Virus record (IMG/VR): IMGVR_UViG_3300037071_005032
Span: 1 to 46,016 of that record
Strand: one strand, 5' to 3'
Origin: a virus
Length of the DNA: 46,016 nucleotides
Every line of letters starts with the position of its first letter. Position 1 is the stretch's first letter. The notes beneath the pieces are model-generated. The model was not told the origin of the DNA. It ran no database searches and worked only from the letters and a program-made list of their open reading frames with translations. This document shows positions 1 through 46,016 of this stretch, piece after piece. The position numbers were made by a program, and so were the translations under genes.

Positions 1-126
1 CGGGTGCAAGCCGAGCTCGGTGCAGACGCCGGTCGCGTGGGAGATGACCTCGGAGGTGATCTCGAACAGGCGCTCCGGCCCGCGCTTCTTCGTCGAGAAG
101 ACGCTCGTCCCGCACGTGCAGGCGAT
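1..126. repeat. Left copy of the 126-bp terminal direct repeat
   Basis: The first 126 bases are identical to 45890-46015. The next base differs (G at 127, C at 46016). This is what a circular or circularly permuted molecule looks like when it is assembled as a linear contig. The closed unit would be about 45,889 bp. The repeat lies inside a RuvC-like gene, so it is more likely an assembly overlap than a physical terminus. Confidence 0.9.
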
Positions 127-168
127 GCCGGTGGCGGTCAGGGAAGGGTCGACGCCGACGATCCTCAC
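1..168 (-). CDS. RuvC-like Holliday junction resolvase, N-terminal part (continues at the right end of the window)
   Basis: This is the first 56 codons of a resolvase that continues at 46015-45512 once the circle is closed; the joined protein has 181 residues. The GTG start at 168-166 overlaps the stop of the upstream loader gene (GTGA). The N-terminus reads VRIVGVDPSLTATG, the first acidic motif of RuvC-family RNase H-fold nucleases, with the catalytic Asp at residue 7. The second acidic motif (VVIEGYSF, Glu 62) lies just past the join. Such enzymes cleave branched DNA during phage replication and packaging. The family call is strong; the substrate is inferred from the family. Confidence 0.8.
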   Translation of the reverse strand, partial: MRIVGVDPSLTATGIACTCGTSVFSTKKRGPERLFEITSEVISHATGVCTELGLHP

Positions 169-575
169 AAGCCCTCCCGCAGTAGCCCGGCGAGCGCCTC
201 GCGGATGGGGTTCGTCGGGCTCCCCGGCTTACGATCGTCGAGCGCCTTGACCCGCTCGGCCATGTCGGGGTTGTCGTGGAGGAACTGGGCGAAGGAGATC
301 CCGTGCGGCAGCGACTTCGCCGGCAACGACGGAGCCGTCTCCCGGCGCATCCTGTCGCCCCACTCCTCGTTCGCGATCACGACGATCTCCGAGATCGCGG
401 GGCGAAACTTGCTCCGCTCGGCGAGCAGCAGCACCGCGTTCGTTCCGTCCTCGAGACCGAACCGTTGCTTCTCGAGCAACGAGGCCCATGCGGTGCGTGT
501 TTCGGGCGAGAACGCAGGTGTCGGCCAGTACGCCGCGATGATCGCGAGCAGGGTCCGGGCGTGCGATGTCTTCAC
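165..575 (-). CDS. Putative replicative helicase loader/inhibitor (G39P-like)
   Basis: A 136-residue protein starting at GTG 575, overlapping the stop of the initiator gene (GTGA). The N-terminal half (about residues 7-65) has the pattern of phage helicase-loader proteins of the G39P type: a helix, a stretch ending LLEKQRFG, and the segment LLLAERSKFRPAISEI, which matches the usual 'sKFPPtiaEi' element. The C-terminal half is less conserved and ends beside the resolvase gene. It follows an HTH replication protein, so the two probably act as an initiator-loader pair recruiting the host DnaB helicase, as lambda O and P do. The family call comes from pattern only; no structure search was possible. 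Confidence 0.6.
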   Translation of the reverse strand: MKTSHARTLLAIIAAYWPTPAFSPETRTAWASLLEKQRFGLEDGTNAVLLLAERSKFRPAISEIVVIANEEWGDRMRRETAPSLPAKSLPHGISFAQFLHDNPDMAERVKALDDRKPGSPTNPIREALAGLLREGL

Positions 576-1327
576 AATCCCCTCCGTTCGAGCTCCAAGG
601 CTTCCTGCGCGAGCTCCGCCGCGACGCTCGGTTTGCCGTTACGCGGTTGTGCTGGGGCGCCGAGCCGCGGCCACCACTTCGCGAGTGCGTTCGCGGTCAA
701 CGTCGCGTCGGGGAAATGCGAGGCGTAGTTCTCTGCTCGTCGGAAGATCTCGCCGGGCGTGAGGACGAGCCCTTGGTTCTGCTCGGTCATGCGCTGGATC
801 CTCGACAGCGCGACGGCGATCCGCGCGGCGTTGCCCTTGTCTAGCTCGGCGAGGTTCAGCCCTTCGATCTCGCCGAGGGCGTCGAACTGTGGATTCCTGG
901 CGCGGAGCGCAAGAGACTCTTGGGGTTCTTCGTCTAGGGGTTCTACTTCAGGGGGTTCTACTACTGCAGACGGCTCGTCCGTCGGTGGGGTTGCCCGTCG
1001 GTGGGGTTCACCGGATACCGGTTTCCCGGAGGTTCGGGGCTCTGAACTGACGACGTAGTGTGTGGAGAGGCGGCCCTTGTCGTCGCGGACCTTCTCGATC
1101 CAGGCGTAGCCGGCGTCGCGGAGTTCGCGCATGATCGACTGCGCCGCTGTCCGCCCACACTGGTTCTCACGCTGAATGATGGCGATGGATGAGCGGACCC
1201 ACCCGGCGTCGTGGGACAGCAACGTGCACAGTCCGCCCTTCGCTGCCGGTGAGAGGCGAGCGTCGCGAAGGATCGAGTTCGGGATCGCCGTCCACGGGGC
1301 AGAGTGCTTGTCGATGCGAGTGCTCAT
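572..1327 (-). CDS. Helix-turn-helix phage replication initiator
   Basis: A 251-residue protein. I chose the ATG at 1327 (MSTRIDKHS) because it overlaps the upstream HNH stop (ATGA); five more upstream codons are open. Residues about 10-90 form a winged-helix region typical of phage replication initiators (SPAAKGGLCTLLSHDAGW, then RTAAQSIMRELRDAGY). A proline- and acid-rich linker (about residues 100-140) follows, then a C-terminal domain with an amphipathic ELAQEALELERRGL tail. The DNA of the linker carries five GGGGTT-core direct repeats (922-1008), like the iterons inside lambda gene O. The next gene looks like a helicase loader. No polymerase, primase or helicase gene is visible, so host replication proteins are probably used. 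Confidence 0.65.
   Translation of the reverse strand: MSTRIDKHSAPWTAIPNSILRDARLSPAAKGGLCTLLSHDAGWVRSSIAIIQRENQCGRTAAQSIMRELRDAGYAWIEKVRDDKGRLSTHYVVSSEPRTSGKPVSGEPHRRATPPTDEPSAVVEPPEVEPLDEEPQESLALRARNPQFDALGEIEGLNLAELDKGNAARIAVALSRIQRMTEQNQGLVLTPGEIFRRAENYASHFPDATLTANALAKWWPRLGAPAQPRNGKPSVAAELAQEALELERRGL
922..1008. repeat. Iteron-like direct repeats inside the initiator gene (candidate origin)
   Basis: Five GGGGTT cores start at 922, 937, 952, 987 and 1003. The first three extend to GGGGTTCT at a 15-bp period; the last two share CCGTCGGTGGGGTT (979-992 and 995-1008) at a 16-bp period. A 16-bp period puts the two copies in different codon frames, so the repetition is kept in DNA rather than in protein. 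The site lies within the linker of a replication initiator, as in lambdoid origins. That it is an origin is inference. Confidence 0.5.
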
Positions 1328-1677
1328 GGCGCACCACGCCACATGCGGAGCTGTCCGAGGCGCTCAGGACGTCGGAACCGCTTCTTCCTGCGCCGGGACG
1401 AAAGACCCCCGCTTATTTCTTGCATACGCTGCGATAGTCCGAGAGCCGCCCCGCAGAATGGACACGAACCTTCCAGTTCGAGGTTCTCCGGACGGTTGTC
1501 GGATCGGTCCCCGTTCACCCATCGGACACGTTCGCCCTTCTCGAGGGTTCTTCCGATGGCACGTCCCAGCACGACACGGTGCTCGTAGTCCCATCCGCCG
1601 TCGGGGGTGCGGACCCTCACGTAGCCGGCGCGGGTGACCTTGCGGTCGTGGGGCTCACGCGGGCGCCCCCTCCTCAC
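1324..1677 (-). CDS. HNH homing endonuclease-like protein
   Basis: A 117-residue protein. The GTG at 1677 is chosen because it overlaps the stop of the upstream zinc-finger gene (GTGA). The core (about residues 20-65) reads YEHRVVLGRAIGRTLEKGE, then WVNGDRSDNRPENLEL. This is the HNH_3-type core with catalytic His in 'EHRVV' and the 'NGDRSDNRPENL' segment that normally supplies the second His/Asn positions. The usual 'v.H.nG' His is replaced by 'WVNG', so activity is uncertain. The C-terminus is basic (SSRRRKKRFRRPE) with a CPFC pair nearby. Such genes are often mobile within phage genomes. Confidence 0.7.
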   Translation of the reverse strand: MRRGRPREPHDRKVTRAGYVRVRTPDGGWDYEHRVVLGRAIGRTLEKGERVRWVNGDRSDNRPENLELEGSCPFCGAALGLSQRMQEISGGLSSRRRKKRFRRPERLGQLRMWRGAP

Positions 1678-1838
1678 GGCGCCGAGTTCCACCACACGCT
1701 CTCCGAGTCCTGGATCATCCCGATCGCCCGCAGCCACGAGTCGTCCGCGCACCACTGGCCCGCGACGTGGCGGTCATACGCCCGGGCGTGGCCGAACCAG
1801 CGGCCGCACGTCTCACAGAGCAGCGGGAAGGTGCTCAC
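1674..1838 (-). CDS. Small zinc-finger protein
   Basis: A 54-residue protein from GTG 1838, which overlaps the previous stop (GTGA); its own stop overlaps the next start in the same way. Residues 8-30 have the spacing C8-x2-C11-x12-H24-x5-C30, within CETCGRWF and YDRHV, followed by an IGMIQ segment and a Trp-rich tail (VWWNSAP). This matches a family of small zinc-binding proteins common in actinobacteriophages. Function unknown; DNA or protein binding is likely. Confidence 0.7.
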   Translation of the reverse strand: MSTFPLLCETCGRWFGHARAYDRHVAGQWCADDSWLRAIGMIQDSESVWWNSAP

Positions 1839-2098
1839 CCGACACCGATCCACTCGCCGGTCGCGATGAGCGCCCGGTCATCGTCGGTGAGCTTGTCGTC
1901 GATGCCGGTGAGGAAGCGGTCGCTCATGTGGTTCTCGACCACGGGGTAGACCGTGACGTTGGAGGGCCGCCCACGGATGCCGTTACCGTGGTTCCGGTCG
2001 TTCGCCATCGGCGTGTGAGCCCAGCAGCGAGGTCCGGGGTTGTACTTGGAGATCCTGGTCCTGCACTTGGAGTAGCGACAGATGCGGACGGCCGCCAT
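1835..2098 (-). CDS. Small Cys/His-containing hypothetical protein
   Basis: 87 residues. ATG 2098 overlaps the upstream stop (TGATG). The N-terminus has C7, C12 and C25-W-A-H (CRYSKC, then GPRCWAH), a possible zinc site. The C-terminal half is acidic (GIDDKLTDDDRALIATGEW). I do not recognise the family. The overlaps on both sides show it belongs to the leftward operon. Confidence 0.6.
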   Translation of the reverse strand: MAAVRICRYSKCRTRISKYNPGPRCWAHTPMANDRNHGNGIRGRPSNVTVYPVVENHMSDRFLTGIDDKLTDDDRALIATGEWIGVG

Positions 2099-2343
2099 CA
2101 GCGACGCTCCATCAGGTTCGCCTCGAAGAGCCCGTTCCCGTGGGTGATGAGGTCGTCGATGCTCTGGAACTCAGCGTCGAGGTCATCGGGCGGCCACAGC
2201 GGCTCCCACTCCGGGTCGTCGTCGGGCGGTAGCGGGTCCTCACGGTCGGCCACGACAGCGGTGAAGATCAGGGTGAGGAGGACGCCACCGAAGATGCAGG
2301 CGAGGGACCACGTGGCCCCCAACCAGAAGTCGTTCGTAAACAT
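2098..2343 (-). CDS. Single-pass membrane protein with acidic cytoplasmic tail
   Basis: 81 residues, ATG 2343, coupled by TGATG overlaps to both neighbours. Residues about 7-31 (WLGATWSLACIFGGVLLTLIFTA in short) form one membrane helix, followed by an acidic, proline-rich tail (EDPLPPDDDPEWEPLWPPDD). Family not recognised. It sits directly after the LAVTG surface-protein gene, so the two may act together at the envelope. Confidence 0.6.
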   Translation of the reverse strand: MFTNDFWLGATWSLACIFGGVLLTLIFTAVVADREDPLPPDDDPEWEPLWPPDDLDAEFQSIDDLITHGNGLFEANLMERR

Positions 2344-3032
2344 CAGGCTCGCCGCTCCGTGCGGCGGCGGAGCGCCTCGAGCTGCTCAGGGGTCAGCCTG
2401 TCGCCGGTGCTCGTGGAACGCATCCACGCCGAGGCACCGAGCAGCGCGAGCATCAGGGCCACGATCGCGAGCGGGATAGCTGCCGTCGGCAGACCCGTCA
2501 CGGCGAGCTCGCCCGGTGGGGTGAAGTGATCCGGCGGGGGCGGTGGGGTCCATGAGGGCGTCCAGCAGGGGAAGTCCTCGGGAGCGCACGGCTTGGGCTC
2601 AGGCGTCGGGGAAGGGCTTGGGTTTGGTACGGGCGACGGAGACGGCGTGGTAGTGGGAGGCGGGGACGGTTCCGGGGGGGGCGGCGGAGTCGAGGTCGTG
2701 GGCGTGGGCGTGGGTGAAGTTGTGGGTGTGCTCGTGGGACTCGGCGATGGTGAAGATGTAGGTGTGGACGTGGGCGACGGGCTTGGGCTCTGACAATCTC
2801 CGTACTCCTCGCATTCGTCTTCGGGGCTCGGGCTGGGCGTGGGGCTCTGCGTCGGGGATGGGCTAGGGGTTTCGCAGTACCCGTACTCCTCGCACTCATC
2901 CTCTGGGTACGGGCTTTCGGTCGGGGTCGGCGTCTCGGTCGGCTCCGGCCACGCCATCGCCACTCCGATGGTGCCGGGAAGCACGATCACGGCGGTGAGG
3001 ATGACGAGCACAGCGATCCATAGACGCTTCAA
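2343..3032 (-). CDS. Secreted, cell-wall-anchored Pro/Ser/Thr-rich protein with LAVTG sorting signal
   Basis: 229 residues. I chose the TTG at 3032: it overlaps the upstream stop (TTGA), has a GAGGGGAG ribosome site just before it, and gives a clean signal peptide ([15 protein letters not shown]... AMA, about residues 1-27). Next comes a long Pro/Ser/Thr-rich stalk with two copies of PEDECEEYG(Y/D)C, about 25-30 residues apart, then another Cys pair near 158-164. The C-terminus is a sortase signal: LAVTG at residues 176-180, a hydrophobic helix (181-204) and a basic tail ending RRRTERRA. LAxTG is the signal of actinobacterial class E sortases. It lies in the early operon, so it may be displayed by infected or lysogenic cells. 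Its role is unknown. Confidence 0.7.
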
Positions 3033-3130
3033 TGGAACTCCCCTCGAGTAGGTGGCCGGCGGCTGCCGGTCTTGACGATTGCCCAAGCGATGAACCCGAA
3101 GACGACAGCAGCGGTGATGAGCCAGCCCAC
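3029..3130 (-). CDS. Small single-pass membrane protein (33 aa)
   Basis: 33 residues starting at GTG 3130, just after the stop of the upstream gene, and ending in a TTGA overlap with the surface-protein start. Residues 2-20 ([19 protein letters not shown]) form a membrane helix; the tail is basic ([12 protein letters not shown]). Translational coupling supports it as a real gene. Function unknown. Confidence 0.55.
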
Positions 3131-3131
3131 C

Positions 3132-3392
3132 TCAGACCGTCCGGTGTCCGGCAGCCCAGTTGTCCAGCTCACCGAGCGGAGCACGGACCTGCATCTTCGG
3201 GCGGATCTGCTTGATCGCCCGAACCGAATCCCACGGGAAGAACCACGAGACGTACTCATCGTCGCCGTTATGCGACTCCCAGTTGAGGTTGACGCCGAAC
3301 TCCGTGCGCGTGATGTGAGACGACGGGACCTCGATCGTGTCGCGGCCGTCCTCGAGGCGGTAGACCAGCTCGATCACCGAACGCTCAGCCAT
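3132..3392 (-). CDS. Hypothetical phage protein, tandem paralogue of the upstream gene
   Basis: 86 residues. Its layout matches the 81-residue product encoded just upstream: an opening MAERSVIELVYRLEDG (compare MAARVRFELVEPLTDG), a middle of beta strands (TEFGVNLNW; compare AGVGITVTA) and a closing FPWDSVRAIKQ (compare YPITSVRTIRY). The two appear to be an old tandem duplication. Predicted small beta-rich fold; function unknown. Confidence 0.6.
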   Translation of the reverse strand: MAERSVIELVYRLEDGRDTIEVPSSHITRTEFGVNLNWESHNGDDEYVSWFFPWDSVRAIKQIRPKMQVRAPLGELDNWAAGHRTV

Positions 3393-3395
3393 ATC

Positions 3396-3641
3396 TCAGA
3401 CCTCCGGGACCGGGTCGTCGCGACGCTGGTTGTTCTCAGCGCGGATCTCCCCGTCGTAGTAGCGGATCGTGCGGACCGAAGTGATGGGGTAGTAGTCCGA
3501 CGTCGTCTCCGTCAGCGCCGGCTCCGCCGTCACGGTGATGCCGACGCCTGCCGTGATCGTGGTCCTCGAGGCGAGCGCGTCGACGTGCTTGGTGCCATCG
3601 GTCAACGGCTCGACCAACTCGAAGCGGACGCGGGCGGCCAT
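3396..3641 (-). CDS. Hypothetical phage protein, tandem paralogue of the downstream gene
   Basis: 81 residues, ATG 3641, one base after the stop of the RecT-like gene. It shares the pattern 'MA.R..(I/F)ELV..L.DG', a central beta region and 'Y/FP..SVR.I' with the next gene (3132-3392). Mostly beta strands. Position immediately after RecT suggests early expression. No function can be assigned. Confidence 0.6.
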   Translation of the reverse strand: MAARVRFELVEPLTDGTKHVDALASRTTITAGVGITVTAEPALTETTSDYYPITSVRTIRYYDGEIRAENNQRRDDPVPEV

Positions 3642-3642
3642 C

Positions 3643-4758
3643 TCAGACCTCGCCCTTGAGCTTGGCGAGCGTGAGCTGGGTCAGTTCGTCAGACGTGATG
3701 GTGGACATCCCGATGGCGCGCCCGAAGTGAAGGGCCGCGGCCTGCAGGAGCTTCGGGCGGGACTCGAAGTGCGCGAGCGCGATGTGCCACTGGGCCTCGT
3801 TCGGCGGCTTCCCGTCGTCAGGCGTGTGCGCAGGGGAGGCGGGTGAGATTTCGGGGTCTACCGCCGCCTCCCCTGCGAGGTCGACCGGAGGGGACGGCTC
3901 GGAGGCCAACGGGTCTTCCCCATCCCCATCGGGTTCCGCCGCCTCCCCCCCGGTCGTTTCAGCCCGAGCCTCGACGAGCGCGGTCCACTCGTCGATCAGC
4001 TCGGAAGCTCGTTCCGCGGTCAGGTCGTTGAAGCTCGCCACCCCGGCCGCGAACTTGCGCTCGTCCTCGTCGTAGCCGAGGTGGTTGACCAGAGCGAACA
4101 GGTGGCGACGCTGGCCGTCCGTGAGCATCTGAGGACCCTCTTCGGGGACGGTGCCGTAGATCTCCCCGGTGTCGGTGTCGAGCACGCGTCCTTCGACCTC
4201 GACGACCGATGAGGATTTGACCTCGAGCGAGGTGTCAGGGTCCACGCCCGAGATCTCGCCTTCGACGTAGATGCGGCTCCCGCCGGCGACGTCGGGACAG
4301 AACCACCCGACCCCGTTGGAGAGCGCACGAGCGAACAGCATCGAGCGCGGGTACTTCTGCCACGCTCCCCCGGACTTCACGAGGCCGGCGGCGTGGGCGT
4401 CCTCCATCGTGAACGTCGACACGCCGAGCGTCTCGCGCTCACCGTCGACACGCTCGTAGAACTGGATCGAGCACTCGTCGTTCGTGATGGAGGCGACCCG
4501 GTAGTCGTACTTGTCGTGGCCCTTCACGCGCTGCGCGAGCAGGTCCGCGCTCATCTCGATCTTGCCCTCGATGATGTGGAACGCGCGCATCGACTCGACG
4601 GGCCCGAGCCCGAGCTCGCGACCGGCGAGCACCTTCACCGCGGCCTGCGCGACCTTGTTCGAGTCGCGGAAGAACCCCGAACTGATGAGCATGTCCCCGA
4701 GGTTCGCGAGGTCGTCGAGGTCGTTCTGGCGCAACACGATCTGCCCGTTGGCGGTCAT
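3643..4758 (-). CDS. recT-like: RecT-like single-strand annealing recombinase
   Basis: 371 residues, ATG 4758 overlapping the upstream stop (ATGA). The first 170 residues carry RecT-family landmarks: KVLAGRELGLGPVESM, then FHIIEGKIEMSADLLA, a KYDYRV segment, CSIQFYER, FTMEDAHAAGL and KYPRSMLFARALSNG followed by GWFCPDV. The acidic C-terminal part (about 200-371) is variable. Such proteins anneal complementary single strands during phage recombination. Partner exonucleases (YqaJ/RecE) are normally adjacent; none is visible here, although a RuvC-like resolvase is in the same operon. High confidence in the family. Confidence 0.8.
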   Translation of the reverse strand: MTANGQIVLRQNDLDDLANLGDMLISSGFFRDSNKVAQAAVKVLAGRELGLGPVESMRAFHIIEGKIEMSADLLAQRVKGHDKYDYRVASITNDECSIQFYERVDGERETLGVSTFTMEDAHAAGLVKSGGAWQKYPRSMLFARALSNGVGWFCPDVAGGSRIYVEGEISGVDPDTSLEVKSSSVVEVEGRVLDTDTGEIYGTVPEEGPQMLTDGQRRHLFALVNHLGYDEDERKFAAGVASFNDLTAERASELIDEWTALVEARAETTGGEAAEPDGDGEDPLASEPSPPVDLAGEAAVDPEISPASPAHTPDDGKPPNEAQWHIALAHFESRPKLLQAAALHFGRAIGMSTITSDELTQLTLAKLKGEV

Positions 4759-4943
4759 TCGGTCCTTCCCAAGTCGTCGAAGTCGACATCACGGCCGTCG
4801 ACATCGCGGTAGGGGTCGCGTCGGCGTATCACCGGGACCACACCGGAGCGGATGTCCTCCTCGCGGTGGCGCTCGTCGAGGATCTCGCGCATACGCCGCT
4901 GCGTGGCGAGGTAGCGCGGTCGGCGACGGTCGCGCTCAGGCAT
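4755..4943 (-). CDS. Small charged hypothetical protein
   Basis: 62 residues from ATG 4943 (MPERDRRRPRYLATQRRM). The start overlaps the previous gene by 8 bp and the end overlaps the RecT start (ATGA). A basic N-terminal helix is followed by an acidic tail (DVDGRDVDFDDLGRTE). A longer open frame extends upstream, but its codons are the shadow of the neighbouring gene. Function unknown; coupling to RecT may mean an accessory role. Confidence 0.55.
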   Translation of the reverse strand: MPERDRRRPRYLATQRRMREILDERHREEDIRSGVVPVIRRRDPYRDVDGRDVDFDDLGRTE

Positions 4944-5130
4944 CGACGTACTCGCCCACGCCTGCGGGAACGGCATAGAGGGGCTCCAAGCACTTCGAGC
5001 AGCGGTAGTAGCGGTTGAGGTCGTCTTCGACGTAGACGCGCTCGGGAACGTGCGCGTGGTCGTTGAGCGCTCGTTCGTAGTCCTCGGCCGTCTCGACCGG
5101 AACCTCGTCCTCATACGGGTTTGCACTCAC
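4936..5130 (-). CDS. Small hypothetical protein with CxxC
   Basis: 64 residues from GTG 5130, overlapping the MerR-like gene stop (GTGA). Acidic N-terminal half, then YYRCSKCLEPLYAVP, which has one CxxC pair typical of small zinc ribbons, though only one pair is present. Function unknown. Confidence 0.55.
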   Translation of the reverse strand: MSANPYEDEVPVETAEDYERALNDHAHVPERVYVEDDLNRYYRCSKCLEPLYAVPAGVGEYVDA

Positions 5131-5420
5131 GATGCCTCCTCGAGGTCTGGGTGGGATAGCTCGATCAGCAGGTTCAGCACCGTCAGGCGTGGGTCGCCGT
5201 CGCGACGGATGCGCTCGAGCGAGACGCCGGCGTCGACGAGACGCTTGATGACGCGGATCGTCTGAACGTCCGGGAGTGACCACCTGCGAGGGTCCCCGCT
5301 GCCGGACGTGGCGCGGATCGACGGCGAGATGAGGTCGCTGTTGGCCCAGTGGTCGAGTTGCCTGAAGCTCACGCCGGTCAGGCGACAGACCTCATCCGAG
5401 GAGTAGGCGGTCTCAGTCAC
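5127..5420 (-). CDS. MerR-family helix-turn-helix protein
   Basis: 97 residues from GTG 5420, overlapping the HNH stop (GTGA). Residues about 7-75 form a MerR-like winged helix: YSSDEVCRLTGVSFRQLDHWANSDLI, then PRRWSLPDVQTIRVIKRLVDAGVSLERIR. This fits a DNA-binding regulator or an excisionase-like protein. It lacks an effector domain. It lies near the start of the leftward operon, two genes from the XRE repressor. Confidence 0.75.
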   Translation of the reverse strand: MTETAYSSDEVCRLTGVSFRQLDHWANSDLISPSIRATSGSGDPRRWSLPDVQTIRVIKRLVDAGVSLERIRRDGDPRLTVLNLLIELSHPDLEEAS

Positions 5421-5818
5421 GAGGCCTGCCTTGCTCGCTGATAGCGAAGAGCGGCGGCGCGGTTGCAGGCTCGACAACAACGTCGCGTCTGTGTGCGCTC
5501 ACGAAGGACATAGGTGTTTGCTTCGTCGTATGGGTGACCCTTTGGACAGTGGGTCTTGCGAGCGTTCACAGCGGGGAAGCCCTCGCCGCGTAGGGTGTTC
5601 TCACGGCGAGTAACGGGTTCGAGATGATGAACGTTCACGCAGGCCCGGTTTCGGCATAGATGGTCTAGTTCCAGGCCATCTGGGATCGGGCCAACCTGCT
5701 CTAAGTAGGCGACTCTGTGGGCTAAGGCTCCTGAACGGCCGTTCCACCAGCGCTTGCCATAGCCGTCCTTGCTCCGGGTTCCGGTCCATTCGACACACGG
5801 CGTTGTCAAGTCGAGCAT
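5417..5818 (-). CDS. HNH endonuclease
   Basis: 133 residues, ATG 5818, directly after the repressor stop. It has the typical HNH_3 layout of phage homing enzymes: CVEWTGTRSKDGYG, then AHRVAYLEQVGPIPDGLELDHLC (catalytic LDHLC), NRACVNVHHLEPVTRRENTLRG, and a C-terminal zinc ribbon (CPKGHPYDEANT, then CCRACNR). All expected His and Cys positions are present, so it looks intact. It is unlike the second HNH gene at 1324-1677, which has a degenerate core. It probably inserted between the repressor and the rest of the operon. Confidence 0.85.
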   Translation of the reverse strand: MLDLTTPCVEWTGTRSKDGYGKRWWNGRSGALAHRVAYLEQVGPIPDGLELDHLCRNRACVNVHHLEPVTRRENTLRGEGFPAVNARKTHCPKGHPYDEANTYVLRERTQTRRCCRACNRAAALRYQRARQAS

Positions 5819-6040
5819 CTAGGACGCCTGCTCCTCGTCGAACAGGTCGTCGATCCCAACGCCCAGAGCGCCGGCCAGGCGGTAGAGCGTTCGGAGCCGA
5901 GGACGAGGGGCCAGACCCTTCTCGAGTCGCCGGATGGTCTCCGGAGCGAGGTTCGCCTTGGCCGCGAGCTCCGGGATCGTGAGATCCGAGGCGGCGCGAA
6001 GGTGCTCGAGGCGGCTGCGTGTGGTGCTGGATTCCGGCAT
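5819..6040 (-). CDS. XRE (Cro/CI)-family transcriptional repressor
   Basis: 73 residues, ATG 6040. A single helix-turn-helix domain: LEHLRAASDLTIPELAAKA, then LAPETIRRLEKGLAPRPRL and LYRLAGALGVGIDDLF. It is divergent from another XRE protein at 6161, the usual arrangement of a lysis-lysogeny switch. A 15-bp palindrome 13 bp upstream of its start lies within its own predicted promoter, which suggests autoregulation. First gene of the leftward operon. Whether it acts as the main immunity repressor is inference. Confidence 0.75.
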   Translation of the reverse strand: MPESSTTRSRLEHLRAASDLTIPELAAKANLAPETIRRLEKGLAPRPRLRTLYRLAGALGVGIDDLFDEEQAS

Positions 6041-6160
6041 CAGGGCTGGAAGGTATCAGTCTGATACGGTTCTGGCAAGCATTTGGGCTGAAAACTTGCG
6101 CTGAGGCTGGAAAATGGGGTACAAGGGCGTAGGCCATTCGACCCCGGGGGAGGAACTCAC
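6041..6160. promoter_or_regulatory. Divergent control region between two XRE genes
   Basis: A 120-bp gap between divergent regulators. Leftward promoter candidate: TTGCCA (6078-6073) and TACCTT (6055-6050), 17 bp apart, which would start transcription only a few bases before ATG 6040 (near-leaderless). Rightward candidate: TTGCGC (6096-6101) and TACAAG (6120-6125), 18 bp apart. The rightward gene has a GAGGAA ribosome site. The palindrome at 6053-6067 lies between the leftward -35 and -10. Confidence 0.5.
6053..6067. promoter_or_regulatory. Perfect palindromic operator candidate
   Basis: GTATCAGTCTGATAC is a perfect inverted repeat with 7-bp arms and one central base. It overlaps the predicted leftward promoter, so a bound repressor would shut off its own operon. 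I found no second full copy in the window. Confidence 0.55.
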
Positions 6161-6472
6161 ATGGCTCTGAACATGATCGACCGAGCAGAGTTGGGGATGC
6201 GTCTTCGGATGCTGCGGTTCAGGTGCGGCGATCCGGCCGCAGCGACGGTCGCCGAGATGACCGGCGGTAAGGTGAGCGAAAGCTCGATCCTTCGGTGGGA
6301 GCAGGCGAAGAACGGCAGCTCACACGAAGGGCTTGCTATCCTCTGCGCGGTTTATGGGCGCCTGTTGAATGAGGTCTTCACCGTCCCGCTCGAGGTGACG
6401 GTCACCGACCTGCTCAACCCCCATTACGACACGCGGGTGTGGTTCAATGCCCTCCAACACGCGGCCGCGTAG
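6161..6472 (+). CDS. XRE-family helix-turn-helix regulator (Cro-like position)
   Basis: 103 residues, ATG 6161 with GAGGAA 6 bases upstream. Residues about 10-75 resemble an XRE domain: LGMRLRMLRFRCGDPAAATVA, then VSESSILRWEQAKNGSSHEGLAILCAVYG. It is transcribed away from the repressor and runs directly into the integrase, whose start lies 26 bp inside its 3' end. It could be a Cro-like protein or an integrase regulator. Confidence 0.65.
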   Translation: MALNMIDRAELGMRLRMLRFRCGDPAAATVAEMTGGKVSESSILRWEQAKNGSSHEGLAILCAVYGRLLNEVFTVPLEVTVTDLLNPHYDTRVWFNALQHAAA

Positions 6473-7388
6473 TCATCTCGCACTAGTACAGCCGTCGTAT
6501 GGCCCCGCGATCGTCTCCGATGCAAAACTTCCGAACGTCGCGCCCGCCGGCGTCGGGATCATGGACTTCCCCACGGCGCTCCGTCTGTTCCACGCGAGCC
6601 TCGAGCTCGCCGGTCACGCCGCGCGTACCCGCCAGCACTACGCCTACGAACTCACCGGGTTCTGGATCTGGTGCGCGCTTCAGGCTCCCCCGGTCGACGA
6701 TCTATTCGGGGTCACGTCCGCCACCATCTCGGCATACGTAACCTCGTTCGATCCCCACGGCTCCAAGCGCGGCGATGCGCTGCGTGCGATCAAGGCGTTC
6801 TGTCGCTGGTCCGTCGACGAGGGCTATCGCTCGGCAGATCCGTCAGCACTCATGCGAACCCCTCGCCCGCGCGTCAACCGTCAGGCGCCCGACATCCCCG
6901 CCGGCCACCTGGTGCGGATGCTCCGTTCGGCCTTCCACCGGGAACCTCGGCGAGGGTGGAACCTGCTGCTGCTGTACTCCACGGGCTCGCGGATCGGTGC
7001 CTACTGCGCCGTGCGTCCGTCCGACGTCGACCTCGAGCGCGGCCTGATCTACTTCTCGACGACGAAGAACGACCGCCCGTATGAGCTCGGGCTCGCGCAC
7101 AAGCAGCTCGTGGCCGCCCGTCATGTCGTCGGCTTCGGGCACGATCCTATCCCCGGCGTGGGTTCCGCGCAGCTCCGTAACTGGCTGCACGACGCGGAGC
7201 AAGACGCTGGGCTGCCGCGGATGTGGCCGCACCTGCTGCGCCACGCGTTCTCGCACCGCGTGGCCGCGAACTGCGGCGGTGACCCGGAGCTGTGGCGCAT
7301 CGCCATGAACCACGCGGACCTGTCTCAGTGGTCGACGTACAACACGCGCACGCTCGACGCCGTGACACACGTGATCGAGGCGGTGTAG
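6447..7388 (+). CDS. int: Tyrosine-family integrase (full length)
   Basis: 313 residues. The first ATG (6447) overlaps the previous gene by 26 bp; an internal ATG at 6561 is possible. Residues about 40-135 are the core-binding domain (FHASLELAGHAARTRQHYAYELTGFWIW). The catalytic domain carries Arg182 (TGSRIGAY), Lys207 (TTKNDRP), His262 and Arg265 (HLLRHAF), His289 (MNHADLSQ) and Tyr298 (STYNTR), so all six active-site positions are present. It should integrate the phage at an attB site; I could not identify attP. A second, shorter recombinase lies downstream on the other strand. Confidence 0.88.
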   Translation: MPSNTRPRSHLALVQPSYGPAIVSDAKLPNVAPAGVGIMDFPTALRLFHASLELAGHAARTRQHYAYELTGFWIWCALQAPPVDDLFGVTSATISAYVTSFDPHGSKRGDALRAIKAFCRWSVDEGYRSADPSALMRTPRPRVNRQAPDIPAGHLVRMLRSAFHREPRRGWNLLLLYSTGSRIGAYCAVRPSDVDLERGLIYFSTTKNDRPYELGLAHKQLVAARHVVGFGHDPIPGVGSAQLRNWLHDAEQDAGLPRMWPHLLRHAFSHRVAANCGGDPELWRIAMNHADLSQWSTYNTRTLDAVTHVIEAV

Positions 7389-7397
7389 CGTCGACGT

Positions 7398-7553
7398 GTG
7401 GAGTGGTCCGGCTGGCGTCTAGCGGTGCTGAACGTTGTAAGCGTGGCGCTGATGCTCGCCGTTGGCCTCGTGGGCGTCTGGGTCGGGATCTGGCTGATCC
7501 TGTTCATCGGAGACCACGCTTTCGACTACGGCAAGGTCTGTCAGCTCTGCTAG
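7398..7553 (+). CDS. Possible 51-residue membrane protein downstream of the integrase
   Basis: An open frame from GTG 7398, 9 bases after the integrase stop. Residues about 7-37 are strongly hydrophobic (RLAVLNVVSVALMLAVGL, then WVGIWLILFIG), followed by a short tail with two Cys. Codon third positions are GC-rich like real genes here. It overlaps the leftward frame at 7419-7670, so at most one of the two is likely to be a full gene. Confidence 0.4.
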   Translation: MEWSGWRLAVLNVVSVALMLAVGLVGVWVGIWLILFIGDHAFDYGKVCQLC

Positions 7554-7670
7554 ACAGCGATCGTAGAGCTCCTGATAGCTCACACGCTCGAGGTCCGGTC
7601 GCATCGGCATGATCGGCGTGCGCGGTACCCAGTTCGGTAGGAACGATCCTCGCATCCCTGGATCTGTCAT
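7419..7670 (-). CDS. Small hypothetical protein coupled to the minimal recombinase
   Basis: 83 residues from ATG 7670, overlapping the recombinase stop (ATGA) and preceded by GGAGGAG about 10 bases upstream. The N-terminal 55 residues look protein-like (RPDLERVSYQELYDRCLAEL). The C-terminal part (DQPDPDPDAHE) is antisense to the membrane frame at 7398-7553 and has weaker codon bias. Could be an excision or accessory factor; no family recognised. Confidence 0.45.
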   Translation of the reverse strand: MTDPGMRGSFLPNWVPRTPIMPMRPDLERVSYQELYDRCLAELTDLAVVESVVSDEQDQPDPDPDAHEANGEHQRHAYNVQHR

Positions 7671-8248
7671 CGTTGTCGTCTCCTCCATCGGGCACGTCGC
7701 GCGTTCGCCTGTAGCCTCAAGGTTTTCGAGGCTCCCCAATACAACCGTGTCGTCGTCGTCGACGAGTGGCCGGCCATCTCCGCCACGATCTCGATCGGCG
7801 TGCCTGATTCGACCCATTGAGTTACCGCAGAATGACGGAAACGATGGGCGTGCGCGTGCACACCTGCCTTCTTCCCTAGCTCAGCGATGACGTAGCGTAG
7901 CCCACGATCTGACCAACCGATGAGGTGACCGTTGTGCGCGTGGGATCGCATCACTTCGGAGGCCCGTAAGGCCGTCGGCGTCAGGATCACCGTTCGTTCC
8001 TTCGAGCCTTTGCCGATGATCCGGATGAGGTGCGAGTGTCGTGGACATCCCGCGCGCCGGCACCACCACGGCACCGTCGGCCATTCCCTGACCTCGGCTG
8101 AAGTGATGGAGCAGGCTTCCGCTGCCCGTAGACCTGTTTCGTTGAGGAACTGGCACGTAGCCCAGACCTCCGGTCGGGGTCTCGCCGCCAGTTCGAGTGC
8201 GCGCATCTCAGCCGGCGTGAACGGGACCGGAAGCCGTCGAGTGCTCAA
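7667..8248 (-). CDS. Minimal tyrosine recombinase (catalytic domain only)
   Basis: 193 residues from TTG 8248, overlapping the upstream HTH gene stop (TTGA). The whole protein is a catalytic domain: Arg41 (ETGLRAAEACS), Lys83 (GKGSKERTV), His135 and Arg138 (HRFRHS), His161 (MAGHSS) and Tyr170 (TTTTRLYW). The N-terminal core-binding domain of normal integrases is absent. Between Arg41 and Lys83 is an unusual insertion with Cys63, Cys68, His71 and His73, a possible zinc site. The C-terminus is very basic (RRARWRRRQR). The HTH protein encoded upstream may supply DNA binding. Possible roles are excision, resolution or a DNA switch. Confidence 0.8.
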   Translation of the reverse strand: MSTRRLPVPFTPAEMRALELAARPRPEVWATCQFLNETGLRAAEACSITSAEVREWPTVPWWCRRAGCPRHSHLIRIIGKGSKERTVILTPTALRASEVMRSHAHNGHLIGWSDRGLRYVIAELGKKAGVHAHAHRFRHSAVTQWVESGTPIEIVAEMAGHSSTTTTRLYWGASKTLRLQANARRARWRRRQR

Positions 8249-8463
8249 TCGAGGTCACCCCAGGACTTGCGTCGAGCGTGGAGCACCTGTTTCGTGACAC
8301 CGAGCTCCCGAGCGATAGCGGCCTCGGTGACGTCGTCCGCGATCGCGGCTCGCACCGCAGCGCGTTCTTCGGCGCCCAGCGCCTTCTTGCGGTCCTTCAC
8401 ACGGCGCAGGCGTCCACGGTGCGGGGCCGGCACGGTCGAGGGCTTGCGAGGCACGCGAGACAT
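8245..8463 (-). CDS. Small helix-turn-helix protein upstream of the minimal recombinase
   Basis: 72 residues if started at ATG 8463 (MSRVPRKPS); the open frame extends to 8526. A basic N-terminus (HRGRLRRVKDRKKAL) is followed by a helix-turn-helix (AAVRAAIADDVTEAAIARELGVTKQVLHARRKSW). Its stop overlaps the recombinase start, so the two are co-translated. It may guide the recombinase, which lacks its own core-binding domain, or act as a local repressor at the nearby inverted repeat. Confidence 0.65.
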   Translation of the reverse strand: MSRVPRKPSTVPAPHRGRLRRVKDRKKALGAEERAAVRAAIADDVTEAAIARELGVTKQVLHARRKSWGDLD

Positions 8464-8496
8464 CGTATCCGTTCCCATGCCCTGATGGTCGCATAC

Positions 8497-8528
8497 CTTT
8501 GACTTCTCACGCAAGAACAACGTCAAAG
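8497..8528. promoter_or_regulatory. Inverted repeat upstream of the HTH-recombinase pair
   Basis: CTTTGAC (8497-8503) and GTCAAAG (8522-8528) are perfect 7-bp arms 18 bp apart, 34 bp upstream of the leftward HTH gene. The right arm supplies a TTGAC element on the minus strand. Candidate operator or recombinase-binding site. Confidence 0.4.
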
Positions 8529-8545
8529 AAATACGACCTTATCGC

Positions 8546-8592
8546 TTGACTCCTGACACCCTCCCGCCGATGATGCGTACAAGAAGTTGTAC
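8546..8592 (+). promoter_or_regulatory. Rightward promoter with palindrome at the start site
   Basis: TTGACT (8546-8551), 17 bp, then GATGAT (8569-8574) form a fair sigma-70-type promoter. The inverted repeat GTACAAGAAGTTGTAC (8577-8592) sits at the predicted start, as an operator would. It precedes the gene at 8616, which has a GGAGGAAGG ribosome site. Confidence 0.5.
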
Positions 8593-8615
8593 CCACCGAC
8601 CGGAAGGAGGAAGGG

Positions 8616-8786
8616 ATGACGGTCACGCTGATCTACAGCAACGGCCGCACCAAGGAGGTCGGGTTCCGCGAGCGTTCCGACGCGCGCCGGGGCCTCCCCT
8701 CCCCGTACTTCCAGCAGGGCTACCGCGACCAGTTCGGCATCGTTGCCGTGTTCGTGGGGACCCCAGACGACAGGGAGGCAGCATGA
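8616..8786 (+). CDS. Small hypothetical protein (56 aa)
   Basis: 56 residues, ATG 8616 with GGAGGAAGG just upstream. Sequence has a beta-hairpin start (TVTLIYSNGRTKEVGF) and a globular middle (SPYFQQGYRDQFGIVAVFVG). Its stop overlaps the next start (ATGA). Family not recognised. Confidence 0.65.
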   Translation: MTVTLIYSNGRTKEVGFRERSDARRGLPSPYFQQGYRDQFGIVAVFVGTPDDREAA

Positions 8787-8986
8787 AGCGCACCACGGTC
8801 AGAAGGATCGCCCTCGCCGCGATCGCAGCCTCGGCTTTCACCGCCGGCGTCGCCCACGCGCAAGGATCGCATCCGAACCGGATCGTGGTCCGCTGGTGTC
8901 CTGAGGATGCCGTGCAGTGGGGCGTCGGAGACTTCGACGGCACCAGGTGGGAGCGGTACCACTGCATCGCCCGCGACGACCTGTAG
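8783..8986 (+). CDS. Small secreted protein with signal peptide
   Basis: 67 residues from ATG 8783, overlapping the previous stop (ATGA). Residues 1-26 are a clear signal peptide: basic MKRTTVRR, hydrophobic core, and AHA before a likely cut at Gln27. The 41-residue mature part has two Cys (RWCPED, then YHCIARDDL) that could form one disulfide bond. A strong terminator follows. It lies in the lysogeny region, so expression in lysogens is plausible. Confidence 0.65.
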   Translation: MKRTTVRRIALAAIAASAFTAGVAHAQGSHPNRIVVRWCPEDAVQWGVGDFDGTRWERYHCIARDDL

Positions 8987-9009
8987 TCCACCCAGTACCG
9001 GCATGAGGG

Positions 9010-9027
9010 CCCGCCCTTCGGGGCGGG
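9010..9027 (+). terminator. Rho-independent terminator
   Basis: CCCGCCC, loop TTCG, GGGCGGG, followed by TCTTCTGTTGTG. It ends the small rightward operon 8616-8986 and marks the left edge of the gene-poor region. Confidence 0.8.
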
Positions 9028-9097
9028 TCTTCTGTTGTGTCCACCGTGCATGGAGGGAGTGGACAGGGGTCAGGTGTTGCGTCGTAGTTGCGTCGTA

Positions 9098-9132
9098 TAC
9101 GTAGACCGTTAGGACTATGGTACGTAGACCGT
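9098..9132. repeat. Pair of 12-bp direct repeats
   Basis: TACGTAGACCGT occurs at 9098-9109 and 9121-9132, 23 bp apart, in a locally less GC-rich stretch with further TACGTA elements. About two helical turns separate the copies, so regulator or recombinase arm-type binding is possible. Confidence 0.5.
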
Positions 9133-9388
9133 ACTACGTAGCCTGTTGGCTGTATCCTGTATGACTCTGTCACTCAATGGCCCCATCCTCTGCTACCTAC
9201 TTCAACACTAAGCGGCAGGGCCATGGATCGTGGCCTTAACCCCCCCACACCTGCTCGATTGCCCCCGTATCCCCTGCTCAGAGCGCCGAACGCTGGGGCG
9301 GGAGAACGGGACCGGGGTGGACCCCACACCCCCACGTATAACACTCATAGGAGGCCGCCCACGTAGGCGTCACCCACAAGACCCGTTG

Positions 9389-9397
9389 TGCTACAAT
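9389..9397 (+). promoter_or_regulatory. Extended -10 promoter candidate
   Basis: TGCTACAAT is an extended -10 element (TGnTACAAT, five of six -10 bases matching). No convincing -35 is visible. Transcription would begin near 9404-9405, exactly where the first of several hairpins begins. Confidence 0.45.
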
Positions 9398-9423
9398 CCC
9401 TCTCGACCTACCCGGGTCAAACG

Positions 9424-9461
9424 GTGTCAGGGGCCTCGTCGTTCGGCGGGGCCTCAGACAC
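9424..9461 (+). ncRNA. Long stable hairpin (structured RNA element candidate)
   Basis: Stem 9424-9428/9457-9461 (GTGTC/GACAC), an A-A mismatch, then 11 further pairs from 9430/9455 to 9440/9445, closing a GTTC loop. Three of the pairs are G-U, so the structure is better as RNA than as DNA. No T-run follows, so it is probably not a terminator. It lies about 20 bases after the predicted start of transcription. Confidence 0.45.
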
Positions 9462-9929
9462 GTTCAGGCGCAGTTCCCCCGGGTCCTACCCCCGCTGTTC
9501 GCCGCGGTACGCGCTCTTTTCGAGATCCCATGGAAGTCGCTGCTGATAACGGTCGCATGGGAGGTTTCCCTCGGCTCTGACCCGGGTCCGCCGCAGGCAA
9601 CGACACCTTGCGCGCGCCGGAGACATCGGCTCTCTCCGGTGAGGACTACGCGTTGGATGCTCGAAGACGTGTCAAGGAGGAGCGGTGTCACAGGGCCTTG
9701 GTAGGGTGCGGTTGGTTCTGATGGACCGTGGGGTGTCCAGGTCGACTGAACCGGGACCGTCGGGGGATCGAGCCTCCGGCGGGCGAGTGGCTCGGGCTCT
9801 CGCACCGGAGGAAGAGGCCATACGGACGGCCGACGGTGCGGATGGCCACGGGGGAAGGGTTCCCCACTCGGTGCCATTGGTGGCGGGTGGAGGGGCCCTT
9901 TCCCTTGACCAGGGGCAGAACGTGTTCGC

Positions 9930-10037
9930 ATGATCGCTTGGTTGAAGAAGCTGTTCGGGCTCAAGACCGGCCCCACGAACTGTTGTCCGCCCGGGGAGTG
10001 CAACTGCTGCGCCTCGTGCATCTGCGGTGGACCGTAG
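9930..10037 (+). CDS. Cysteine-rich mini-protein (35 aa)
   Basis: 35 residues from ATG 9930: an amphipathic start (MIAWLKKLFGLK) and a C-terminal half with seven Cys (NCCPPGECNCCASCICGG). The stop is directly followed by the ATG of the next gene. It might bind metal or a membrane. No family recognised. The adjacent chain of small genes supports it as coding. Confidence 0.5.
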   Translation: MIAWLKKLFGLKTGPTNCCPPGECNCCASCICGGP

Positions 10038-10148
10038 ATGATCGCCTGCGTCTGGCACGACCTGTTCCAGGCGGGGTGCTACCTCGCGGTGGCGTCCTCG
10101 GCGCTGGTCGTGTACTTCGGGGCGCCGTTCCGCCGGCGGTCGCGCTAG
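10038..10148 (+). CDS. Small membrane protein (36 aa)
   Basis: 36 residues from ATG 10038, directly after the previous stop. One membrane helix (AGCYLAVASSALVVYFGA) followed by a basic end (RRRSR), giving an N-out, C-in topology. Function unknown. Confidence 0.5.
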   Translation: MIACVWHDLFQAGCYLAVASSALVVYFGAPFRRRSR

Positions 10149-10155
10149 GAACGAT

Positions 10156-10275
10156 GTGCTCGCCGCGACGACCGAGACCTCGGATGTCGTATTCGCGATC
10201 GCGTTTTCCGCCGGAGGCGTCTTGATCGCGGCGCTGGTGGGGTTGTGGATCCGATCGAGGAGGCGCAAGCCGTAG
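10156..10275 (+). CDS. Small membrane protein (39 aa)
   Basis: 39 residues from GTG 10156. A short N-terminus (VLAATTETSD), one membrane helix (VVFAIAFSAGGVLIAALVGL) and a basic end (RSRRRKP). Another small single-pass protein in a row of tiny genes ahead of the terminase. The alternative frame starting at ATG 10154 is Arg/Pro-rich and not credible. Confidence 0.5.
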   Translation: MLAATTETSDVVFAIAFSAGGVLIAALVGLWIRSRRRKP

Positions 10276-10458
10276 ATGGCGAAGGCCCACGTCGTCCCCT
10301 GCCAGGACTGGATCGAACACGAGTCCTCAGACGATTGCGTCTGCGGTCCGGACATCCGCTTCGTCGACGGTGGCTACATCGTCGTACACCACTCGCTCGA
10401 TGGTCGAGAGCGCCCGCTTTCCGCGGAGGCGAAAGAGCTGCTCGAGGAGGAGGACTAG
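10276..10458 (+). CDS. Small hypothetical protein (60 aa)
   Basis: 60 residues, ATG 10276 directly after the previous stop. Contains CQDWIEHESSDDCVCGPDIRFVDGGYIVVHHSLDG, with three Cys and a His cluster, and an acidic C-terminal helix (EAKELLEEED). This resembles small conserved proteins seen near terminase genes in actinobacteriophages. Function unknown. Confidence 0.65.
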   Translation: MAKAHVVPCQDWIEHESSDDCVCGPDIRFVDGGYIVVHHSLDGRERPLSAEAKELLEEED

Positions 10459-10584
10459 GTGCCGGGCAAGCAGGTCAAGAACTGGCCGATGTACGAGAAG
10501 CTCCGGTCGAAGGGGAAATCGAAGACCTCGGCCGCGAAGATCACGAACGCGGCGGCGGCCAAGAAGAAGAAACGCGCGAAGTGA
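10459..10584 (+). CDS. Small basic protein of the 'KNxxMYExLRxKGxSKxxAAxIxN' type
   Basis: 41 residues, GTG 10459 directly after the previous stop; its own stop overlaps the terminase start (GTGA). The sequence VKNWPMYEKLRSKGKSKTSA, then AKITNA and a Lys-rich end match a short conserved actinobacterial/phage family; I believe it is catalogued as DUF7218, but this was not verified. Likely binds nucleic acid. Confidence 0.65.
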   Translation: MPGKQVKNWPMYEKLRSKGKSKTSAAKITNAAAAKKKKRAK

Positions 10585-12890
10585 CCAAGCCGAAGTCGAA
10601 GACGATGCTCGCGCGTGAGGCCGCTCACGAGCGCCGCATGACGATCACGCGTCTAGCGCTGTTGGGGAAGAACGCGACCGAGATCGCTGCCGAGCTCGGG
10701 GTGACCAAGACGAGGATCTACTCCGATACTCAGTGGCTCCGCGATCACGGTTACCTGCGGGTCGGCGACATCAAGCCGGACTACGTGAAGCCGAAGGCCC
10801 GTCCCAACGTCCCGCGCGGAGAGATGCATTGGAAGTCGCACGCCGCGTACCAGGCCAAGCAGACGCTTCTGCTCGATCGCGTGCGCGAGGGCGAGGACTA
10901 CAAGGCGGTCGGTGACGAGATGAAGGTTCCGCGTTCGACCGCCTATGCGTGGGTGAAGGCCGCAGGGCTGTTCACGGGTGAACCTCGGCACACGCATCCG
11001 GTCAAGACTGACCCGGAGTGGGCGGCGAAGAAACGCGATTTCCTCGGCCTGGTCGCCGAGGGGATGCCGGTCAAGCACGCGGCGCTTCAGCTCGAGATCT
11101 CGCAGACGACGGCGACCCGGTGGAAGGACGAGGCCGGGATCAAGGCACCGGGCAAGCGCACGCTGAAGTCCTCCCACGCTCCGATCCCCTACGACGACCT
11201 CGAGTGGTCGGCCAAGAAGGCGTGTGAGGATTTCGCCTACTACAGCTCGTATTTCCTCGGGATGGAGTGGCCGCCGTGGGCCGTCATCGCCGCGAACACG
11301 TTGCTCGAGAAGTACCACTCCCCCGAGGACGAGTACGTCGTGATGAACGTCGGGCCGGGGTTCGGAAAGACCACGCTCGTCACCTACGCGTTCGCCTCGT
11401 GGATCGCCGCTCGCGAGCGCGCGATGGGATCGGAGCCACGAGCCTCGCTCGGCCATGCGTCGTGGAACAAGGCCACGTGGTACGCGAAGCGGTTGCGGAC
11501 GACCTGGACCTACAACGAGAAGCTCATCAAGGCGTTCGGTCGGTTCAAGCCGGAATCGAACCTCGCACCGTGGTCGGTCGAGGAGCTCCTCGTCGAGCCG
11601 CTGAAGTGGGAAGCGTTGCGAGAGAAGGAACCTACGGTCACGGCACAGTCCTACGAGGGCTCGATCCTGTCGGGGCGTTACGGGCTCATCATCTGGGACG
11701 ACCTGATCGACAAGCGGAACTCTTCGACGGCGGAGGGTCGCGAGAAACTCGCCGACTGGTGGGAACGAGACGCCGAGGGCCGTCTCGAGCCCGGTGGGCT
11801 GCTCGTGTTGAGTAACGCGCGGTTCGGGCCGGAGGATCTGTCGTGGCAGGTCCGCCAGACGTTCGACTACGACAACATCGGTGATCCGAACGACGAGGGC
11901 CCGCCGCGTCAGCTCTACACGCAGATCGCGTTTCCCTCCCACGCCGAGCGCGACTGCAACGCGGCGACCACTGGTGGACACACCGGCCCGTGGCCGAACG
12001 GGTGTCTGCTCGACCCCGAGCGTGGATCCTGGAAGCGACTCAGTCACTTCCTCGTGAAGAACGAGGGTCGGTTCCGCCTCGTGTGGCAGCAGGAGGACAC
12101 CGACCCGATGGGCTTCCTCGCCGAGCGGATCTGGTTCGAGGGCGGCACCGATGTTCGCGGGGTGGATCACAAACCCTGTTTCAACTACACGCGCAAGATG
12201 GGCGACCTCCCCGAGCGCGAGGACTCGCCCTTGTTGTCGCTGATGTCGATCGACCCGTCCTCATCGCACTACTGGGCGCTCGAGCATTGGCTCGTGTACC
12301 CCGATGAGCAACAGGTGCTGCTTCGTGGCGAGCGCTCGATCCTGAAGGTCCACGAGCTGCTGTACGAGCCGAGCGCCGGCGTCTACACCGGCAAGCTCGA
12401 AAGCTATTGGCAGGCAGCGCTTTCCAAGGGGGTCCCGTACACGTTCCTCGTCTACGAGATGAACATCCAGAAGGCGCTCCCGGAGATGCCCTACTTCAAC
12501 GACTGGGCCGCCTCGCGGGGTATTGTTCACCTGCCCCACACGACCACGCGGAACAAGACCGACCCGGATTCCGGGGTGGAGATGTTAGGCCAGCTCTATC
12601 GCGCCGCGAAGGTCGACCTGCCGTATGACGGCGTCGACGCGCGGATCTTCTCCGATCAGTTCCGTCGCGAGGCGTGCGCGTGGCCGGAGGGAGCGACCGA
12701 CGACCTCATCATGTGTCACTGGTTCCCGAACCACAAACTCGCGAACCTGATCCTGTCGGTGCAGGGGTGGAGCGACGAGAACGACTACGACGCGACACCG
12801 TCGTGGGCCACACGAGGGACCCCGACATGGGCGCAGAGTCGTCTCGGTGGCGCTCGCCTCCGTGACACGTCATCCACCATTCCCGCATGA
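10581..12890 (+). CDS. terL: Terminase large subunit with three N-terminal helix-turn-helix motifs
   Basis: 769 residues from GTG 10581 (GTGA overlap). Three HTH-like segments precede the motor: residues 28-54 (NATEIAAELGVTKTRIYSD), 104-128 (DYKAVGDEMKVPRSTAYAWV) and 158-186 (GMPVKHAALQLEISQTTATRW). The ATPase domain has a Walker A at 258-265 (GPGFGKTT) and a Walker B ending in Asp373-Asp374 (LIIWDD). The C-terminal nuclease has LMSIDPSSSHYW and a late acidic motif in ATDDLIMCHW. The protein cuts concatemers and drives DNA into proheads. No separate small terminase is visible, so the HTH array may recognise the packaging site. Confidence 0.9.
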   Translation: MTKPKSKTMLAREAAHERRMTITRLALLGKNATEIAAELGVTKTRIYSDTQWLRDHGYLRVGDIKPDYVKPKARPNVPRGEMHWKSHAAYQAKQTLLLDRVREGEDYKAVGDEMKVPRSTAYAWVKAAGLFTGEPRHTHPVKTDPEWAAKKRDFLGLVAEGMPVKHAALQLEISQTTATRWKDEAGIKAPGKRTLKSSHAPIPYDDLEWSAKKACEDFAYYSSYFLGMEWPPWAVIAANTLLEKYHSPEDEYVVMNVGPGFGKTTLVTYAFASWIAARERAMGSEPRASLGHASWNKATWYAKRLRTTWTYNEKLIKAFGRFKPESNLAPWSVEELLVEPLKWEALREKEPTVTAQSYEGSILSGRYGLIIWDDLIDKRNSSTAEGREKLADWWERDAEGRLEPGGLLVLSNARFGPEDLSWQVRQTFDYDNIGDPNDEGPPRQLYTQIAFPSHAERDCNAATTGGHTGPWPNGCLLDPERGSWKRLSHFLVKNEGRFRLVWQQEDTDPMGFLAERIWFEGGTDVRGVDHKPCFNYTRKMGDLPEREDSPLLSLMSIDPSSSHYWALEHWLVYPDEQQVLLRGERSILKVHELLYEPSAGVYTGKLESYWQAALSKGVPYTFLVYEMNIQKALPEMPYFNDWAASRGIVHLPHTTTRNKTDPDSGVEMLGQLYRAAKVDLPYDGVDARIFSDQFRREACAWPEGATDDLIMCHWFPNHKLANLILSVQGWSDENDYDATPSWATRGTPTWAQSRLGGARLRDTSSTIPA

Positions 12891-12899
12891 GCCGAGCGG

Positions 12900-14702
12900 A
12901 TGTCTGAGTACAGCCGGGAGCGTCAAGAAGAGGTCGTCGCCGCCGTCAAGGAGCGCAAGGAGCGCTGGACCGCGATGCGCTCCCGTCAGAACGCGATCCG
13001 CGCGCTCGTCGAGAAACGGTGGTCGGCGGTGTTCCCCGACGACTCCATCGACGTCGCCGAACCGATGATCTCCAACGTCTTCCGCACCACGATCGAGGAC
13101 GGTGGACGTCTGTTCGCCGAGGCTCAGCCATCGGAGCGCACGCAGGCCCCGAAGCTCGGCAAGGGACAGGCCAACCGCAACGAGGACCGCGAGAAGGCGC
13201 TGACCGCCTACAACCAGGGGTCGCGGATCTACGACAACCTCGAGTACATCGGCCAGGACATGATCGCCGGCGGCTACACGGCGCTGAAGGTCTGGCCCAA
13301 CTTCCGAAAGCCCGCATCCGAGCGGTTCCCGGTGTTCCGCCGCATCGACCCGCTCACGGTGCTGCCGGAGCCGCGCTGGGCCCCGGATCGCCCGACCGAG
13401 ACCGTCATCGTCAACTACACGATGCCGATCCACGAGCTCGAGCGTCAGTTCCCCCAAGAGATCGGGGAGCTGATGCGGCGCATGGCGGATGCGAAGGTCG
13501 AGAAGCTCCGTCGCTCCGGCTACTCGATGGAGACCGTCACGAAGCACCCCGACGCCGTCGGGACCCCCCCGGAGTTCGAGATCGTCGACTTCTACGGGAC
13601 CGCCTACGTCTGCAGGGTCGCGTTGTACTGCGATCCCGACACCGGGGCCGATGAGGCCGTGACGCTGATTGAGCGCGACAACGAGACCGGTCTGTGTCCG
13701 GTCCAGCTCGCCTACCGGCCCACGTGGTCGGCCGAGCCGCTCGGACAGATGGATGACACGAAGGGCGTGCACCTCACGCGGAACCGATACATGCGCCTGC
13801 TGCTCGACTACTTCATCGACATGGTCTACGGCGGAAAGCTCACGTGGAACGTGCTGAACCCCCACGAGAAGGGCCCCGGCACCGTCTACAAGGGGCTCGG
13901 TCCCGACGCGTTCATGAAACCGGTCACGCCGGAAGCTCCGGGGTTCCAAGCGCTTCAGGTGCTGAACATGTTAGAGGCCGAGGGCCGTTCGGGCGCCGTC
14001 GCACCGGAATCGCGCGAGGGCAACGTCGACCTGAACAAGGCGACCGCCGCGTTCCTGTCGAAAGCTCAAGGACAGCTCCGCTCAGTCATCGCTTCGCTGC
14101 AGCGGTCCTTCGCCGCCGCGAAACGCAACGCGAACGAGGTCGCGTTCGCCCAGGACGAGATGTGGTGCAACGCCGAGCGCAAGCTCATCACCGGCATCGC
14201 GCGCGGCCGGCGGTTCGAGACGACCTACACCCCGAAGCTGACGATCGCGGGCGACTACCAGAACACCGTCGAGTACGGTCCGGCGTCGGGGTTGGACATG
14301 CCGACGTACCAGATCCTCGTCAACCAGAAGTTGCAGCTCGGGTCGATCTCGGTGGAGACCGCGCTCGAGCAGGACCCGACCGTGGTCGACGTCGACAACG
14401 AGCTGTCGCGCATCGCCGAGGGGAGGTTGCGGGACTCGCTCATCGAAGGGCTGTCGCTCCCGGACGTTCCGCTCGAGGTGCGCGCGAAGGCGTGGGACGC
14501 GTTCTCGACGGCCACGAACATCGACGACGCCCTACGCGGAGTCGTTGCCGCAGCGGTCACCCCGGCACCAGCGGTTCCTCCCGCGCCGATGCCGGGGGGG
14601 GCCGCTATGGGCGGTCCGCCGGGCGTTCCCGGAGCCGAGGCACCGGCGGCCACACCCCTTCCACCGCTTGACATGATGCGGAAACTAGCGACCCGGAGGT
14701 GA
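12900..14702 (+). CDS. Portal protein
   Basis: 600 residues, ATG 12900, nine bases after the terminase stop. It has the usual long alpha-helical start (RERQEEVVAAVKERKERW), a central region with DMIAGGYTALKVWPNF and RIDPLTVLPEP, helical wing segments, and a low-complexity Ala/Pro/Gly C-terminus (from about 555). Position after TerL and size fit the dodecameric ring through which DNA is packaged. No exact family was recognised by eye. Confidence 0.8.
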   Translation: MSEYSRERQEEVVAAVKERKERWTAMRSRQNAIRALVEKRWSAVFPDDSIDVAEPMISNVFRTTIEDGGRLFAEAQPSERTQAPKLGKGQANRNEDREKALTAYNQGSRIYDNLEYIGQDMIAGGYTALKVWPNFRKPASERFPVFRRIDPLTVLPEPRWAPDRPTETVIVNYTMPIHELERQFPQEIGELMRRMADAKVEKLRRSGYSMETVTKHPDAVGTPPEFEIVDFYGTAYVCRVALYCDPDTGADEAVTLIERDNETGLCPVQLAYRPTWSAEPLGQMDDTKGVHLTRNRYMRLLLDYFIDMVYGGKLTWNVLNPHEKGPGTVYKGLGPDAFMKPVTPEAPGFQALQVLNMLEAEGRSGAVAPESREGNVDLNKATAAFLSKAQGQLRSVIASLQRSFAAAKRNANEVAFAQDEMWCNAERKLITGIARGRRFETTYTPKLTIAGDYQNTVEYGPASGLDMPTYQILVNQKLQLGSISVETALEQDPTVVDVDNELSRIAEGRLRDSLIEGLSLPDVPLEVRAKAWDAFSTATNIDDALRGVVAAAVTPAPAVPPAPMPGGAAMGGPPGVPGAEAPAATPLPPLDMMRKLATRR

Positions 14703-14707
14703 CGAAG

Positions 14708-15001
14708 ATGGCAAAGACGAAGACCAGCAAGGCGAAGAAAGCCGATTACGTGATCGAGGCCGATGGGCTGACGTGGATCGACCCGACCGGGGGCGCATGG
14801 TCACCGGTCGCGTGCGGCGAGCATCGCTCCATCGCTCCGCACGAGTTCTCGACCGACGACGAGGATGAGGCGCCCAAGGGCTACCAGCAGTCGTGCGAGG
14901 AGTGCGTGGCCGAGCTTGCCTCGACCGTCGACCAGTACAACCGTTCCTCGCACATCGAGCCGGGTGCCTCGGCCGAGGAGCGGCGTAAGGTCCGCGCGTA
15001 G
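14708..15001 (+). CDS. Small hypothetical protein with Cys/His cluster
   Basis: 97 residues. ATG 14708 is preferred to GTG 14699 because GGAGGTGA lies 3-10 bases upstream. Basic N-terminus (AKTKTSKAKKADY), a beta start (VIEADGLTWIDPTGG), then CGEHRSIAPHEF and CEECV, a plausible zinc site. Lies between portal and virion genes; function unknown. Confidence 0.65.
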   Translation: MAKTKTSKAKKADYVIEADGLTWIDPTGGAWSPVACGEHRSIAPHEFSTDDEDEAPKGYQQSCEECVAELASTVDQYNRSSHIEPGASAEERRKVRA

Positions 15002-15006
15002 GACCG

Positions 15007-15396
15007 ATGCCGCGACCGGGAACCATCGAGCCGCGCGCCGGTGCTGATGCTCCGTTCGGTGCCACGGCAGCACTTCAGCGGATGGCCCAAGCCATCCCAG
15101 TCACGGCCGAACAGGCCGCGGCAGCACCGAACCAGCCGAAAGACGCGGCTCCCGACCCCGAGCTCGATCCGAACGTCGAGCTGAACGGCGGATACGACAA
15201 GGCGCTGTTCGGCGCGACCGCGCGGCCCGATGAGCCCGTGACGCACGGCGCTCCGTTCGGCGACGGGGCCAACTGGACGCCCAAGCCCAACGAGGACGAC
15301 TACACGTTCCTGCTCCGCGTCGCCGACGACCTCGACGCCTCTCCGCTCGCTCGTTCCCTGCAGACCTACACCGCGAAGATCCGTCGGGGGGTCTAA
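15007..15396 (+). CDS. Hypothetical virion-region protein
   Basis: 129 residues, ATG 15007. Ala/Pro-rich N-terminal half with two similar segments (GADAPFGATAALQ, then GAPFGDGANW) and a C-terminal helix (DDYTFLLRVADDLDASPLARSLQTYTAKIRRG). The stop overlaps the giant-protein start (TAATG). May be a partner or chaperone of the giant protein; that is inferred from position only. Confidence 0.6.
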   Translation: MPRPGTIEPRAGADAPFGATAALQRMAQAIPVTAEQAAAAPNQPKDAAPDPELDPNVELNGGYDKALFGATARPDEPVTHGAPFGDGANWTPKPNEDDYTFLLRVADDLDASPLARSLQTYTAKIRRGV

Positions 15397-18300
15397 TGCC
15401 CCAGCAGGCCGGGGGCACCGGTGGGGAGGAGTTCCCCCAACCGATCCCCACCGATACGATGCTCGACAACCGGCCGCCGCCGGTACGAAAGACCCCTGAG
15501 CAGCGACTCGCCCACATCGAGGATCTGTCGGGCGGAACGCTCCCGTCTTCCCTCGGACTGGCGCTCGCGCAGTCGAACATGGACGACCCCGGCATCGCGC
15601 GCGCATCGACGCTGCTCGCCCATCAGTTCGATCTTCCTCCGTCGTGGTTCTTCGACAAGTCACGGCCCGCGATCGTCGACTTCGCACGCGCGCGGCGTGA
15701 GGACTACACCGCGCCGGTGGCTTCCTTCCACGAACCCGGCGACCCGACGCGCGACCTCTCGTGGGCCACCGCGAAACGTATCGTGCGCCCGTTCGAACCG
15801 GCGGTCATCTCCTCGATCCTCGGCTCTAAGGGTTACGTCGAGGGTGACCCCAAGACCGCGCGACTCATCAAGGTCGTCGAGGCGATGGCCCCGATCGCTG
15901 GTGAGGACGTCGCGTTCACCAACGTCCTAGCCGCGGCGGAGCAGATAGCTTCCTCCCAGCTTGACCCCACGCTGTTCGCCTCCAACCTACGGGTCGCTGC
16001 GTCCTCGCCGTCGCTCCCGCCGCTCGCCTCGATCGCGCTCGCCCAAGAGGCGACCGAGCAGGGACTTGCGTTCCAGACTCTCGCCGATGTCGCGAAGCTC
16101 GCGATCCCCGACGTCGCTGAAGGCATCGACCAGGCAGCCGAGCTCCGTCGGCGACGCGATCAACTGACACCGGAGTACATCGCGGTGCACCCCGAACTCG
16201 CGGCGCCACAGCTCCCCGGAACCCCCGGATACGTCGAGCCCGGCCAACTCCTCAAGGCATCGCTCGGTGCTGGGGTCGTCGGCGCGTTCCAGCTCCCCGG
16301 CCGCCTCGCGGACATGATCCAGGAGCGCCAGATGGACTACGTCATCGCCGGCCAGGAGCTCGCGGCCCAGACGAAGATCCCGTTCTCGAACTCGATCGTC
16401 GGCAAGGCCGTCGGCAAGGTGCTGAACGTCATCAACCGTCCGCTCGGCGCGATCGTGCGCGTCGGGTTCACCCCGATCACATCCTTCACCGATAAGAACC
16501 CAGGGTTCGATACCGAGGGGTTCCGCGATGCGTGGGACATCCTCAAGGGAGCGACGAACGAGTTCACCGAGCTCGAGGAGGCCGGGGTCCCGTGGTACAT
16601 GACCGCCGCGGTCGAACTCGCCATCTCGGTCGGGTTCGACGTGCCGGGAACGAACATCCACGTCCCCTCGCTCGATCCGCTCATCTTCATCGGCCAGATG
16701 CGCGCCTCGACGAACCTCGGCCGCACGGTCTTCGGTGTCGCCGAGAAAGGCCAGATCGACCGGTGGCCGTCCTTCGTCGAGAACTGGATCCGCGGTCCGG
16801 TCGGCAAGATCGGGGACATGCGCAATCTGTCGGTGTCGAAGTACCTGCTGCGCGAGGCCGACCGCGCGCGCAACCCCGAGATCGCGTTCACACGGGCTGT
16901 GGACAACTTCCGCACGACGTTCGGGACCGAGGGTATACACCCGATGGTCTCGGAGCGGATCTGGCGATGGGCGAACTCGACGCGCGGCAAGATCCCCGAG
17001 GAGATGCGCCTGCGCGGTGTTGAAGGCGTGCTGCTCGGCGGGCTCGGCGTAACGCCGGAGATCGGGTCGCTGTCCGAAGACGTCTCGCGTTACGTGCGCG
17101 CCGCGCGCGAGACGACGAGGGTCGAGCTTCCCCCCGCGATCGAGGCGATGGCGAGGTTCAACGCCAACCGCGGGCCGGTCGCCGTCGCCGAGGGGCTGGG
17201 CCACGATGCCGAGACCGCGCTCGGCGTGCTTTCTGACACGAGCCTGTCCCTCGTCAACCACGGTGCTCAGATGGTCGAGCTCCCCCGTCTCGCCGGTCCG
17301 GTGACGCGTCTGGAACACACGCTTCGGACCTCCGGCATGGCCGACACCGGAATGGGCCGTTGGGTGCGCCACGTCGTCGGGCTGGCACCCCGTCAGGTCG
17401 GGACGTCGCTCGTGCTGAACATCGAGGAGGCCGGTCAGGCCGAGCGCGACTTCCAGCGCTACCTCATCCGCTCGCGCCTGTACTCGCCGGAGGAGATCGC
17501 GAAGGGACGGCTCGAGTTCAACGCGGCCGTGCGCGCCGATAACCCGACGCGCGAGCTGAACTTCATGGACGTGATGCAGCGCTACGACAAGGACTCGATC
17601 TCACGCCTCGCCAAGTCCTACGGGATCGACCAGTCGTGGATGGACGACATCGTCGAGAAGCTCGACTCGAAGTTCGGCTCCCGGCGCAAGCAGGTCTTCG
17701 GTGTGGAGACGAAGACCGGGGCGACCGGTACGCTCGAGCCGCAGGAGGTCCGCGACCCGTTCATGGTGACCCAGCGGCCGAACGAGTGGACGCTTCACGA
17801 CCCGGTGAAGATGCGTGAGGGCATCGCGGAGACGATCGGCACGTGGCGCCAGTACCGCTCGGCCATCGCCAAGCACTTCCCTGCCGGGGTTCCCGGAGCC
17901 AAGCCCGTGCACATCCCGCTCCGCCGGTTCACCGACGACATGGGCGACCTGCTCGTTCGCGATCTGTTCATGTCGTGGTGGAAGCCGCTCGTCGTGGCCC
18001 GGCCCGCCTATGTCCTTCGCGTCGCCGGGCTCGAGGAGCAATCGCGTTTCATCGCCACGGTCGGACTGACCCGGCGTCTCGAATCCGGTCCGCACGGCGC
18101 GCGTGTGCTGTCACGGCTTGACGCGTTCCGTTCGGAGGCGCGCGGTGGCGGGTTCGCCGACATCCCGGTCGAGGGACTGACCGAGCCCCTGCGGTTCCCT
18201 CGACCGGGGATGCTCCCCAACGAGCCGCTCGCGAACAACGTCGCGTCCCGCTATGCGCTCGCCTCCGAGGAGGGTCCGGCGCGGCGGATGTTGCAGTCGA

Positions 18301-21300
18301 TGATGCCGGGCAAGTGGGGCGTCGTCGAGCCGAGCGACCCCCACTTCTACGACTGGTGGTTCAACGGGCTCGCGCATCAGTTCGGGCTCGATCCGCTCGG
18401 CCGGCGCTACCTCGACGACGTCGCGCGCGGGCTCGGCGAGCAGGAGTCCGCCGACGCCGCGATGCGCTGGCTGCTCGACGGCAAGGGCGAGGGTCCCCGC
18501 TACGTGCAGCGCCTCATGGGCCAACCGCTCGGCGAGGTTTCCATCGAGGCGATACGCGGCCAGGTCGAGCGCGGCGTTCGCATCGCTCGCGACCTCACGC
18601 GGGGGAACAAGAACATCGCGACGGCCGCGCGCGATGGGCTGCTCCGTCTCGAAGACCTCAAGCTCATCCCGAAGAAAGACCTTCCGCCGTTCGTCGCGGG
18701 TCCGCTCGCGCACGAACAGGTGCTCGCGAAGGTCGGGCCCGGCAAACGCGCGCTCGACGCGTGGACGCGCTGGATCCTCGAGGAGCCGACGAACCGTCTC
18801 TCCCGCCAGCCCTACTTCAAGTCGTGGTACGACCGCGTTTACCACGCGCTCGTGACCGAAGCGCAGGCGTCCGGGCAGGAACTCACGCCGGAGCTCATCA
18901 AGGGGTTTCAGCAGACGGCCAAGCGCTTCGGCGTGACGCAGGTGCGTCGCATCATGTTCGACCTCTCGCGTCAGGGACGGATCGACGAGATGACGTCGGG
19001 CCTCCTCGTGTTCGTCCAGCCCTACCTCGAGTGGCCGGTCGCCTGGTCCCGCATCATCCGTCAGAACCCCGCGGTCGTGGGCTACGTCACGCGACTGGGG
19101 CGTCTCGCGACGGAGTCGGGGTTCGTCCGCAAGGACCCGGACACCGGTGAGATGGTCGTCCCGCTGTCGTGGTGGGCCGGCGCCGCCCCGTTGCTGGCGG
19201 CCCTCACCGGCGGGCATATGTCCCCGGCGTTCAAGGGCGGCGGCTGGGAGCTGTCGGTCCCGCTGACCTCGTTCAACATGTTCGCGTCCTCGACGTTCGG
19301 CATCCCCACAGGCGGGCTCGCGGGCGACCTGCCGATCCCGCTGCCGAACTTCAACCCGGAGGCACTCGGTATCATCCAGCAGCTCGTCGCCCACGACGCG
19401 CTCGTCCCCGGCGACCTGAGTGCATCGCTCAAGGCGAAGCTGTCGTCGTGGCTGTTCGCCTACGGCGAGGTCTCCCCGGCCAACCCCGCGGCGCTATTGC
19501 CGGCGTACCTTCGCCACGGGCTCATGGCCGCGATGGGCGAGACGTGGTTCAAGAAGGAGACGGACCTGCAGGCGACGAACTTCCTGCAGGTGCAGCAGGC
19601 GATGGGCCTCGAGCCGAACGCCGACCATGCCACCGCTCAGGCGCGCGAGTACGCGGGGCTCAGAGCGTTCTTCGCGTTCGTGTTCCCCGGCGCTCCTCGC
19701 ATCGAGTTCCCGACCGTCGAGATCGAGCGCGAGTGGTCCGACATGGTCGAGACCTCGCCGTCGTACTCCGACGCGATCACGGCTTGGGGCGTCAAGCACC
19801 CGGACCTGTCGCTCATCCCGCTCGCGCGCACGATGTGGGCCGCCGACAATCCCTCCCCGGTGCCGATCTCGCCGAACGCGTTCGTCGGCCAACTCCTCGA
19901 GACCAAGGGCGCTGAGCAGTTCGCGAAGGACCATCCGCGCTGGGTCTGGGCGATCATCCCGCACGAGTTGCAGGAGGGCGAGCTCGACTTCGGATCGTGG
20001 TTCGCCCAGCTCGCCTCGGGCCAGCGCGAGGTGCTATCCCCGGAGCGGTTCCTCGGTGAGGATCAGATCCAGAAGGGTTGGGACGCCTATTTCATGGAGC
20101 GCGATGCGTGGCTCGCGTGGCAGGAGGCGCATCCCCAGATCGGTATCGGCGATCCGTCGTATGAGCAGAAGTCCAACGAGTACCAGCTCGCGATCGAAGA
20201 CCTCCGCGAGACGAACCCGGACTGGGGCGTCATCTCCGGCAACATCGACATCTCCGGCGTCGACCCGAACGTCATGGCGGAATCGCGTTCACTCGCGCGC
20301 GACAAGACGTTCACCAAGACCGACGTCGGCAAGGGCCTCGTCGCCTACCTCGCGCTCCGCGACAGCATCTCCGACGATCTTGCGGCCCACGGCGCCTCGT
20401 CGATCCAGACGGTGCTCGCTGAACGCCTCGGTCTGGCGAGCGAGTTCACCGACGGTGTGGCCGACATCGTGGACCAGTACCCGGACTTCAACACCGCCTA
20501 CCGCCTGTTCTTCGCCTCGGACCTGCAACACGTGGAGACGGCCGGGGACAAGGCACTCGCGGGTGTTCCCCAAGACGTCTACGACGACAAGATCACGCCC
20601 TGGTGGGATCGGTACGAGCGGCTGAAGGACAAGCCGAACCTCGCGGGCAACGTGAACGACCGCAACGCCGCATACGAGGGGATCCGGATGTTCGTCGAGC
20701 GGGCCTACGAGGAGTTCCCGCGTTCCCAGAACCCGATGATCCTTCGCTGGAAGACCTATGACGATTCCGAGCGCCAGGACTACCTCGTGTCGATGATCGG
20801 TCGATCCTACGGGTTCAACTCGCGGTTCGACCGGGTCGAGCTGCTCGGCGACAAGAGCTCGAAGGCGGCCGAGAAGTTCTGGACCGACTACAACACCGCG
20901 CGCACCGCGATCTCGAACCAGGACGACCACGACCCGAACTTCGCCGCCGGCGACGCCTACACCGCGCTCGACCGCTGGGTGCTCGGGCAGGCGGCGAAGA
21001 ACCCCATCATCCGCAACCAGCTCGAGGCGTCGAACACGTGGGGGTACGCGTTCCGCAAGGTGCTCCCCGAGATGTTCCCCCAGCGGCGCCGATCCCAACC
21101 GTACTGGGACGCGTTCCTTGACTCGGTTGCGACGGTTCAGCAGGTGGTCATCGCGAAGGAGTTGCATGGCGACGCTTCGTTCGACCCCAACGAGAAGGTT
21201 CTGTACACGCGGCTGAAGGAAGTGTTGGAGGGGTACGTGGGCACGTTGCGTGAGGAGAACCTTCAGTTCCGCGAACAGTGGCGCTTCCTCGAGGACGCTT

Positions 21301-21386
21301 CCGGTCCTGACCCATTGCTCGACTACTTCATGCCCGCGGTGTTCTTCGCTACAGGCAGCGACCAGTTGAACAAGATCGGTTCCTGA
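15396..21386 (+). CDS. Giant (1996-aa) putative internal virion / ejection protein
   Basis: 1996 residues, the largest gene here (13% of the genome), ATG 15396. Mostly alpha-helical with no signal peptide. Residues about 1130-1330 resemble regions of large polyvalent or inner-core virion proteins: NRLSRQPYFKSWYDRVYHAL, then RRIMFDLSRQGRID, LLVFVQPYLEWPVAWSRII and the hydrophobic WWAGAAPLLAALTGGHM. A glycine-rich hydrophobic stretch (about 1290-1350) might enter membranes. No polymerase, peptidase or lysozyme motif was found by eye. Lying between portal and scaffold, it is most likely packaged in the head and ejected with DNA. The exact function is unknown. Confidence 0.6.
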   Translation: MPQQAGGTGGEEFPQPIPTDTMLDNRPPPVRKTPEQRLAHIEDLSGGTLPSSLGLALAQSNMDDPGIARASTLLAHQFDLPPSWFFDKSRPAIVDFARARREDYTAPVASFHEPGDPTRDLSWATAKRIVRPFEPAVISSILGSKGYVEGDPKTARLIKVVEAMAPIAGEDVAFTNVLAAAEQIASSQLDPTLFASNLRVAASSPSLPPLASIALAQEATEQGLAFQTLADVAKLAIPDVAEGIDQAAELRRRRDQLTPEYIAVHPELAAPQLPGTPGYVEPGQLLKASLGAGVVGAFQLPGRLADMIQERQMDYVIAGQELAAQTKIPFSNSIVGKAVGKVLNVINRPLGAIVRVGFTPITSFTDKNPGFDTEGFRDAWDILKGATNEFTELEEAGVPWYMTAAVELAISVGFDVPGTNIHVPSLDPLIFIGQMRASTNLGRTVFGVAEKGQIDRWPSFVENWIRGPVGKIGDMRNLSVSKYLLREADRARNPEIAFTRAVDNFRTTFGTEGIHPMVSERIWRWANSTRGKIPEEMRLRGVEGVLLGGLGVTPEIGSLSEDVSRYVRAARETTRVELPPAIEAMARFNANRGPVAVAEGLGHDAETALGVLSDTSLSLVNHGAQMVELPRLAGPVTRLEHTLRTSGMADTGMGRWVRHVVGLAPRQVGTSLVLNIEEAGQAERDFQRYLIRSRLYSPEEIAKGRLEFNAAVRADNPTRELNFMDVMQRYDKDSISRLAKSYGIDQSWMDDIVEKLDSKFGSRRKQVFGVETKTGATGTLEPQEVRDPFMVTQRPNEWTLHDPVKMREGIAETIGTWRQYRSAIAKHFPAGVPGAKPVHIPLRRFTDDMGDLLVRDLFMSWWKPLVVARPAYVLRVAGLEEQSRFIATVGLTRRLESGPHGARVLSRLDAFRSEARGGGFADIPVEGLTEPLRFPRPGMLPNEPLANNVASRYALASEEGPARRMLQSMMPGKWGVVEPSDPHFYDWWFNGLAHQFGLDPLGRRYLDDVARGLGEQESADAAMRWLLDGKGEGPRYVQRLMGQPLGEVSIEAIRGQVERGVRIARDLTRGNKNIATAARDGLLRLEDLKLIPKKDLPPFVAGPLAHEQVLAKVGPGKRALDAWTRWILEEPTNRLSRQPYFKSWYDRVYHALVTEAQASGQELTPELIKGFQQTAKRFGVTQVRRIMFDLSRQGRIDEMTSGLLVFVQPYLEWPVAWSRIIRQNPAVVGYVTRLGRLATESGFVRKDPDTGEMVVPLSWWAGAAPLLAALTGGHMSPAFKGGGWELSVPLTSFNMFASSTFGIPTGGLAGDLPIPLPNFNPEALGIIQQLVAHDALVPGDLSASLKAKLSSWLFAYGEVSPANPAALLPAYLRHGLMAAMGETWFKKETDLQATNFLQVQQAMGLEPNADHATAQAREYAGLRAFFAFVFPGAPRIEFPTVEIEREWSDMVETSPSYSDAITAWGVKHPDLSLIPLARTMWAADNPSPVPISPNAFVGQLLETKGAEQFAKDHPRWVWAIIPHELQEGELDFGSWFAQLASGQREVLSPERFLGEDQIQKGWDAYFMERDAWLAWQEAHPQIGIGDPSYEQKSNEYQLAIEDLRETNPDWGVISGNIDISGVDPNVMAESRSLARDKTFTKTDVGKGLVAYLALRDSISDDLAAHGASSIQTVLAERLGLASEFTDGVADIVDQYPDFNTAYRLFFASDLQHVETAGDKALAGVPQDVYDDKITPWWDRYERLKDKPNLAGNVNDRNAAYEGIRMFVERAYEEFPRSQNPMILRWKTYDDSERQDYLVSMIGRSYGFNSRFDRVELLGDKSSKAAEKFWTDYNTARTAISNQDDHDPNFAAGDAYTALDRWVLGQAAKNPIIRNQLEASNTWGYAFRKVLPEMFPQRRRSQPYWDAFLDSVATVQQVVIAKELHGDASFDPNEKVLYTRLKEVLEGYVGTLREENLQFREQWRFLEDASGPDPLLDYFMPAVFFATGSDQLNKIGS

Positions 21387-21814
21387 TGGGCGATCCGACC
21401 CCCACCGATACCAACCAAGGTGGGAACAACCCCTCGAGCGGTGGTGGAGGCGGCGGTTCCTCCGGTGGCGGTCCTTCCGGCATCGACCTCGGCGACATCC
21501 TGAGCGGTCTCGGTAGTGACAGTGGGTCCTCCTCCTCGAGCGGCTCCTCCTCCGGTGGGTCGTCGTCAGGTGGTGGTTCGGCGGCCGCGGCACCGGTCGA
21601 CCCGAACATCTCTCAGGGCCAGCGCGACTACTACGACATCTGGGGGACGCTGGCGCCGTTCGGCTACATCGAGGGCCTCGTGAAGTCTGGCATGAACCAC
21701 TTCGAGATCGTCGAGCACGAGCTGTCGAAGCCGCGCGCGCAGACGACCGTGTTCTATCGGGACAAGTTCGCCTACTACGCTGCGGCGGCTGCGCGCCTGT
21801 TCGGACGGCGATAG
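21386..21814 (+). CDS. Gly/Ser-linker protein with short C-terminal domain
   Basis: 142 residues, ATG 21386 overlapping the previous stop (TGATG). A Gly/Ser-rich linker (about 10-70) leads to a compact C-terminal domain (YYDIWGTLAPFGYIEGLVKSGMNHFEIVEHELSKPRAQ in outline). The last 50 residues may bind another virion protein, since flexible tethers of this sort often attach minor proteins. Family not recognised. Confidence 0.6.
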   Translation: MGDPTPTDTNQGGNNPSSGGGGGGSSGGGPSGIDLGDILSGLGSDSGSSSSSGSSSGGSSSGGGSAAAAPVDPNISQGQRDYYDIWGTLAPFGYIEGLVKSGMNHFEIVEHELSKPRAQTTVFYRDKFAYYAAAAARLFGRR

Positions 21815-23056
21815 ATGGCTTCCCACGCGCAGGTCACCGCCTACGCTAGGCGACTCGCGCGCGCGTACAACATCCCGCCCCAAGCCGCGCTCGCTGCGGT
21901 GAACGCCTACGAGGGCGACTTCAACGAGGACATCAACTGGCGCGAGACCCTCGACACGCTGATGGTCGGGTTGCGCGACCCGGCGCACCTTCCCCCGGGG
22001 ACCACTCCACCGATCGTTCCGGGCTGGGAATGGAACGGGACGAGGTGGAGGCGCGTGGGCTCCGGTGCCGGGCAGAACGGTGACACCCAAGGAGGCAACG
22101 GTGGACAAGGTCCAGGAGGCGGAGGCCAAGGTCCAAGCGGCGGAGGTGGCGGTCCTCAAGGCCAAGGAGGCGGTGGAGGCGGCCAGGGCGGCGCTCAGGG
22201 AGGCGGAGGTGGGCAAGGCGCGGGCCCCCCCGGTGGCGACATCAAGGTCGACGAACTCCGCTCGATTCTGCAGGGCTACGGGCTCAACGCTCGAGCGTTC
22301 GACCACCTGATCCACGAGGCCGTCGCCGAACAGTGGACCCCGTACCAGTTCGAGTCCGCGCTGTATGCCTCGGCGCCGTTCCACAAGATGTTCCCCGGCA
22401 TCTTCGACGGCTCGGGGGGCTTGAAGATGACGCCGGGGCAATACCTCAACCTGGTCTACGGTCAGGGCGGTTATCGCGACATCGCGCAGGAGTACGGGAT
22501 CAGCGTCAACCGGCGCAAGCTCGGTCAGCTCATCGAGGGCAACGTCTCGCCCGACGAGTTCGTCTTCCGCGCGCAGCTCCGCCAGACCGCCAAGGAGAAC
22601 GAGCCGTTCCGCACCGCGTTCAACGAACAGATCGCCGCGGCCGGCGGCACGCCGTTAGACCAGTCCGACTGGTTCGGCTTCCTCGCGGGCCAATCTACGC
22701 AAGAGCTCGAGAACCTGTGGGAGGCCGCGTCGCTTAGAACGACCGAGGGGCTGACGCTCACGGCGGCTGAGGCCAACGCTGCAGCCGGTGACATCGGCAA
22801 GCCCGGCGAGCGCGTCGACATGCGCGACATCGTCAACCAGGCGCGGTCGATCAAGGACTTCATCGCTCCGGAGCTGCAGGCCGCGGGACTGTCGGACGCG
22901 GACCTCGTCGTGCTCGAGTCAGGCGCGGACCCGAAGAACCTCGGTCCTCGGTTGGAGCAGATCGTCAAGAACCGCAAGGCGCTGCTCGCGGGTCCGCAGA
23001 CGCGGCTCGCCGCCGCCGGCGGAGGTCTGTATCCGACCGCGCGCGAGGGGTTCTGA
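21815..23056 (+). CDS. Hypothetical virion protein with glycine-rich linker
   Basis: 413 residues, ATG 21815 directly after the previous stop. An N-terminal helical domain (about 1-65) ends in PGWEWNGTRWRRVG. A Gly/Gln-rich linker (about 83-145) follows, then a helical C-terminal domain (150-413) with DELRSILQGYGLNARAF and YRDIAQEYGISVNRRKLGQL. Together with the preceding gene this gives two adjacent proteins built as domain-linker-domain. Probably minor head or ejection proteins. The linker frame has fewer GC third positions than its flanks. Confidence 0.6.
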   Translation: MASHAQVTAYARRLARAYNIPPQAALAAVNAYEGDFNEDINWRETLDTLMVGLRDPAHLPPGTTPPIVPGWEWNGTRWRRVGSGAGQNGDTQGGNGGQGPGGGGQGPSGGGGGPQGQGGGGGGQGGAQGGGGGQGAGPPGGDIKVDELRSILQGYGLNARAFDHLIHEAVAEQWTPYQFESALYASAPFHKMFPGIFDGSGGLKMTPGQYLNLVYGQGGYRDIAQEYGISVNRRKLGQLIEGNVSPDEFVFRAQLRQTAKENEPFRTAFNEQIAAAGGTPLDQSDWFGFLAGQSTQELENLWEAASLRTTEGLTLTAAEANAAAGDIGKPGERVDMRDIVNQARSIKDFIAPELQAAGLSDADLVVLESGADPKNLGPRLEQIVKNRKALLAGPQTRLAAAGGGLYPTAREGF

Positions 23057-23151
23057 GCGCCGTCCCCCTTGACGGGTTAGGAAGAATCCTCGACCAGTGG
23101 CGAAAGACGCTACCGGCCCACGGGGCCGTGTGACCCAAGGAGGTCGCGCAT

Positions 23152-23640
23152 ATGGCACAGGACCCGCAAGAGCTGGGACACGGTTCCGGCGAGAACGGAG
23201 ATCCGGCGACGGGGACTCCTGCCCCGAGCGGCGATGCAGAGATCGCTCGACTGAAAGAGGAGAACGCGAAGCTCCGAGCAGATCGGCGCAACGATCGCGT
23301 GCGCTCGCTGGTCGTGCAGCATGACTTGTCGGCGACCCAGGCGCTCGAGCTCGCCTCGTTGGGAGACCTCAACGAGATCGAGTCGAAGGCGGCTGAGTTC
23401 GTTCAAGCCAAGCCCGCAGCACCGGCAGGAGCACCGGCCGCAGCACCGGCACCTGTCCCGAGCGGCGAGCCAGCCGATGCAGGCCAACTCGCCTCGATGG
23501 AGACCGGAGGCGAAGGAGCCCAGCCAACACCCGCGAATCTGAGCTGGGTCGAGCAGATGAACGCCGAAGTCAACTCGGCAGGCTCGCTCGCGGAGATCCA
23601 GGAGATCCAGAACCGCTACAAGGCAGAGCACCAGCAGTAG
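23152..23640 (+). CDS. Capsid scaffold protein
   Basis: 162 residues, ATG 23152 with AAGGAGGT 8 bases upstream. It has the classic scaffold profile: no Cys, acidic, a coiled coil (DAEIARLKEENAKLRADRR, residues about 28-46), an Ala/Pro-rich hinge and a charged C-terminal helix (LAEIQEIQNRYKAEHQQ). It lies directly before the major capsid gene, the usual place. It would guide prohead assembly and then leave or be degraded. Confidence 0.75.
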   Translation: MAQDPQELGHGSGENGDPATGTPAPSGDAEIARLKEENAKLRADRRNDRVRSLVVQHDLSATQALELASLGDLNEIESKAAEFVQAKPAAPAGAPAAAPAPVPSGEPADAGQLASMETGGEGAQPTPANLSWVEQMNAEVNSAGSLAEIQEIQNRYKAEHQQ

Positions 23641-23693
23641 GCCCGGCACCCTCAGGTTCCGGGTCAGCCGGATACCCAAAGGGGTGAACCAAC

Positions 23694-24659
23694 GTGCCAG
23701 CACCGTCCATGACGACCGGTGATGCGGGCGGGACCCTCGGTGGCGACACCGTAAAGACCGTCTTCAACACCGCGGCTCTGGACGCCTTCCGAGCGAACTT
23801 CGTCTACCGCCGTTGCGCCGACGTGAAGTGGGCGGGGGGTCCCGGGGCAGAACCGATGCCCGGGGTCGCCGTCACCTTCACGATCATCTCGGCGATGGCG
23901 GTGGCGACGACCGCGCTCACAGAGGCGACCGAGCCGACACCGGTCAACGTCTCCGACACACAGAAGACCGTCACGCTCGTCGAGTACGGCAACGCCACGA
24001 AGCAGACGAAGAAGCTTCGTCTGACCTCGTTCCTCGGACTCGACATGACCATCCCGCGCGAGGTCGCCTCGAACATGGAAGAGTCGATGGACATCATCGC
24101 TCGCGACGTGCTCGTGGCCGGCACCAACGTGTTCTACGGTGGCGCCGTCGCCTCACGGGTGACCGTCGCCGCGGGCACCACCATCACGGCGAACAACATC
24201 CGTCGAGGCCGCAACATCCTCGCGCGGAACAACACGCCGTTCCCGGCGGGTTCGTCGATGTACATCGCGTTCATCCACCCGGACGTGAGCTACGACTTGC
24301 AGGTCGAGTCGGGCCAGGCGGCGTGGAGCGCACCGCACGTGTATCAGGACACCGATGCGATGTACACCGGTGAACTGGGTGCGTTGGGCGGCGTTCGGAT
24401 CGTCGAGAACGCGAACGCGAAGGTCTTCGCCGATGCCGGCGTGGGCTCCACGGTCGACGTGTACGTCACGTTGTTCGTGGGCCTGCAGGCGCTCGGCGAG
24501 GCGGTCGCGGAGTCACAGCACATGGTGATCTCCGGACCGTTCGACGACCTGCAGCGCTTCACCTCCGTCGGGTGGTACGCGTTGGAAGGTTTCGGCCGGG
24601 TAAGAGAAAACAGCTTGGCGAGACTCGAAACGAGCTCCTCGCTGGGTGTGAACGTCTAA
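23694..24659 (+). CDS. Major capsid protein (N4-gp56 family)
   Basis: 321 residues from GTG 23694 (ribosome site AAAGGGGTGA). The pattern of the N4-gp56 family is visible: an N-terminal helix (LDAFRANFVYRRCADV), ALTEATEPTPVNVSDTQKTV, VTLVEYGNATKQTKKLRLTS, a spine helix with MEESMDIIARDVLVAG, YIAFIHPDVSYDLQ and a C-terminal GWYALEGFGRVRE. It has the HK97 fold and forms the icosahedral shell. A strong terminator follows, which fits high-level expression of the scaffold-capsid unit. Confidence 0.88.
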   Translation: MPAPSMTTGDAGGTLGGDTVKTVFNTAALDAFRANFVYRRCADVKWAGGPGAEPMPGVAVTFTIISAMAVATTALTEATEPTPVNVSDTQKTVTLVEYGNATKQTKKLRLTSFLGLDMTIPREVASNMEESMDIIARDVLVAGTNVFYGGAVASRVTVAAGTTITANNIRRGRNILARNNTPFPAGSSMYIAFIHPDVSYDLQVESGQAAWSAPHVYQDTDAMYTGELGALGGVRIVENANAKVFADAGVGSTVDVYVTLFVGLQALGEAVAESQHMVISGPFDDLQRFTSVGWYALEGFGRVRENSLARLETSSSLGVNV

Positions 24660-24669
24660 GAGGGGATGT

Positions 24670-24689
24670 GGGGCCCCTTCGGGGGCCCC
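24670..24689 (+). terminator. Rho-independent terminator after the capsid gene
   Basis: GGGGCCCC, loop TTCG, GGGGCCCC, then TTCTCCTT. It lies 11 bases after the capsid stop and would reduce transcription into the tail genes. Confidence 0.85.
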
Positions 24690-24721
24690 TTCTCCTTGAC
24701 CGAGACGTGAGGCTACCGACC

Positions 24722-24988
24722 GTGAGCGAATGTGCATGTGGTGCGCCCGCCACAGCGAACGGGCGCGAGTGCGCGGGCTGCTTCCGTTCGCGCATCTCGA
24801 CGGTGGGCCACGCGAAGTCTTCACCGGCCGACAACCGCCGGTGGGACGGACGTCTCGAGCGCTACGCCGCCACGCGCGCGGAGGGCTCGCTCCCGATGGC
24901 GACCACGGACCGTGCGATCGACACCGCCCGCGCAGCATCGGATGAGACCGGCCGAGCGTTCCGTGCGGACATGTTCGGGGGCGCGTGA
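24722..24988 (+). CDS. Small zinc-ribbon protein
   Basis: 88 residues from GTG 24722. The N-terminus has C4-x-C6 and C17-x2-C20 (ECACGAPA, then GRECAGCFRSR), a small zinc ribbon. The rest is helical and basic (NRRWDGRLERYAATRAEG). First gene after the capsid terminator, so it may read from residual transcription or its own weak promoter. Function unknown. Confidence 0.65.
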   Translation: MSECACGAPATANGRECAGCFRSRISTVGHAKSSPADNRRWDGRLERYAATRAEGSLPMATTDRAIDTARAASDETGRAFRADMFGGA

Positions 24989-25281
24989 TGGCTGACGGGA
25001 TCCGGCTGCATCACCCGACGGAACGCTCGTGCGTCTGGCTGGTGCGGCACCCGCGGAAGAACTACTTCCTGCGCCTCGACGCCGACGGTGACGTGATCGT
25101 GTCGAGCACCGTCTACGAGCGTCTTCAGCAGGTGAGTCTCGCGGGGCTGATGTTTCTGAACGTCGTGAAGACCCCGCCCACGATCAACCTCATCATCGAC
25201 GGCGCCCCACGTCACGAGTCCATCTCCGTGTTCAACCCACACACCGAGCAGATCGAGGAGCGAAAGGTCGTGCAGGTATGA
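24988..25281 (+). CDS. Hypothetical protein, possibly a head-tail region component
   Basis: 97 residues. ATG 24988 overlaps the previous stop (TGATG). Beta-rich: SCVWLVRHPRKNYFLRLDADGDVIVSS, then TINLIIDGAPRHESISVF. Coupled to its neighbours at both ends. Family not recognised. Confidence 0.6.
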   Translation: MADGIRLHHPTERSCVWLVRHPRKNYFLRLDADGDVIVSSTVYERLQQVSLAGLMFLNVVKTPPTINLIIDGAPRHESISVFNPHTEQIEERKVVQV

Positions 25282-25691
25282 CGAATCAGATCTTTCCGTC
25301 GTGCAAGGAGAACTGGCTGGGGGTCGGCACCCGCATCGACATGGACGCCGACGTCATCAAGGTCGTGGGCGTCGACTCGGCCGACTACACGTTCTCGTCG
25401 GCTCACGACTTCTTGAACGACGTCACCGCCGGCGGGCGTGTCGCGACGTCGGCCGCGCTCACCGGCAAGACCCAGACGGCCGGGGTCTTCGACACCGATG
25501 ACTTCACGTTCGTCGCGGTGACCGGTGACCAGTTCGAATACTTCATCTACTACGACGACACACCCGCCACGGAAGCGACGAAACAGCTCATCGCGTTCTT
25601 CGACACGTTCACGTCGGGGATGCCGGTGACGCCGAACGGTGGCGACATCGCCGTGCAGCAGCACGCCTCCGGCGTCTTCTCGATCGGATAG
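25278..25691 (+). CDS. Virion-associated beta-rich protein
   Basis: 137 residues, ATG 25278 (ATGA overlap). Pattern of a small virion protein: IDMDADVIKVVGVDSADYTF, then LNDVTAGGRVATSAALTGKT and FVAVTGDQFEYFIYYDDT, ending IAVQQHASGVFSIG. This matches proteins often found near capsid or fibre genes of actinobacteriophages. Exact place in the particle unknown. Confidence 0.6.
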   Translation: MTNQIFPSCKENWLGVGTRIDMDADVIKVVGVDSADYTFSSAHDFLNDVTAGGRVATSAALTGKTQTAGVFDTDDFTFVAVTGDQFEYFIYYDDTPATEATKQLIAFFDTFTSGMPVTPNGGDIAVQQHASGVFSIG

Positions 25692-25694
25692 CTC

Positions 25695-27197
25695 ATGGCC
25701 GCACCCACGATGTACAACGAGGCCGATGCCCCCTTCGGGGAACTTGCTGAGTTCGACGCGCTCGACTGGCGGATGCGCGACGACGTCTTCATCGGAAACG
25801 CGTGTTTCACCGGTTGCGTCGTCTCGGCTCAAGGCACTCCCGACGGTACCGTCTCCGTCTCGGCGGGAACAGCGCGGATCAACACCTCGGACGTGACATG
25901 CGCCGGTGGCACCGTCTCGGTCCTGACGGGCTCGGCGAACCCGGACGGTTCGACGGCATCGGCCCCACACGCGACCCTGCAGCGATACGACCTGATCGTG
26001 TTGAACTCGGCCGGCACGCTCGGTGTCATCCACGGCGCCGTGACAGTCCCGACGTTCCAGAACCATCAGGTCGTGAAGCCGAAGTATCCGGCGTGGTCGG
26101 GGTCCCAGATCGTGCTCGCGGTGATTTACGTCCTTCCTTCTTCGGAAGCCAACGCCGGGAAGATCTCGATCGGAGCTCCGGGGTCGGACCATTCCGAACT
26201 CGTCCGCAAGACGCAGTTGATGAGCAAGTCGATGCTCTACGACGATCCGCACCTGATCTCCGGCAACCACCATACGGGCACCATCACCGACACGCAGCAC
26301 GGCATCCGCACGCTCGCGAGCGCCCACGCACTTTCGGATCTCTCGGGCACCCTTTCCATCGCTCAGGGGCTCGGCAAGCCGCAGGCGCTCACCGGAGCGA
26401 CCGCGACAGCGCTGTTCGCTGGCGGGGTGGCCTCGGGTGCTCCGGCTTCCGGTACCCACGTCGTCGGTGAGTTCGCGGTCGACCAGACAGGCAAGATGTG
26501 GATCTGCACCGGTGCCGGCACGCCGGGGACGTGGGGTCTGGTGGGTGGTACTGGTCTAGCTACCGATCCACTTGCTGATGCCAAAGGCGACACGTTCGTC
26601 GCGACGGCCGCCGACACGATCGTGCGTGTCCCCGTGGGGACGGACGGTCAGGTCCGGGTGGCGGATTCCTCAGCGACATCGGGGATGCGGTGGGAGTCCA
26701 AGAAGATAGCAGCCATCGTCGCGAATACAGCCGCCATCTCCACCACCGAAACCGCGGTGGCATCGGGGACGATCCCGGCGAACACGTTGGCGGTAGGGGA
26801 CACGTTCAAGATCAGGTGTCGCGCCGACGGTACGACGGGTGTGACCCCTGGCACAGCCACCCCGCGCATCAGATTCGGTCCGACCACACTCACCGGAGCG
26901 GTTCTCGCAGGGACGGCTGGCACCCTGGTCGCATCGCGAACAAATCAAGCGATGTGGCTAGAGGGCGAAGTCGTGGTGAGGACAATCGGACCGACGGGAA
27001 CGCTGACCGGGGTTTATATCGTCCATTCCCGCCCAAGCACGTCCGACATCTTTGCGGCGACGGGCAACCCGTTCACGGGAGGCATCCTCGATGTCGTGGT
27101 CGATACGACCATCGACAATCTCCTCCAGTTGACGCTTGTGACAACGCAAGCCGGGTCGTCGTTCATCGTCTATCTGGCCTCGATCGTGAAGCTCTAG
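25695..27197 (+). CDS. Tail fibre-like protein
   Basis: 500 residues, ATG 25695. An N-terminal attachment-like region (about 1-200) carries DHSELVRKTQLMSKSMLYDD and GNHHTGTITDTQHGIRTLAS, motifs typical of fibre shafts. A junction GEFAVDQTGKMWICTGAGTPGTW follows, then a C-terminal beta domain (about 320-500) ending QAGSSFIVYLASIVKL. The 'G.FA.D..G.mW.C...G.PGTW' pattern is common in tail appendages of Gram-positive phages. Probably contacts the host surface. Confidence 0.75.
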   Translation: MAAPTMYNEADAPFGELAEFDALDWRMRDDVFIGNACFTGCVVSAQGTPDGTVSVSAGTARINTSDVTCAGGTVSVLTGSANPDGSTASAPHATLQRYDLIVLNSAGTLGVIHGAVTVPTFQNHQVVKPKYPAWSGSQIVLAVIYVLPSSEANAGKISIGAPGSDHSELVRKTQLMSKSMLYDDPHLISGNHHTGTITDTQHGIRTLASAHALSDLSGTLSIAQGLGKPQALTGATATALFAGGVASGAPASGTHVVGEFAVDQTGKMWICTGAGTPGTWGLVGGTGLATDPLADAKGDTFVATAADTIVRVPVGTDGQVRVADSSATSGMRWESKKIAAIVANTAAISTTETAVASGTIPANTLAVGDTFKIRCRADGTTGVTPGTATPRIRFGPTTLTGAVLAGTAGTLVASRTNQAMWLEGEVVVRTIGPTGTLTGVYIVHSRPSTSDIFAATGNPFTGGILDVVVDTTIDNLLQLTLVTTQAGSSFIVYLASIVKL

Positions 27198-27788
27198 ATG
27201 GGTACGAACTACAAAGGACTCTATCTCCCGGTCACATCTGAGGTTGGATGGCAGACGCTCATCAACGACAACTTCTCCACGCTGATCGACCTGGCGGGCA
27301 CGCAGTATCTTCCGGCTGCGGTTGGGCTCAACGAGGCAGGAACCGCTCCATCCGTCGGCGGTACGTTCCCGAACCAATACCGTGTTCACGTCTTGCCCAA
27401 CGGGTCGACTGCCGGCGTCCAGTGGGTGTTCTGCCTATTCCATGCCGCGGCGACGAGTACGTTCACCGTTCGGCCGTTCTGGCAACCGCAGACTACCGAC
27501 GCTACAGCGCATTCGGTTCGTTGGCAGATGAGCGTGAAGCGGTTTGACACTACGGGGACCACGACGGGTGGTGTGAACGGGGTCGGGACGGTGCAGGAAT
27601 GGACCGGGGATTCGGCCGTGCACAGCGGGGCGATCACATATCTTGAGACTGGGTTGGCGACGACCGTCACAGTTCCGCCCAACTGCCCAGTGCGGTTGGC
27701 CGTGTCGCGGCTTGGCGGTGACGCACTCGATACCCACGTCGGTGACATAAATCTGCACGGTGTCATCGTCGAGGCAACAGGCGCCTGA
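27198..27788 (+). CDS. Fibre-associated protein
   Basis: 196 residues, ATG 27198 directly after the previous stop. Starts MGTNYKGLYLPVTSEVGWQT, then a beta-sandwich-like domain (HVLPNGSTAGVQWVFCLF, TFTVRPFW, SVRWQMSVKRFDTTG). The short N-terminal element resembles attachment segments of appendage proteins. Likely a receptor-binding or adaptor component of the fibre. Confidence 0.6.
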   Translation: MGTNYKGLYLPVTSEVGWQTLINDNFSTLIDLAGTQYLPAAVGLNEAGTAPSVGGTFPNQYRVHVLPNGSTAGVQWVFCLFHAAATSTFTVRPFWQPQTTDATAHSVRWQMSVKRFDTTGTTTGGVNGVGTVQEWTGDSAVHSGAITYLETGLATTVTVPPNCPVRLAVSRLGGDALDTHVGDINLHGVIVEATGA

Positions 27789-30733
27789 TGGCCGGGTGGG
27801 GTGACGGTCCGTGGGGGGACTTGCATTGGGGCGGCGAGCGTGTCGGCGCGACTTATCTCCCACAAAGCGTGACGACTCTTCCTGCTGGAACGACCACTTG
27901 GACAACTGAAACTGTTGTGCCCTATGGGGCTACGCTTCAATGGCCTCCGGGATCTACGACGACGCTCATCATGGACAACAAGAACCTCATCGTGTACGGG
28001 AGGATGGAGCGCCATCCGACAAGTTTCAGCCAGGTTCACACCCTGCGATTCATCAACGTCGACGAGCAAGCATTCGTCGGAGCCCCAGCCCCGAACAACA
28101 CGAACAACATGGGTTCGATGATCCCTAGCACGACCGACATCGGGCTATGGGTGTTAGAGACCGGCATCCAAGACGACATCGGGACCCCCAAGGCTGGATG
28201 GAACCGGACCGGGGATGATCCGACGTGGGTTGTTGGAGACGAGATGAAGACGACGCCCTGGAATGTGGGCGATTACTCGACATATGCGGCTCACACGAAA
28301 GGTGGGGTGCTCCAAAGTATCGACCCCGGCAACGGTGTGACGTATACGCAGGAAGCGTTCAACCTCACGCGGAACGTTATCACCGAGGGAACGGCGGGGC
28401 ACAAGGCGCACGCGCTGATAATGACGCCGGGTGTGACGCAGATCATCAAGTATTCGATGTACCGGAGCATGGGACCGCAGCATCTGGGAACTGATGGCAA
28501 GCTCCGCAAGATTCGCGGGCGGTGGTCCGGGGTTCACCTACATCACCTGATGGATACTGTCGGGACGCTCATCGAGGGCGTCGTCGTTAGGGACGGCGCG
28601 GCTCATGCGTTCGTCTCGCACGATTCCAATGACACGGTGTTCCGTGACTGCATCGCGTACAACAACAAGAACACGGGGTTCTGGTGGGATGACGAGAGGG
28701 TGCTAATACCTAACTGGTCACTTCCGCTGAGCAACTTGGATTACATGTTCGCTCCCGACCAAGCATCCACTAACGTCCTATGGGATCACTGTATGGTCGC
28801 GCTTCAGCCGGTCAGTCCTGGGGACTCCAATCTTGGTGAGGACGGGTTCTTGACCGCACCGTCGTCCGGGACGATGACTGATTGCGTTGCGACCGGAATC
28901 CGTGGTTCGGCATCCACGGCCGGGACGGTGTGGTCGGAGAGCGCTGGTGGTGTTTGGCCGAACTCGGGCTGCGTGATGCACAACAACGAGGTGCGAGGTG
29001 TCTACCTCTGGCAGAACAGCGACCACGCGCAGTTGGATGGCTGGGTTTCGTTCCGCAACGGTGGTGGCGGAGAGACTCATGGTGCTTATAGCAACAACAA
29101 TCATTTCAACGACTGCGTTGCATTCCAGAATGGAAACACTACAGTTCGCGACTGCGCCATCCTTGCGGTTTCCTCCGGTCGTGCTCCTACCTACCGGAAC
29201 GTCATCCAGGACTGTTGGTATCAGGCGACGCTGGTGCGAGAGCACACCTTACCTCCGGCTGCGCCACTCATCGTGAGGAATAGCCACATGGGCCATGTCG
29301 ACATCGATGAGCCGATGGGGTTTCAGAAGCACACTTGGATGATGTGGGTCGAGAACGATTGCGACGAACCAGAGGACTTTTGCAACCTGGCGCATCCGCA
29401 CGCCGGGAACCACGTGGCCTCCTCGATCCGCATACCGGATGCCCAGGACCCGATTGGTTCTATCCATGTCGTGCAGCGGCTCGACGGTACCGCGTGGAAG
29501 TTGACGCCGGTCGCCGGTTCTTCGACAGAGTTCACGGCTGTTGATATTCCTGCCTTCGCGTTCGTGGTGTCCACGACGTCTCTCACTCCGGGATCTGTGG
29601 GGACTTCGTACTCTCAACTACTAGCGTATGTGATGCCTCCGAACAGCGCAGTCGCTCCCGTGACGTGGGGTCTCAGGCCGGAATCGGGACCACTTCCCCC
29701 CGGGCTGACCCTGTCTTCGGCTGGCCTGATCTCTGGGACCCCGACCACACCGGGGACCTATCCCATCGTCGTGCAGGCGGTGGATCTATCGAAACAACGC
29801 GCACGCAAGACGCTAGCGTTCGTCGTGGGTGCATCTGCGGTGTTGCAGATCACGTCGGTGAGTCTTCCGCAAGGCACGATCGGGGATGCCTACAACACGA
29901 CGATCCAGATCTCTGGCGGCGTGGCAGCGTTCACCGCTTCGATCGTATCGGGCTCGCTCCCACCCGGCTTGTCCCTCGGTGCTTCGACCCGCGCGCTCAC
30001 CGGCGCGCCAACGACGACGGGAGCGTACTCCTTCACGGTCCGCGTGACCGACTCGACAGGAGCCACCGCGAATCGCTCTTTCACCGTCGACGTGGTGAAC
30101 CTCTCACCATCCATCGTCACCACAGACCTCAGTGATGGCGAGCTCTCTCTGCCATACAACGCCCAGGTCGTCGCGGTCGCCGGTGTCGGGCCCTACACGT
30201 TCACCTCGATACTCGGGCCGCTTCCTCCATCGGTAGGGTTGTCGACCTCTGGCATGTTCTCTGGGACCCCGACGAACCCCGGGGTCTATCCGATCCGGAT
30301 CCAGGTCACTGATTCGCTCGGCCGGACAGGGATCGCCGACTTCGTGATCGAGATCTTCCCCCGGTTCCTTATGTCACCGACTCCTCTCCCTGATGCGACG
30401 GTCGGAGCGTTCTACTCCTACGATTTCGACACAACCACCGGCGGCAAACCGCCAATAACTTTCGTGGGTCTCGGCGGAGATCCCCCGGATGGTGCCCCGG
30501 AGGGGCTCGTACTCTCGTCGACAGGCATCTTCTCCGGCATCCCGACGGAAGCTGGGTCATTCACCTTCGCGATAAGCGCGATCGATAGTCTCGGAGTACA
30601 GATCACACAGGACGTGACGATGGATGTGGCTGAGGCGCCGCTGCCGCTGCCATATGTTCCACTCGACCGGCGGGTTCGTTCGTTCCGTTTCCGCGGCGAG
30701 TTGCTGCCTTCTCGAGGAAGGCCACGGTCATGA
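27788..30733 (+). CDS. Tail spike-like protein: beta-helix plus four Ig-like repeats
   Basis: 981 residues, ATG 27788 (TGATG overlap). Residues about 20-110 resemble a G8-type beta domain (WTTETVVPYGATLQWPPG, LIMDNKNLIVYGRM). Residues about 220-520 form a right-handed beta-helix (VRDGAAHAFVSHDSNDTVF, CIAYNNKNTGFWW, CVAFQNGNTTVRDC). Four He_PIG-type Ig-like repeats follow (about 595-955), each with a P(L/S)PPG-type turn, '(S/T)G.P(T/D)(T/E).G.Y' and '(V/A).DS.G'. The C-terminus is Arg-rich (RVRSFRFRGELLPSRGRPRS). Such proteins bind or cut surface polysaccharides; catalytic residues cannot be named. Confidence 0.75.
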   Translation: MAGWGDGPWGDLHWGGERVGATYLPQSVTTLPAGTTTWTTETVVPYGATLQWPPGSTTTLIMDNKNLIVYGRMERHPTSFSQVHTLRFINVDEQAFVGAPAPNNTNNMGSMIPSTTDIGLWVLETGIQDDIGTPKAGWNRTGDDPTWVVGDEMKTTPWNVGDYSTYAAHTKGGVLQSIDPGNGVTYTQEAFNLTRNVITEGTAGHKAHALIMTPGVTQIIKYSMYRSMGPQHLGTDGKLRKIRGRWSGVHLHHLMDTVGTLIEGVVVRDGAAHAFVSHDSNDTVFRDCIAYNNKNTGFWWDDERVLIPNWSLPLSNLDYMFAPDQASTNVLWDHCMVALQPVSPGDSNLGEDGFLTAPSSGTMTDCVATGIRGSASTAGTVWSESAGGVWPNSGCVMHNNEVRGVYLWQNSDHAQLDGWVSFRNGGGGETHGAYSNNNHFNDCVAFQNGNTTVRDCAILAVSSGRAPTYRNVIQDCWYQATLVREHTLPPAAPLIVRNSHMGHVDIDEPMGFQKHTWMMWVENDCDEPEDFCNLAHPHAGNHVASSIRIPDAQDPIGSIHVVQRLDGTAWKLTPVAGSSTEFTAVDIPAFAFVVSTTSLTPGSVGTSYSQLLAYVMPPNSAVAPVTWGLRPESGPLPPGLTLSSAGLISGTPTTPGTYPIVVQAVDLSKQRARKTLAFVVGASAVLQITSVSLPQGTIGDAYNTTIQISGGVAAFTASIVSGSLPPGLSLGASTRALTGAPTTTGAYSFTVRVTDSTGATANRSFTVDVVNLSPSIVTTDLSDGELSLPYNAQVVAVAGVGPYTFTSILGPLPPSVGLSTSGMFSGTPTNPGVYPIRIQVTDSLGRTGIADFVIEIFPRFLMSPTPLPDATVGAFYSYDFDTTTGGKPPITFVGLGGDPPDGAPEGLVLSSTGIFSGIPTEAGSFTFAISAIDSLGVQITQDVTMDVAEAPLPLPYVPLDRRVRSFRFRGELLPSRGRPRS

Positions 30734-31431
30734 CGCGGATGCGCGGTCTTGGCCGGGCCCATCGACCTTTCCGTTTCCGCGGGCTCGATAGCAGTTCGAG
30801 GGCCGGCGGAACGTATCGGATGCGTGGTGAGGACCGCGACCCGGCAGCGTTCCAGACGACCACGGCCGTGGAGCCGGCGCATCTCGCCGTTACCGTCACA
30901 ATGTTCCCCTCTCGCGTCGAGCTTGTCGGGTTCGAGGCGCAGGATGTCGTCGCTTCTCACCTCGCGGTTCCGGTCACCATGTTCGACCCGACTCTGGGCT
31001 ACATCGTCAACGTGGGGCTGCTCGAAGTCCCGGTCACGTTCCACGAACCGACCGTCGTCGTGCGCGAGCACCTCGCGATCGTCGGGGCGCACCTCGTTGT
31101 CAGCGTCCATCTTCACCCGCCGTCGATCGTCAGTCCCGACGCCTACTTCATGACGCCGATCGAGCTGGTCGAGCGGGTTCCGCGCTGGGAGCGGCTCGAG
31201 TGGGTCGCTTCCGAGCACCTCACCACTGGCGTGCCGCACTCGCCGCGCTACCGCCAGTTCCTCCGCACGCAGGTTGGGACGGAGATCACCATCGACGGCA
31301 TCGTCTACGGCGGGGGACGCTGGCACGGTCCGTTGAGCACGGAGCAGATCATCGCCATCACCGCGGCCGGGTATGCCGACCGGATCGTGATGGCATCCGA
31401 ACCCGGACTCCTGCCAGCGGGGATCGACTGA
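30730..31431 (+). CDS. Virion protein with four short beta repeats
   Basis: 233 residues, ATG 30730 (ATGA overlap). The N-terminus is Arg-rich (RGLGRAHRPFRFRGLDSSSR). Four repeats of about 22 residues follow (about 50-135), each around 'HL.V.VT.(F/H).P..': HLAVTVTMFPSRV, HLAVPVTMFDPTL, LLEVPVTFHEPTV, HLVVSVHLHPPSI. The same repeat occurs five times in the protein at 34513-35664. The C-terminal 90 residues are a separate domain. Likely an appendage or shaft element. Confidence 0.65.
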   Translation: MTRMRGLGRAHRPFRFRGLDSSSRAGGTYRMRGEDRDPAAFQTTTAVEPAHLAVTVTMFPSRVELVGFEAQDVVASHLAVPVTMFDPTLGYIVNVGLLEVPVTFHEPTVVVREHLAIVGAHLVVSVHLHPPSIVSPDAYFMTPIELVERVPRWERLEWVASEHLTTGVPHSPRYRQFLRTQVGTEITIDGIVYGGGRWHGPLSTEQIIAITAAGYADRIVMASEPGLLPAGID

Positions 31432-31871
31432 TGGTGCAGACCGCGCGTCCCGACTCCGACCTGCTGAACCAGGGCTACGTGAATCAGGTGGGTTCCTCGT
31501 CGAGCTTGTTCCAGGCGATCGACGAGGCCGTGGCTAGCGACGCCGACTACATCATCTCGCCTACCCCGCCGCTCGCGGCTGTCTACGCCTGCGGCCTATC
31601 CAACGTCACGGATCCGGTGGCCTCGACGGGCCATGTCATCCGCTACCGCTATCGCAAGTCGGCTTCCGGTGGCGCGCGTGTCGACTACGTCATCCAGCTC
31701 CGTCAGGGCTATGTCTCCGAATCCAACCAGGGGACCTTGATCGCGAGCGCCATTCATGCCGACATCCCAGCGGTTGCGACCACTTCCACGCTGACGCTAT
31801 CCGCCGCCGAGGCCAACGCCATCACGGACTACAACGCCCTCGGATTTCGAGCTGTCTTCAACCAACCCTGA
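31431..31871 (+). CDS. Virion-associated beta-rich protein
   Basis: 146 residues. ATG 31431 overlaps the previous stop (TGATG). Pattern: NQVGSSSSLFQAIDEAVASDADYI, then STGHVIRYRYRKSASGGARV, VDYVIQLRQGYVSES and LTLSAAEANAITDYNALGFRAVF. Similar small proteins occur among appendage genes of Gram-positive phages. Probably a beta-sandwich domain of the tail or capsid surface. Confidence 0.65.
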   Translation: MVQTARPDSDLLNQGYVNQVGSSSSLFQAIDEAVASDADYIISPTPPLAAVYACGLSNVTDPVASTGHVIRYRYRKSASGGARVDYVIQLRQGYVSESNQGTLIASAIHADIPAVATTSTLTLSAAEANAITDYNALGFRAVFNQP

Positions 31872-33304
31872 TGCCGCACACCAGTCGACGTCACCGAGAA
31901 CGAGGACCCGCCGCACCTGCCCTCGCCCCACGCGCCGCGCTCCTGTCGTTCTTCGAGCTCGAGGTCCCGGATGTGGTGACCCCTCCCTCGTCTGCGTTCG
32001 GTCCGGTGGCCGGCGTGGCTGCGGTGAAGGCAGCAGCGGGACCGCGCACGGTGGAGAACCCCGGTGGCGGTGTGTCGTTCAACCGAGGCACGAACATCCA
32101 GGCGATGATCGACGGGAACATCGCGAACACGATGTTCGTCGCTTCTGAAACTGGGCTCTATACGAACTTCCGCAACCTGAGCATCACCGGGGATCATCCG
32201 AGGTTCTGGTTCCCCGGCGCAGCCTCTTCGTACTCGATCACGGGCGCCGGTGAACGCTTCGGCTTCGACGGTGTGGGCGGCATCGAAGTACGCGGTGGGA
32301 CATGGAGCGGCTACGGGGTCCAGGGACCTGGACCCAACTACGCCACGCCGATCCATGCGACCGGTGGGCCAACTCAGTCTGTCGTGGAGGATGCGATCCT
32401 CACGGGCAACGAGATAGGCGTGTTGATGCACGGAAACACCACGACCCACACGGGGACCAGGGTTTCGCATTGCACGATGTCGAACAACTTCCGCTACGGC
32501 TGCTCGGGAGGTGGATCGGTCAGCGGTCAGATCGGGAACATCCTCGAATACTGCATCATCGACAACAACAACACGGGAGGCCGCGCTCACCTCACGACCC
32601 CGTCCTACAACCCCGGCGGGGATGCGAGCGCCACGAAGTTCGTCTTCACCAATGGGGACATCGCTCGCTACAACTGGGTGAAGAACAACTACGGCTTCGG
32701 GTTGTGGTGGGACAGCTACGTCACGAACCTCTCGTGTCACGACAACGTGTTCGAGAACAACAGGCTGGCGGACATCTTCGTCGAGGTCGTGTACGGCGGT
32801 ACCGTGGTCGAACACAACTACGCCAACAACGACGGACTTGCGGACCCGACCTCGACCCCCGCATACGGGGCCGTCAACAACCCGTTCAACAACGCCGGTG
32901 TCCTCGTCTCCTGTTGTGCGGCGGACGGTAGTTCGACCGGACCTTTCCCCGGTCCGAACGTCACGAGCGAGATCCGTTACAACGACCTCGACTGCTCGAA
33001 CCGCGCCAACGGGGTCGCCCTGATCGACGGATCGTGGCATCCCGAGGCCGCGACCCGCAACTGGTACGTACATCACAACCGCATCTATGAGCGCGGCTCG
33101 GTGGCGCAGGCACCTCGGACCGGTCTGTACGACGTGAGCAACCGGAACCTCATCGCTGCGCCGGCAGCCAACAACCGCTTCGATTTCAACGAGTACCACG
33201 TCGCCACGGTCGGATCGACGTACTACATCTGCGACAGCACCATGACCCTCGCGCAGTTCCGCTCGGCAGGACATGAGGCATCGGGGTCCGAGGTGGTGAT
33301 CTGA
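31871..33304 (+). CDS. Right-handed beta-helix tail spike / depolymerase-like protein
   Basis: 477 residues, ATG 31871. The N-terminus is Arg-rich (PHTSRRHRERGPAAP), then a short linker. From about 70 onward it is a parallel beta-helix with pectate-lyase-like coils: FRNLSITGDHPRFWF, VRGGTWSGYGVQ, VEDAILTGNEIGVLMHG, ILEYCIIDNNNTGG, LSCHDNVFENNRLADIFVEV, VHHNRIYERG. These folds usually bind or cleave surface glycans. It is the second beta-helix protein in the cluster. The fold is clear; enzyme activity is not. Confidence 0.78.
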   Translation: MPHTSRRHRERGPAAPALAPRAALLSFFELEVPDVVTPPSSAFGPVAGVAAVKAAAGPRTVENPGGGVSFNRGTNIQAMIDGNIANTMFVASETGLYTNFRNLSITGDHPRFWFPGAASSYSITGAGERFGFDGVGGIEVRGGTWSGYGVQGPGPNYATPIHATGGPTQSVVEDAILTGNEIGVLMHGNTTTHTGTRVSHCTMSNNFRYGCSGGGSVSGQIGNILEYCIIDNNNTGGRAHLTTPSYNPGGDASATKFVFTNGDIARYNWVKNNYGFGLWWDSYVTNLSCHDNVFENNRLADIFVEVVYGGTVVEHNYANNDGLADPTSTPAYGAVNNPFNNAGVLVSCCAADGSSTGPFPGPNVTSEIRYNDLDCSNRANGVALIDGSWHPEAATRNWYVHHNRIYERGSVAQAPRTGLYDVSNRNLIAAPAANNRFDFNEYHVATVGSTYYICDSTMTLAQFRSAGHEASGSEVVI

Positions 33305-34029
33305 TGGCCTTCCCTCAGGTCTATCTCAGCGCATCATCCCAGCAGACCTCGGCGACGACCAGCCACACCGTATCGCTACCCGCTGAGATCCAGGCCGGTG
33401 AGCTACTCATCGTCGCGTTCGGCTACGGGGATGATTCCACGATCACGTTCCCCGGTGGCTGGACGCAGAAGGCGAGGTCGCAGGTGAACTTCGCCTCGGG
33501 TACCTGGGCCTATCGTGTCGCCGACGGGTCCGAGGGCGCGACGATCACGGTGACGAGCGGCACCGCTCGTCAGTCCGCACATCGCTCATGGCGTATCCAG
33601 GGTCACAGCACCTCGACCAACCCGATGACGGACAACGGTGCCTGGGCATTCGGATCATCAACGACGCCCGATGCCTCTAGCTACACGCCGACAGGGGGAG
33701 CCAAGGATTACCTGTGGATGTGGTTCTGCTCGGGAGCGTCCGGGCGCATCTGTACCGCTGCGCCAGCGAACTACGGAAACCTCGGCACCTCAGACTCGGG
33801 ATCGACCGCGGCCGTCAGCATCGCCATGTCGACGGCGCGTCGTGAGTTGAACGCTGCCTCCGAGGACCCCGGCACGGCGACGCTCGAAAGCTCGGGTCCA
33901 TGGGTGGCGATGGTCATCGCCGTCCATCCCGGCACCGAGGGGAACCCAGCAGCTCCCGAGCCGAAGGTGATCTCTCGTCCCAGAACCGTGATGCCCAAGA
34001 AGGCGCAGCAACGTGCGTCCCGTTGGTGA
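33304..34029 (+). CDS. Virion surface beta-sandwich protein
   Basis: 241 residues, ATG 33304 (TGATG overlap). Pattern of phage surface domains: LPAEIQAGELLIVAFGYGDD, then FPGGWTQKARSQVNFASGTW, AYRVADGSEGATITVTSGTA and GPWVAMVIAVHPGTE. It ends in a short basic tail (SRPRTVMPKKAQQRASRW). Possibly carbohydrate-binding. Confidence 0.68.
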   Translation: MAFPQVYLSASSQQTSATTSHTVSLPAEIQAGELLIVAFGYGDDSTITFPGGWTQKARSQVNFASGTWAYRVADGSEGATITVTSGTARQSAHRSWRIQGHSTSTNPMTDNGAWAFGSSTTPDASSYTPTGGAKDYLWMWFCSGASGRICTAAPANYGNLGTSDSGSTAAVSIAMSTARRELNAASEDPGTATLESSGPWVAMVIAVHPGTEGNPAAPEPKVISRPRTVMPKKAQQRASRW

Positions 34030-34038
34030 GGAGGAGAC

Positions 34039-34509
34039 ATGGCGAAGACCGGATATGTGGCACTAACAGAGGGGGCTGTCGCGCTGTCGGCGGCGACCGC
34101 GAAGACCGTGCTAGGGGTGAAGGGGCACGCGAACTTCGGGGTCGACATGAAAGGCTTCTGGGTCGATTTCGACGGGGTCACCGCCTCGGCGATCGCGGTG
34201 CTGTGCGAACTGTGCTACAGCTCATGGACGACCAACTCGCCGGGGACCAACTCCACGTCCGTCACGGTGAACCAGGTCTACGGCCGCGTCACGACCGCCG
34301 GCTTCACCGCCGGGAAGACCTGGACGACGGAACCGACGGTGCTCACCGTGCTCGACGCGTTCACGCTCGACCCGAACAAGGGGCTGTTCCGCTACGACTG
34401 GTCGCTCGGGGAGAGCCCGGACTCGGGTCTAGCGGAGGGCTACTGCCTGCGCCTCACCGCGCCGGCCACCGTGAACGCTCGAGCGGGTTTCCGCATCGAA
34501 AGGGCCTAG
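34039..34509 (+). CDS. Virion-associated protein
   Basis: 156 residues, ATG 34039 with GGAGGAG upstream. Typical sequence: YVALTEGAVALSAATAKTVLG, then GVDMKGFWVDFDGVTASAIAV and a C-terminal YCLRLTAPATVNARAGFRIE. This matches a widespread small phage structural family found beside fibre genes. Exact role unknown. Confidence 0.7.
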   Translation: MAKTGYVALTEGAVALSAATAKTVLGVKGHANFGVDMKGFWVDFDGVTASAIAVLCELCYSSWTTNSPGTNSTSVTVNQVYGRVTTAGFTAGKTWTTEPTVLTVLDAFTLDPNKGLFRYDWSLGESPDSGLAEGYCLRLTAPATVNARAGFRIERA

Positions 34510-34512
34510 CTA

Positions 34513-35664
34513 GTGCCTCGCCTCGGGCGGGCGAGGCGCAAGCCACCGGTGCTGTTCGTCGGCGCCGGGGACGTCGACGTCCCTGTAGCGCCACCGGTCC
34601 TCCCGGTCTCGTTCGTCGTCTCGCCCGCGACCCCGACGGTACAACGCCTACAGATCGCCGTGTTCATCTGGGTCCTCGGCTCGACGCCTACCATCAACTC
34701 GCTGACGGGCCGAGGCATCACCTGGGCGCTGGCGCTGCGTCACAACCTCTACGGTGGTGGCGGGATCGAGTATTGGTACGGGGTCGCCGTGTCCCCGACG
34801 TCGGCCCCGATGGTTCCGGTCTGGTCGGCGACCCCGGGCGTGGTCTACTCCTACGTTATCGAAGCCACCGGAGCGGCGCTCGGCAACAACGGTGCTGATG
34901 CGATCGGCAACTCCGGGATCGACTCCGGCAACCAGGGCGGAGCGACCGTGTCGCCCATCTACACGAACACGAACTCCCGGGTTCTCACCGCGATCCACGT
35001 GGCCGGTGATGGCGGGAACCCTGCCATCAGCTCGCACCCGGGGACCGCGCTCGTCGGACCGGCCACCATATCCGAACCCGCTACCGGCCAGTTCCAGGCC
35101 CACGGGATCGACTGGCTACCGACGCAGACCTCGGGCTTGCTTTGGATCTTCAGCTCCTCACCGGGTCTGCACAACTTCCGCCAAGCATGGCTCGAGATCC
35201 TCGCCGCGTCCTCGGCTATCGCGCCTACGCACCTGGCGGTTACGGTCACGTTGTTCGCTCCGGCGCTCCGCTCCAAAGTAACGGCCACCCCTCTCAGCGT
35301 CGCCGTCACGCTCTACCCGCCAACGATCACGACCGCCGGTGCGCAGGTCGTCGTCGCCGCACACCTCAGCGTCACCGCCACGCTCTACCCGCCCAGCATC
35401 GTGTTCACGGCGAACGTTGTCTTGCCCACCCACCTCGCCGTGCCCGTCACGTGCCACCCACCATCCGTCTCCACGGGGGTCATCGCCGCGCACCTCAGCG
35501 TCTCGGTCACCCTCTACGGCCCGTCGGTTCGCTCCACGCCGCTGCCTACGGTGCGATCCACGGCCACGGTCAGCGACGCGGCGCTTCATACCGCCGTCGC
35601 AGCGGACAAGGCGCTCCACACCGCGTCGGTCGTTGACAGAGGGCTGCATGATTCACAGGCATGA
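34513..35664 (+). CDS. Virion protein with five short beta repeats and C-terminal LH motifs
   Basis: 383 residues from GTG 34513. N-terminal 235 residues form a surface domain (VQRLQIAVFIWVLGSTPTIN, GIEYWYGVAVSPTSAPM, VYSYVIEATGAALGNNG). Five repeats follow (about 236-345), e.g. HLAVTVTLFAPAL, HLSVTATLYPPSI, HLAVPVTCHPPSV, HLSVSVTLYGPSV. They match those of the protein at 30730. The C-terminus has three 'D.(A/G)LH' units (SDAALHTAVAADKALHT, then DRGLHDSQ). Likely a shaft that sets the length of an appendage. Confidence 0.65.
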   Translation: MPRLGRARRKPPVLFVGAGDVDVPVAPPVLPVSFVVSPATPTVQRLQIAVFIWVLGSTPTINSLTGRGITWALALRHNLYGGGGIEYWYGVAVSPTSAPMVPVWSATPGVVYSYVIEATGAALGNNGADAIGNSGIDSGNQGGATVSPIYTNTNSRVLTAIHVAGDGGNPAISSHPGTALVGPATISEPATGQFQAHGIDWLPTQTSGLLWIFSSSPGLHNFRQAWLEILAASSAIAPTHLAVTVTLFAPALRSKVTATPLSVAVTLYPPTITTAGAQVVVAAHLSVTATLYPPSIVFTANVVLPTHLAVPVTCHPPSVSTGVIAAHLSVSVTLYGPSVRSTPLPTVRSTATVSDAALHTAVAADKALHTASVVDRGLHDSQA

Positions 35665-35960
35665 GCGAGAACCAGTACCAACCCCGCCAGCGCATCCGCA
35701 CCACGGGTCGCTTCCGTGCCGCAGGGGCCTACGCCGACCCGACGACCATCACGGTCAAACTCGCCGATCCCCACGGGATCCTCACCACGTTTCTCTACGG
35801 CCTTGACCCCGAGGTCGTGCGCGACGCCGTGGGCCGTTACCACATGGACCTCACGACCGGGTCGACGCCCGGACGTTGGGTCTATCGCTACGAGGGCGAT
35901 GGAGCGGTGGAGGCGGGCGACGAGGAGGGCTTCCGCGTGATGACGTCGGCTATCCCTTGA
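35661..35960 (+). CDS. Small beta-sandwich virion protein
   Basis: 99 residues, ATG 35661 (ATGA overlap). Sequence: IRTTGRFRAAGAYADPTTIT, then VRDAVGRYHMDLTTGSTPGRW and WVYRYEGDGAVEAGDEEGFR. This is a common small phage Ig-like domain next to connector genes. May decorate the tail or the connector. Confidence 0.65.
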   Translation: MSENQYQPRQRIRTTGRFRAAGAYADPTTITVKLADPHGILTTFLYGLDPEVVRDAVGRYHMDLTTGSTPGRWVYRYEGDGAVEAGDEEGFRVMTSAIP

Positions 35961-35982
35961 CGCTTGGCCCACGCTAACTGCT

Positions 35983-36840
35983 GTGGCCGACGAAGCAGAC
36001 CTCGTGCGCCGTCTCCGTCGTGCGGGTCGCGACCGTCCCGACCGCACGAGGATCACCGTGGGGATCGATGCGACCGTCGACCGGTTCGTGGTTCCCGCCG
36101 GCCACCTGAACAAGTTCCCCCAGTCCGGGACGCTGATCGAGTTCGATGACGGCAAGGGCGAGCTCGCCTACACGTCCGGTCGTGATGCCACCTCGGATGA
36201 GCTGATCGTCGATCGTGCGGTCGACGGTACGGAAGGCGTCACGCACGCCGCCGGGACCACGGTGCTCATCAAACCGCGGTGGCTCTCGGTCGACATCATG
36301 GAGGCCGTCAACACGATCATCGACCTCGAGTTGTGGCCGCACGTGTGGATCGCGGGGGAGACGACGCTTGACTACCAGTCGGCCAACGACTACTTCCCGT
36401 TCACCGAAGGCGGCATCGACGAGGTGGCCTACGTCTATCAGGTCGTCAGCGGCGAGCAGTACCAGCTCGGCTTCCGCCACATCGGGTCGGACCTCGCCGA
36501 CGACACGAACTTCCCGGATGGGTTCCTGATCCTGCCAGGACCGATCGACTCCTCGACCATCTACGTCGCCTATCGCTCACGCCCGACGCTCGCCTCCCTC
36601 ACACCGGCGCTCACGCAACTCGTGGTCCTCGGTGCGATGGCCCAGCTTCAGCTCACCGAGGAGTCCGCGGGGACGGCGCCCGACACGACGGTCGTCGACC
36701 GCTCCTTGCAGGCGGGGTCGCGGCTGCGCGCCGGCGCGCTCGGGTTGCAGCGGTTCCAGGCGGCTCGCTCGTCGCTGATGATCTCGCTGCAGCAGTCCGA
36801 GACCGACCGCCGGCGACGGCTCGTCCGCTCCGTGTCCTGA
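35983..36840 (+). CDS. Head-tail adaptor protein (tail tubular A-like)
   Basis: 285 residues from GTG 35983. Residues about 20-105 are a beta domain (RFVVPAGHLNKFPQSGTLIE, YTSGRDATSDELIVDRAVDG, then HAAGTTV). Residues 105-150 are a helix with SVDIMEAVNTIIDLELWP. A C-terminal helical part ends in a basic tail (SETDRRRRLVRSVS). This is the layout of phage adaptor proteins that bind below the portal in short-tailed phages. The next gene would then be the nozzle. Confidence 0.6.
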   Translation: MADEADLVRRLRRAGRDRPDRTRITVGIDATVDRFVVPAGHLNKFPQSGTLIEFDDGKGELAYTSGRDATSDELIVDRAVDGTEGVTHAAGTTVLIKPRWLSVDIMEAVNTIIDLELWPHVWIAGETTLDYQSANDYFPFTEGGIDEVAYVYQVVSGEQYQLGFRHIGSDLADDTNFPDGFLILPGPIDSSTIYVAYRSRPTLASLTPALTQLVVLGAMAQLQLTEESAGTAPDTTVVDRSLQAGSRLRAGALGLQRFQAARSSLMISLQQSETDRRRRLVRSVS

Positions 36841-39620
36841 TGGGCCTCGACCCAGACGTCCGCATCGGCGACTACTTCTACCGTCTCGCTCAGGGCGACG
36901 AGTTGTACCAGGAGACCGGGCTGCGGCCGATGGACCGGGACTGGCGCTCGCTGTTCGCGGGGCGTCAGAACGTGCAGGGATCCCCGGGCGTGCAGAACGT
37001 GCGCGACGAAGACCTGCGGTGGTCTTCGACGTCGTTCCGTGGAGGTGGCGGGCAGGCGGTCATCGACCCGTCTCAGCCGGACGACCTGTTCCGCTTCGAC
37101 CGCTCGCTCGGCGTCGACCTCGGTAACACCGGGGAGATCCGTCTGGCGAAGGAGACGTTCACGTTCGCCACGCAATCGGGGACGACGCCGCCCACCACGC
37201 ATGAGGGTTCCTCGTTCACCGACGGCATCGGCACCTCGACCGTGGTAGGCGACGACCGGCGGCTGACAACCGTCGGGGACATGGTCTTCAAGGACGTTTC
37301 GCTGGGGGCCGGCGCTTATCAGGTCGAGGCGTTCGGCTACTCCGAGGATGCGACGTCGCGCGTGGTCGAGTTGGGGTCCTCGCTCGAGGTGTTCCAAGGT
37401 GAGGCGTTCCCCGTCGGCACGACGATGCGGCTCAAGGAGCACTCTCGGGTGCGTTCATCGGAACGGAGCTTCCCCGAGGGGTCCTCGATCCAGGTCGAGG
37501 TGCAGATGCACCTGTTCTGCTCCGGACCGGCCACCGCGTCGGCCTCGGTGGTGGTATCTGATGTGGGGACAGGGGACCAGGCGGCCTCACAAGACGTCAC
37601 CTTGCACACTCCCGTGGCCGAGGCGTCGCGCTCGGCGGCTGCTATCTCCCCTGACATCGACTCGAAGCAGGTGGTGCTCAACTGGATCACACAGCCCGGC
37701 CACACCTACCGCGTGCGGGTCGTGCTGAACCACGTCGACTCCCATGTCAATCGCCAGTTCCTCGTCGACGAGATCGCGTTCACCCAGCTTGCCTCCGACC
37801 AGCTCGCCGGCTGGTCCCTCACGCAGGGAGCCACGCTGAGAGCCTCGGGACAGGTGAACATGCACGGTGTCACCACGCCCCAGCAGGTCGGTTCAGCCAT
37901 CATCAACGTCACCGGGACCCAGACGATCCGCCTCGCGTTCACGCGCGTCTCCGGTGAGGCTGCGGTCCTGCTCGACCGGATGGTGGTGGTGCCGATCTCG
38001 ATGGGCGACGGCGCGATGGTATGGCTCGGGATCAACGACACGATCTGGCTCATCGACCAGTCACCGCACGCGCTCGCCTACCGGTGGGACCCGGCGTCGG
38101 GGACGTGGATCTCGCACGCGAACTTCGCCGGTCAAGAGGCATCAGCGCACGCGAGCTCGGAGTCGCACGAGTACGTGCTTTTCCACTCGACGGGCAACAT
38201 CTACCGGTGGGACAAGCTCGGCAACGTGAGCTACTTCGCGCTCACGCCGTCGGCGGCCCAGTTCTCCCCCGGCATCGCCATCGCGGGCAATCGCCTGTTC
38301 GCCCTGGTCGAGAACCCAGGCACCTCGACCGTGCTGTACGAACACGCGCTCAACAATCCGAACGATGTCACCGGAACCGGGTGGACCTCCCGCATGAACG
38401 GCCCGGTGATCGGCACGACCGTCGGCGGGGACGAGTTCCTGTTCAACGGCGACAGCGACATCGCCTTGGCCCAACGGATCGTCGGGGTGAAGGCGGGCTG
38501 CATCTTCTTCTACAACGCTGGGCCCAACTGCACGATCTACGAATGGGACGGGAACGCCGGCGCTCCACTCACGACGCTCCCGACCGGGTTCCGCGGACGC
38601 TCGGTCATCCACGGTGGCGGCACGACGTATGTCGGGGGCGGGTTCCCCACGCGCGACACGACCGGTCAGGTCACGATCCGACCGGGGATCTTCTCCGTCG
38701 AAGGGACGCTCGCCTCGACCGACGTCAACGTCTCGCAACTCGACATCAAGCTCTACCTCGACGACGACCCGTCTTCGGCGATCGCGGCGATGCAGCTCTA
38801 CGGCTCGGACCTATGGGTGCAGACCGAGGTCGCGGCCGACGCGTCGCATCCCCGCAAGAAGATGCGGTTGTGGCGGGTATCGCTTCGGGGCGACCCGGCG
38901 CCGTTCCTCGAGAACGAGGTGGAGATCTCGCCGGACCAAGCCGCGGGCAAGGCACACGGGCTCGCGATCACGTGGCGTGACCGGTTCATGTTGTGGACGA
39001 AGGGCGGTCCACACCAGCTCTCGGAGCGGTACATGACGTCGGGGGATTCGTACCTACGGACCTCGCGCTACACGTTCGGCCTCCTCGAGCGGAAGCTGCT
39101 GAAAGCGGTCGACATCGTCGCTCGATGTCCCGTCGGCACGTGGGTCGAGCTCTACTACTGCCTCGACGGCGGGGACTGGCACGGCGCCGGTCGTTTCGAG
39201 TCATCCGGACGCCGCGTCGTTTCGGTCCCACACAACTCTGCGTTCTTCGATGACCTGCAGCTCGAGGTGCGCTTGCGCTCCACGGATCCGACGCTCACCC
39301 CAACCGTCTACGCGTTCGGTGCGCTCGGCACGATCCAGGAGTACGACCGGGCGTGGAACCTGCTGCTGTACTGCGCCGACGAGAACGCGGCGTGGCACAA
39401 GGACGGGTCTCAGGTGCCCGGCAGCGTGGGGATCGACTACCTGTTCGCGCTCGCCGACGGCGGCGGTGTCGTCGAGTACGAGAGCTTCTTCGAGTCTTCC
39501 CGCAACGAGGACTCGCGGCTGCGGATGGTGACGGTGGAGTCGCCGAGGGCCCGCTACATCAAACGCGGAGAGGCGGTCGTGTCGGTGCGCCTCGCCGACG
39601 GCGGACTCATCCCCCGTTGA
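36840..39620 (+). CDS. Tail nozzle-like protein (926 aa)
   Basis: 926 residues, ATG 36840 (TGATG overlap). Opening segment: RIGDYFYRLAQGDELYQETG, then FRGGGGQAVIDPSQPDDLF, a typical start of tail tubular B or nozzle proteins. The middle contains many short beta-sheet blades (HEYVLFHSTGNIYRWDKLGN, GGTTYVGGGFPTRD, SALAMQLYGSDL-like segments), as in beta-propeller domains. The C-terminus has LLLYCADENAAW and VVSVRLADGG. The order adaptor-nozzle fits a podovirus. A minor tail protein is the main alternative. Confidence 0.55.
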   Translation: MGLDPDVRIGDYFYRLAQGDELYQETGLRPMDRDWRSLFAGRQNVQGSPGVQNVRDEDLRWSSTSFRGGGGQAVIDPSQPDDLFRFDRSLGVDLGNTGEIRLAKETFTFATQSGTTPPTTHEGSSFTDGIGTSTVVGDDRRLTTVGDMVFKDVSLGAGAYQVEAFGYSEDATSRVVELGSSLEVFQGEAFPVGTTMRLKEHSRVRSSERSFPEGSSIQVEVQMHLFCSGPATASASVVVSDVGTGDQAASQDVTLHTPVAEASRSAAAISPDIDSKQVVLNWITQPGHTYRVRVVLNHVDSHVNRQFLVDEIAFTQLASDQLAGWSLTQGATLRASGQVNMHGVTTPQQVGSAIINVTGTQTIRLAFTRVSGEAAVLLDRMVVVPISMGDGAMVWLGINDTIWLIDQSPHALAYRWDPASGTWISHANFAGQEASAHASSESHEYVLFHSTGNIYRWDKLGNVSYFALTPSAAQFSPGIAIAGNRLFALVENPGTSTVLYEHALNNPNDVTGTGWTSRMNGPVIGTTVGGDEFLFNGDSDIALAQRIVGVKAGCIFFYNAGPNCTIYEWDGNAGAPLTTLPTGFRGRSVIHGGGTTYVGGGFPTRDTTGQVTIRPGIFSVEGTLASTDVNVSQLDIKLYLDDDPSSAIAAMQLYGSDLWVQTEVAADASHPRKKMRLWRVSLRGDPAPFLENEVEISPDQAAGKAHGLAITWRDRFMLWTKGGPHQLSERYMTSGDSYLRTSRYTFGLLERKLLKAVDIVARCPVGTWVELYYCLDGGDWHGAGRFESSGRRVVSVPHNSAFFDDLQLEVRLRSTDPTLTPTVYAFGALGTIQEYDRAWNLLLYCADENAAWHKDGSQVPGSVGIDYLFALADGGGVVEYESFFESSRNEDSRLRMVTVESPRARYIKRGEAVVSVRLADGGLIPR

Positions 39621-39666
39621 CATTGACGACAACCTCTAGGTCGTGCTTCTCGACCGGAGGATGCCC

Positions 39667-40719
39667 GTGAGCCTTGATGGCCTGACCTACGAGCTGTTCC
39701 GGTACCACGACTCTCGTGTCCACCTCCTCGAGGTCGACCTCACGAAGCGGAGTATCCGGCCGGTGATGGGTGGCGAGGCGTTCCCGCTGCTGCGGGTCTA
39801 CCCGGTGATCGACGCGATCGCTGAGGGCGCGCTCGCGGCCGTGGGTGGTGGGTTCAACACCGTCTGGGCTCACGATCTCGGCTATGCGGACCAGCCGCTT
39901 CACTCCCTCGTCGTCGACCGGGAGATATGGACGACGGGGGTCGCCGCCGGCGGGTATGGCTTGCTCATCGGTGAGACCGACATCGCCGCTCAGCGCAACC
40001 GTATCCGTGTCGTCGTGTGGCGGGCTGACGGCACCGTGTTCGGGGTCGAGCGCATCAACTGTGGCCACGGAGTACGCGTGCAGGCGTTCACCGCGCGCGG
40101 CGGAACGAACCAGCGTCCGGGTGAGGGTAGGCACTACGCCGTCCTCGGTCAGCCGGGGTGGTGGGAGGCGCGGGATCACGGTGAGGCGCAGCGCCGCAAG
40201 ATGACGGTGCTTGCGGTGAGCGATGAACCGATCGTCCCGACGGGTGAGGAGGTCACCCTCGAGGCACGCTGGGGGCTGCATCTGAGCGTCGGCGACGAGG
40301 TGACGTGGGTCCAGCACCTCGGCGGGCGGAACGTCCGACACGTCATCAGTGGGTGGCCGCAGATCGTGCGGAACGGCACCAACGTCGTGCCGGAGCTCGA
40401 GATGGACCCGGAGGCGCCGGACGGTCCCGATGGTTGGTTCGTGCGGGAGAACCCCCGCCTCGTCATGGGCGCATCGAAGAACGGCAGGACCGCCTATGTC
40501 TGCACGGTCGAGGGTCGGCTCGATACCTCAGAAGGACTACGCCTCAAGGAACTCGCGACGTGGCTCGTGCAGCACGACGTCTACAGCGCGGTCAACTTCG
40601 ACGGCGGCGGCAGCGCTTTCCTCTGGCTCAAAGAAGGTGGCCTTGTCGCTGATAGCACATACGGTGATGGCACCTTGCAAGGGCTGCGTCCTGACCACCT
40701 TGCGACGGCGGTGTTCTGA
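39667..40719 (+). CDS. Phosphodiester glycosidase (NAGPA)-domain protein
   Basis: 350 residues. GTG 39667 is chosen because GGAGG ends 6 bases upstream; 39643 is an alternative. Domain landmarks of the NAGPA/DUF2233 family: VIDAIAEGALAAVGGGFN, then NPRLVMGASKNGRTAYVCTVEGR, LRLKELATWLVQHDVYSAVN and the signature NFDGGGS at residues 310-316. Members hydrolyse sugar phosphodiesters. It is followed by an M15-type peptidase and holin-like genes, so it may attack cell-wall sugars or teichoic-type polymers during lysis or entry. The family is clear; the substrate is inference. Confidence 0.75.
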   Translation: MSLDGLTYELFRYHDSRVHLLEVDLTKRSIRPVMGGEAFPLLRVYPVIDAIAEGALAAVGGGFNTVWAHDLGYADQPLHSLVVDREIWTTGVAAGGYGLLIGETDIAAQRNRIRVVVWRADGTVFGVERINCGHGVRVQAFTARGGTNQRPGEGRHYAVLGQPGWWEARDHGEAQRRKMTVLAVSDEPIVPTGEEVTLEARWGLHLSVGDEVTWVQHLGGRNVRHVISGWPQIVRNGTNVVPELEMDPEAPDGPDGWFVRENPRLVMGASKNGRTAYVCTVEGRLDTSEGLRLKELATWLVQHDVYSAVNFDGGGSAFLWLKEGGLVADSTYGDGTLQGLRPDHLATAVF

Positions 40720-41354
40720 TGCACGGCGTCCGCTTGAAGCGTCCCGCCGGCACGCTGTCGAAACCGTACCTCCGCGAGGATGAGCTGCGGAAGGCGGTCA
40801 ACGCACGTCTCGTGAAGTTCGACGAGCCGTACCACATCGAAGAACCGGGGGTATCGACCGGCCCTGAGAAGATGTCCAAGGGAGAGATCGCTGATCGGTT
40901 CGTGCGACGTCTCCTGACCGGGGACGTAGGGCTTCACCTCGTCATCAACGACGACTTCCACCGGCACCTTCATGGCCGGACGGTCGAGACAGCGCCGGAC
41001 TCCGCGAACACGACCGGCTCGCCAGGGGTCGACCTCCTCGTCGGGTTCCTGAACCAGAACTTCGCCGGCCAGTGGGAGCAATGGGGCATCTACAACTTCA
41101 AGCACATCTCAGGCTCGACGACGTGGTCAGACCATGCCTACGTGAACCACCAAGCGCAGCCGCCGTGGTGTGGGCGCGCTTTAGATTGCCATCCAGCGTC
41201 AATCGCTGTAGGTGACGCGATCTATGCCACCGCGACTGCGGAGCCCGCGATCAAGGCCAAGTTGCGCTACTGCCTGTGGCGCGGCTATGCCGATCACTAC
41301 CCCGGACATCTTCATTTCTCGTTCGAGGACGGCGGAGCGCCGGGGTACTGCTGA
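40719..41354 (+). CDS. M15-type peptidase endolysin
   Basis: 211 residues, ATG 40719 (TGATG overlap). The C-terminal half has the zinc-site layout of M15/VanY-type D,D-peptidases: His139 (TTWSDHAY), Asp156 (GRALDCHP) and His197 or His199 (GHLHFSF). The N-terminal 100 residues may help bind substrate. The usual Gly/Ala after 'SxHxxG' is replaced by a longer loop. It would cut peptide stems or cross-bridges. The adjacent glycosidase and holin-like genes support a lysis role. Confidence 0.7.
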   Translation: MHGVRLKRPAGTLSKPYLREDELRKAVNARLVKFDEPYHIEEPGVSTGPEKMSKGEIADRFVRRLLTGDVGLHLVINDDFHRHLHGRTVETAPDSANTTGSPGVDLLVGFLNQNFAGQWEQWGIYNFKHISGSTTWSDHAYVNHQAQPPWCGRALDCHPASIAVGDAIYATATAEPAIKAKLRYCLWRGYADHYPGHLHFSFEDGGAPGYC

Positions 41355-41827
41355 TGGCCACTGATGCCACGACGATCACAGTGGCGGTAATCGGGATGCT
41401 CGGGCTCACGCTCTCTACGCTCGGCGTCACCATCGCCGCCTCTCGGGGGAACCGCAAGCGGGCCTCGCAAGTGGAAGCCGCGACCGACAATATCCAGGCG
41501 CAACTCTCGCCGGAGAACGGCTACGAGTCCATCGGTCAGGGCGTCGCAGCCATAGAGAAGCAACTGGTGCAGATCGACGGGCGCTTGCAAGAAGGGGACG
41601 AACGGTTCGAGCGCATCGAAACGCTGCTGGACAACCGTGGGCACATCATCGCGAGCTTGGAATCCAAGACGGCTGAGACGCTTGCGCTCGTCGGTGACAA
41701 CCAGGACTTGATGAAGCGATACATCACGGCCTGGACCCCACTGTCGGCGCGTGCGGTCAAAGAATGGGGCGAGGACGGGACCAAGAAGAGCAAGAAGAAC
41801 AAGAGGAGGAAGGAGCCGCCTCTATGA
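41354..41827 (+). CDS. N-terminally anchored coiled-coil membrane protein
   Basis: 157 residues from ATG 41354 (TGATG overlap). One membrane helix near the N-terminus (ITVAVIGMLGLTLSTLGVTI), then a coiled coil (about 45-125) and a Lys-rich end (KKSKKNKRRKEPP). Its stop overlaps the next start (ATGA). Partner of the next gene, which has the reverse topology. Possible lysis regulator, holin partner or spanin-like protein. Confidence 0.6.
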   Translation: MATDATTITVAVIGMLGLTLSTLGVTIAASRGNRKRASQVEAATDNIQAQLSPENGYESIGQGVAAIEKQLVQIDGRLQEGDERFERIETLLDNRGHIIASLESKTAETLALVGDNQDLMKRYITAWTPLSARAVKEWGEDGTKKSKKNKRRKEPPL

Positions 41828-42630
41828 CCGCCGCTGACGAAGCAGCAGCAGCAGCAGCAGCAGCAGCAGACCGTAGCCGCATCATCCCTCCGCCGTCCGT
41901 CGACCCAACGGCGGCGACGAAGGAGGCGCTGGAACGTGAACTCAACCAACTGAAGGAAGTCGTCGAACAACGCCTCGCCGACCAGCAGCATCGCTTCGAG
42001 TACGCCCTGGAACAACGAGCGCACCTCGTGGACTCAGAACTCTCCGTTCGCGATGAGCGTCTGAGTGGCATCGACGAGGCGACGAAGCTCCGACTGGCGG
42101 GCATCGAGGGCATCCCCGCGCAGATCGACGCGAAGGTGGGAACGCTCAGCGCGGTGATGGATGAGAAGTTCAAGTCCATCGCGACGCAGTTCCAGGAGCG
42201 CGACACCCGCAGCGAGAGGGAGAGCAGGGACAACAAGGTCGCCGTCGACGCGGCGTTCGCGGCGCAGAAGGAGGCCGCGGCCAAGGCCGAGGAGAACGGT
42301 CAGAAGGGTATCGACAAGTCCGAGGCCGCGACGCAGGAGAACATCAACAAGCTCACGCAGTTGTTCCAGACGAACCAGTCCGCGCTCGCCGCTTCCATGT
42401 CGGACCTCAAGGACCGACAGGGCGAGTACGAGAAGACCTCGGTGGCCGCGCTCGCGGGGGTGGAGTCGCGCCTGGAGAAGCGCATCTCCGAGGTCGCCGC
42501 TGTGGCGAATGGCTACGGTCAGCAGAAGGTCGGCGGGCAAGACTCCCGCGCCATCATCGGTTGGGTCCTCGGTGCTATCGCCACGCTCATCACCATCGGC
42601 GTCATCGCCGTGGACATCGCGACGAAGTAG
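41824..42630 (+). CDS. Tail-anchored coiled-coil protein with polyalanine tract
   Basis: 268 residues from ATG 41824, overlapping the previous stop (ATGA). A nine-Ala run (residues 7-15) is encoded by a pure GCA repeat. A long coiled coil follows (ALERELNQLKEVVEQRLADQ, then EKTSVAALAGVESRLEKRIS). The C-terminus has one membrane helix (AIIGWVLGAIATLITIGVIA) and a short tail. Cytoplasmic bulk with a C-terminal anchor is expected. May interact with the previous protein across the membrane. Confidence 0.6.
   Translation: MTAADEAAAAAAAAADRSRIIPPPSVDPTAATKEALERELNQLKEVVEQRLADQQHRFEYALEQRAHLVDSELSVRDERLSGIDEATKLRLAGIEGIPAQIDAKVGTLSAVMDEKFKSIATQFQERDTRSERESRDNKVAVDAAFAAQKEAAAKAEENGQKGIDKSEAATQENINKLTQLFQTNQSALAASMSDLKDRQGEYEKTSVAALAGVESRLEKRISEVAAVANGYGQQKVGGQDSRAIIGWVLGAIATLITIGVIAVDIATK
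41842..41868. repeat. (GCA)9 microsatellite
   Basis: Nine perfect GCA units in frame, encoding the polyalanine run at the N-terminus of the coiled-coil protein. Pure triplet runs are prone to slippage, so the Ala number may vary between related phages. Confidence 0.95.
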
Positions 42631-42690
42631 TTCGTTGACACACCGTCGAGTATCCGAGGCCGTGGAGACCGACCGAGAAGGGGGTCCACG

Positions 42691-43044
42691 GTGACAGAGT
42701 TCGGAGCCATCCTCGCTGCACTCGGGGCGTTGGCGCTGACGGTCGAGAAGATCGTCTCGTTCGTCCGCAACGCTGCGGACCCGAACGGGAAGCTGCCGAC
42801 CTACCTGTGGAACGTATTGGCGATGGTCGTCGGCGTAGGGTTCGCGCTCGGTTGGCAGCTCAACCTCGTGCCGGCCATCCTCGCCATGATCCCAGCGCTC
42901 AAGGAGTCCTCAGCACTCACCGGAACCACGGGGCAGTTGCTCACCGGGTTAGGCATCGGCGGAGCAGCGGGCTTCGCCTACGGTGTCCTGCAAGCGCTCG
43001 AGGCGACCGTGCACCGCAACAGGGGACCGGTGCCACCGGCGTGA
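42691..43044 (+). CDS. Holin-like membrane protein
   Basis: 117 residues from GTG 42691, preceded by GAAGGGGGT. Three hydrophobic segments: FGAILAALGALALTVEKIV, LWNVLAMVVGVGFALGW and LLTGLGIGGAAGFAYGVLQ, with a short basic C-terminus. Size, topology and position after endolysin genes fit a holin. The start overlaps the end of a short upstream frame (42662-42694). Confidence 0.65.
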   Translation: MTEFGAILAALGALALTVEKIVSFVRNAADPNGKLPTYLWNVLAMVVGVGFALGWQLNLVPAILAMIPALKESSALTGTTGQLLTGLGIGGAAGFAYGVLQALEATVHRNRGPVPPA

Positions 43045-43127
43045 TCGCGGCGCAGAGCTTGCTCATCACGATCCTCGTCATCCTCGGGATCCTCGTGCTC
43101 GTGGCGGTCTTGCTCGGTCGCCGTTGA
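43041..43127 (+). CDS. Tiny membrane peptide (28 aa)
   Basis: 28 residues from GTG 43041, overlapping the holin stop (GTGA). Almost entirely one membrane helix (SLLITILVILGILVLVAVLL) with GRR at the end. Coupled translation suggests a holin partner or antiholin. Too short for family assignment. Confidence 0.5.
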   Translation: MIAAQSLLITILVILGILVLVAVLLGRR

Positions 43128-43148
43128 CAGACGCTCCACAGTGGGGGC

Positions 43149-43511
43149 ATGGCGAACGAAGACCTCGAAGCATGGCGCCAATCATGGCGCGACCAGTGGG
43201 CGACATCGAACGACCTGCTGGCAGGGATACGTGACGCACAGGGAGGCATCATGACCGCACTAGACGACCTCAAGGTGGCGGTAGCAGACAACCAGACCGT
43301 CTCGGACAGGGTGGCGACGCTCGTCGACACGCTGCAGGACCAGGTAGGCACGCTCGAGGCGACCGTGGCGGACCTCGTGGCTCAGGGGAACGCGGACCTC
43401 GGCGAGGTCACGTCCCAGATCGCGGCCATCACGGCCGAGCTCACCGCGGCGGAGGCACCGAACACGCCGCCCGTGGAGGAGCCACCGGTCGAGCCGCCGA
43501 TGGAGATGTAA
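43149..43511 (+). CDS. Coiled-coil protein at the end of the late operon
   Basis: 120 residues from ATG 43149. An internal ATG at 43251 has a better ribosome site (GGGAGG 6 bases upstream) and would give 86 residues (MTALDDLKVAVADNQT), a common phage protein start. The body is one coiled coil (VSDRVATLVDTLQDQVGTLE); the C-terminus is Pro/Glu-rich. Last gene before the shared terminator. Confidence 0.6.
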   Translation: MANEDLEAWRQSWRDQWATSNDLLAGIRDAQGGIMTALDDLKVAVADNQTVSDRVATLVDTLQDQVGTLEATVADLVAQGNADLGEVTSQIAAITAELTAAEAPNTPPVEEPPVEPPMEM

Positions 43512-43536
43512 CGAGGTTCCACCCCGTAGGACCGAG

Positions 43537-43554
43537 GGCCGGGGAAACCCGGCC
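43537..43554. terminator. Terminator hairpin between convergent operons
   Basis: GGCCGGG, loop GAAA, CCCGGCC, followed by TTCGCC on the plus strand. It lies 26 bases after the late operon stop and 11 bases from the end of the leftward operon, so it may serve both directions. The T-run is weak. Confidence 0.65.
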
Positions 43555-43564
43555 TTCGCCATGC

Positions 43565-43729
43565 TCAGATTCGCTCCATCGCACGACGTAGTTTCTCCAG
43601 CGCCTCCTGCTGGTTCGACATCTCGGAGTTGTCGATCGCTTCCAGCAGCTTCCCCACCCACTTCTCCAGATGTAGGACCCGTCGCTTGCAGCGCTCGATG
43701 CCAGCCTTCAGGTCATCGCGCTCGCTCAT
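43565..43729 (-). CDS. Small coiled-coil protein (54 aa)
   Basis: 54 residues from ATG 43729, overlapping the upstream stop (ATGA). A helical, charged protein (SERDDLKAGIERCKRRVLHL, then NQQEALEKLRRAMERI). Last gene of the leftward operon. Function unknown. Confidence 0.55.
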   Translation of the reverse strand: MSERDDLKAGIERCKRRVLHLEKWVGKLLEAIDNSEMSNQQEALEKLRRAMERI

Positions 43730-44145
43730 CCCTGCTCCTCGGTGGTCAATGCTTCGCGGGCGATGGACTTGACGGGGTTCACGGTGCTTGGCATCCCCCA
43801 TGCCGCTATCCGCTCCAACGCCTCTCGGTATCGGTCCCTCTCGGCCATCGCTCGCACGTACTCACGCGGGATGAACGTGCCCCGTTCGGCTATCAGTCGG
43901 TCACGTTCGGCCTTGGATTCTTCGTACCACCGCTCTGCCCTCTTGCGGTCCTCGATGACCACGTTCATGCCGTCCACCAAGTCGTTGACCTGACCGTTCA
44001 GTCGATCACGTTCGGCTACCAAGCGGTCGAGAGCGGCGAGAGCGTCCCGTATCACGACCTCACCGTTGAGGCCGTTGAACTCCAGCGCCGTGAAGATGTT
44101 GAGCGTTGACCGCACCGCCTCGATGTCGTCCTGTATGGGTTCCAT
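43726..44145 (-). CDS. Coiled-coil protein (139 aa)
   Basis: 139 residues from ATG 44145 (MEPIQDDIEAVRSTLN), overlapping the upstream stop (TGATG). Long helix with heptads (LAALDRLVAERDRLNGQVND, then RKRAERWYEESKAERDRLIA). Its first seven codons are part of a 23-bp sequence repeated at 44315-44337. Function unknown. Confidence 0.6.
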   Translation of the reverse strand: MEPIQDDIEAVRSTLNIFTALEFNGLNGEVVIRDALAALDRLVAERDRLNGQVNDLVDGMNVVIEDRKRAERWYEESKAERDRLIAERGTFIPREYVRAMAERDRYREALERIAAWGMPSTVNPVKSIAREALTTEEQG

Positions 44146-44147
44146 CA
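44125..44147. repeat. 23-bp direct repeat, copy 1
   Basis: Exact copy of 44315-44337, covering the start codon and first seven codons (MEPIQDD) of the coiled-coil gene plus the upstream stop. The two copies bracket a 51-codon gene. Confidence 0.9.
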
Positions 44148-44300
44148 GGCCACGAACTCCGCGATAAGCCGCTGACATTCGCGCCGATAACCAGCGAGCG
44201 TGAGATGGCCGCGAGTCCACGCTATGCCGTACCCGGAGTGGTAGACCTCGCCGTACCAGAGACCATGCTTCTTCCAGCCCCTTATCCGCCAGTCGCTCAT
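44145..44300 (-). CDS. Small hypothetical protein (51 aa) between direct repeats
   Basis: 51 residues from ATG 44300: SDWRIRGWKKHGLWYGEVYH, then IAWTRGHLTLAGYRRECQR. Basic with six aromatic residues in the first half. The start overlaps the stop of a 12-codon frame (ATGA) and the stop overlaps the next ATG (TGATG). It lies between two identical 23-bp repeats and may be a recent insertion. Family not recognised. Confidence 0.55.
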   Translation of the reverse strand: MSDWRIRGWKKHGLWYGEVYHSGYGIAWTRGHLTLAGYRRECQRLIAEFVA

Positions 44301-44335
44301 CGGCCTTCCTGTCGGTCGTCCTGTATGGGTTCCAT
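44297..44335 (-). pseudogene. 12-codon remnant or minigene MEPIQDDRQEGR
   Basis: From ATG 44335 the frame reads MEPIQDDRQEGR then stops at TGA 44299-44297, overlapping the start of the 51-aa gene. The first seven residues equal those of the coiled-coil gene downstream. The start overlaps the stop of the 88-aa gene (TGATG). It is either the cut-off start of an older copy or a translated coupling minigene. Confidence 0.5.
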
Positions 44336-44337
44336 CA
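44315..44337. repeat. 23-bp direct repeat, copy 2
   Basis: Identical to 44125-44147, at a distance of 190 bp. Recombination between the two copies would remove the 51-aa gene and leave a normal TGATG junction between the neighbours. Confidence 0.9.
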
Positions 44338-44601
44338 CACCGATCCCTTCGGTGCTCGGGGCTTCCGCGGCGGTTGGCGGTCCAAGATCTTCACGATGCG
44401 TCCCTCGGTCGCCTCGAGCGCCGCGTCGAGGTCCCACTTCCCGTCCTTCGCGGCCTTCGGCACGAGCTCTCGCACCATGCACACGAGCACGACCTGCACG
44501 CGGTCACCTTGCGCCACTCCCTTGCGATCGGGCAGGTTCGTGGCGCCCGTTACGTGAAACTTCCTGCGGTCGTACCTGATCTCGATGCTCCCTCGCGCCA
44601 T
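44335..44601 (-). CDS. Hypothetical protein (88 aa)
   Basis: 88 residues from ATG 44601 with GGGGGCGAG upstream. Beta-rich start (GSIEIRYDRRKFHVTGAT), then RVQVVLVCMVRELVPKA and a basic tail (RQPPRKPRAPKGSV). It overlaps the WhiB frame by 98 bp, which is unusual in this genome, so one of the two may be shorter than drawn. Function unknown. Confidence 0.55.
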   Translation of the reverse strand: MARGSIEIRYDRRKFHVTGATNLPDRKGVAQGDRVQVVLVCMVRELVPKAAKDGKWDLDAALEATEGRIVKILDRQPPRKPRAPKGSV

Positions 44602-44995
44602 CTCGCCCCCTGAACTCGTCACGGCCGACGACCCGCCAGGGACCTCGGGTCGCGAGCTGCTCGAACTGCGCATCGAGCGTGCCAACCCGTTCGGACGGGT
44701 CGAGATGCGCCACGCCTGCCCTCATCTCGTCGGTGGTGCCTCCCCAGACCCCGGACCAGTTCTGTTCGAGCGCTAGCGTCAAGCACGGGGCCCGCACGGG
44801 GCATCTGGCGCAGTACAGACGGGCTCGACGGATCCCCCGGGCCCCGACGAACTGGTCCGCCTGGTCCGGGAAGAACCAGACGCTCTCGGCGTAGTCGTCG
44901 GTACACGCCGCCTCGGTGCGCCAGGACTCGAAGCGTTCCTGGTCCTCGATGTAGCCGGCGAGCGCCGTGAGGTCGTTGGCCGAGACGTTAGGCAC
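44504..44995 (-). CDS. whiB-like: WhiB-family transcription factor
   Basis: 163 residues from GTG 44995, directly after the previous stop (TAG GTG). The WhiB domain covers about residues 25-95: four Cys at 31, 62, 65 and 71 (EAACTDD, then YCARCPVRAPC), which bind an Fe-S cluster, and the GVWGGTTDEMR turn at 82-92. The family is restricted to actinobacteria and their phages; phage members can modify host gene expression or redox response. The tail after about 130 is Arg-rich and overlaps the next gene, so it may be non-functional. Confidence 0.85.
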   Translation of the reverse strand: MPNVSANDLTALAGYIEDQERFESWRTEAACTDDYAESVWFFPDQADQFVGARGIRRARLYCARCPVRAPCLTLALEQNWSGVWGGTTDEMRAGVAHLDPSERVGTLDAQFEQLATRGPWRVVGRDEFRGRDGAREHRDQVRPQEVSRNGRHEPARSQGSGAR

Positions 44996-45463
44996 CTAAC
45001 CGCCCCAAGGGCCCCAGCCGCTGTCGTGAACCATCCGTGCAGCCGCTATGGCGTTCGCTCTGGGGTCGTAGGGCGACACCGGCCACTCTACGTTCGGTCC
45101 CCACCAGCCTTTCCAGAGATACGCCTGCACCCGGCCGGACCAGTAGGCGACCTGGTGTTGGAACAGTCCGAGGCACCCCGAGGGATTCGCGGCCCACGGG
45201 TAGAACGAACTTTCCCGGTCCGCGATGGCCAACGCGTAGGCGGATTCGCCTGGTGCCCACACGGCGAACGTGCACACGATCAAGCGCATCATCATCTGCT
45301 CGCCGCGTGCCGGGTCCTCGTTCCAGATCGCCGGGGTGAGGTTCTCCCCCATCCACCACCCTTCGCATGGACCCCTCCACCTGCCTTCTTTCGCTTGCGC
45401 TGTCGGTGCTAGAACGATGATGCTTGCCGCGATGAGCGCGGCTACGGTGAGTCGTTTCAGCAT
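44996..45463 (-). CDS. Secreted lytic transglycosylase / lysozyme-like protein
   Basis: 155 residues from ATG 45463, with GGAAGGAAG upstream. Signal peptide 1-24 (MLKRLTVAALIAASIIVLAP, then TAQA) with a cut before Lys25. Mature domain has SLT-type landmarks: catalytic Glu84 in ALAIADRESSFYPWAANPSG, then CLGLFQHQVAYW and a C-terminal SPYDPRANAIAAARM with GWGPWGG. It cleaves peptidoglycan glycan strands. It is in the early leftward operon, far from the lysis cassette, so it may act during entry, exclusion or growth of lysogens rather than final lysis. Confidence 0.78.
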   Translation of the reverse strand: MLKRLTVAALIAASIIVLAPTAQAKEGRWRGPCEGWWMGENLTPAIWNEDPARGEQMMMRLIVCTFAVWAPGESAYALAIADRESSFYPWAANPSGCLGLFQHQVAYWSGRVQAYLWKGWWGPNVEWPVSPYDPRANAIAAARMVHDSGWGPWGG

Positions 45464-45511
45464 GGTTCTTCCTTCCGTCGGTCCGTCGCCCACCACCGTG
45501 AGGTGGGTCGG

Positions 45512-46016
45512 TCAAACGGTTGCGTCTAGCGGCCTCACCTCCGGCCACTCGATGCGCGCGAGCGCCTCGCGCATGTAGTCCGTCACGTTGGGGCGGGTCG
45601 CGTAGTAGGGGTCGTTCAAGGCGCTCGATCCCATATAACGCAGCAGGTGAGCGTCGGCCTCGTTGTTGTTGGTGCCCTCGAACCCGAACCGACGGATGGC
45701 AGCGGAGATCATGTCGTCCTTGCCCGCATTCCCCTTCCCCGTCGCGAACTTCTTCAGCACCGCCGGCGGCACGTCGACGTAGCGCAGCTCGTGGCGCCAC
45801 AGCGTCATGCGGATGCAGCCGCCCAGCTCGCCCATGAACTCGGACTTGAACTTCGAGTTGAACGAGTAGCCCTCGATGACGACGAGCGCCGGGTGCAAGC
45901 CGAGCTCGGTGCAGACGCCGGTCGCGTGGGAGATGACCTCGGAGGTGATCTCGAACAGGCGCTCCGGCCCGCGCTTCTTCGTCGAGAAGACGCTCGTCCC
46001 GCACGTGCAGGCGATC
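45512..46016 (-). CDS. RuvC-like Holliday junction resolvase, C-terminal part (continues at the left end)
   Basis: Remainder of the resolvase that begins at 168 once the circle is closed. It carries VVIEGYSF (Glu 62 of the joined protein), then KKFATGKGNAGKDDMI and NNNEADAHLLRYMG, the last acidic motif. All RuvC-type catalytic positions therefore appear in the joined 181-residue protein. The gene ends 48 bp before the secreted transglycosylase gene. Confidence 0.8.
   Translation of the reverse strand, partial: IACTCGTSVFSTKKRGPERLFEITSEVISHATGVCTELGLHPALVVIEGYSFNSKFKSEFMGELGGCIRMTLWRHELRYVDVPPAVLKKFATGKGNAGKDDMISAAIRRFGFEGTNNNEADAHLLRYMGSSALNDPYYATRPNVTDYMREALARIEWPEVRPLDATV
45890..46015. 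repeat. Right copy of the 126-bp terminal direct repeat
   Basis: Identical to 1-126. The final base of the window (46016, C) does not match position 127 (G). Both copies fall in the same place of the same gene, which supports a circular unit. Confidence 0.9.

What the first reader, a model, noticed from the sequence alone, without database searches (positions are those of the whole stretch)
7667..8463. Minimal tyrosine recombinase with a Cys/His insertion, co-translated with an HTH protein
The 193-aa recombinase has a full RKHRHY active site but no core-binding domain, and carries C63-x4-C68-x2-H71-x-H73 between the first catalytic Arg and the Lys. An HTH protein overlaps its start. The phage also has a normal 313-aa integrase pointing at it. 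A two-part recombinase, with DNA binding on a separate small protein, is one reading; others are excision, dimer resolution or a DNA switch.
Basis: partly seen in the sequence, partly recalled or inferred. Interest (0 to 1): 0.6.

Follow-up and report, generated by a model that had tools for sequence, protein, structure and literature searches.

The report
Stripped-down recombinase with separate DNA-binding partner
A bacterial virus carries, besides its ordinary integrase, a second DNA-rearranging enzyme reduced to its catalytic half, encoded next to a small DNA-binding protein; the enzyme type is known, but this reduced form with an extra cysteine/histidine loop has no close relative that could be found.

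Summary
7667-8248(-) encodes a 193-aa tyrosine recombinase (P0001) with all six catalytic residues (R41, K80, H135, R138, H161, Y170) and no core-binding (CB) domain in any frame upstream. A 12-residue insert carries C63-x4-C68-x2-H71-x-H73. Its TTG start overlaps the stop of a 72-aa basic HTH protein (P0002). A CB-containing integrase (6447-7388+) faces it tail to tail. AlphaFold gives a confident Xer-like catalytic domain.

P0001 is a known superfamily in an unusual reduced form. Its nearest sequence relatives (Thermus plasmid recombinases, ~35% identity) keep the CB domain and lack the insert. Catalytic-only recombinases already exist in two Rhodococcus phages; a common clade with P0001 is rejected (p-AU 0.006), so the reduction happened more than once.

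The two-part-recombinase reading is possible but unsupported: none of 25 annotated relatives has an HTH gene overlapping the start, and a 52-bp inverted repeat (8487-8538) just upstream of the HTH gene looks like the operon's operator. Nothing points to a DNA switch. Most likely: an autoregulated accessory Xer-like recombinase, perhaps for genome resolution; function inferred. No close homologue was found, so the Cys/His motif and the HTH pairing cannot be tested by conservation.

The parts
7667..8248 (-). P0001, 193-aa catalytic-domain-only tyrosine recombinase; R41 K80 H135 R138 H161 Y170; insert with C63 C68 H71 H73; Arg-rich C-terminal tail (net +9 in the last 23 residues)
8245..8463 (-). 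P0002, 72-aa basic HTH protein (net charge +9), stop codon overlaps the recombinase start
   Evidence: HTH families E 0.03-0.1; phrog_686 E 6.1e-5; low-confidence helical model
8487..8538 (.). 52-bp inverted repeat, arms of 17 nt (14 of 17 complementary), 18-bp centre; upstream of the HTH gene; probable operator, less likely a recombination site
   Evidence: 5 of 2000 Markov copies of the intergenic stretch hold one as good; the half-site occurs nowhere else in the window
6447..7388 (+). P0003, 313-aa CB-containing tyrosine integrase, convergent with the recombinase
7419..7670 (-). possible third gene of the operon (83 aa), ATGA overlap with the recombinase stop and GGAGGAG upstream, but poor codon score and an antisense ORF on the other strand: doubtful

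Best explanation
The locus is a small autoregulated operon encoding an HTH regulator (P0002) and a catalytically complete, core-binding-less Xer-like tyrosine recombinase (P0001). P0001 descends from an ordinary CB+CAT recombinase of the Xer/plasmid-resolvase type that lost its N-terminal half. It probably still breaks and rejoins DNA by the usual Tyr170 covalent mechanism, holding DNA with the catalytic domain plus an Arg-rich C-terminal tail. The HTH protein most likely binds the 52-bp inverted repeat upstream of its own gene and controls the operon. The job is most likely accessory: resolution of genome multimers or another recombination during replication, while the convergent integrase (P0003) does lysogenic integration. 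Shown: sequence, active site, missing CB, gene overlap, predicted fold, inverted repeat. Inferred: activity, translational coupling, operator, job.
For: All six catalytic residues and an intact frame. AlphaFold pLDDT 88.6, pTM 0.83; best PDB match archaeal XerA, Foldseek E 9.6e-10, VIA Z 18.0 over 170 residues. Best NCBIfam scores are XerC/XerA/XerD models; best relatives by identity are Thermus/Deinococcus plasmid recombinases. No CB in any frame. Catalytic-domain-only proteins exist in Rhodococcus phages ReqiDocB7 (159 aa) and Perlina (160 aa). The authors of PMC4563357 (passages) and PMC13313380 (passages) suggest that recombinases of that wider phage group serve replication or other recombination rather than lysogeny. 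PMC8371274 (passages) reports weak in-vitro recombination by catalytic halves of SSV1/SSV2 integrases. The inverted repeat sits only upstream of the HTH gene.
Against: No close homologue, so no sign of purifying selection could be measured. Codon use is poorer than in most genes of the phage (GC3 0.69 against 0.84-0.89 in integrase, terminase and RecT), so recent arrival or decay is possible. No dif-like core (11-bp arms, 6-8 bp centre) was found near the genes. No partner or substrate is known.
Confidence: 0.5

Rival explanations
1. Two-part recombinase: P0002 supplies the DNA recognition that the lost core-binding domain once gave, and recruits P0001 to a site such as 8487-8538, where P0001 cuts within the 18-bp centre.
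For: TTGA overlap between the genes, CB truly absent, small basic HTH protein, a 52-bp inverted repeat beside the pair. In plasmid pYLC1, whose recombinase is P0001's nearest row in the tree (support 91/52, weak), an HTH gene overlaps the recombinase's 3' end.
Against: 0 of 25 annotated relatives have an HTH gene overlapping the start; the Rhodococcus phage catalytic-only proteins have no annotated HTH gene beside them (the ReqiDocB7 upstream neighbour has no Pfam match). An 18-bp centre is longer than the 6-8 bp overlap usual for this superfamily (recalled). The HTH match is as good to general regulators. The complex could not be modelled.
Confidence: 0.12
2. Decaying remnant: an acquired recombinase that lost its N-terminal half and is no longer used.
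For: Lacks the CB domain; GC3 and codon score differ from the rest of the phage; no relative found conserves this form.
Against: All catalytic residues intact, open frame, Shine-Dalgarno-like sequence and tidy TTGA overlap with an HTH gene of typical codon use, high-confidence compact fold; 12 extra residues were gained.
Confidence: 0.2
3. FimB/FimE-like DNA invertase that flips a segment of the phage genome.
For: Similar size; the NCBIfam tyrosine-type DNA invertase models are 200 and 198 positions long.
Against: Score 11.9 bits against a cut-off of 221. Exact inverted 16-mers in the genome: 4, chance 0-7 in 20 simulated genomes. The best candidate pair (26088-26109/29732-29753), when inverted in silico, gives a frame that stops 19 residues after the joint.
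Confidence: 0.06
4. Excision-specific or directionality partner of the integrase P0003, or an integrase-fold regulator such as SPbeta MrpR/YopR.
For: Convergent with int, as in Microcystis phage MinS1, where two tyrosine recombinases also face each other; MrpR/YopR/SroF structures match at Z 12-13.
Against: P0001 and P0003 are barely alike; P0001 keeps the whole active site; higher Z values go to active recombinases.
Confidence: 0.12

Closest known systems
Thermus/Deinococcus plasmid tyrosine recombinases (e.g. WP_014630459.1, pTTJL1801)
   Same: Best full-length sequence matches (about 35% identity from residue 4 of P0001), same catalytic motifs
   Different: About 310 aa with a CB domain; no 12-residue Cys/His insert; no HTH gene overlapping the start
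Rhodococcus phage ReqiDocB7 gp059 (ADD80845.1, 159 aa) and Perlina XAV38668.1 (160 aa)
   Same: Catalytic-domain-only tyrosine recombinases in actinophages
   Different: No insert, no annotated HTH partner; they nest among CB-containing Gordonia/Rhodococcus phage proteins; one clade with P0001 rejected, p-AU 0.006
FimB/FimE-type invertases (NCBIfam NF007370, NF007371)
   Same: About 200 residues; catalytic domain only (recalled; model lengths)
   Different: Score far below cut-off; no invertible segment found
XerA (5hxy, 4a8e) and other Xer recombinases
   Same: Catalytic fold, Z 18
   Different: CB domain lacking in P0001; scores far below the equivalog cut-offs
Actinophage repressor-integrase cassettes (Mycobacterium phage Charlie gp35-gp34)
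   Same: HTH gene immediately upstream of a recombinase, same direction
   Different: Charlie's integrase is 323 aa with an N-terminal domain; this phage has a separate repressor and integrase as well

Membership tests
Tyrosine recombinase superfamily (PF00589) | R-K-H-R-H-Y active site in order | tested here: met
   R41 K80 H135 R138 H161 Y170 invariant in 13-row alignment; PF00589 61 bits, cut-off 27.1
Tyrosine recombinase superfamily (PF00589) | Catalytic-domain fold | tested here: met
   Model pLDDT 88.6; XerA Z 18.0, lambda Int, Cre, HP1 Z 14-16
Tyrosine recombinase superfamily (PF00589) | Strand cleavage and rejoining | not testable with these tools
   needs biochemistry
Simple recombinases, CB+CAT (PMC8138268) | Core-binding domain | tested here: not met
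   No CB in any frame; PMC8138268 describes simple members as CB+CAT (passages)
XerC/XerD/XerA equivalogs | Score over NCBIfam cut-off | tested here: not met
   63.6 bits v 335 (XerC), 46.9 v 330 (XerD), 61.1 v 220 (XerA)
FimB/FimE invertases | Score over NCBIfam cut-off | tested here: not met
   11.9 bits v 221
FimB/FimE invertases | Inverted repeats bounding an invertible segment | tested here: inconclusive
   Inverted repeats at chance in this genome; short or diverged sites would be missed
Catalytic-only recombinases of ReqiDocB7/Perlina | Common ancestry of the reduced form | tested here: not met
   p-AU 0.006, 30 rows
Two-part recombinase (HTH + CAT) | HTH gene kept beside the recombinase start in relatives | tested here: not met
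   0 of 25 annotated relatives with overlap; no close relative exists to test
Two-part recombinase (HTH + CAT) | HTH protein directs the recombinase to its site | not testable with these tools
   needs complex modelling or biochemistry
Zinc-binding insert | Cys/His ligands conserved in relatives | tested here: inconclusive
   Motif in 0 of the 32 relatives whose alignment spans the loop; exact-spacing DNA pattern: 13 IMG/VR stretches, none in a recombinase; no close relatives to test

The most novel reading that the evidence does not exclude
P0001 and P0002 form a split tyrosine recombinase: target recognition moved to a separate HTH protein and a zinc-knuckle-like insert, so that the pair recombines at the inverted repeat 8487-8538 that also controls its own promoter, making recombination and expression of the recombinase one switch.
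Probability: 0.07. Interest if true: 0.75.

Novelty: new variant of a known kind. Interest (0 to 1): 0.36.

Why it matters
Described tyrosine recombinases mostly wrap DNA with two domains. Independent loss of the core-binding domain in actinophages suggests that the catalytic half is kept alone in nature more than once, and this locus, with an HTH gene overlapping the start, is a natural place to test whether DNA recognition can be handed to a second protein. If it were so, it would be a model for modular, retargetable tyrosine recombinases.

Tried and rejected
Relatives of P0001 in IMG/VR: scans with P0001, with alignment A4 and with residues 30-183 gave 2, 0 and 0 relatives; P0002 and P0003 gave none; the terminase gave none. 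The exact Cys/His-GKG DNA pattern gave 13 stretches, none in a recombinase; locus L019 happens to hold a recombinase in another place. P0002 has no match in the phage records, and the DNA 8245-8600 has only a 27-base chance-like match there. Deinococcota genomes: 44 of 111 have a match; some matches lie in short open frames (150-221 codons), which I did not follow up.

Upstream CB domain lost by frameshift: rejected. Programmed frameshift fusing HTH and recombinase: no slippery heptamer seen by eye at the junction; not computed. DNA inversion: not supported. dif/lox-like core: window count 48 against a simulated mean of 43.5, none within 5000-9000. tRNA and RNA families: none. The P0002 model (pTM 0.37, no alignment) was not used for fold searches. 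Actinobacterial genomes could not be reached with the genome search because no locus from one in the genome collection was at hand.

Literature: searches. I saw no title or abstract start in these listings about a tyrosine recombinase whose CB domain is replaced by an HTH partner; (five exact phrases) found 0 papers. Only passages were read, from PMC8138268, PMC8371274, PMC7096588, PMC4563357, PMC13313380 and PMC9703825.

Full report
What the record is. The window is a whole IMG/VR virus record of 46016 bases. It holds a perfect 126-nt direct repeat at its two ends (1-126 and 45890-46015), so it closes on itself and is probably a complete circularised genome. A terminase weakly like those of Streptomyces phages, a WhiB-like protein and a RecT-like protein point to a phage of Actinomycetota; the host is not known. 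Near the locus lie an HTH repressor (5819-6040-), a small ORF 6161-6472(+) and the integrase P0003 (6447-7388+).

The observation. P0001 (7667-8248-, 193 aa) has one Pfam match, PF00589, E 1.6e-16. The catalytic residues are R41, K80, H135, R138, H161 and Y170. Its open frame is 195 codons. P0002 (8245-8463-, 72 aa) ends in TGA that overlaps the TTG start of P0001; a GGGGTGA stretch lies about 8 nt upstream of the TTG. P0002 matches HTH families weakly (Pfam E 0.03-0.1; phrog_686 E 6.1e-5). P0003 has a CB-like N-terminal half (Xer models aligned from their positions 3-20 on) and is convergent.

No core-binding domain. Nine full-length recombinases were compared with 7000-9500: seven match P0001, and only from their catalytic half on (first aligned residue 103-147); Jumbo does not match significantly and the ninth is P0003 itself. 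No CB-like stretch was found in the three minus-strand frames of 8245-8700. Of 37 relatives in hand, 35 have at least 99 residues of open frame before the match; the two others (L043, L044) are matched only from residue 61 or cut by a contig end (these are stop-to-stop frames, not annotated proteins).

The insert. Against the Thermus proteins P0001 has 12 extra residues, VP|WWCRRAGCPRHS|H. Of the 37 relatives, 32 are aligned across this loop and none has the C-x4-C-x2-H-x-H motif. The DNA pattern with that spacing before GKG occurs in 13 IMG/VR stretches, none inside a recombinase. In the model the insert forms a short helix, 61-65, in blocks of mean pLDDT 76-82. Zinc binding is therefore a guess.

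Fold. AlphaFold2 with a 13-row alignment: mean pLDDT 88.6, pTM 0.83. Nearest solved structures: archaeal XerA (Foldseek E 9.6e-10; Z 18.0, rmsd 5.0, 170 residues), then lambda integrase, Tn1549 integrase, XerH and Cre (Z 14-16). Integrase-fold repressors of Bacillus phages (SroF, YopR, MrpR) come lower, Z 12-13. The C-terminal tail is Arg-rich (net +9 in the last 23 residues), unlike the tails of the Thermus proteins.

Relatives. Best plasmid matches are Thermus, 33-35% identity; best phage matches are about 27-31%. A tree of 32 catalytic domains puts P0001 beside the recombinase of Rhodococcus plasmid pYLC1 (support 91/52) and those of phages MinS1 and AbbyDaisy (93/83); these forks are not firm. 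With two long rows left out (P0003 and L049; 30 rows), P0001 forming one clade with the catalytic-only proteins of ReqiDocB7 and Perlina is rejected (p-AU 0.006), and P0001 with the Thermus/Deinococcus group is not rejected (p-AU 0.119). So the catalytic-only state probably arose at least twice.

Known catalytic-only proteins. ReqiDocB7 gp059 is 159 aa and its Perlina homologue 160 aa, 60.6% identical. Their annotated cousins in Camerico, Jumbo, Lalka27b, Trogglehumper, Mbo2, Gmala1 and GRU3 are 265-305 aa. The gene upstream in ReqiDocB7 has no Pfam match. PMC4563357 (passages) reports that no lysogens of GordTnk2, Gmala1 and GordDuk1 could be isolated and suggests a role in replication; PMC13313380 (passages) says the recombinases of lytic Rhodococcus phages such as Reynauld and Trogglehumper are probably not integrases. 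PMC8138268 (passages) sorts the family into CB+CAT and AB+CB+CAT and says CB and CAT are present in all. PMC8371274 (passages) notes weak in-vitro recombination by the catalytic halves of SSV1 and SSV2 integrases.

The HTH partner. In 25 annotated relatives (in L048 the match itself is not annotated as a gene on its strand) no HTH gene overlaps the recombinase start. Two have a DNA-binding gene next upstream in the same direction (Charlie gp35; GRU3 Orf18). In pYLC1 an HTH gene overlaps the recombinase's 3' end by 4 nt. In Thermus 4C and T. brockianus an HTH gene is divergent. HTH genes near recombinases are thus common, and the simplest reading is a regulator.

The inverted repeat. 8487-8538 has arms of 17 nt, 14 complementary, 18 bp apart: outer block GGTCG(C/T)AT, inner block CTTTGAC. 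Of 2000 Markov copies of the intergenic stretch 8464-8615, 5 held an equal or better one. Across the whole window such repeats are not rare (10 rows seen, 6.2 expected), so the signal rests on its place. The half-site is found only in these two arms. The repeat ends 24 bp before the HTH start at 8463 (9 bp before an in-frame ATG at 8478). A -35-like TTGACT at 8546(+) with a -10-like hexamer could serve the divergent gene at 8616. I read the repeat as an operator; a recombination site is not excluded.

Switch or resolution. Exact inverted 16-mers: 4 observed, 0-7 in 20 simulated genomes; direct ones exceed chance (39 against 0-6), which I put down to coding repeats. Dif-like cores: 48 observed, 43.5 (sd 7.7) simulated; none within 5000-9000. 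There is no evidence for an invertible segment, and nothing positive for resolution either, so the job assigned is inference from relatives and from the presence of a separate integrase. The Tyroviruses show that phages may carry several tyrosine recombinases with suggested plasmid-prophage roles (PMC9703825, passages).

Is it alive. GC3 is 0.69 and the synonymous codon score -0.06 bits per codon, against 0.84-0.89 and about +0.2 for integrase, terminase and RecT; the HTH gene scores +0.19 and the HNH gene is as poor as the recombinase. This suggests a gene acquired from elsewhere. The complete active site and compact model argue against long decay.

Verdict. A confirmed, unusual but explicable locus: a new variant of a known enzyme type. 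The two-part reading stays open at about 0.12 and would need biochemistry.

Noticed in passing
1-126 and 45890-46015: Perfect 126-nt direct repeat at the two ends: the record closes on itself (complete genome or assembler overlap).
   Followed up: no
8577-8592: Palindrome GTACAA-N4-TTGTAC, one copy in the window, upstream of the divergent gene at 8616; looks like another operator.
   Followed up: partly
44125-44147 and 44315-44337: Exact 23-nt direct repeat, 190 bp apart, which in both places encodes MEPIQDD on the minus strand.
   Followed up: no
42995-43011, 43351-43367, 44397-44421: 17-nt exact direct repeat CGCTCGAGGCGACCGTG and a similar inverted copy within 1.4 kb; may be chance in GC-rich coding sequence.
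   Followed up: partly
26088-26109 and 29732-29753: Inverted repeat of 22 nt (95% complementary) in two genes 3.6 kb apart; inversion in silico gives an early stop.
   Followed up: yes
7398-7553: 51-aa plus-strand ORF like a small membrane protein, codon score good, antisense to the doubtful third gene of the operon 7419-7670(-).
   Followed up: partly
5417-5818: HNH endonuclease gene with GC3 0.63, as low as the recombinase and unlike its neighbours: another likely newcomer.
   Followed up: no
15396-21386: A single 1996-aa ORF; function not examined.
   Followed up: no
L005 1608-2552 and 3299-4480: Microcystis phage MinS1 also has two tyrosine recombinase genes facing each other, with a DUF3263 gene between.
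   Followed up: no

What the first reader, a model, noticed from the sequence alone, without database searches (positions are those of the whole stretch)
9028..9929. A 900-bp gene-poor, hairpin-dense region may encode a large structured phage RNA
Seen: the rest of the genome is packed (gaps under about 120 bp), but this stretch has no credible gene. It contains at least eight inverted repeats, several with G-U pairs, three CCCGGGTC copies and an extended -10 element at 9389-9397. Known: phages of Gram-positive bacteria can carry long non-coding RNAs of 600-800 nt (for example GOLLD and ROOL), and some short-tailed phages carry a packaging RNA. Inference: this may be such an RNA, or a structured leader of the late operon, just before the packaging genes. 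GC-rich DNA makes hairpins by chance, so this needs testing.
Basis: partly seen in the sequence, partly recalled or inferred. Interest (0 to 1): 0.7.

Follow-up and report, generated by a model that had tools for sequence, protein, structure and literature searches.

The report
Late-operon control region of a phage
The stretch without obvious genes in this short-tailed phage of a high-GC bacterium looks like the switch region in front of its DNA-packaging genes (terminator, promoter, leader with one strong hairpin, probably a small gene), not a giant structured RNA, although distant Streptomyces relatives carry a real, undescribed RNA element at the matching place.

Summary
Bases 9036-9684 carry no coding signal. 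Two hairpins are exceptional: 9420-9464 (z -5.6) and 9850-9905 (the most stable 54-nt fold on the + strand of the whole record). The extended -10 at 9389-9397 is the only one in the genome, and every CCCGGGTC of the genome lies at 9411-9588. But the region as a whole folds no better than shuffled sequence (894 nt, z -0.45), its stem count is ordinary, and it matches no Rfam family, so a GOLLD/ROOL-like RNA or a packaging RNA is not supported. The last 249 bp are probably a gene: AAGGAGG, GTG, 82 codons, ATGA overlap with the next small ORF (0.13% of shuffles). Best reading: upstream terminator, about 350 bp of control or packaging-end DNA, a late promoter, a leader of about 280 nt, then coupled small genes and terminase. 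No homologue of the region was found, so covariation could not be tested. The Beephvirinae, distant relatives, have the same layout (254-276 bp terminal repeat, promoter, 236-270 nt leader, terminase). In their leader I found an 80-nt covarying RNA element, absent from Rfam 15 and absent from this window.

The parts
8616..8986 (+). Two small genes (56 and 67 aa) of the preceding rightward operon
   Evidence: SD-led, coding-like codon usage
9005..9032 (+). Intrinsic terminator ending that operon
   Evidence: 12-bp stem, 4-nt loop, T-rich tail; the only terminator-like site found in 8400-10400
9076..9097 (.). Tandem 11-bp repeat (GTTGCGTCGTA x2)
9098..9146 (.). Three copies of TACGTAGACCGT (two exact, one with 2 mismatches); possible activator, repressor or recombinase sites
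   Evidence: the other 3 matches in the genome are scattered 2-mismatch sites, at about the number expected by chance
9389..9397 (+). Extended -10 promoter element TGCTACAAT (no good -35)
   Evidence: only TGNTANAAT in the window
9411..9588 (.). Three CCCGGGTC-centred palindromes (9411, 9478, 9579-9588)
   Evidence: all copies in the genome
9420..9464 (+). Strong leader hairpin, 19 bp, about 20 nt after the inferred start of transcription
   Evidence: -29.4 kcal/mol, z -5.55, 0/200 shuffles
9404..9684 (+). Inferred untranslated leader (start of transcription inferred from the -10)
   Evidence: no coding signal; folds as shuffled, z -0.06
9674..9680 (+). Shine-Dalgarno sequence AAGGAGG
   Evidence: 8 copies on the + strand of the genome
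9685..9933 (+). Probable 82-codon gene (GTG), first of the late operon, ATGA overlap with the next ORF
   Evidence: 0.13% of shuffles give such a frame; no homologue in phages
9850..9905 (+). 25-bp hairpin near the end of that ORF
   Evidence: -38.1 kcal/mol, lowest 54-nt fold on the + strand; z -2.92
9930..10584 (+). Five tightly packed small ORFs (35, 36, 39, 60 and 41 aa), most with stop/start contact; the 60-aa one matches phrog_2864 (4e-14)
10581..12890 (+). Terminase large subunit
   Evidence: phrog_38, 4.2e-23

Best explanation
This is the control region of the phage's late (packaging and structural) operon. Reading left to right: an intrinsic terminator closes the preceding small operon (9005-9032). 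About 350 bp of untranslated DNA with direct repeats follows, probably protein-binding sites and possibly the packaging end of the genome. A late promoter (-10 at 9389-9397) then starts an mRNA whose leader of about 280 nt opens with a strong hairpin. A good ribosome-binding site at 9674-9680 starts an 82-codon ORF, from which translation passes by stop/start overlaps through five small ORFs into the terminase. The hairpin most likely acts on the late transcript (attenuation and antitermination, or 5'-end protection). Shown: sequence features, their statistics, gene order. Inferred: promoter use, translation of 9685-9933, hairpin function, packaging end.
For: Terminator. Unique extended -10. 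Hairpin 9420-9464, z -5.55. SD-led, ATGA-overlapping ORF, 0.13% of shuffles. Terminase directly downstream; 60-aa neighbour in phrog_2864. Distant relatives by capsid, portal and terminase, the Beephvirinae, have the same order before terminase: terminal repeat of 254-276 bp, promoter, 236-270 nt leader with a strong hairpin about 70-90 nt after the TATA box in most, terminase. The window's -10 lies about 294 nt before the GTG. The record is a closed circle (1-126 = 45890-46015), so the packaging ends must lie somewhere inside it.
Against: No -35 box, no RNA-seq, no homologue of the region in phages, plasmids or any fetched IMG/VR locus. The ORF 9685-9933 has atypical codon usage (GC3 0.68 against 0.84) and no relatives. 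The Beephvirinae leader element is absent here. Many IMG/VR relatives of the terminase have no long gap before it. The packaging-end part rests on position alone.
Confidence: 0.6

Rival explanations
1. Mainly the DNA packaging site (cos, pac or direct terminal repeat) with its terminase-binding repeats; the RNA features are incidental.
For: In the Beephvirinae the terminal repeat lies in the non-coding DNA just before the late promoter and terminase; the window is a circularised genome; 9036-9390 has direct repeats and no coding signal.
Against: No sequence match to the Beephvirinae ends; no reads to map ends; the promoter and SD-led ORF explain the 3' half better.
Confidence: 0.2
2. A discrete, function-bearing non-coding RNA (about 300-530 nt from 9404) made in abundance, of a new family.
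For: Promoter-like element, two outstanding hairpins, 9404-9929 z -1.67.
Against: Leader 9404-9684 folds as shuffled (z -0.06), 9467-9684 worse than shuffled (z +1.06); no terminator-like site between 9404 and 10400; SD-led ORF in the 3' part; no Rfam match.
Confidence: 0.12
3. A GOLLD- or ROOL-like giant ornate RNA, or a phi29-type packaging RNA.
For: Length and phage context only.
Against: No Rfam match to any of these, even at E up to 10; no tRNA genes; overall z -0.45; terminase-type motor.
Confidence: 0.02

Closest known systems
Late-operon leader and genome end of Beephvirinae (Streptomyces phages Manuel, Dennebes, Immanuel3 and others)
   Same: Related capsid, portal and terminase; non-coding DNA, promoter, leader of 236-270 nt with a strong GC hairpin, then terminase as first large late gene.
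   Different: No sequence similarity in the region; the conserved 80-nt element of their leaders is absent here; the window has small ORFs before terminase, carries recombinases, and its ends are unknown.
GOLLD and ROOL RNAs
   Same: Phage-borne, non-coding stretch of several hundred nt.
   Different: No family match, no tRNA genes, no overall folding excess, SD-led ORF inside.
phi29 packaging RNA
   Same: Short-tailed phage, near packaging genes.
   Different: Terminase-type motor; no Rfam match.

Membership tests
GOLLD RNA | Match to the Rfam covariance model | tested here: not met
   No match at gathering threshold or at E up to 10
GOLLD RNA | Often near tRNA genes in phages and prophages (PMC12286853) | tested here: not met
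   ARAGORN finds none in 46 kb
ROOL RNA | Match to the Rfam covariance model | tested here: not met
Large structured RNA (any) | Folds better than dinucleotide shuffles over its length | tested here: not met
   894 nt z -0.45; 530 nt z -1.45 and, for nearly the same stretch, -1.67; local hairpins only
Large structured RNA (any) | Covarying base pairs among homologues | not testable with these tools
   No homologue of the region found; the closest relative, L238, is a 6-kb fragment that does not reach the region
phi29-type packaging RNA | Rfam match and phi29-type packaging ATPase | tested here: not met
   No match; terminase large subunit phrog_38
   Best window matches have E 0.42-0.94, none convincing
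Phage late-operon control region | Terminator upstream, promoter-like element, leader, start of packaging operon | tested here: met
   By sequence only; transcription not shown
Phage late-operon control region | Transcription start and late expression | not testable with these tools
   Needs RNA

The most novel reading that the evidence does not exclude
The leader 9404-9684, with its strong first hairpin, is a functional counterpart, too diverged to match, of the covarying leader RNA that I found before terminase in Beephvirinae and related soil phages. If so, short-tailed phages of high-GC bacteria would commonly gate late gene expression by a leader RNA of an undescribed kind.
Probability: 0.15. 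Interest if true: 0.55.

Novelty: new member of a known kind. Interest (0 to 1): 0.3.

Why it matters
For the window itself it matters little: it is where one expects the late promoter and perhaps the packaging end of a temperate relative of the Beephvirinae. Of wider use is the by-product: a conserved, covarying RNA element before terminase in Streptomyces short-tailed phages and some 20 metagenomic relatives, absent from Rfam 15, which makes RNA control of late genes in this phage group directly testable in laboratory Streptomyces strains.

Tried and rejected
GOLLD, ROOL or pRNA (no Rfam match). Covariation for the window: no homologue of the region in phages, plasmids or fetched loci; scans with terminase, capsid, tail and portal proteins gave nothing, only distant kin, or a 6-kb fragment that stops short of the region. 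That the window holds the Beephvirinae leader element: 9758-9791 looks similar by eye but scores 4.3 bits, E 0.89. That this element is a bistable switch (upstream CUCC pairing with the 5' arm of its hairpin): pairing is possible but shows no covariation. Long minus-strand frames 9464-10021 and 9672-10355 as genes: no family, no tblastn match for the longer one, coding signal negative. A tRNA-type att core near the region: the only match lies inside terminase.

Full report
What was seen. The window is a closed circular phage record: bases 1-126 repeat at 45890-46015, giving a unit genome of 45,889 bp. Its capsid, portal and terminase proteins are distant relatives of the Beephvirinae, short-tailed phages of Streptomyces (39%, 26% and 23% identity), and of many metagenomic phages (capsid up to 67% for one fragment, terminase up to 36%). 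The finding lies between a small rightward operon that ends in an intrinsic terminator (9005-9032) and a run of small ORFs leading to the terminase.

Is it gene-poor? No frame of 9036-9684 has the codon signature of this phage. The last 249 bp are different: AAGGAGG is followed after 4 nt by GTG and 82 open codons whose stop overlaps the next ATG (ATGA). The next two small ORFs have no good SD of their own and start at the stop of the one before. Among 4000 dinucleotide shuffles of the region 2.1% give any frame of 60 codons or more with such an SD, and 0.13% also the overlap. Codon usage is atypical (-0.17 bits per codon), but genes here with clear Pfam matches are about as atypical (recombinase 7667-8248, -0.11; HNH 5417-5818, -0.20). 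No relative of the 82-aa product is known. I take it as a probable gene, not a proven one.

Is it unusually structured? Over its length, no: z -0.45 for 9036-9929, -1.45 for 9400-9929, -0.06 for 9404-9684 and +1.06 for 9467-9684. Stems of 8 bp or more number 4, against 2.8 (sd 1.7) per equal tile of the genome. Two single hairpins are outstanding: 9420-9464 (z -5.55), directly after the promoter-like element, and 9850-9905, the most stable 54-nt fold on the + strand, which lies near the end of the probable ORF. Several nearly as stable hairpins lie inside coding genes (3826, 14569, 18160), so stability alone proves little.

Promoter and repeats. TGCTACAAT at 9389-9397 is the only TGNTANAAT in the genome (0.32 expected), without a good -35. 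All CCCGGGTC copies of the genome fall at 9411-9588; this was noticed after the fact and is suggestive only. Direct repeats lie at 9076-9146.

What the relatives show. In nine Beephvirinae the DNA before terminase holds a TATA-type promoter and then 236-270 nt of leader; in the three whose two ends I compared (Dennebes, Manuel, Immanuel3) a direct terminal repeat of 254, 276 and 275 bp comes first. The leader holds a strong GC hairpin, about 70-90 nt after the TATA box in most of them, and an element of about 80 nt with a covarying hairpin and an invariant 3' part, AGCCGCACGGCGNNTGAGTTGC. On 27 distinct sequences 86% of cells pair, against 31-50% when the partner is slid; 37 cells change on both sides, against 15 in shuffles; the covariation score is 0.233 against 0.087. 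The alignment was fitted to that structure, which favours it, and the sequences were collected by their invariant 3' part, so its invariance is by selection. It is not in Rfam 15. The window lacks it, as do the other tested relatives except two weak matches.

Interpretation. The layout promoter, leader with a strong first hairpin, SD, coupled small genes, terminase is what one expects of a late operon, and the distance from the -10 to the first start codon (about 294 nt) is close to that of the relatives. I therefore read the finding as the late-operon control region, perhaps with the packaging end in its 5' half. How the hairpin acts is inferred: an attenuator or antitermination target, or protection of the 5' end. 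The giant-RNA reading is rejected on the tests available. A smaller functional RNA remains possible and cannot be excluded without homologues or RNA data.

Limits. No conservation test of the region itself was possible.

Noticed in passing
L119:551-634, L003:526-610 and 25 further distinct sequences (L121-L155): An 80-nt RNA element in the leader of terminase of Beephvirinae and related metagenomic phages, with a covarying hairpin and the constant 3' part AGCCGCACGGCGNNTGAGTTGC; not in Rfam 15. Function unknown; a candidate new regulatory RNA.
   Followed up: partly
L132:5956-6045 (-): Second copy of that element, between two genes of the leftward operon and just before a terminator-like hairpin; suggests that it acts in cis on more than one transcript.
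   Followed up: partly
L003, L119, L121-L128, about 270-370: Palindromes of the type TGTGAC-N4-GTCACA (CRP-like) upstream of the late promoter of Beephvirinae.
   Followed up: no
L003:1-254 and L008:6710-6963: Direct terminal repeat of 254 bp in Dennebes (276 and 275 bp in Manuel and Immanuel3), shortly before the late promoter.
   Followed up: yes
window 6447-7388 (+) and 7667-8248 (-): Two tyrosine-recombinase genes, facing each other; the second has atypical codon usage and looks acquired (Pfam Phage_integrase 1.5e-16).
   Followed up: partly
window 5417-5818 (-) and 1324-1755 (-): Two HNH endonuclease genes (Pfam HNH_3).
   Followed up: no
window 1-126 and 45890-46015: Identical ends: the record is a circularised genome with a 126-bp overlap, unit length 45,889 bp.
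   Followed up: yes
window 15396-21386: A 1996-aa protein between portal and capsid genes, with a similarly large gene at the same place in Dennebes (6585-11492); likely an internal virion protein, weak phrog_10618 match.
   Followed up: no
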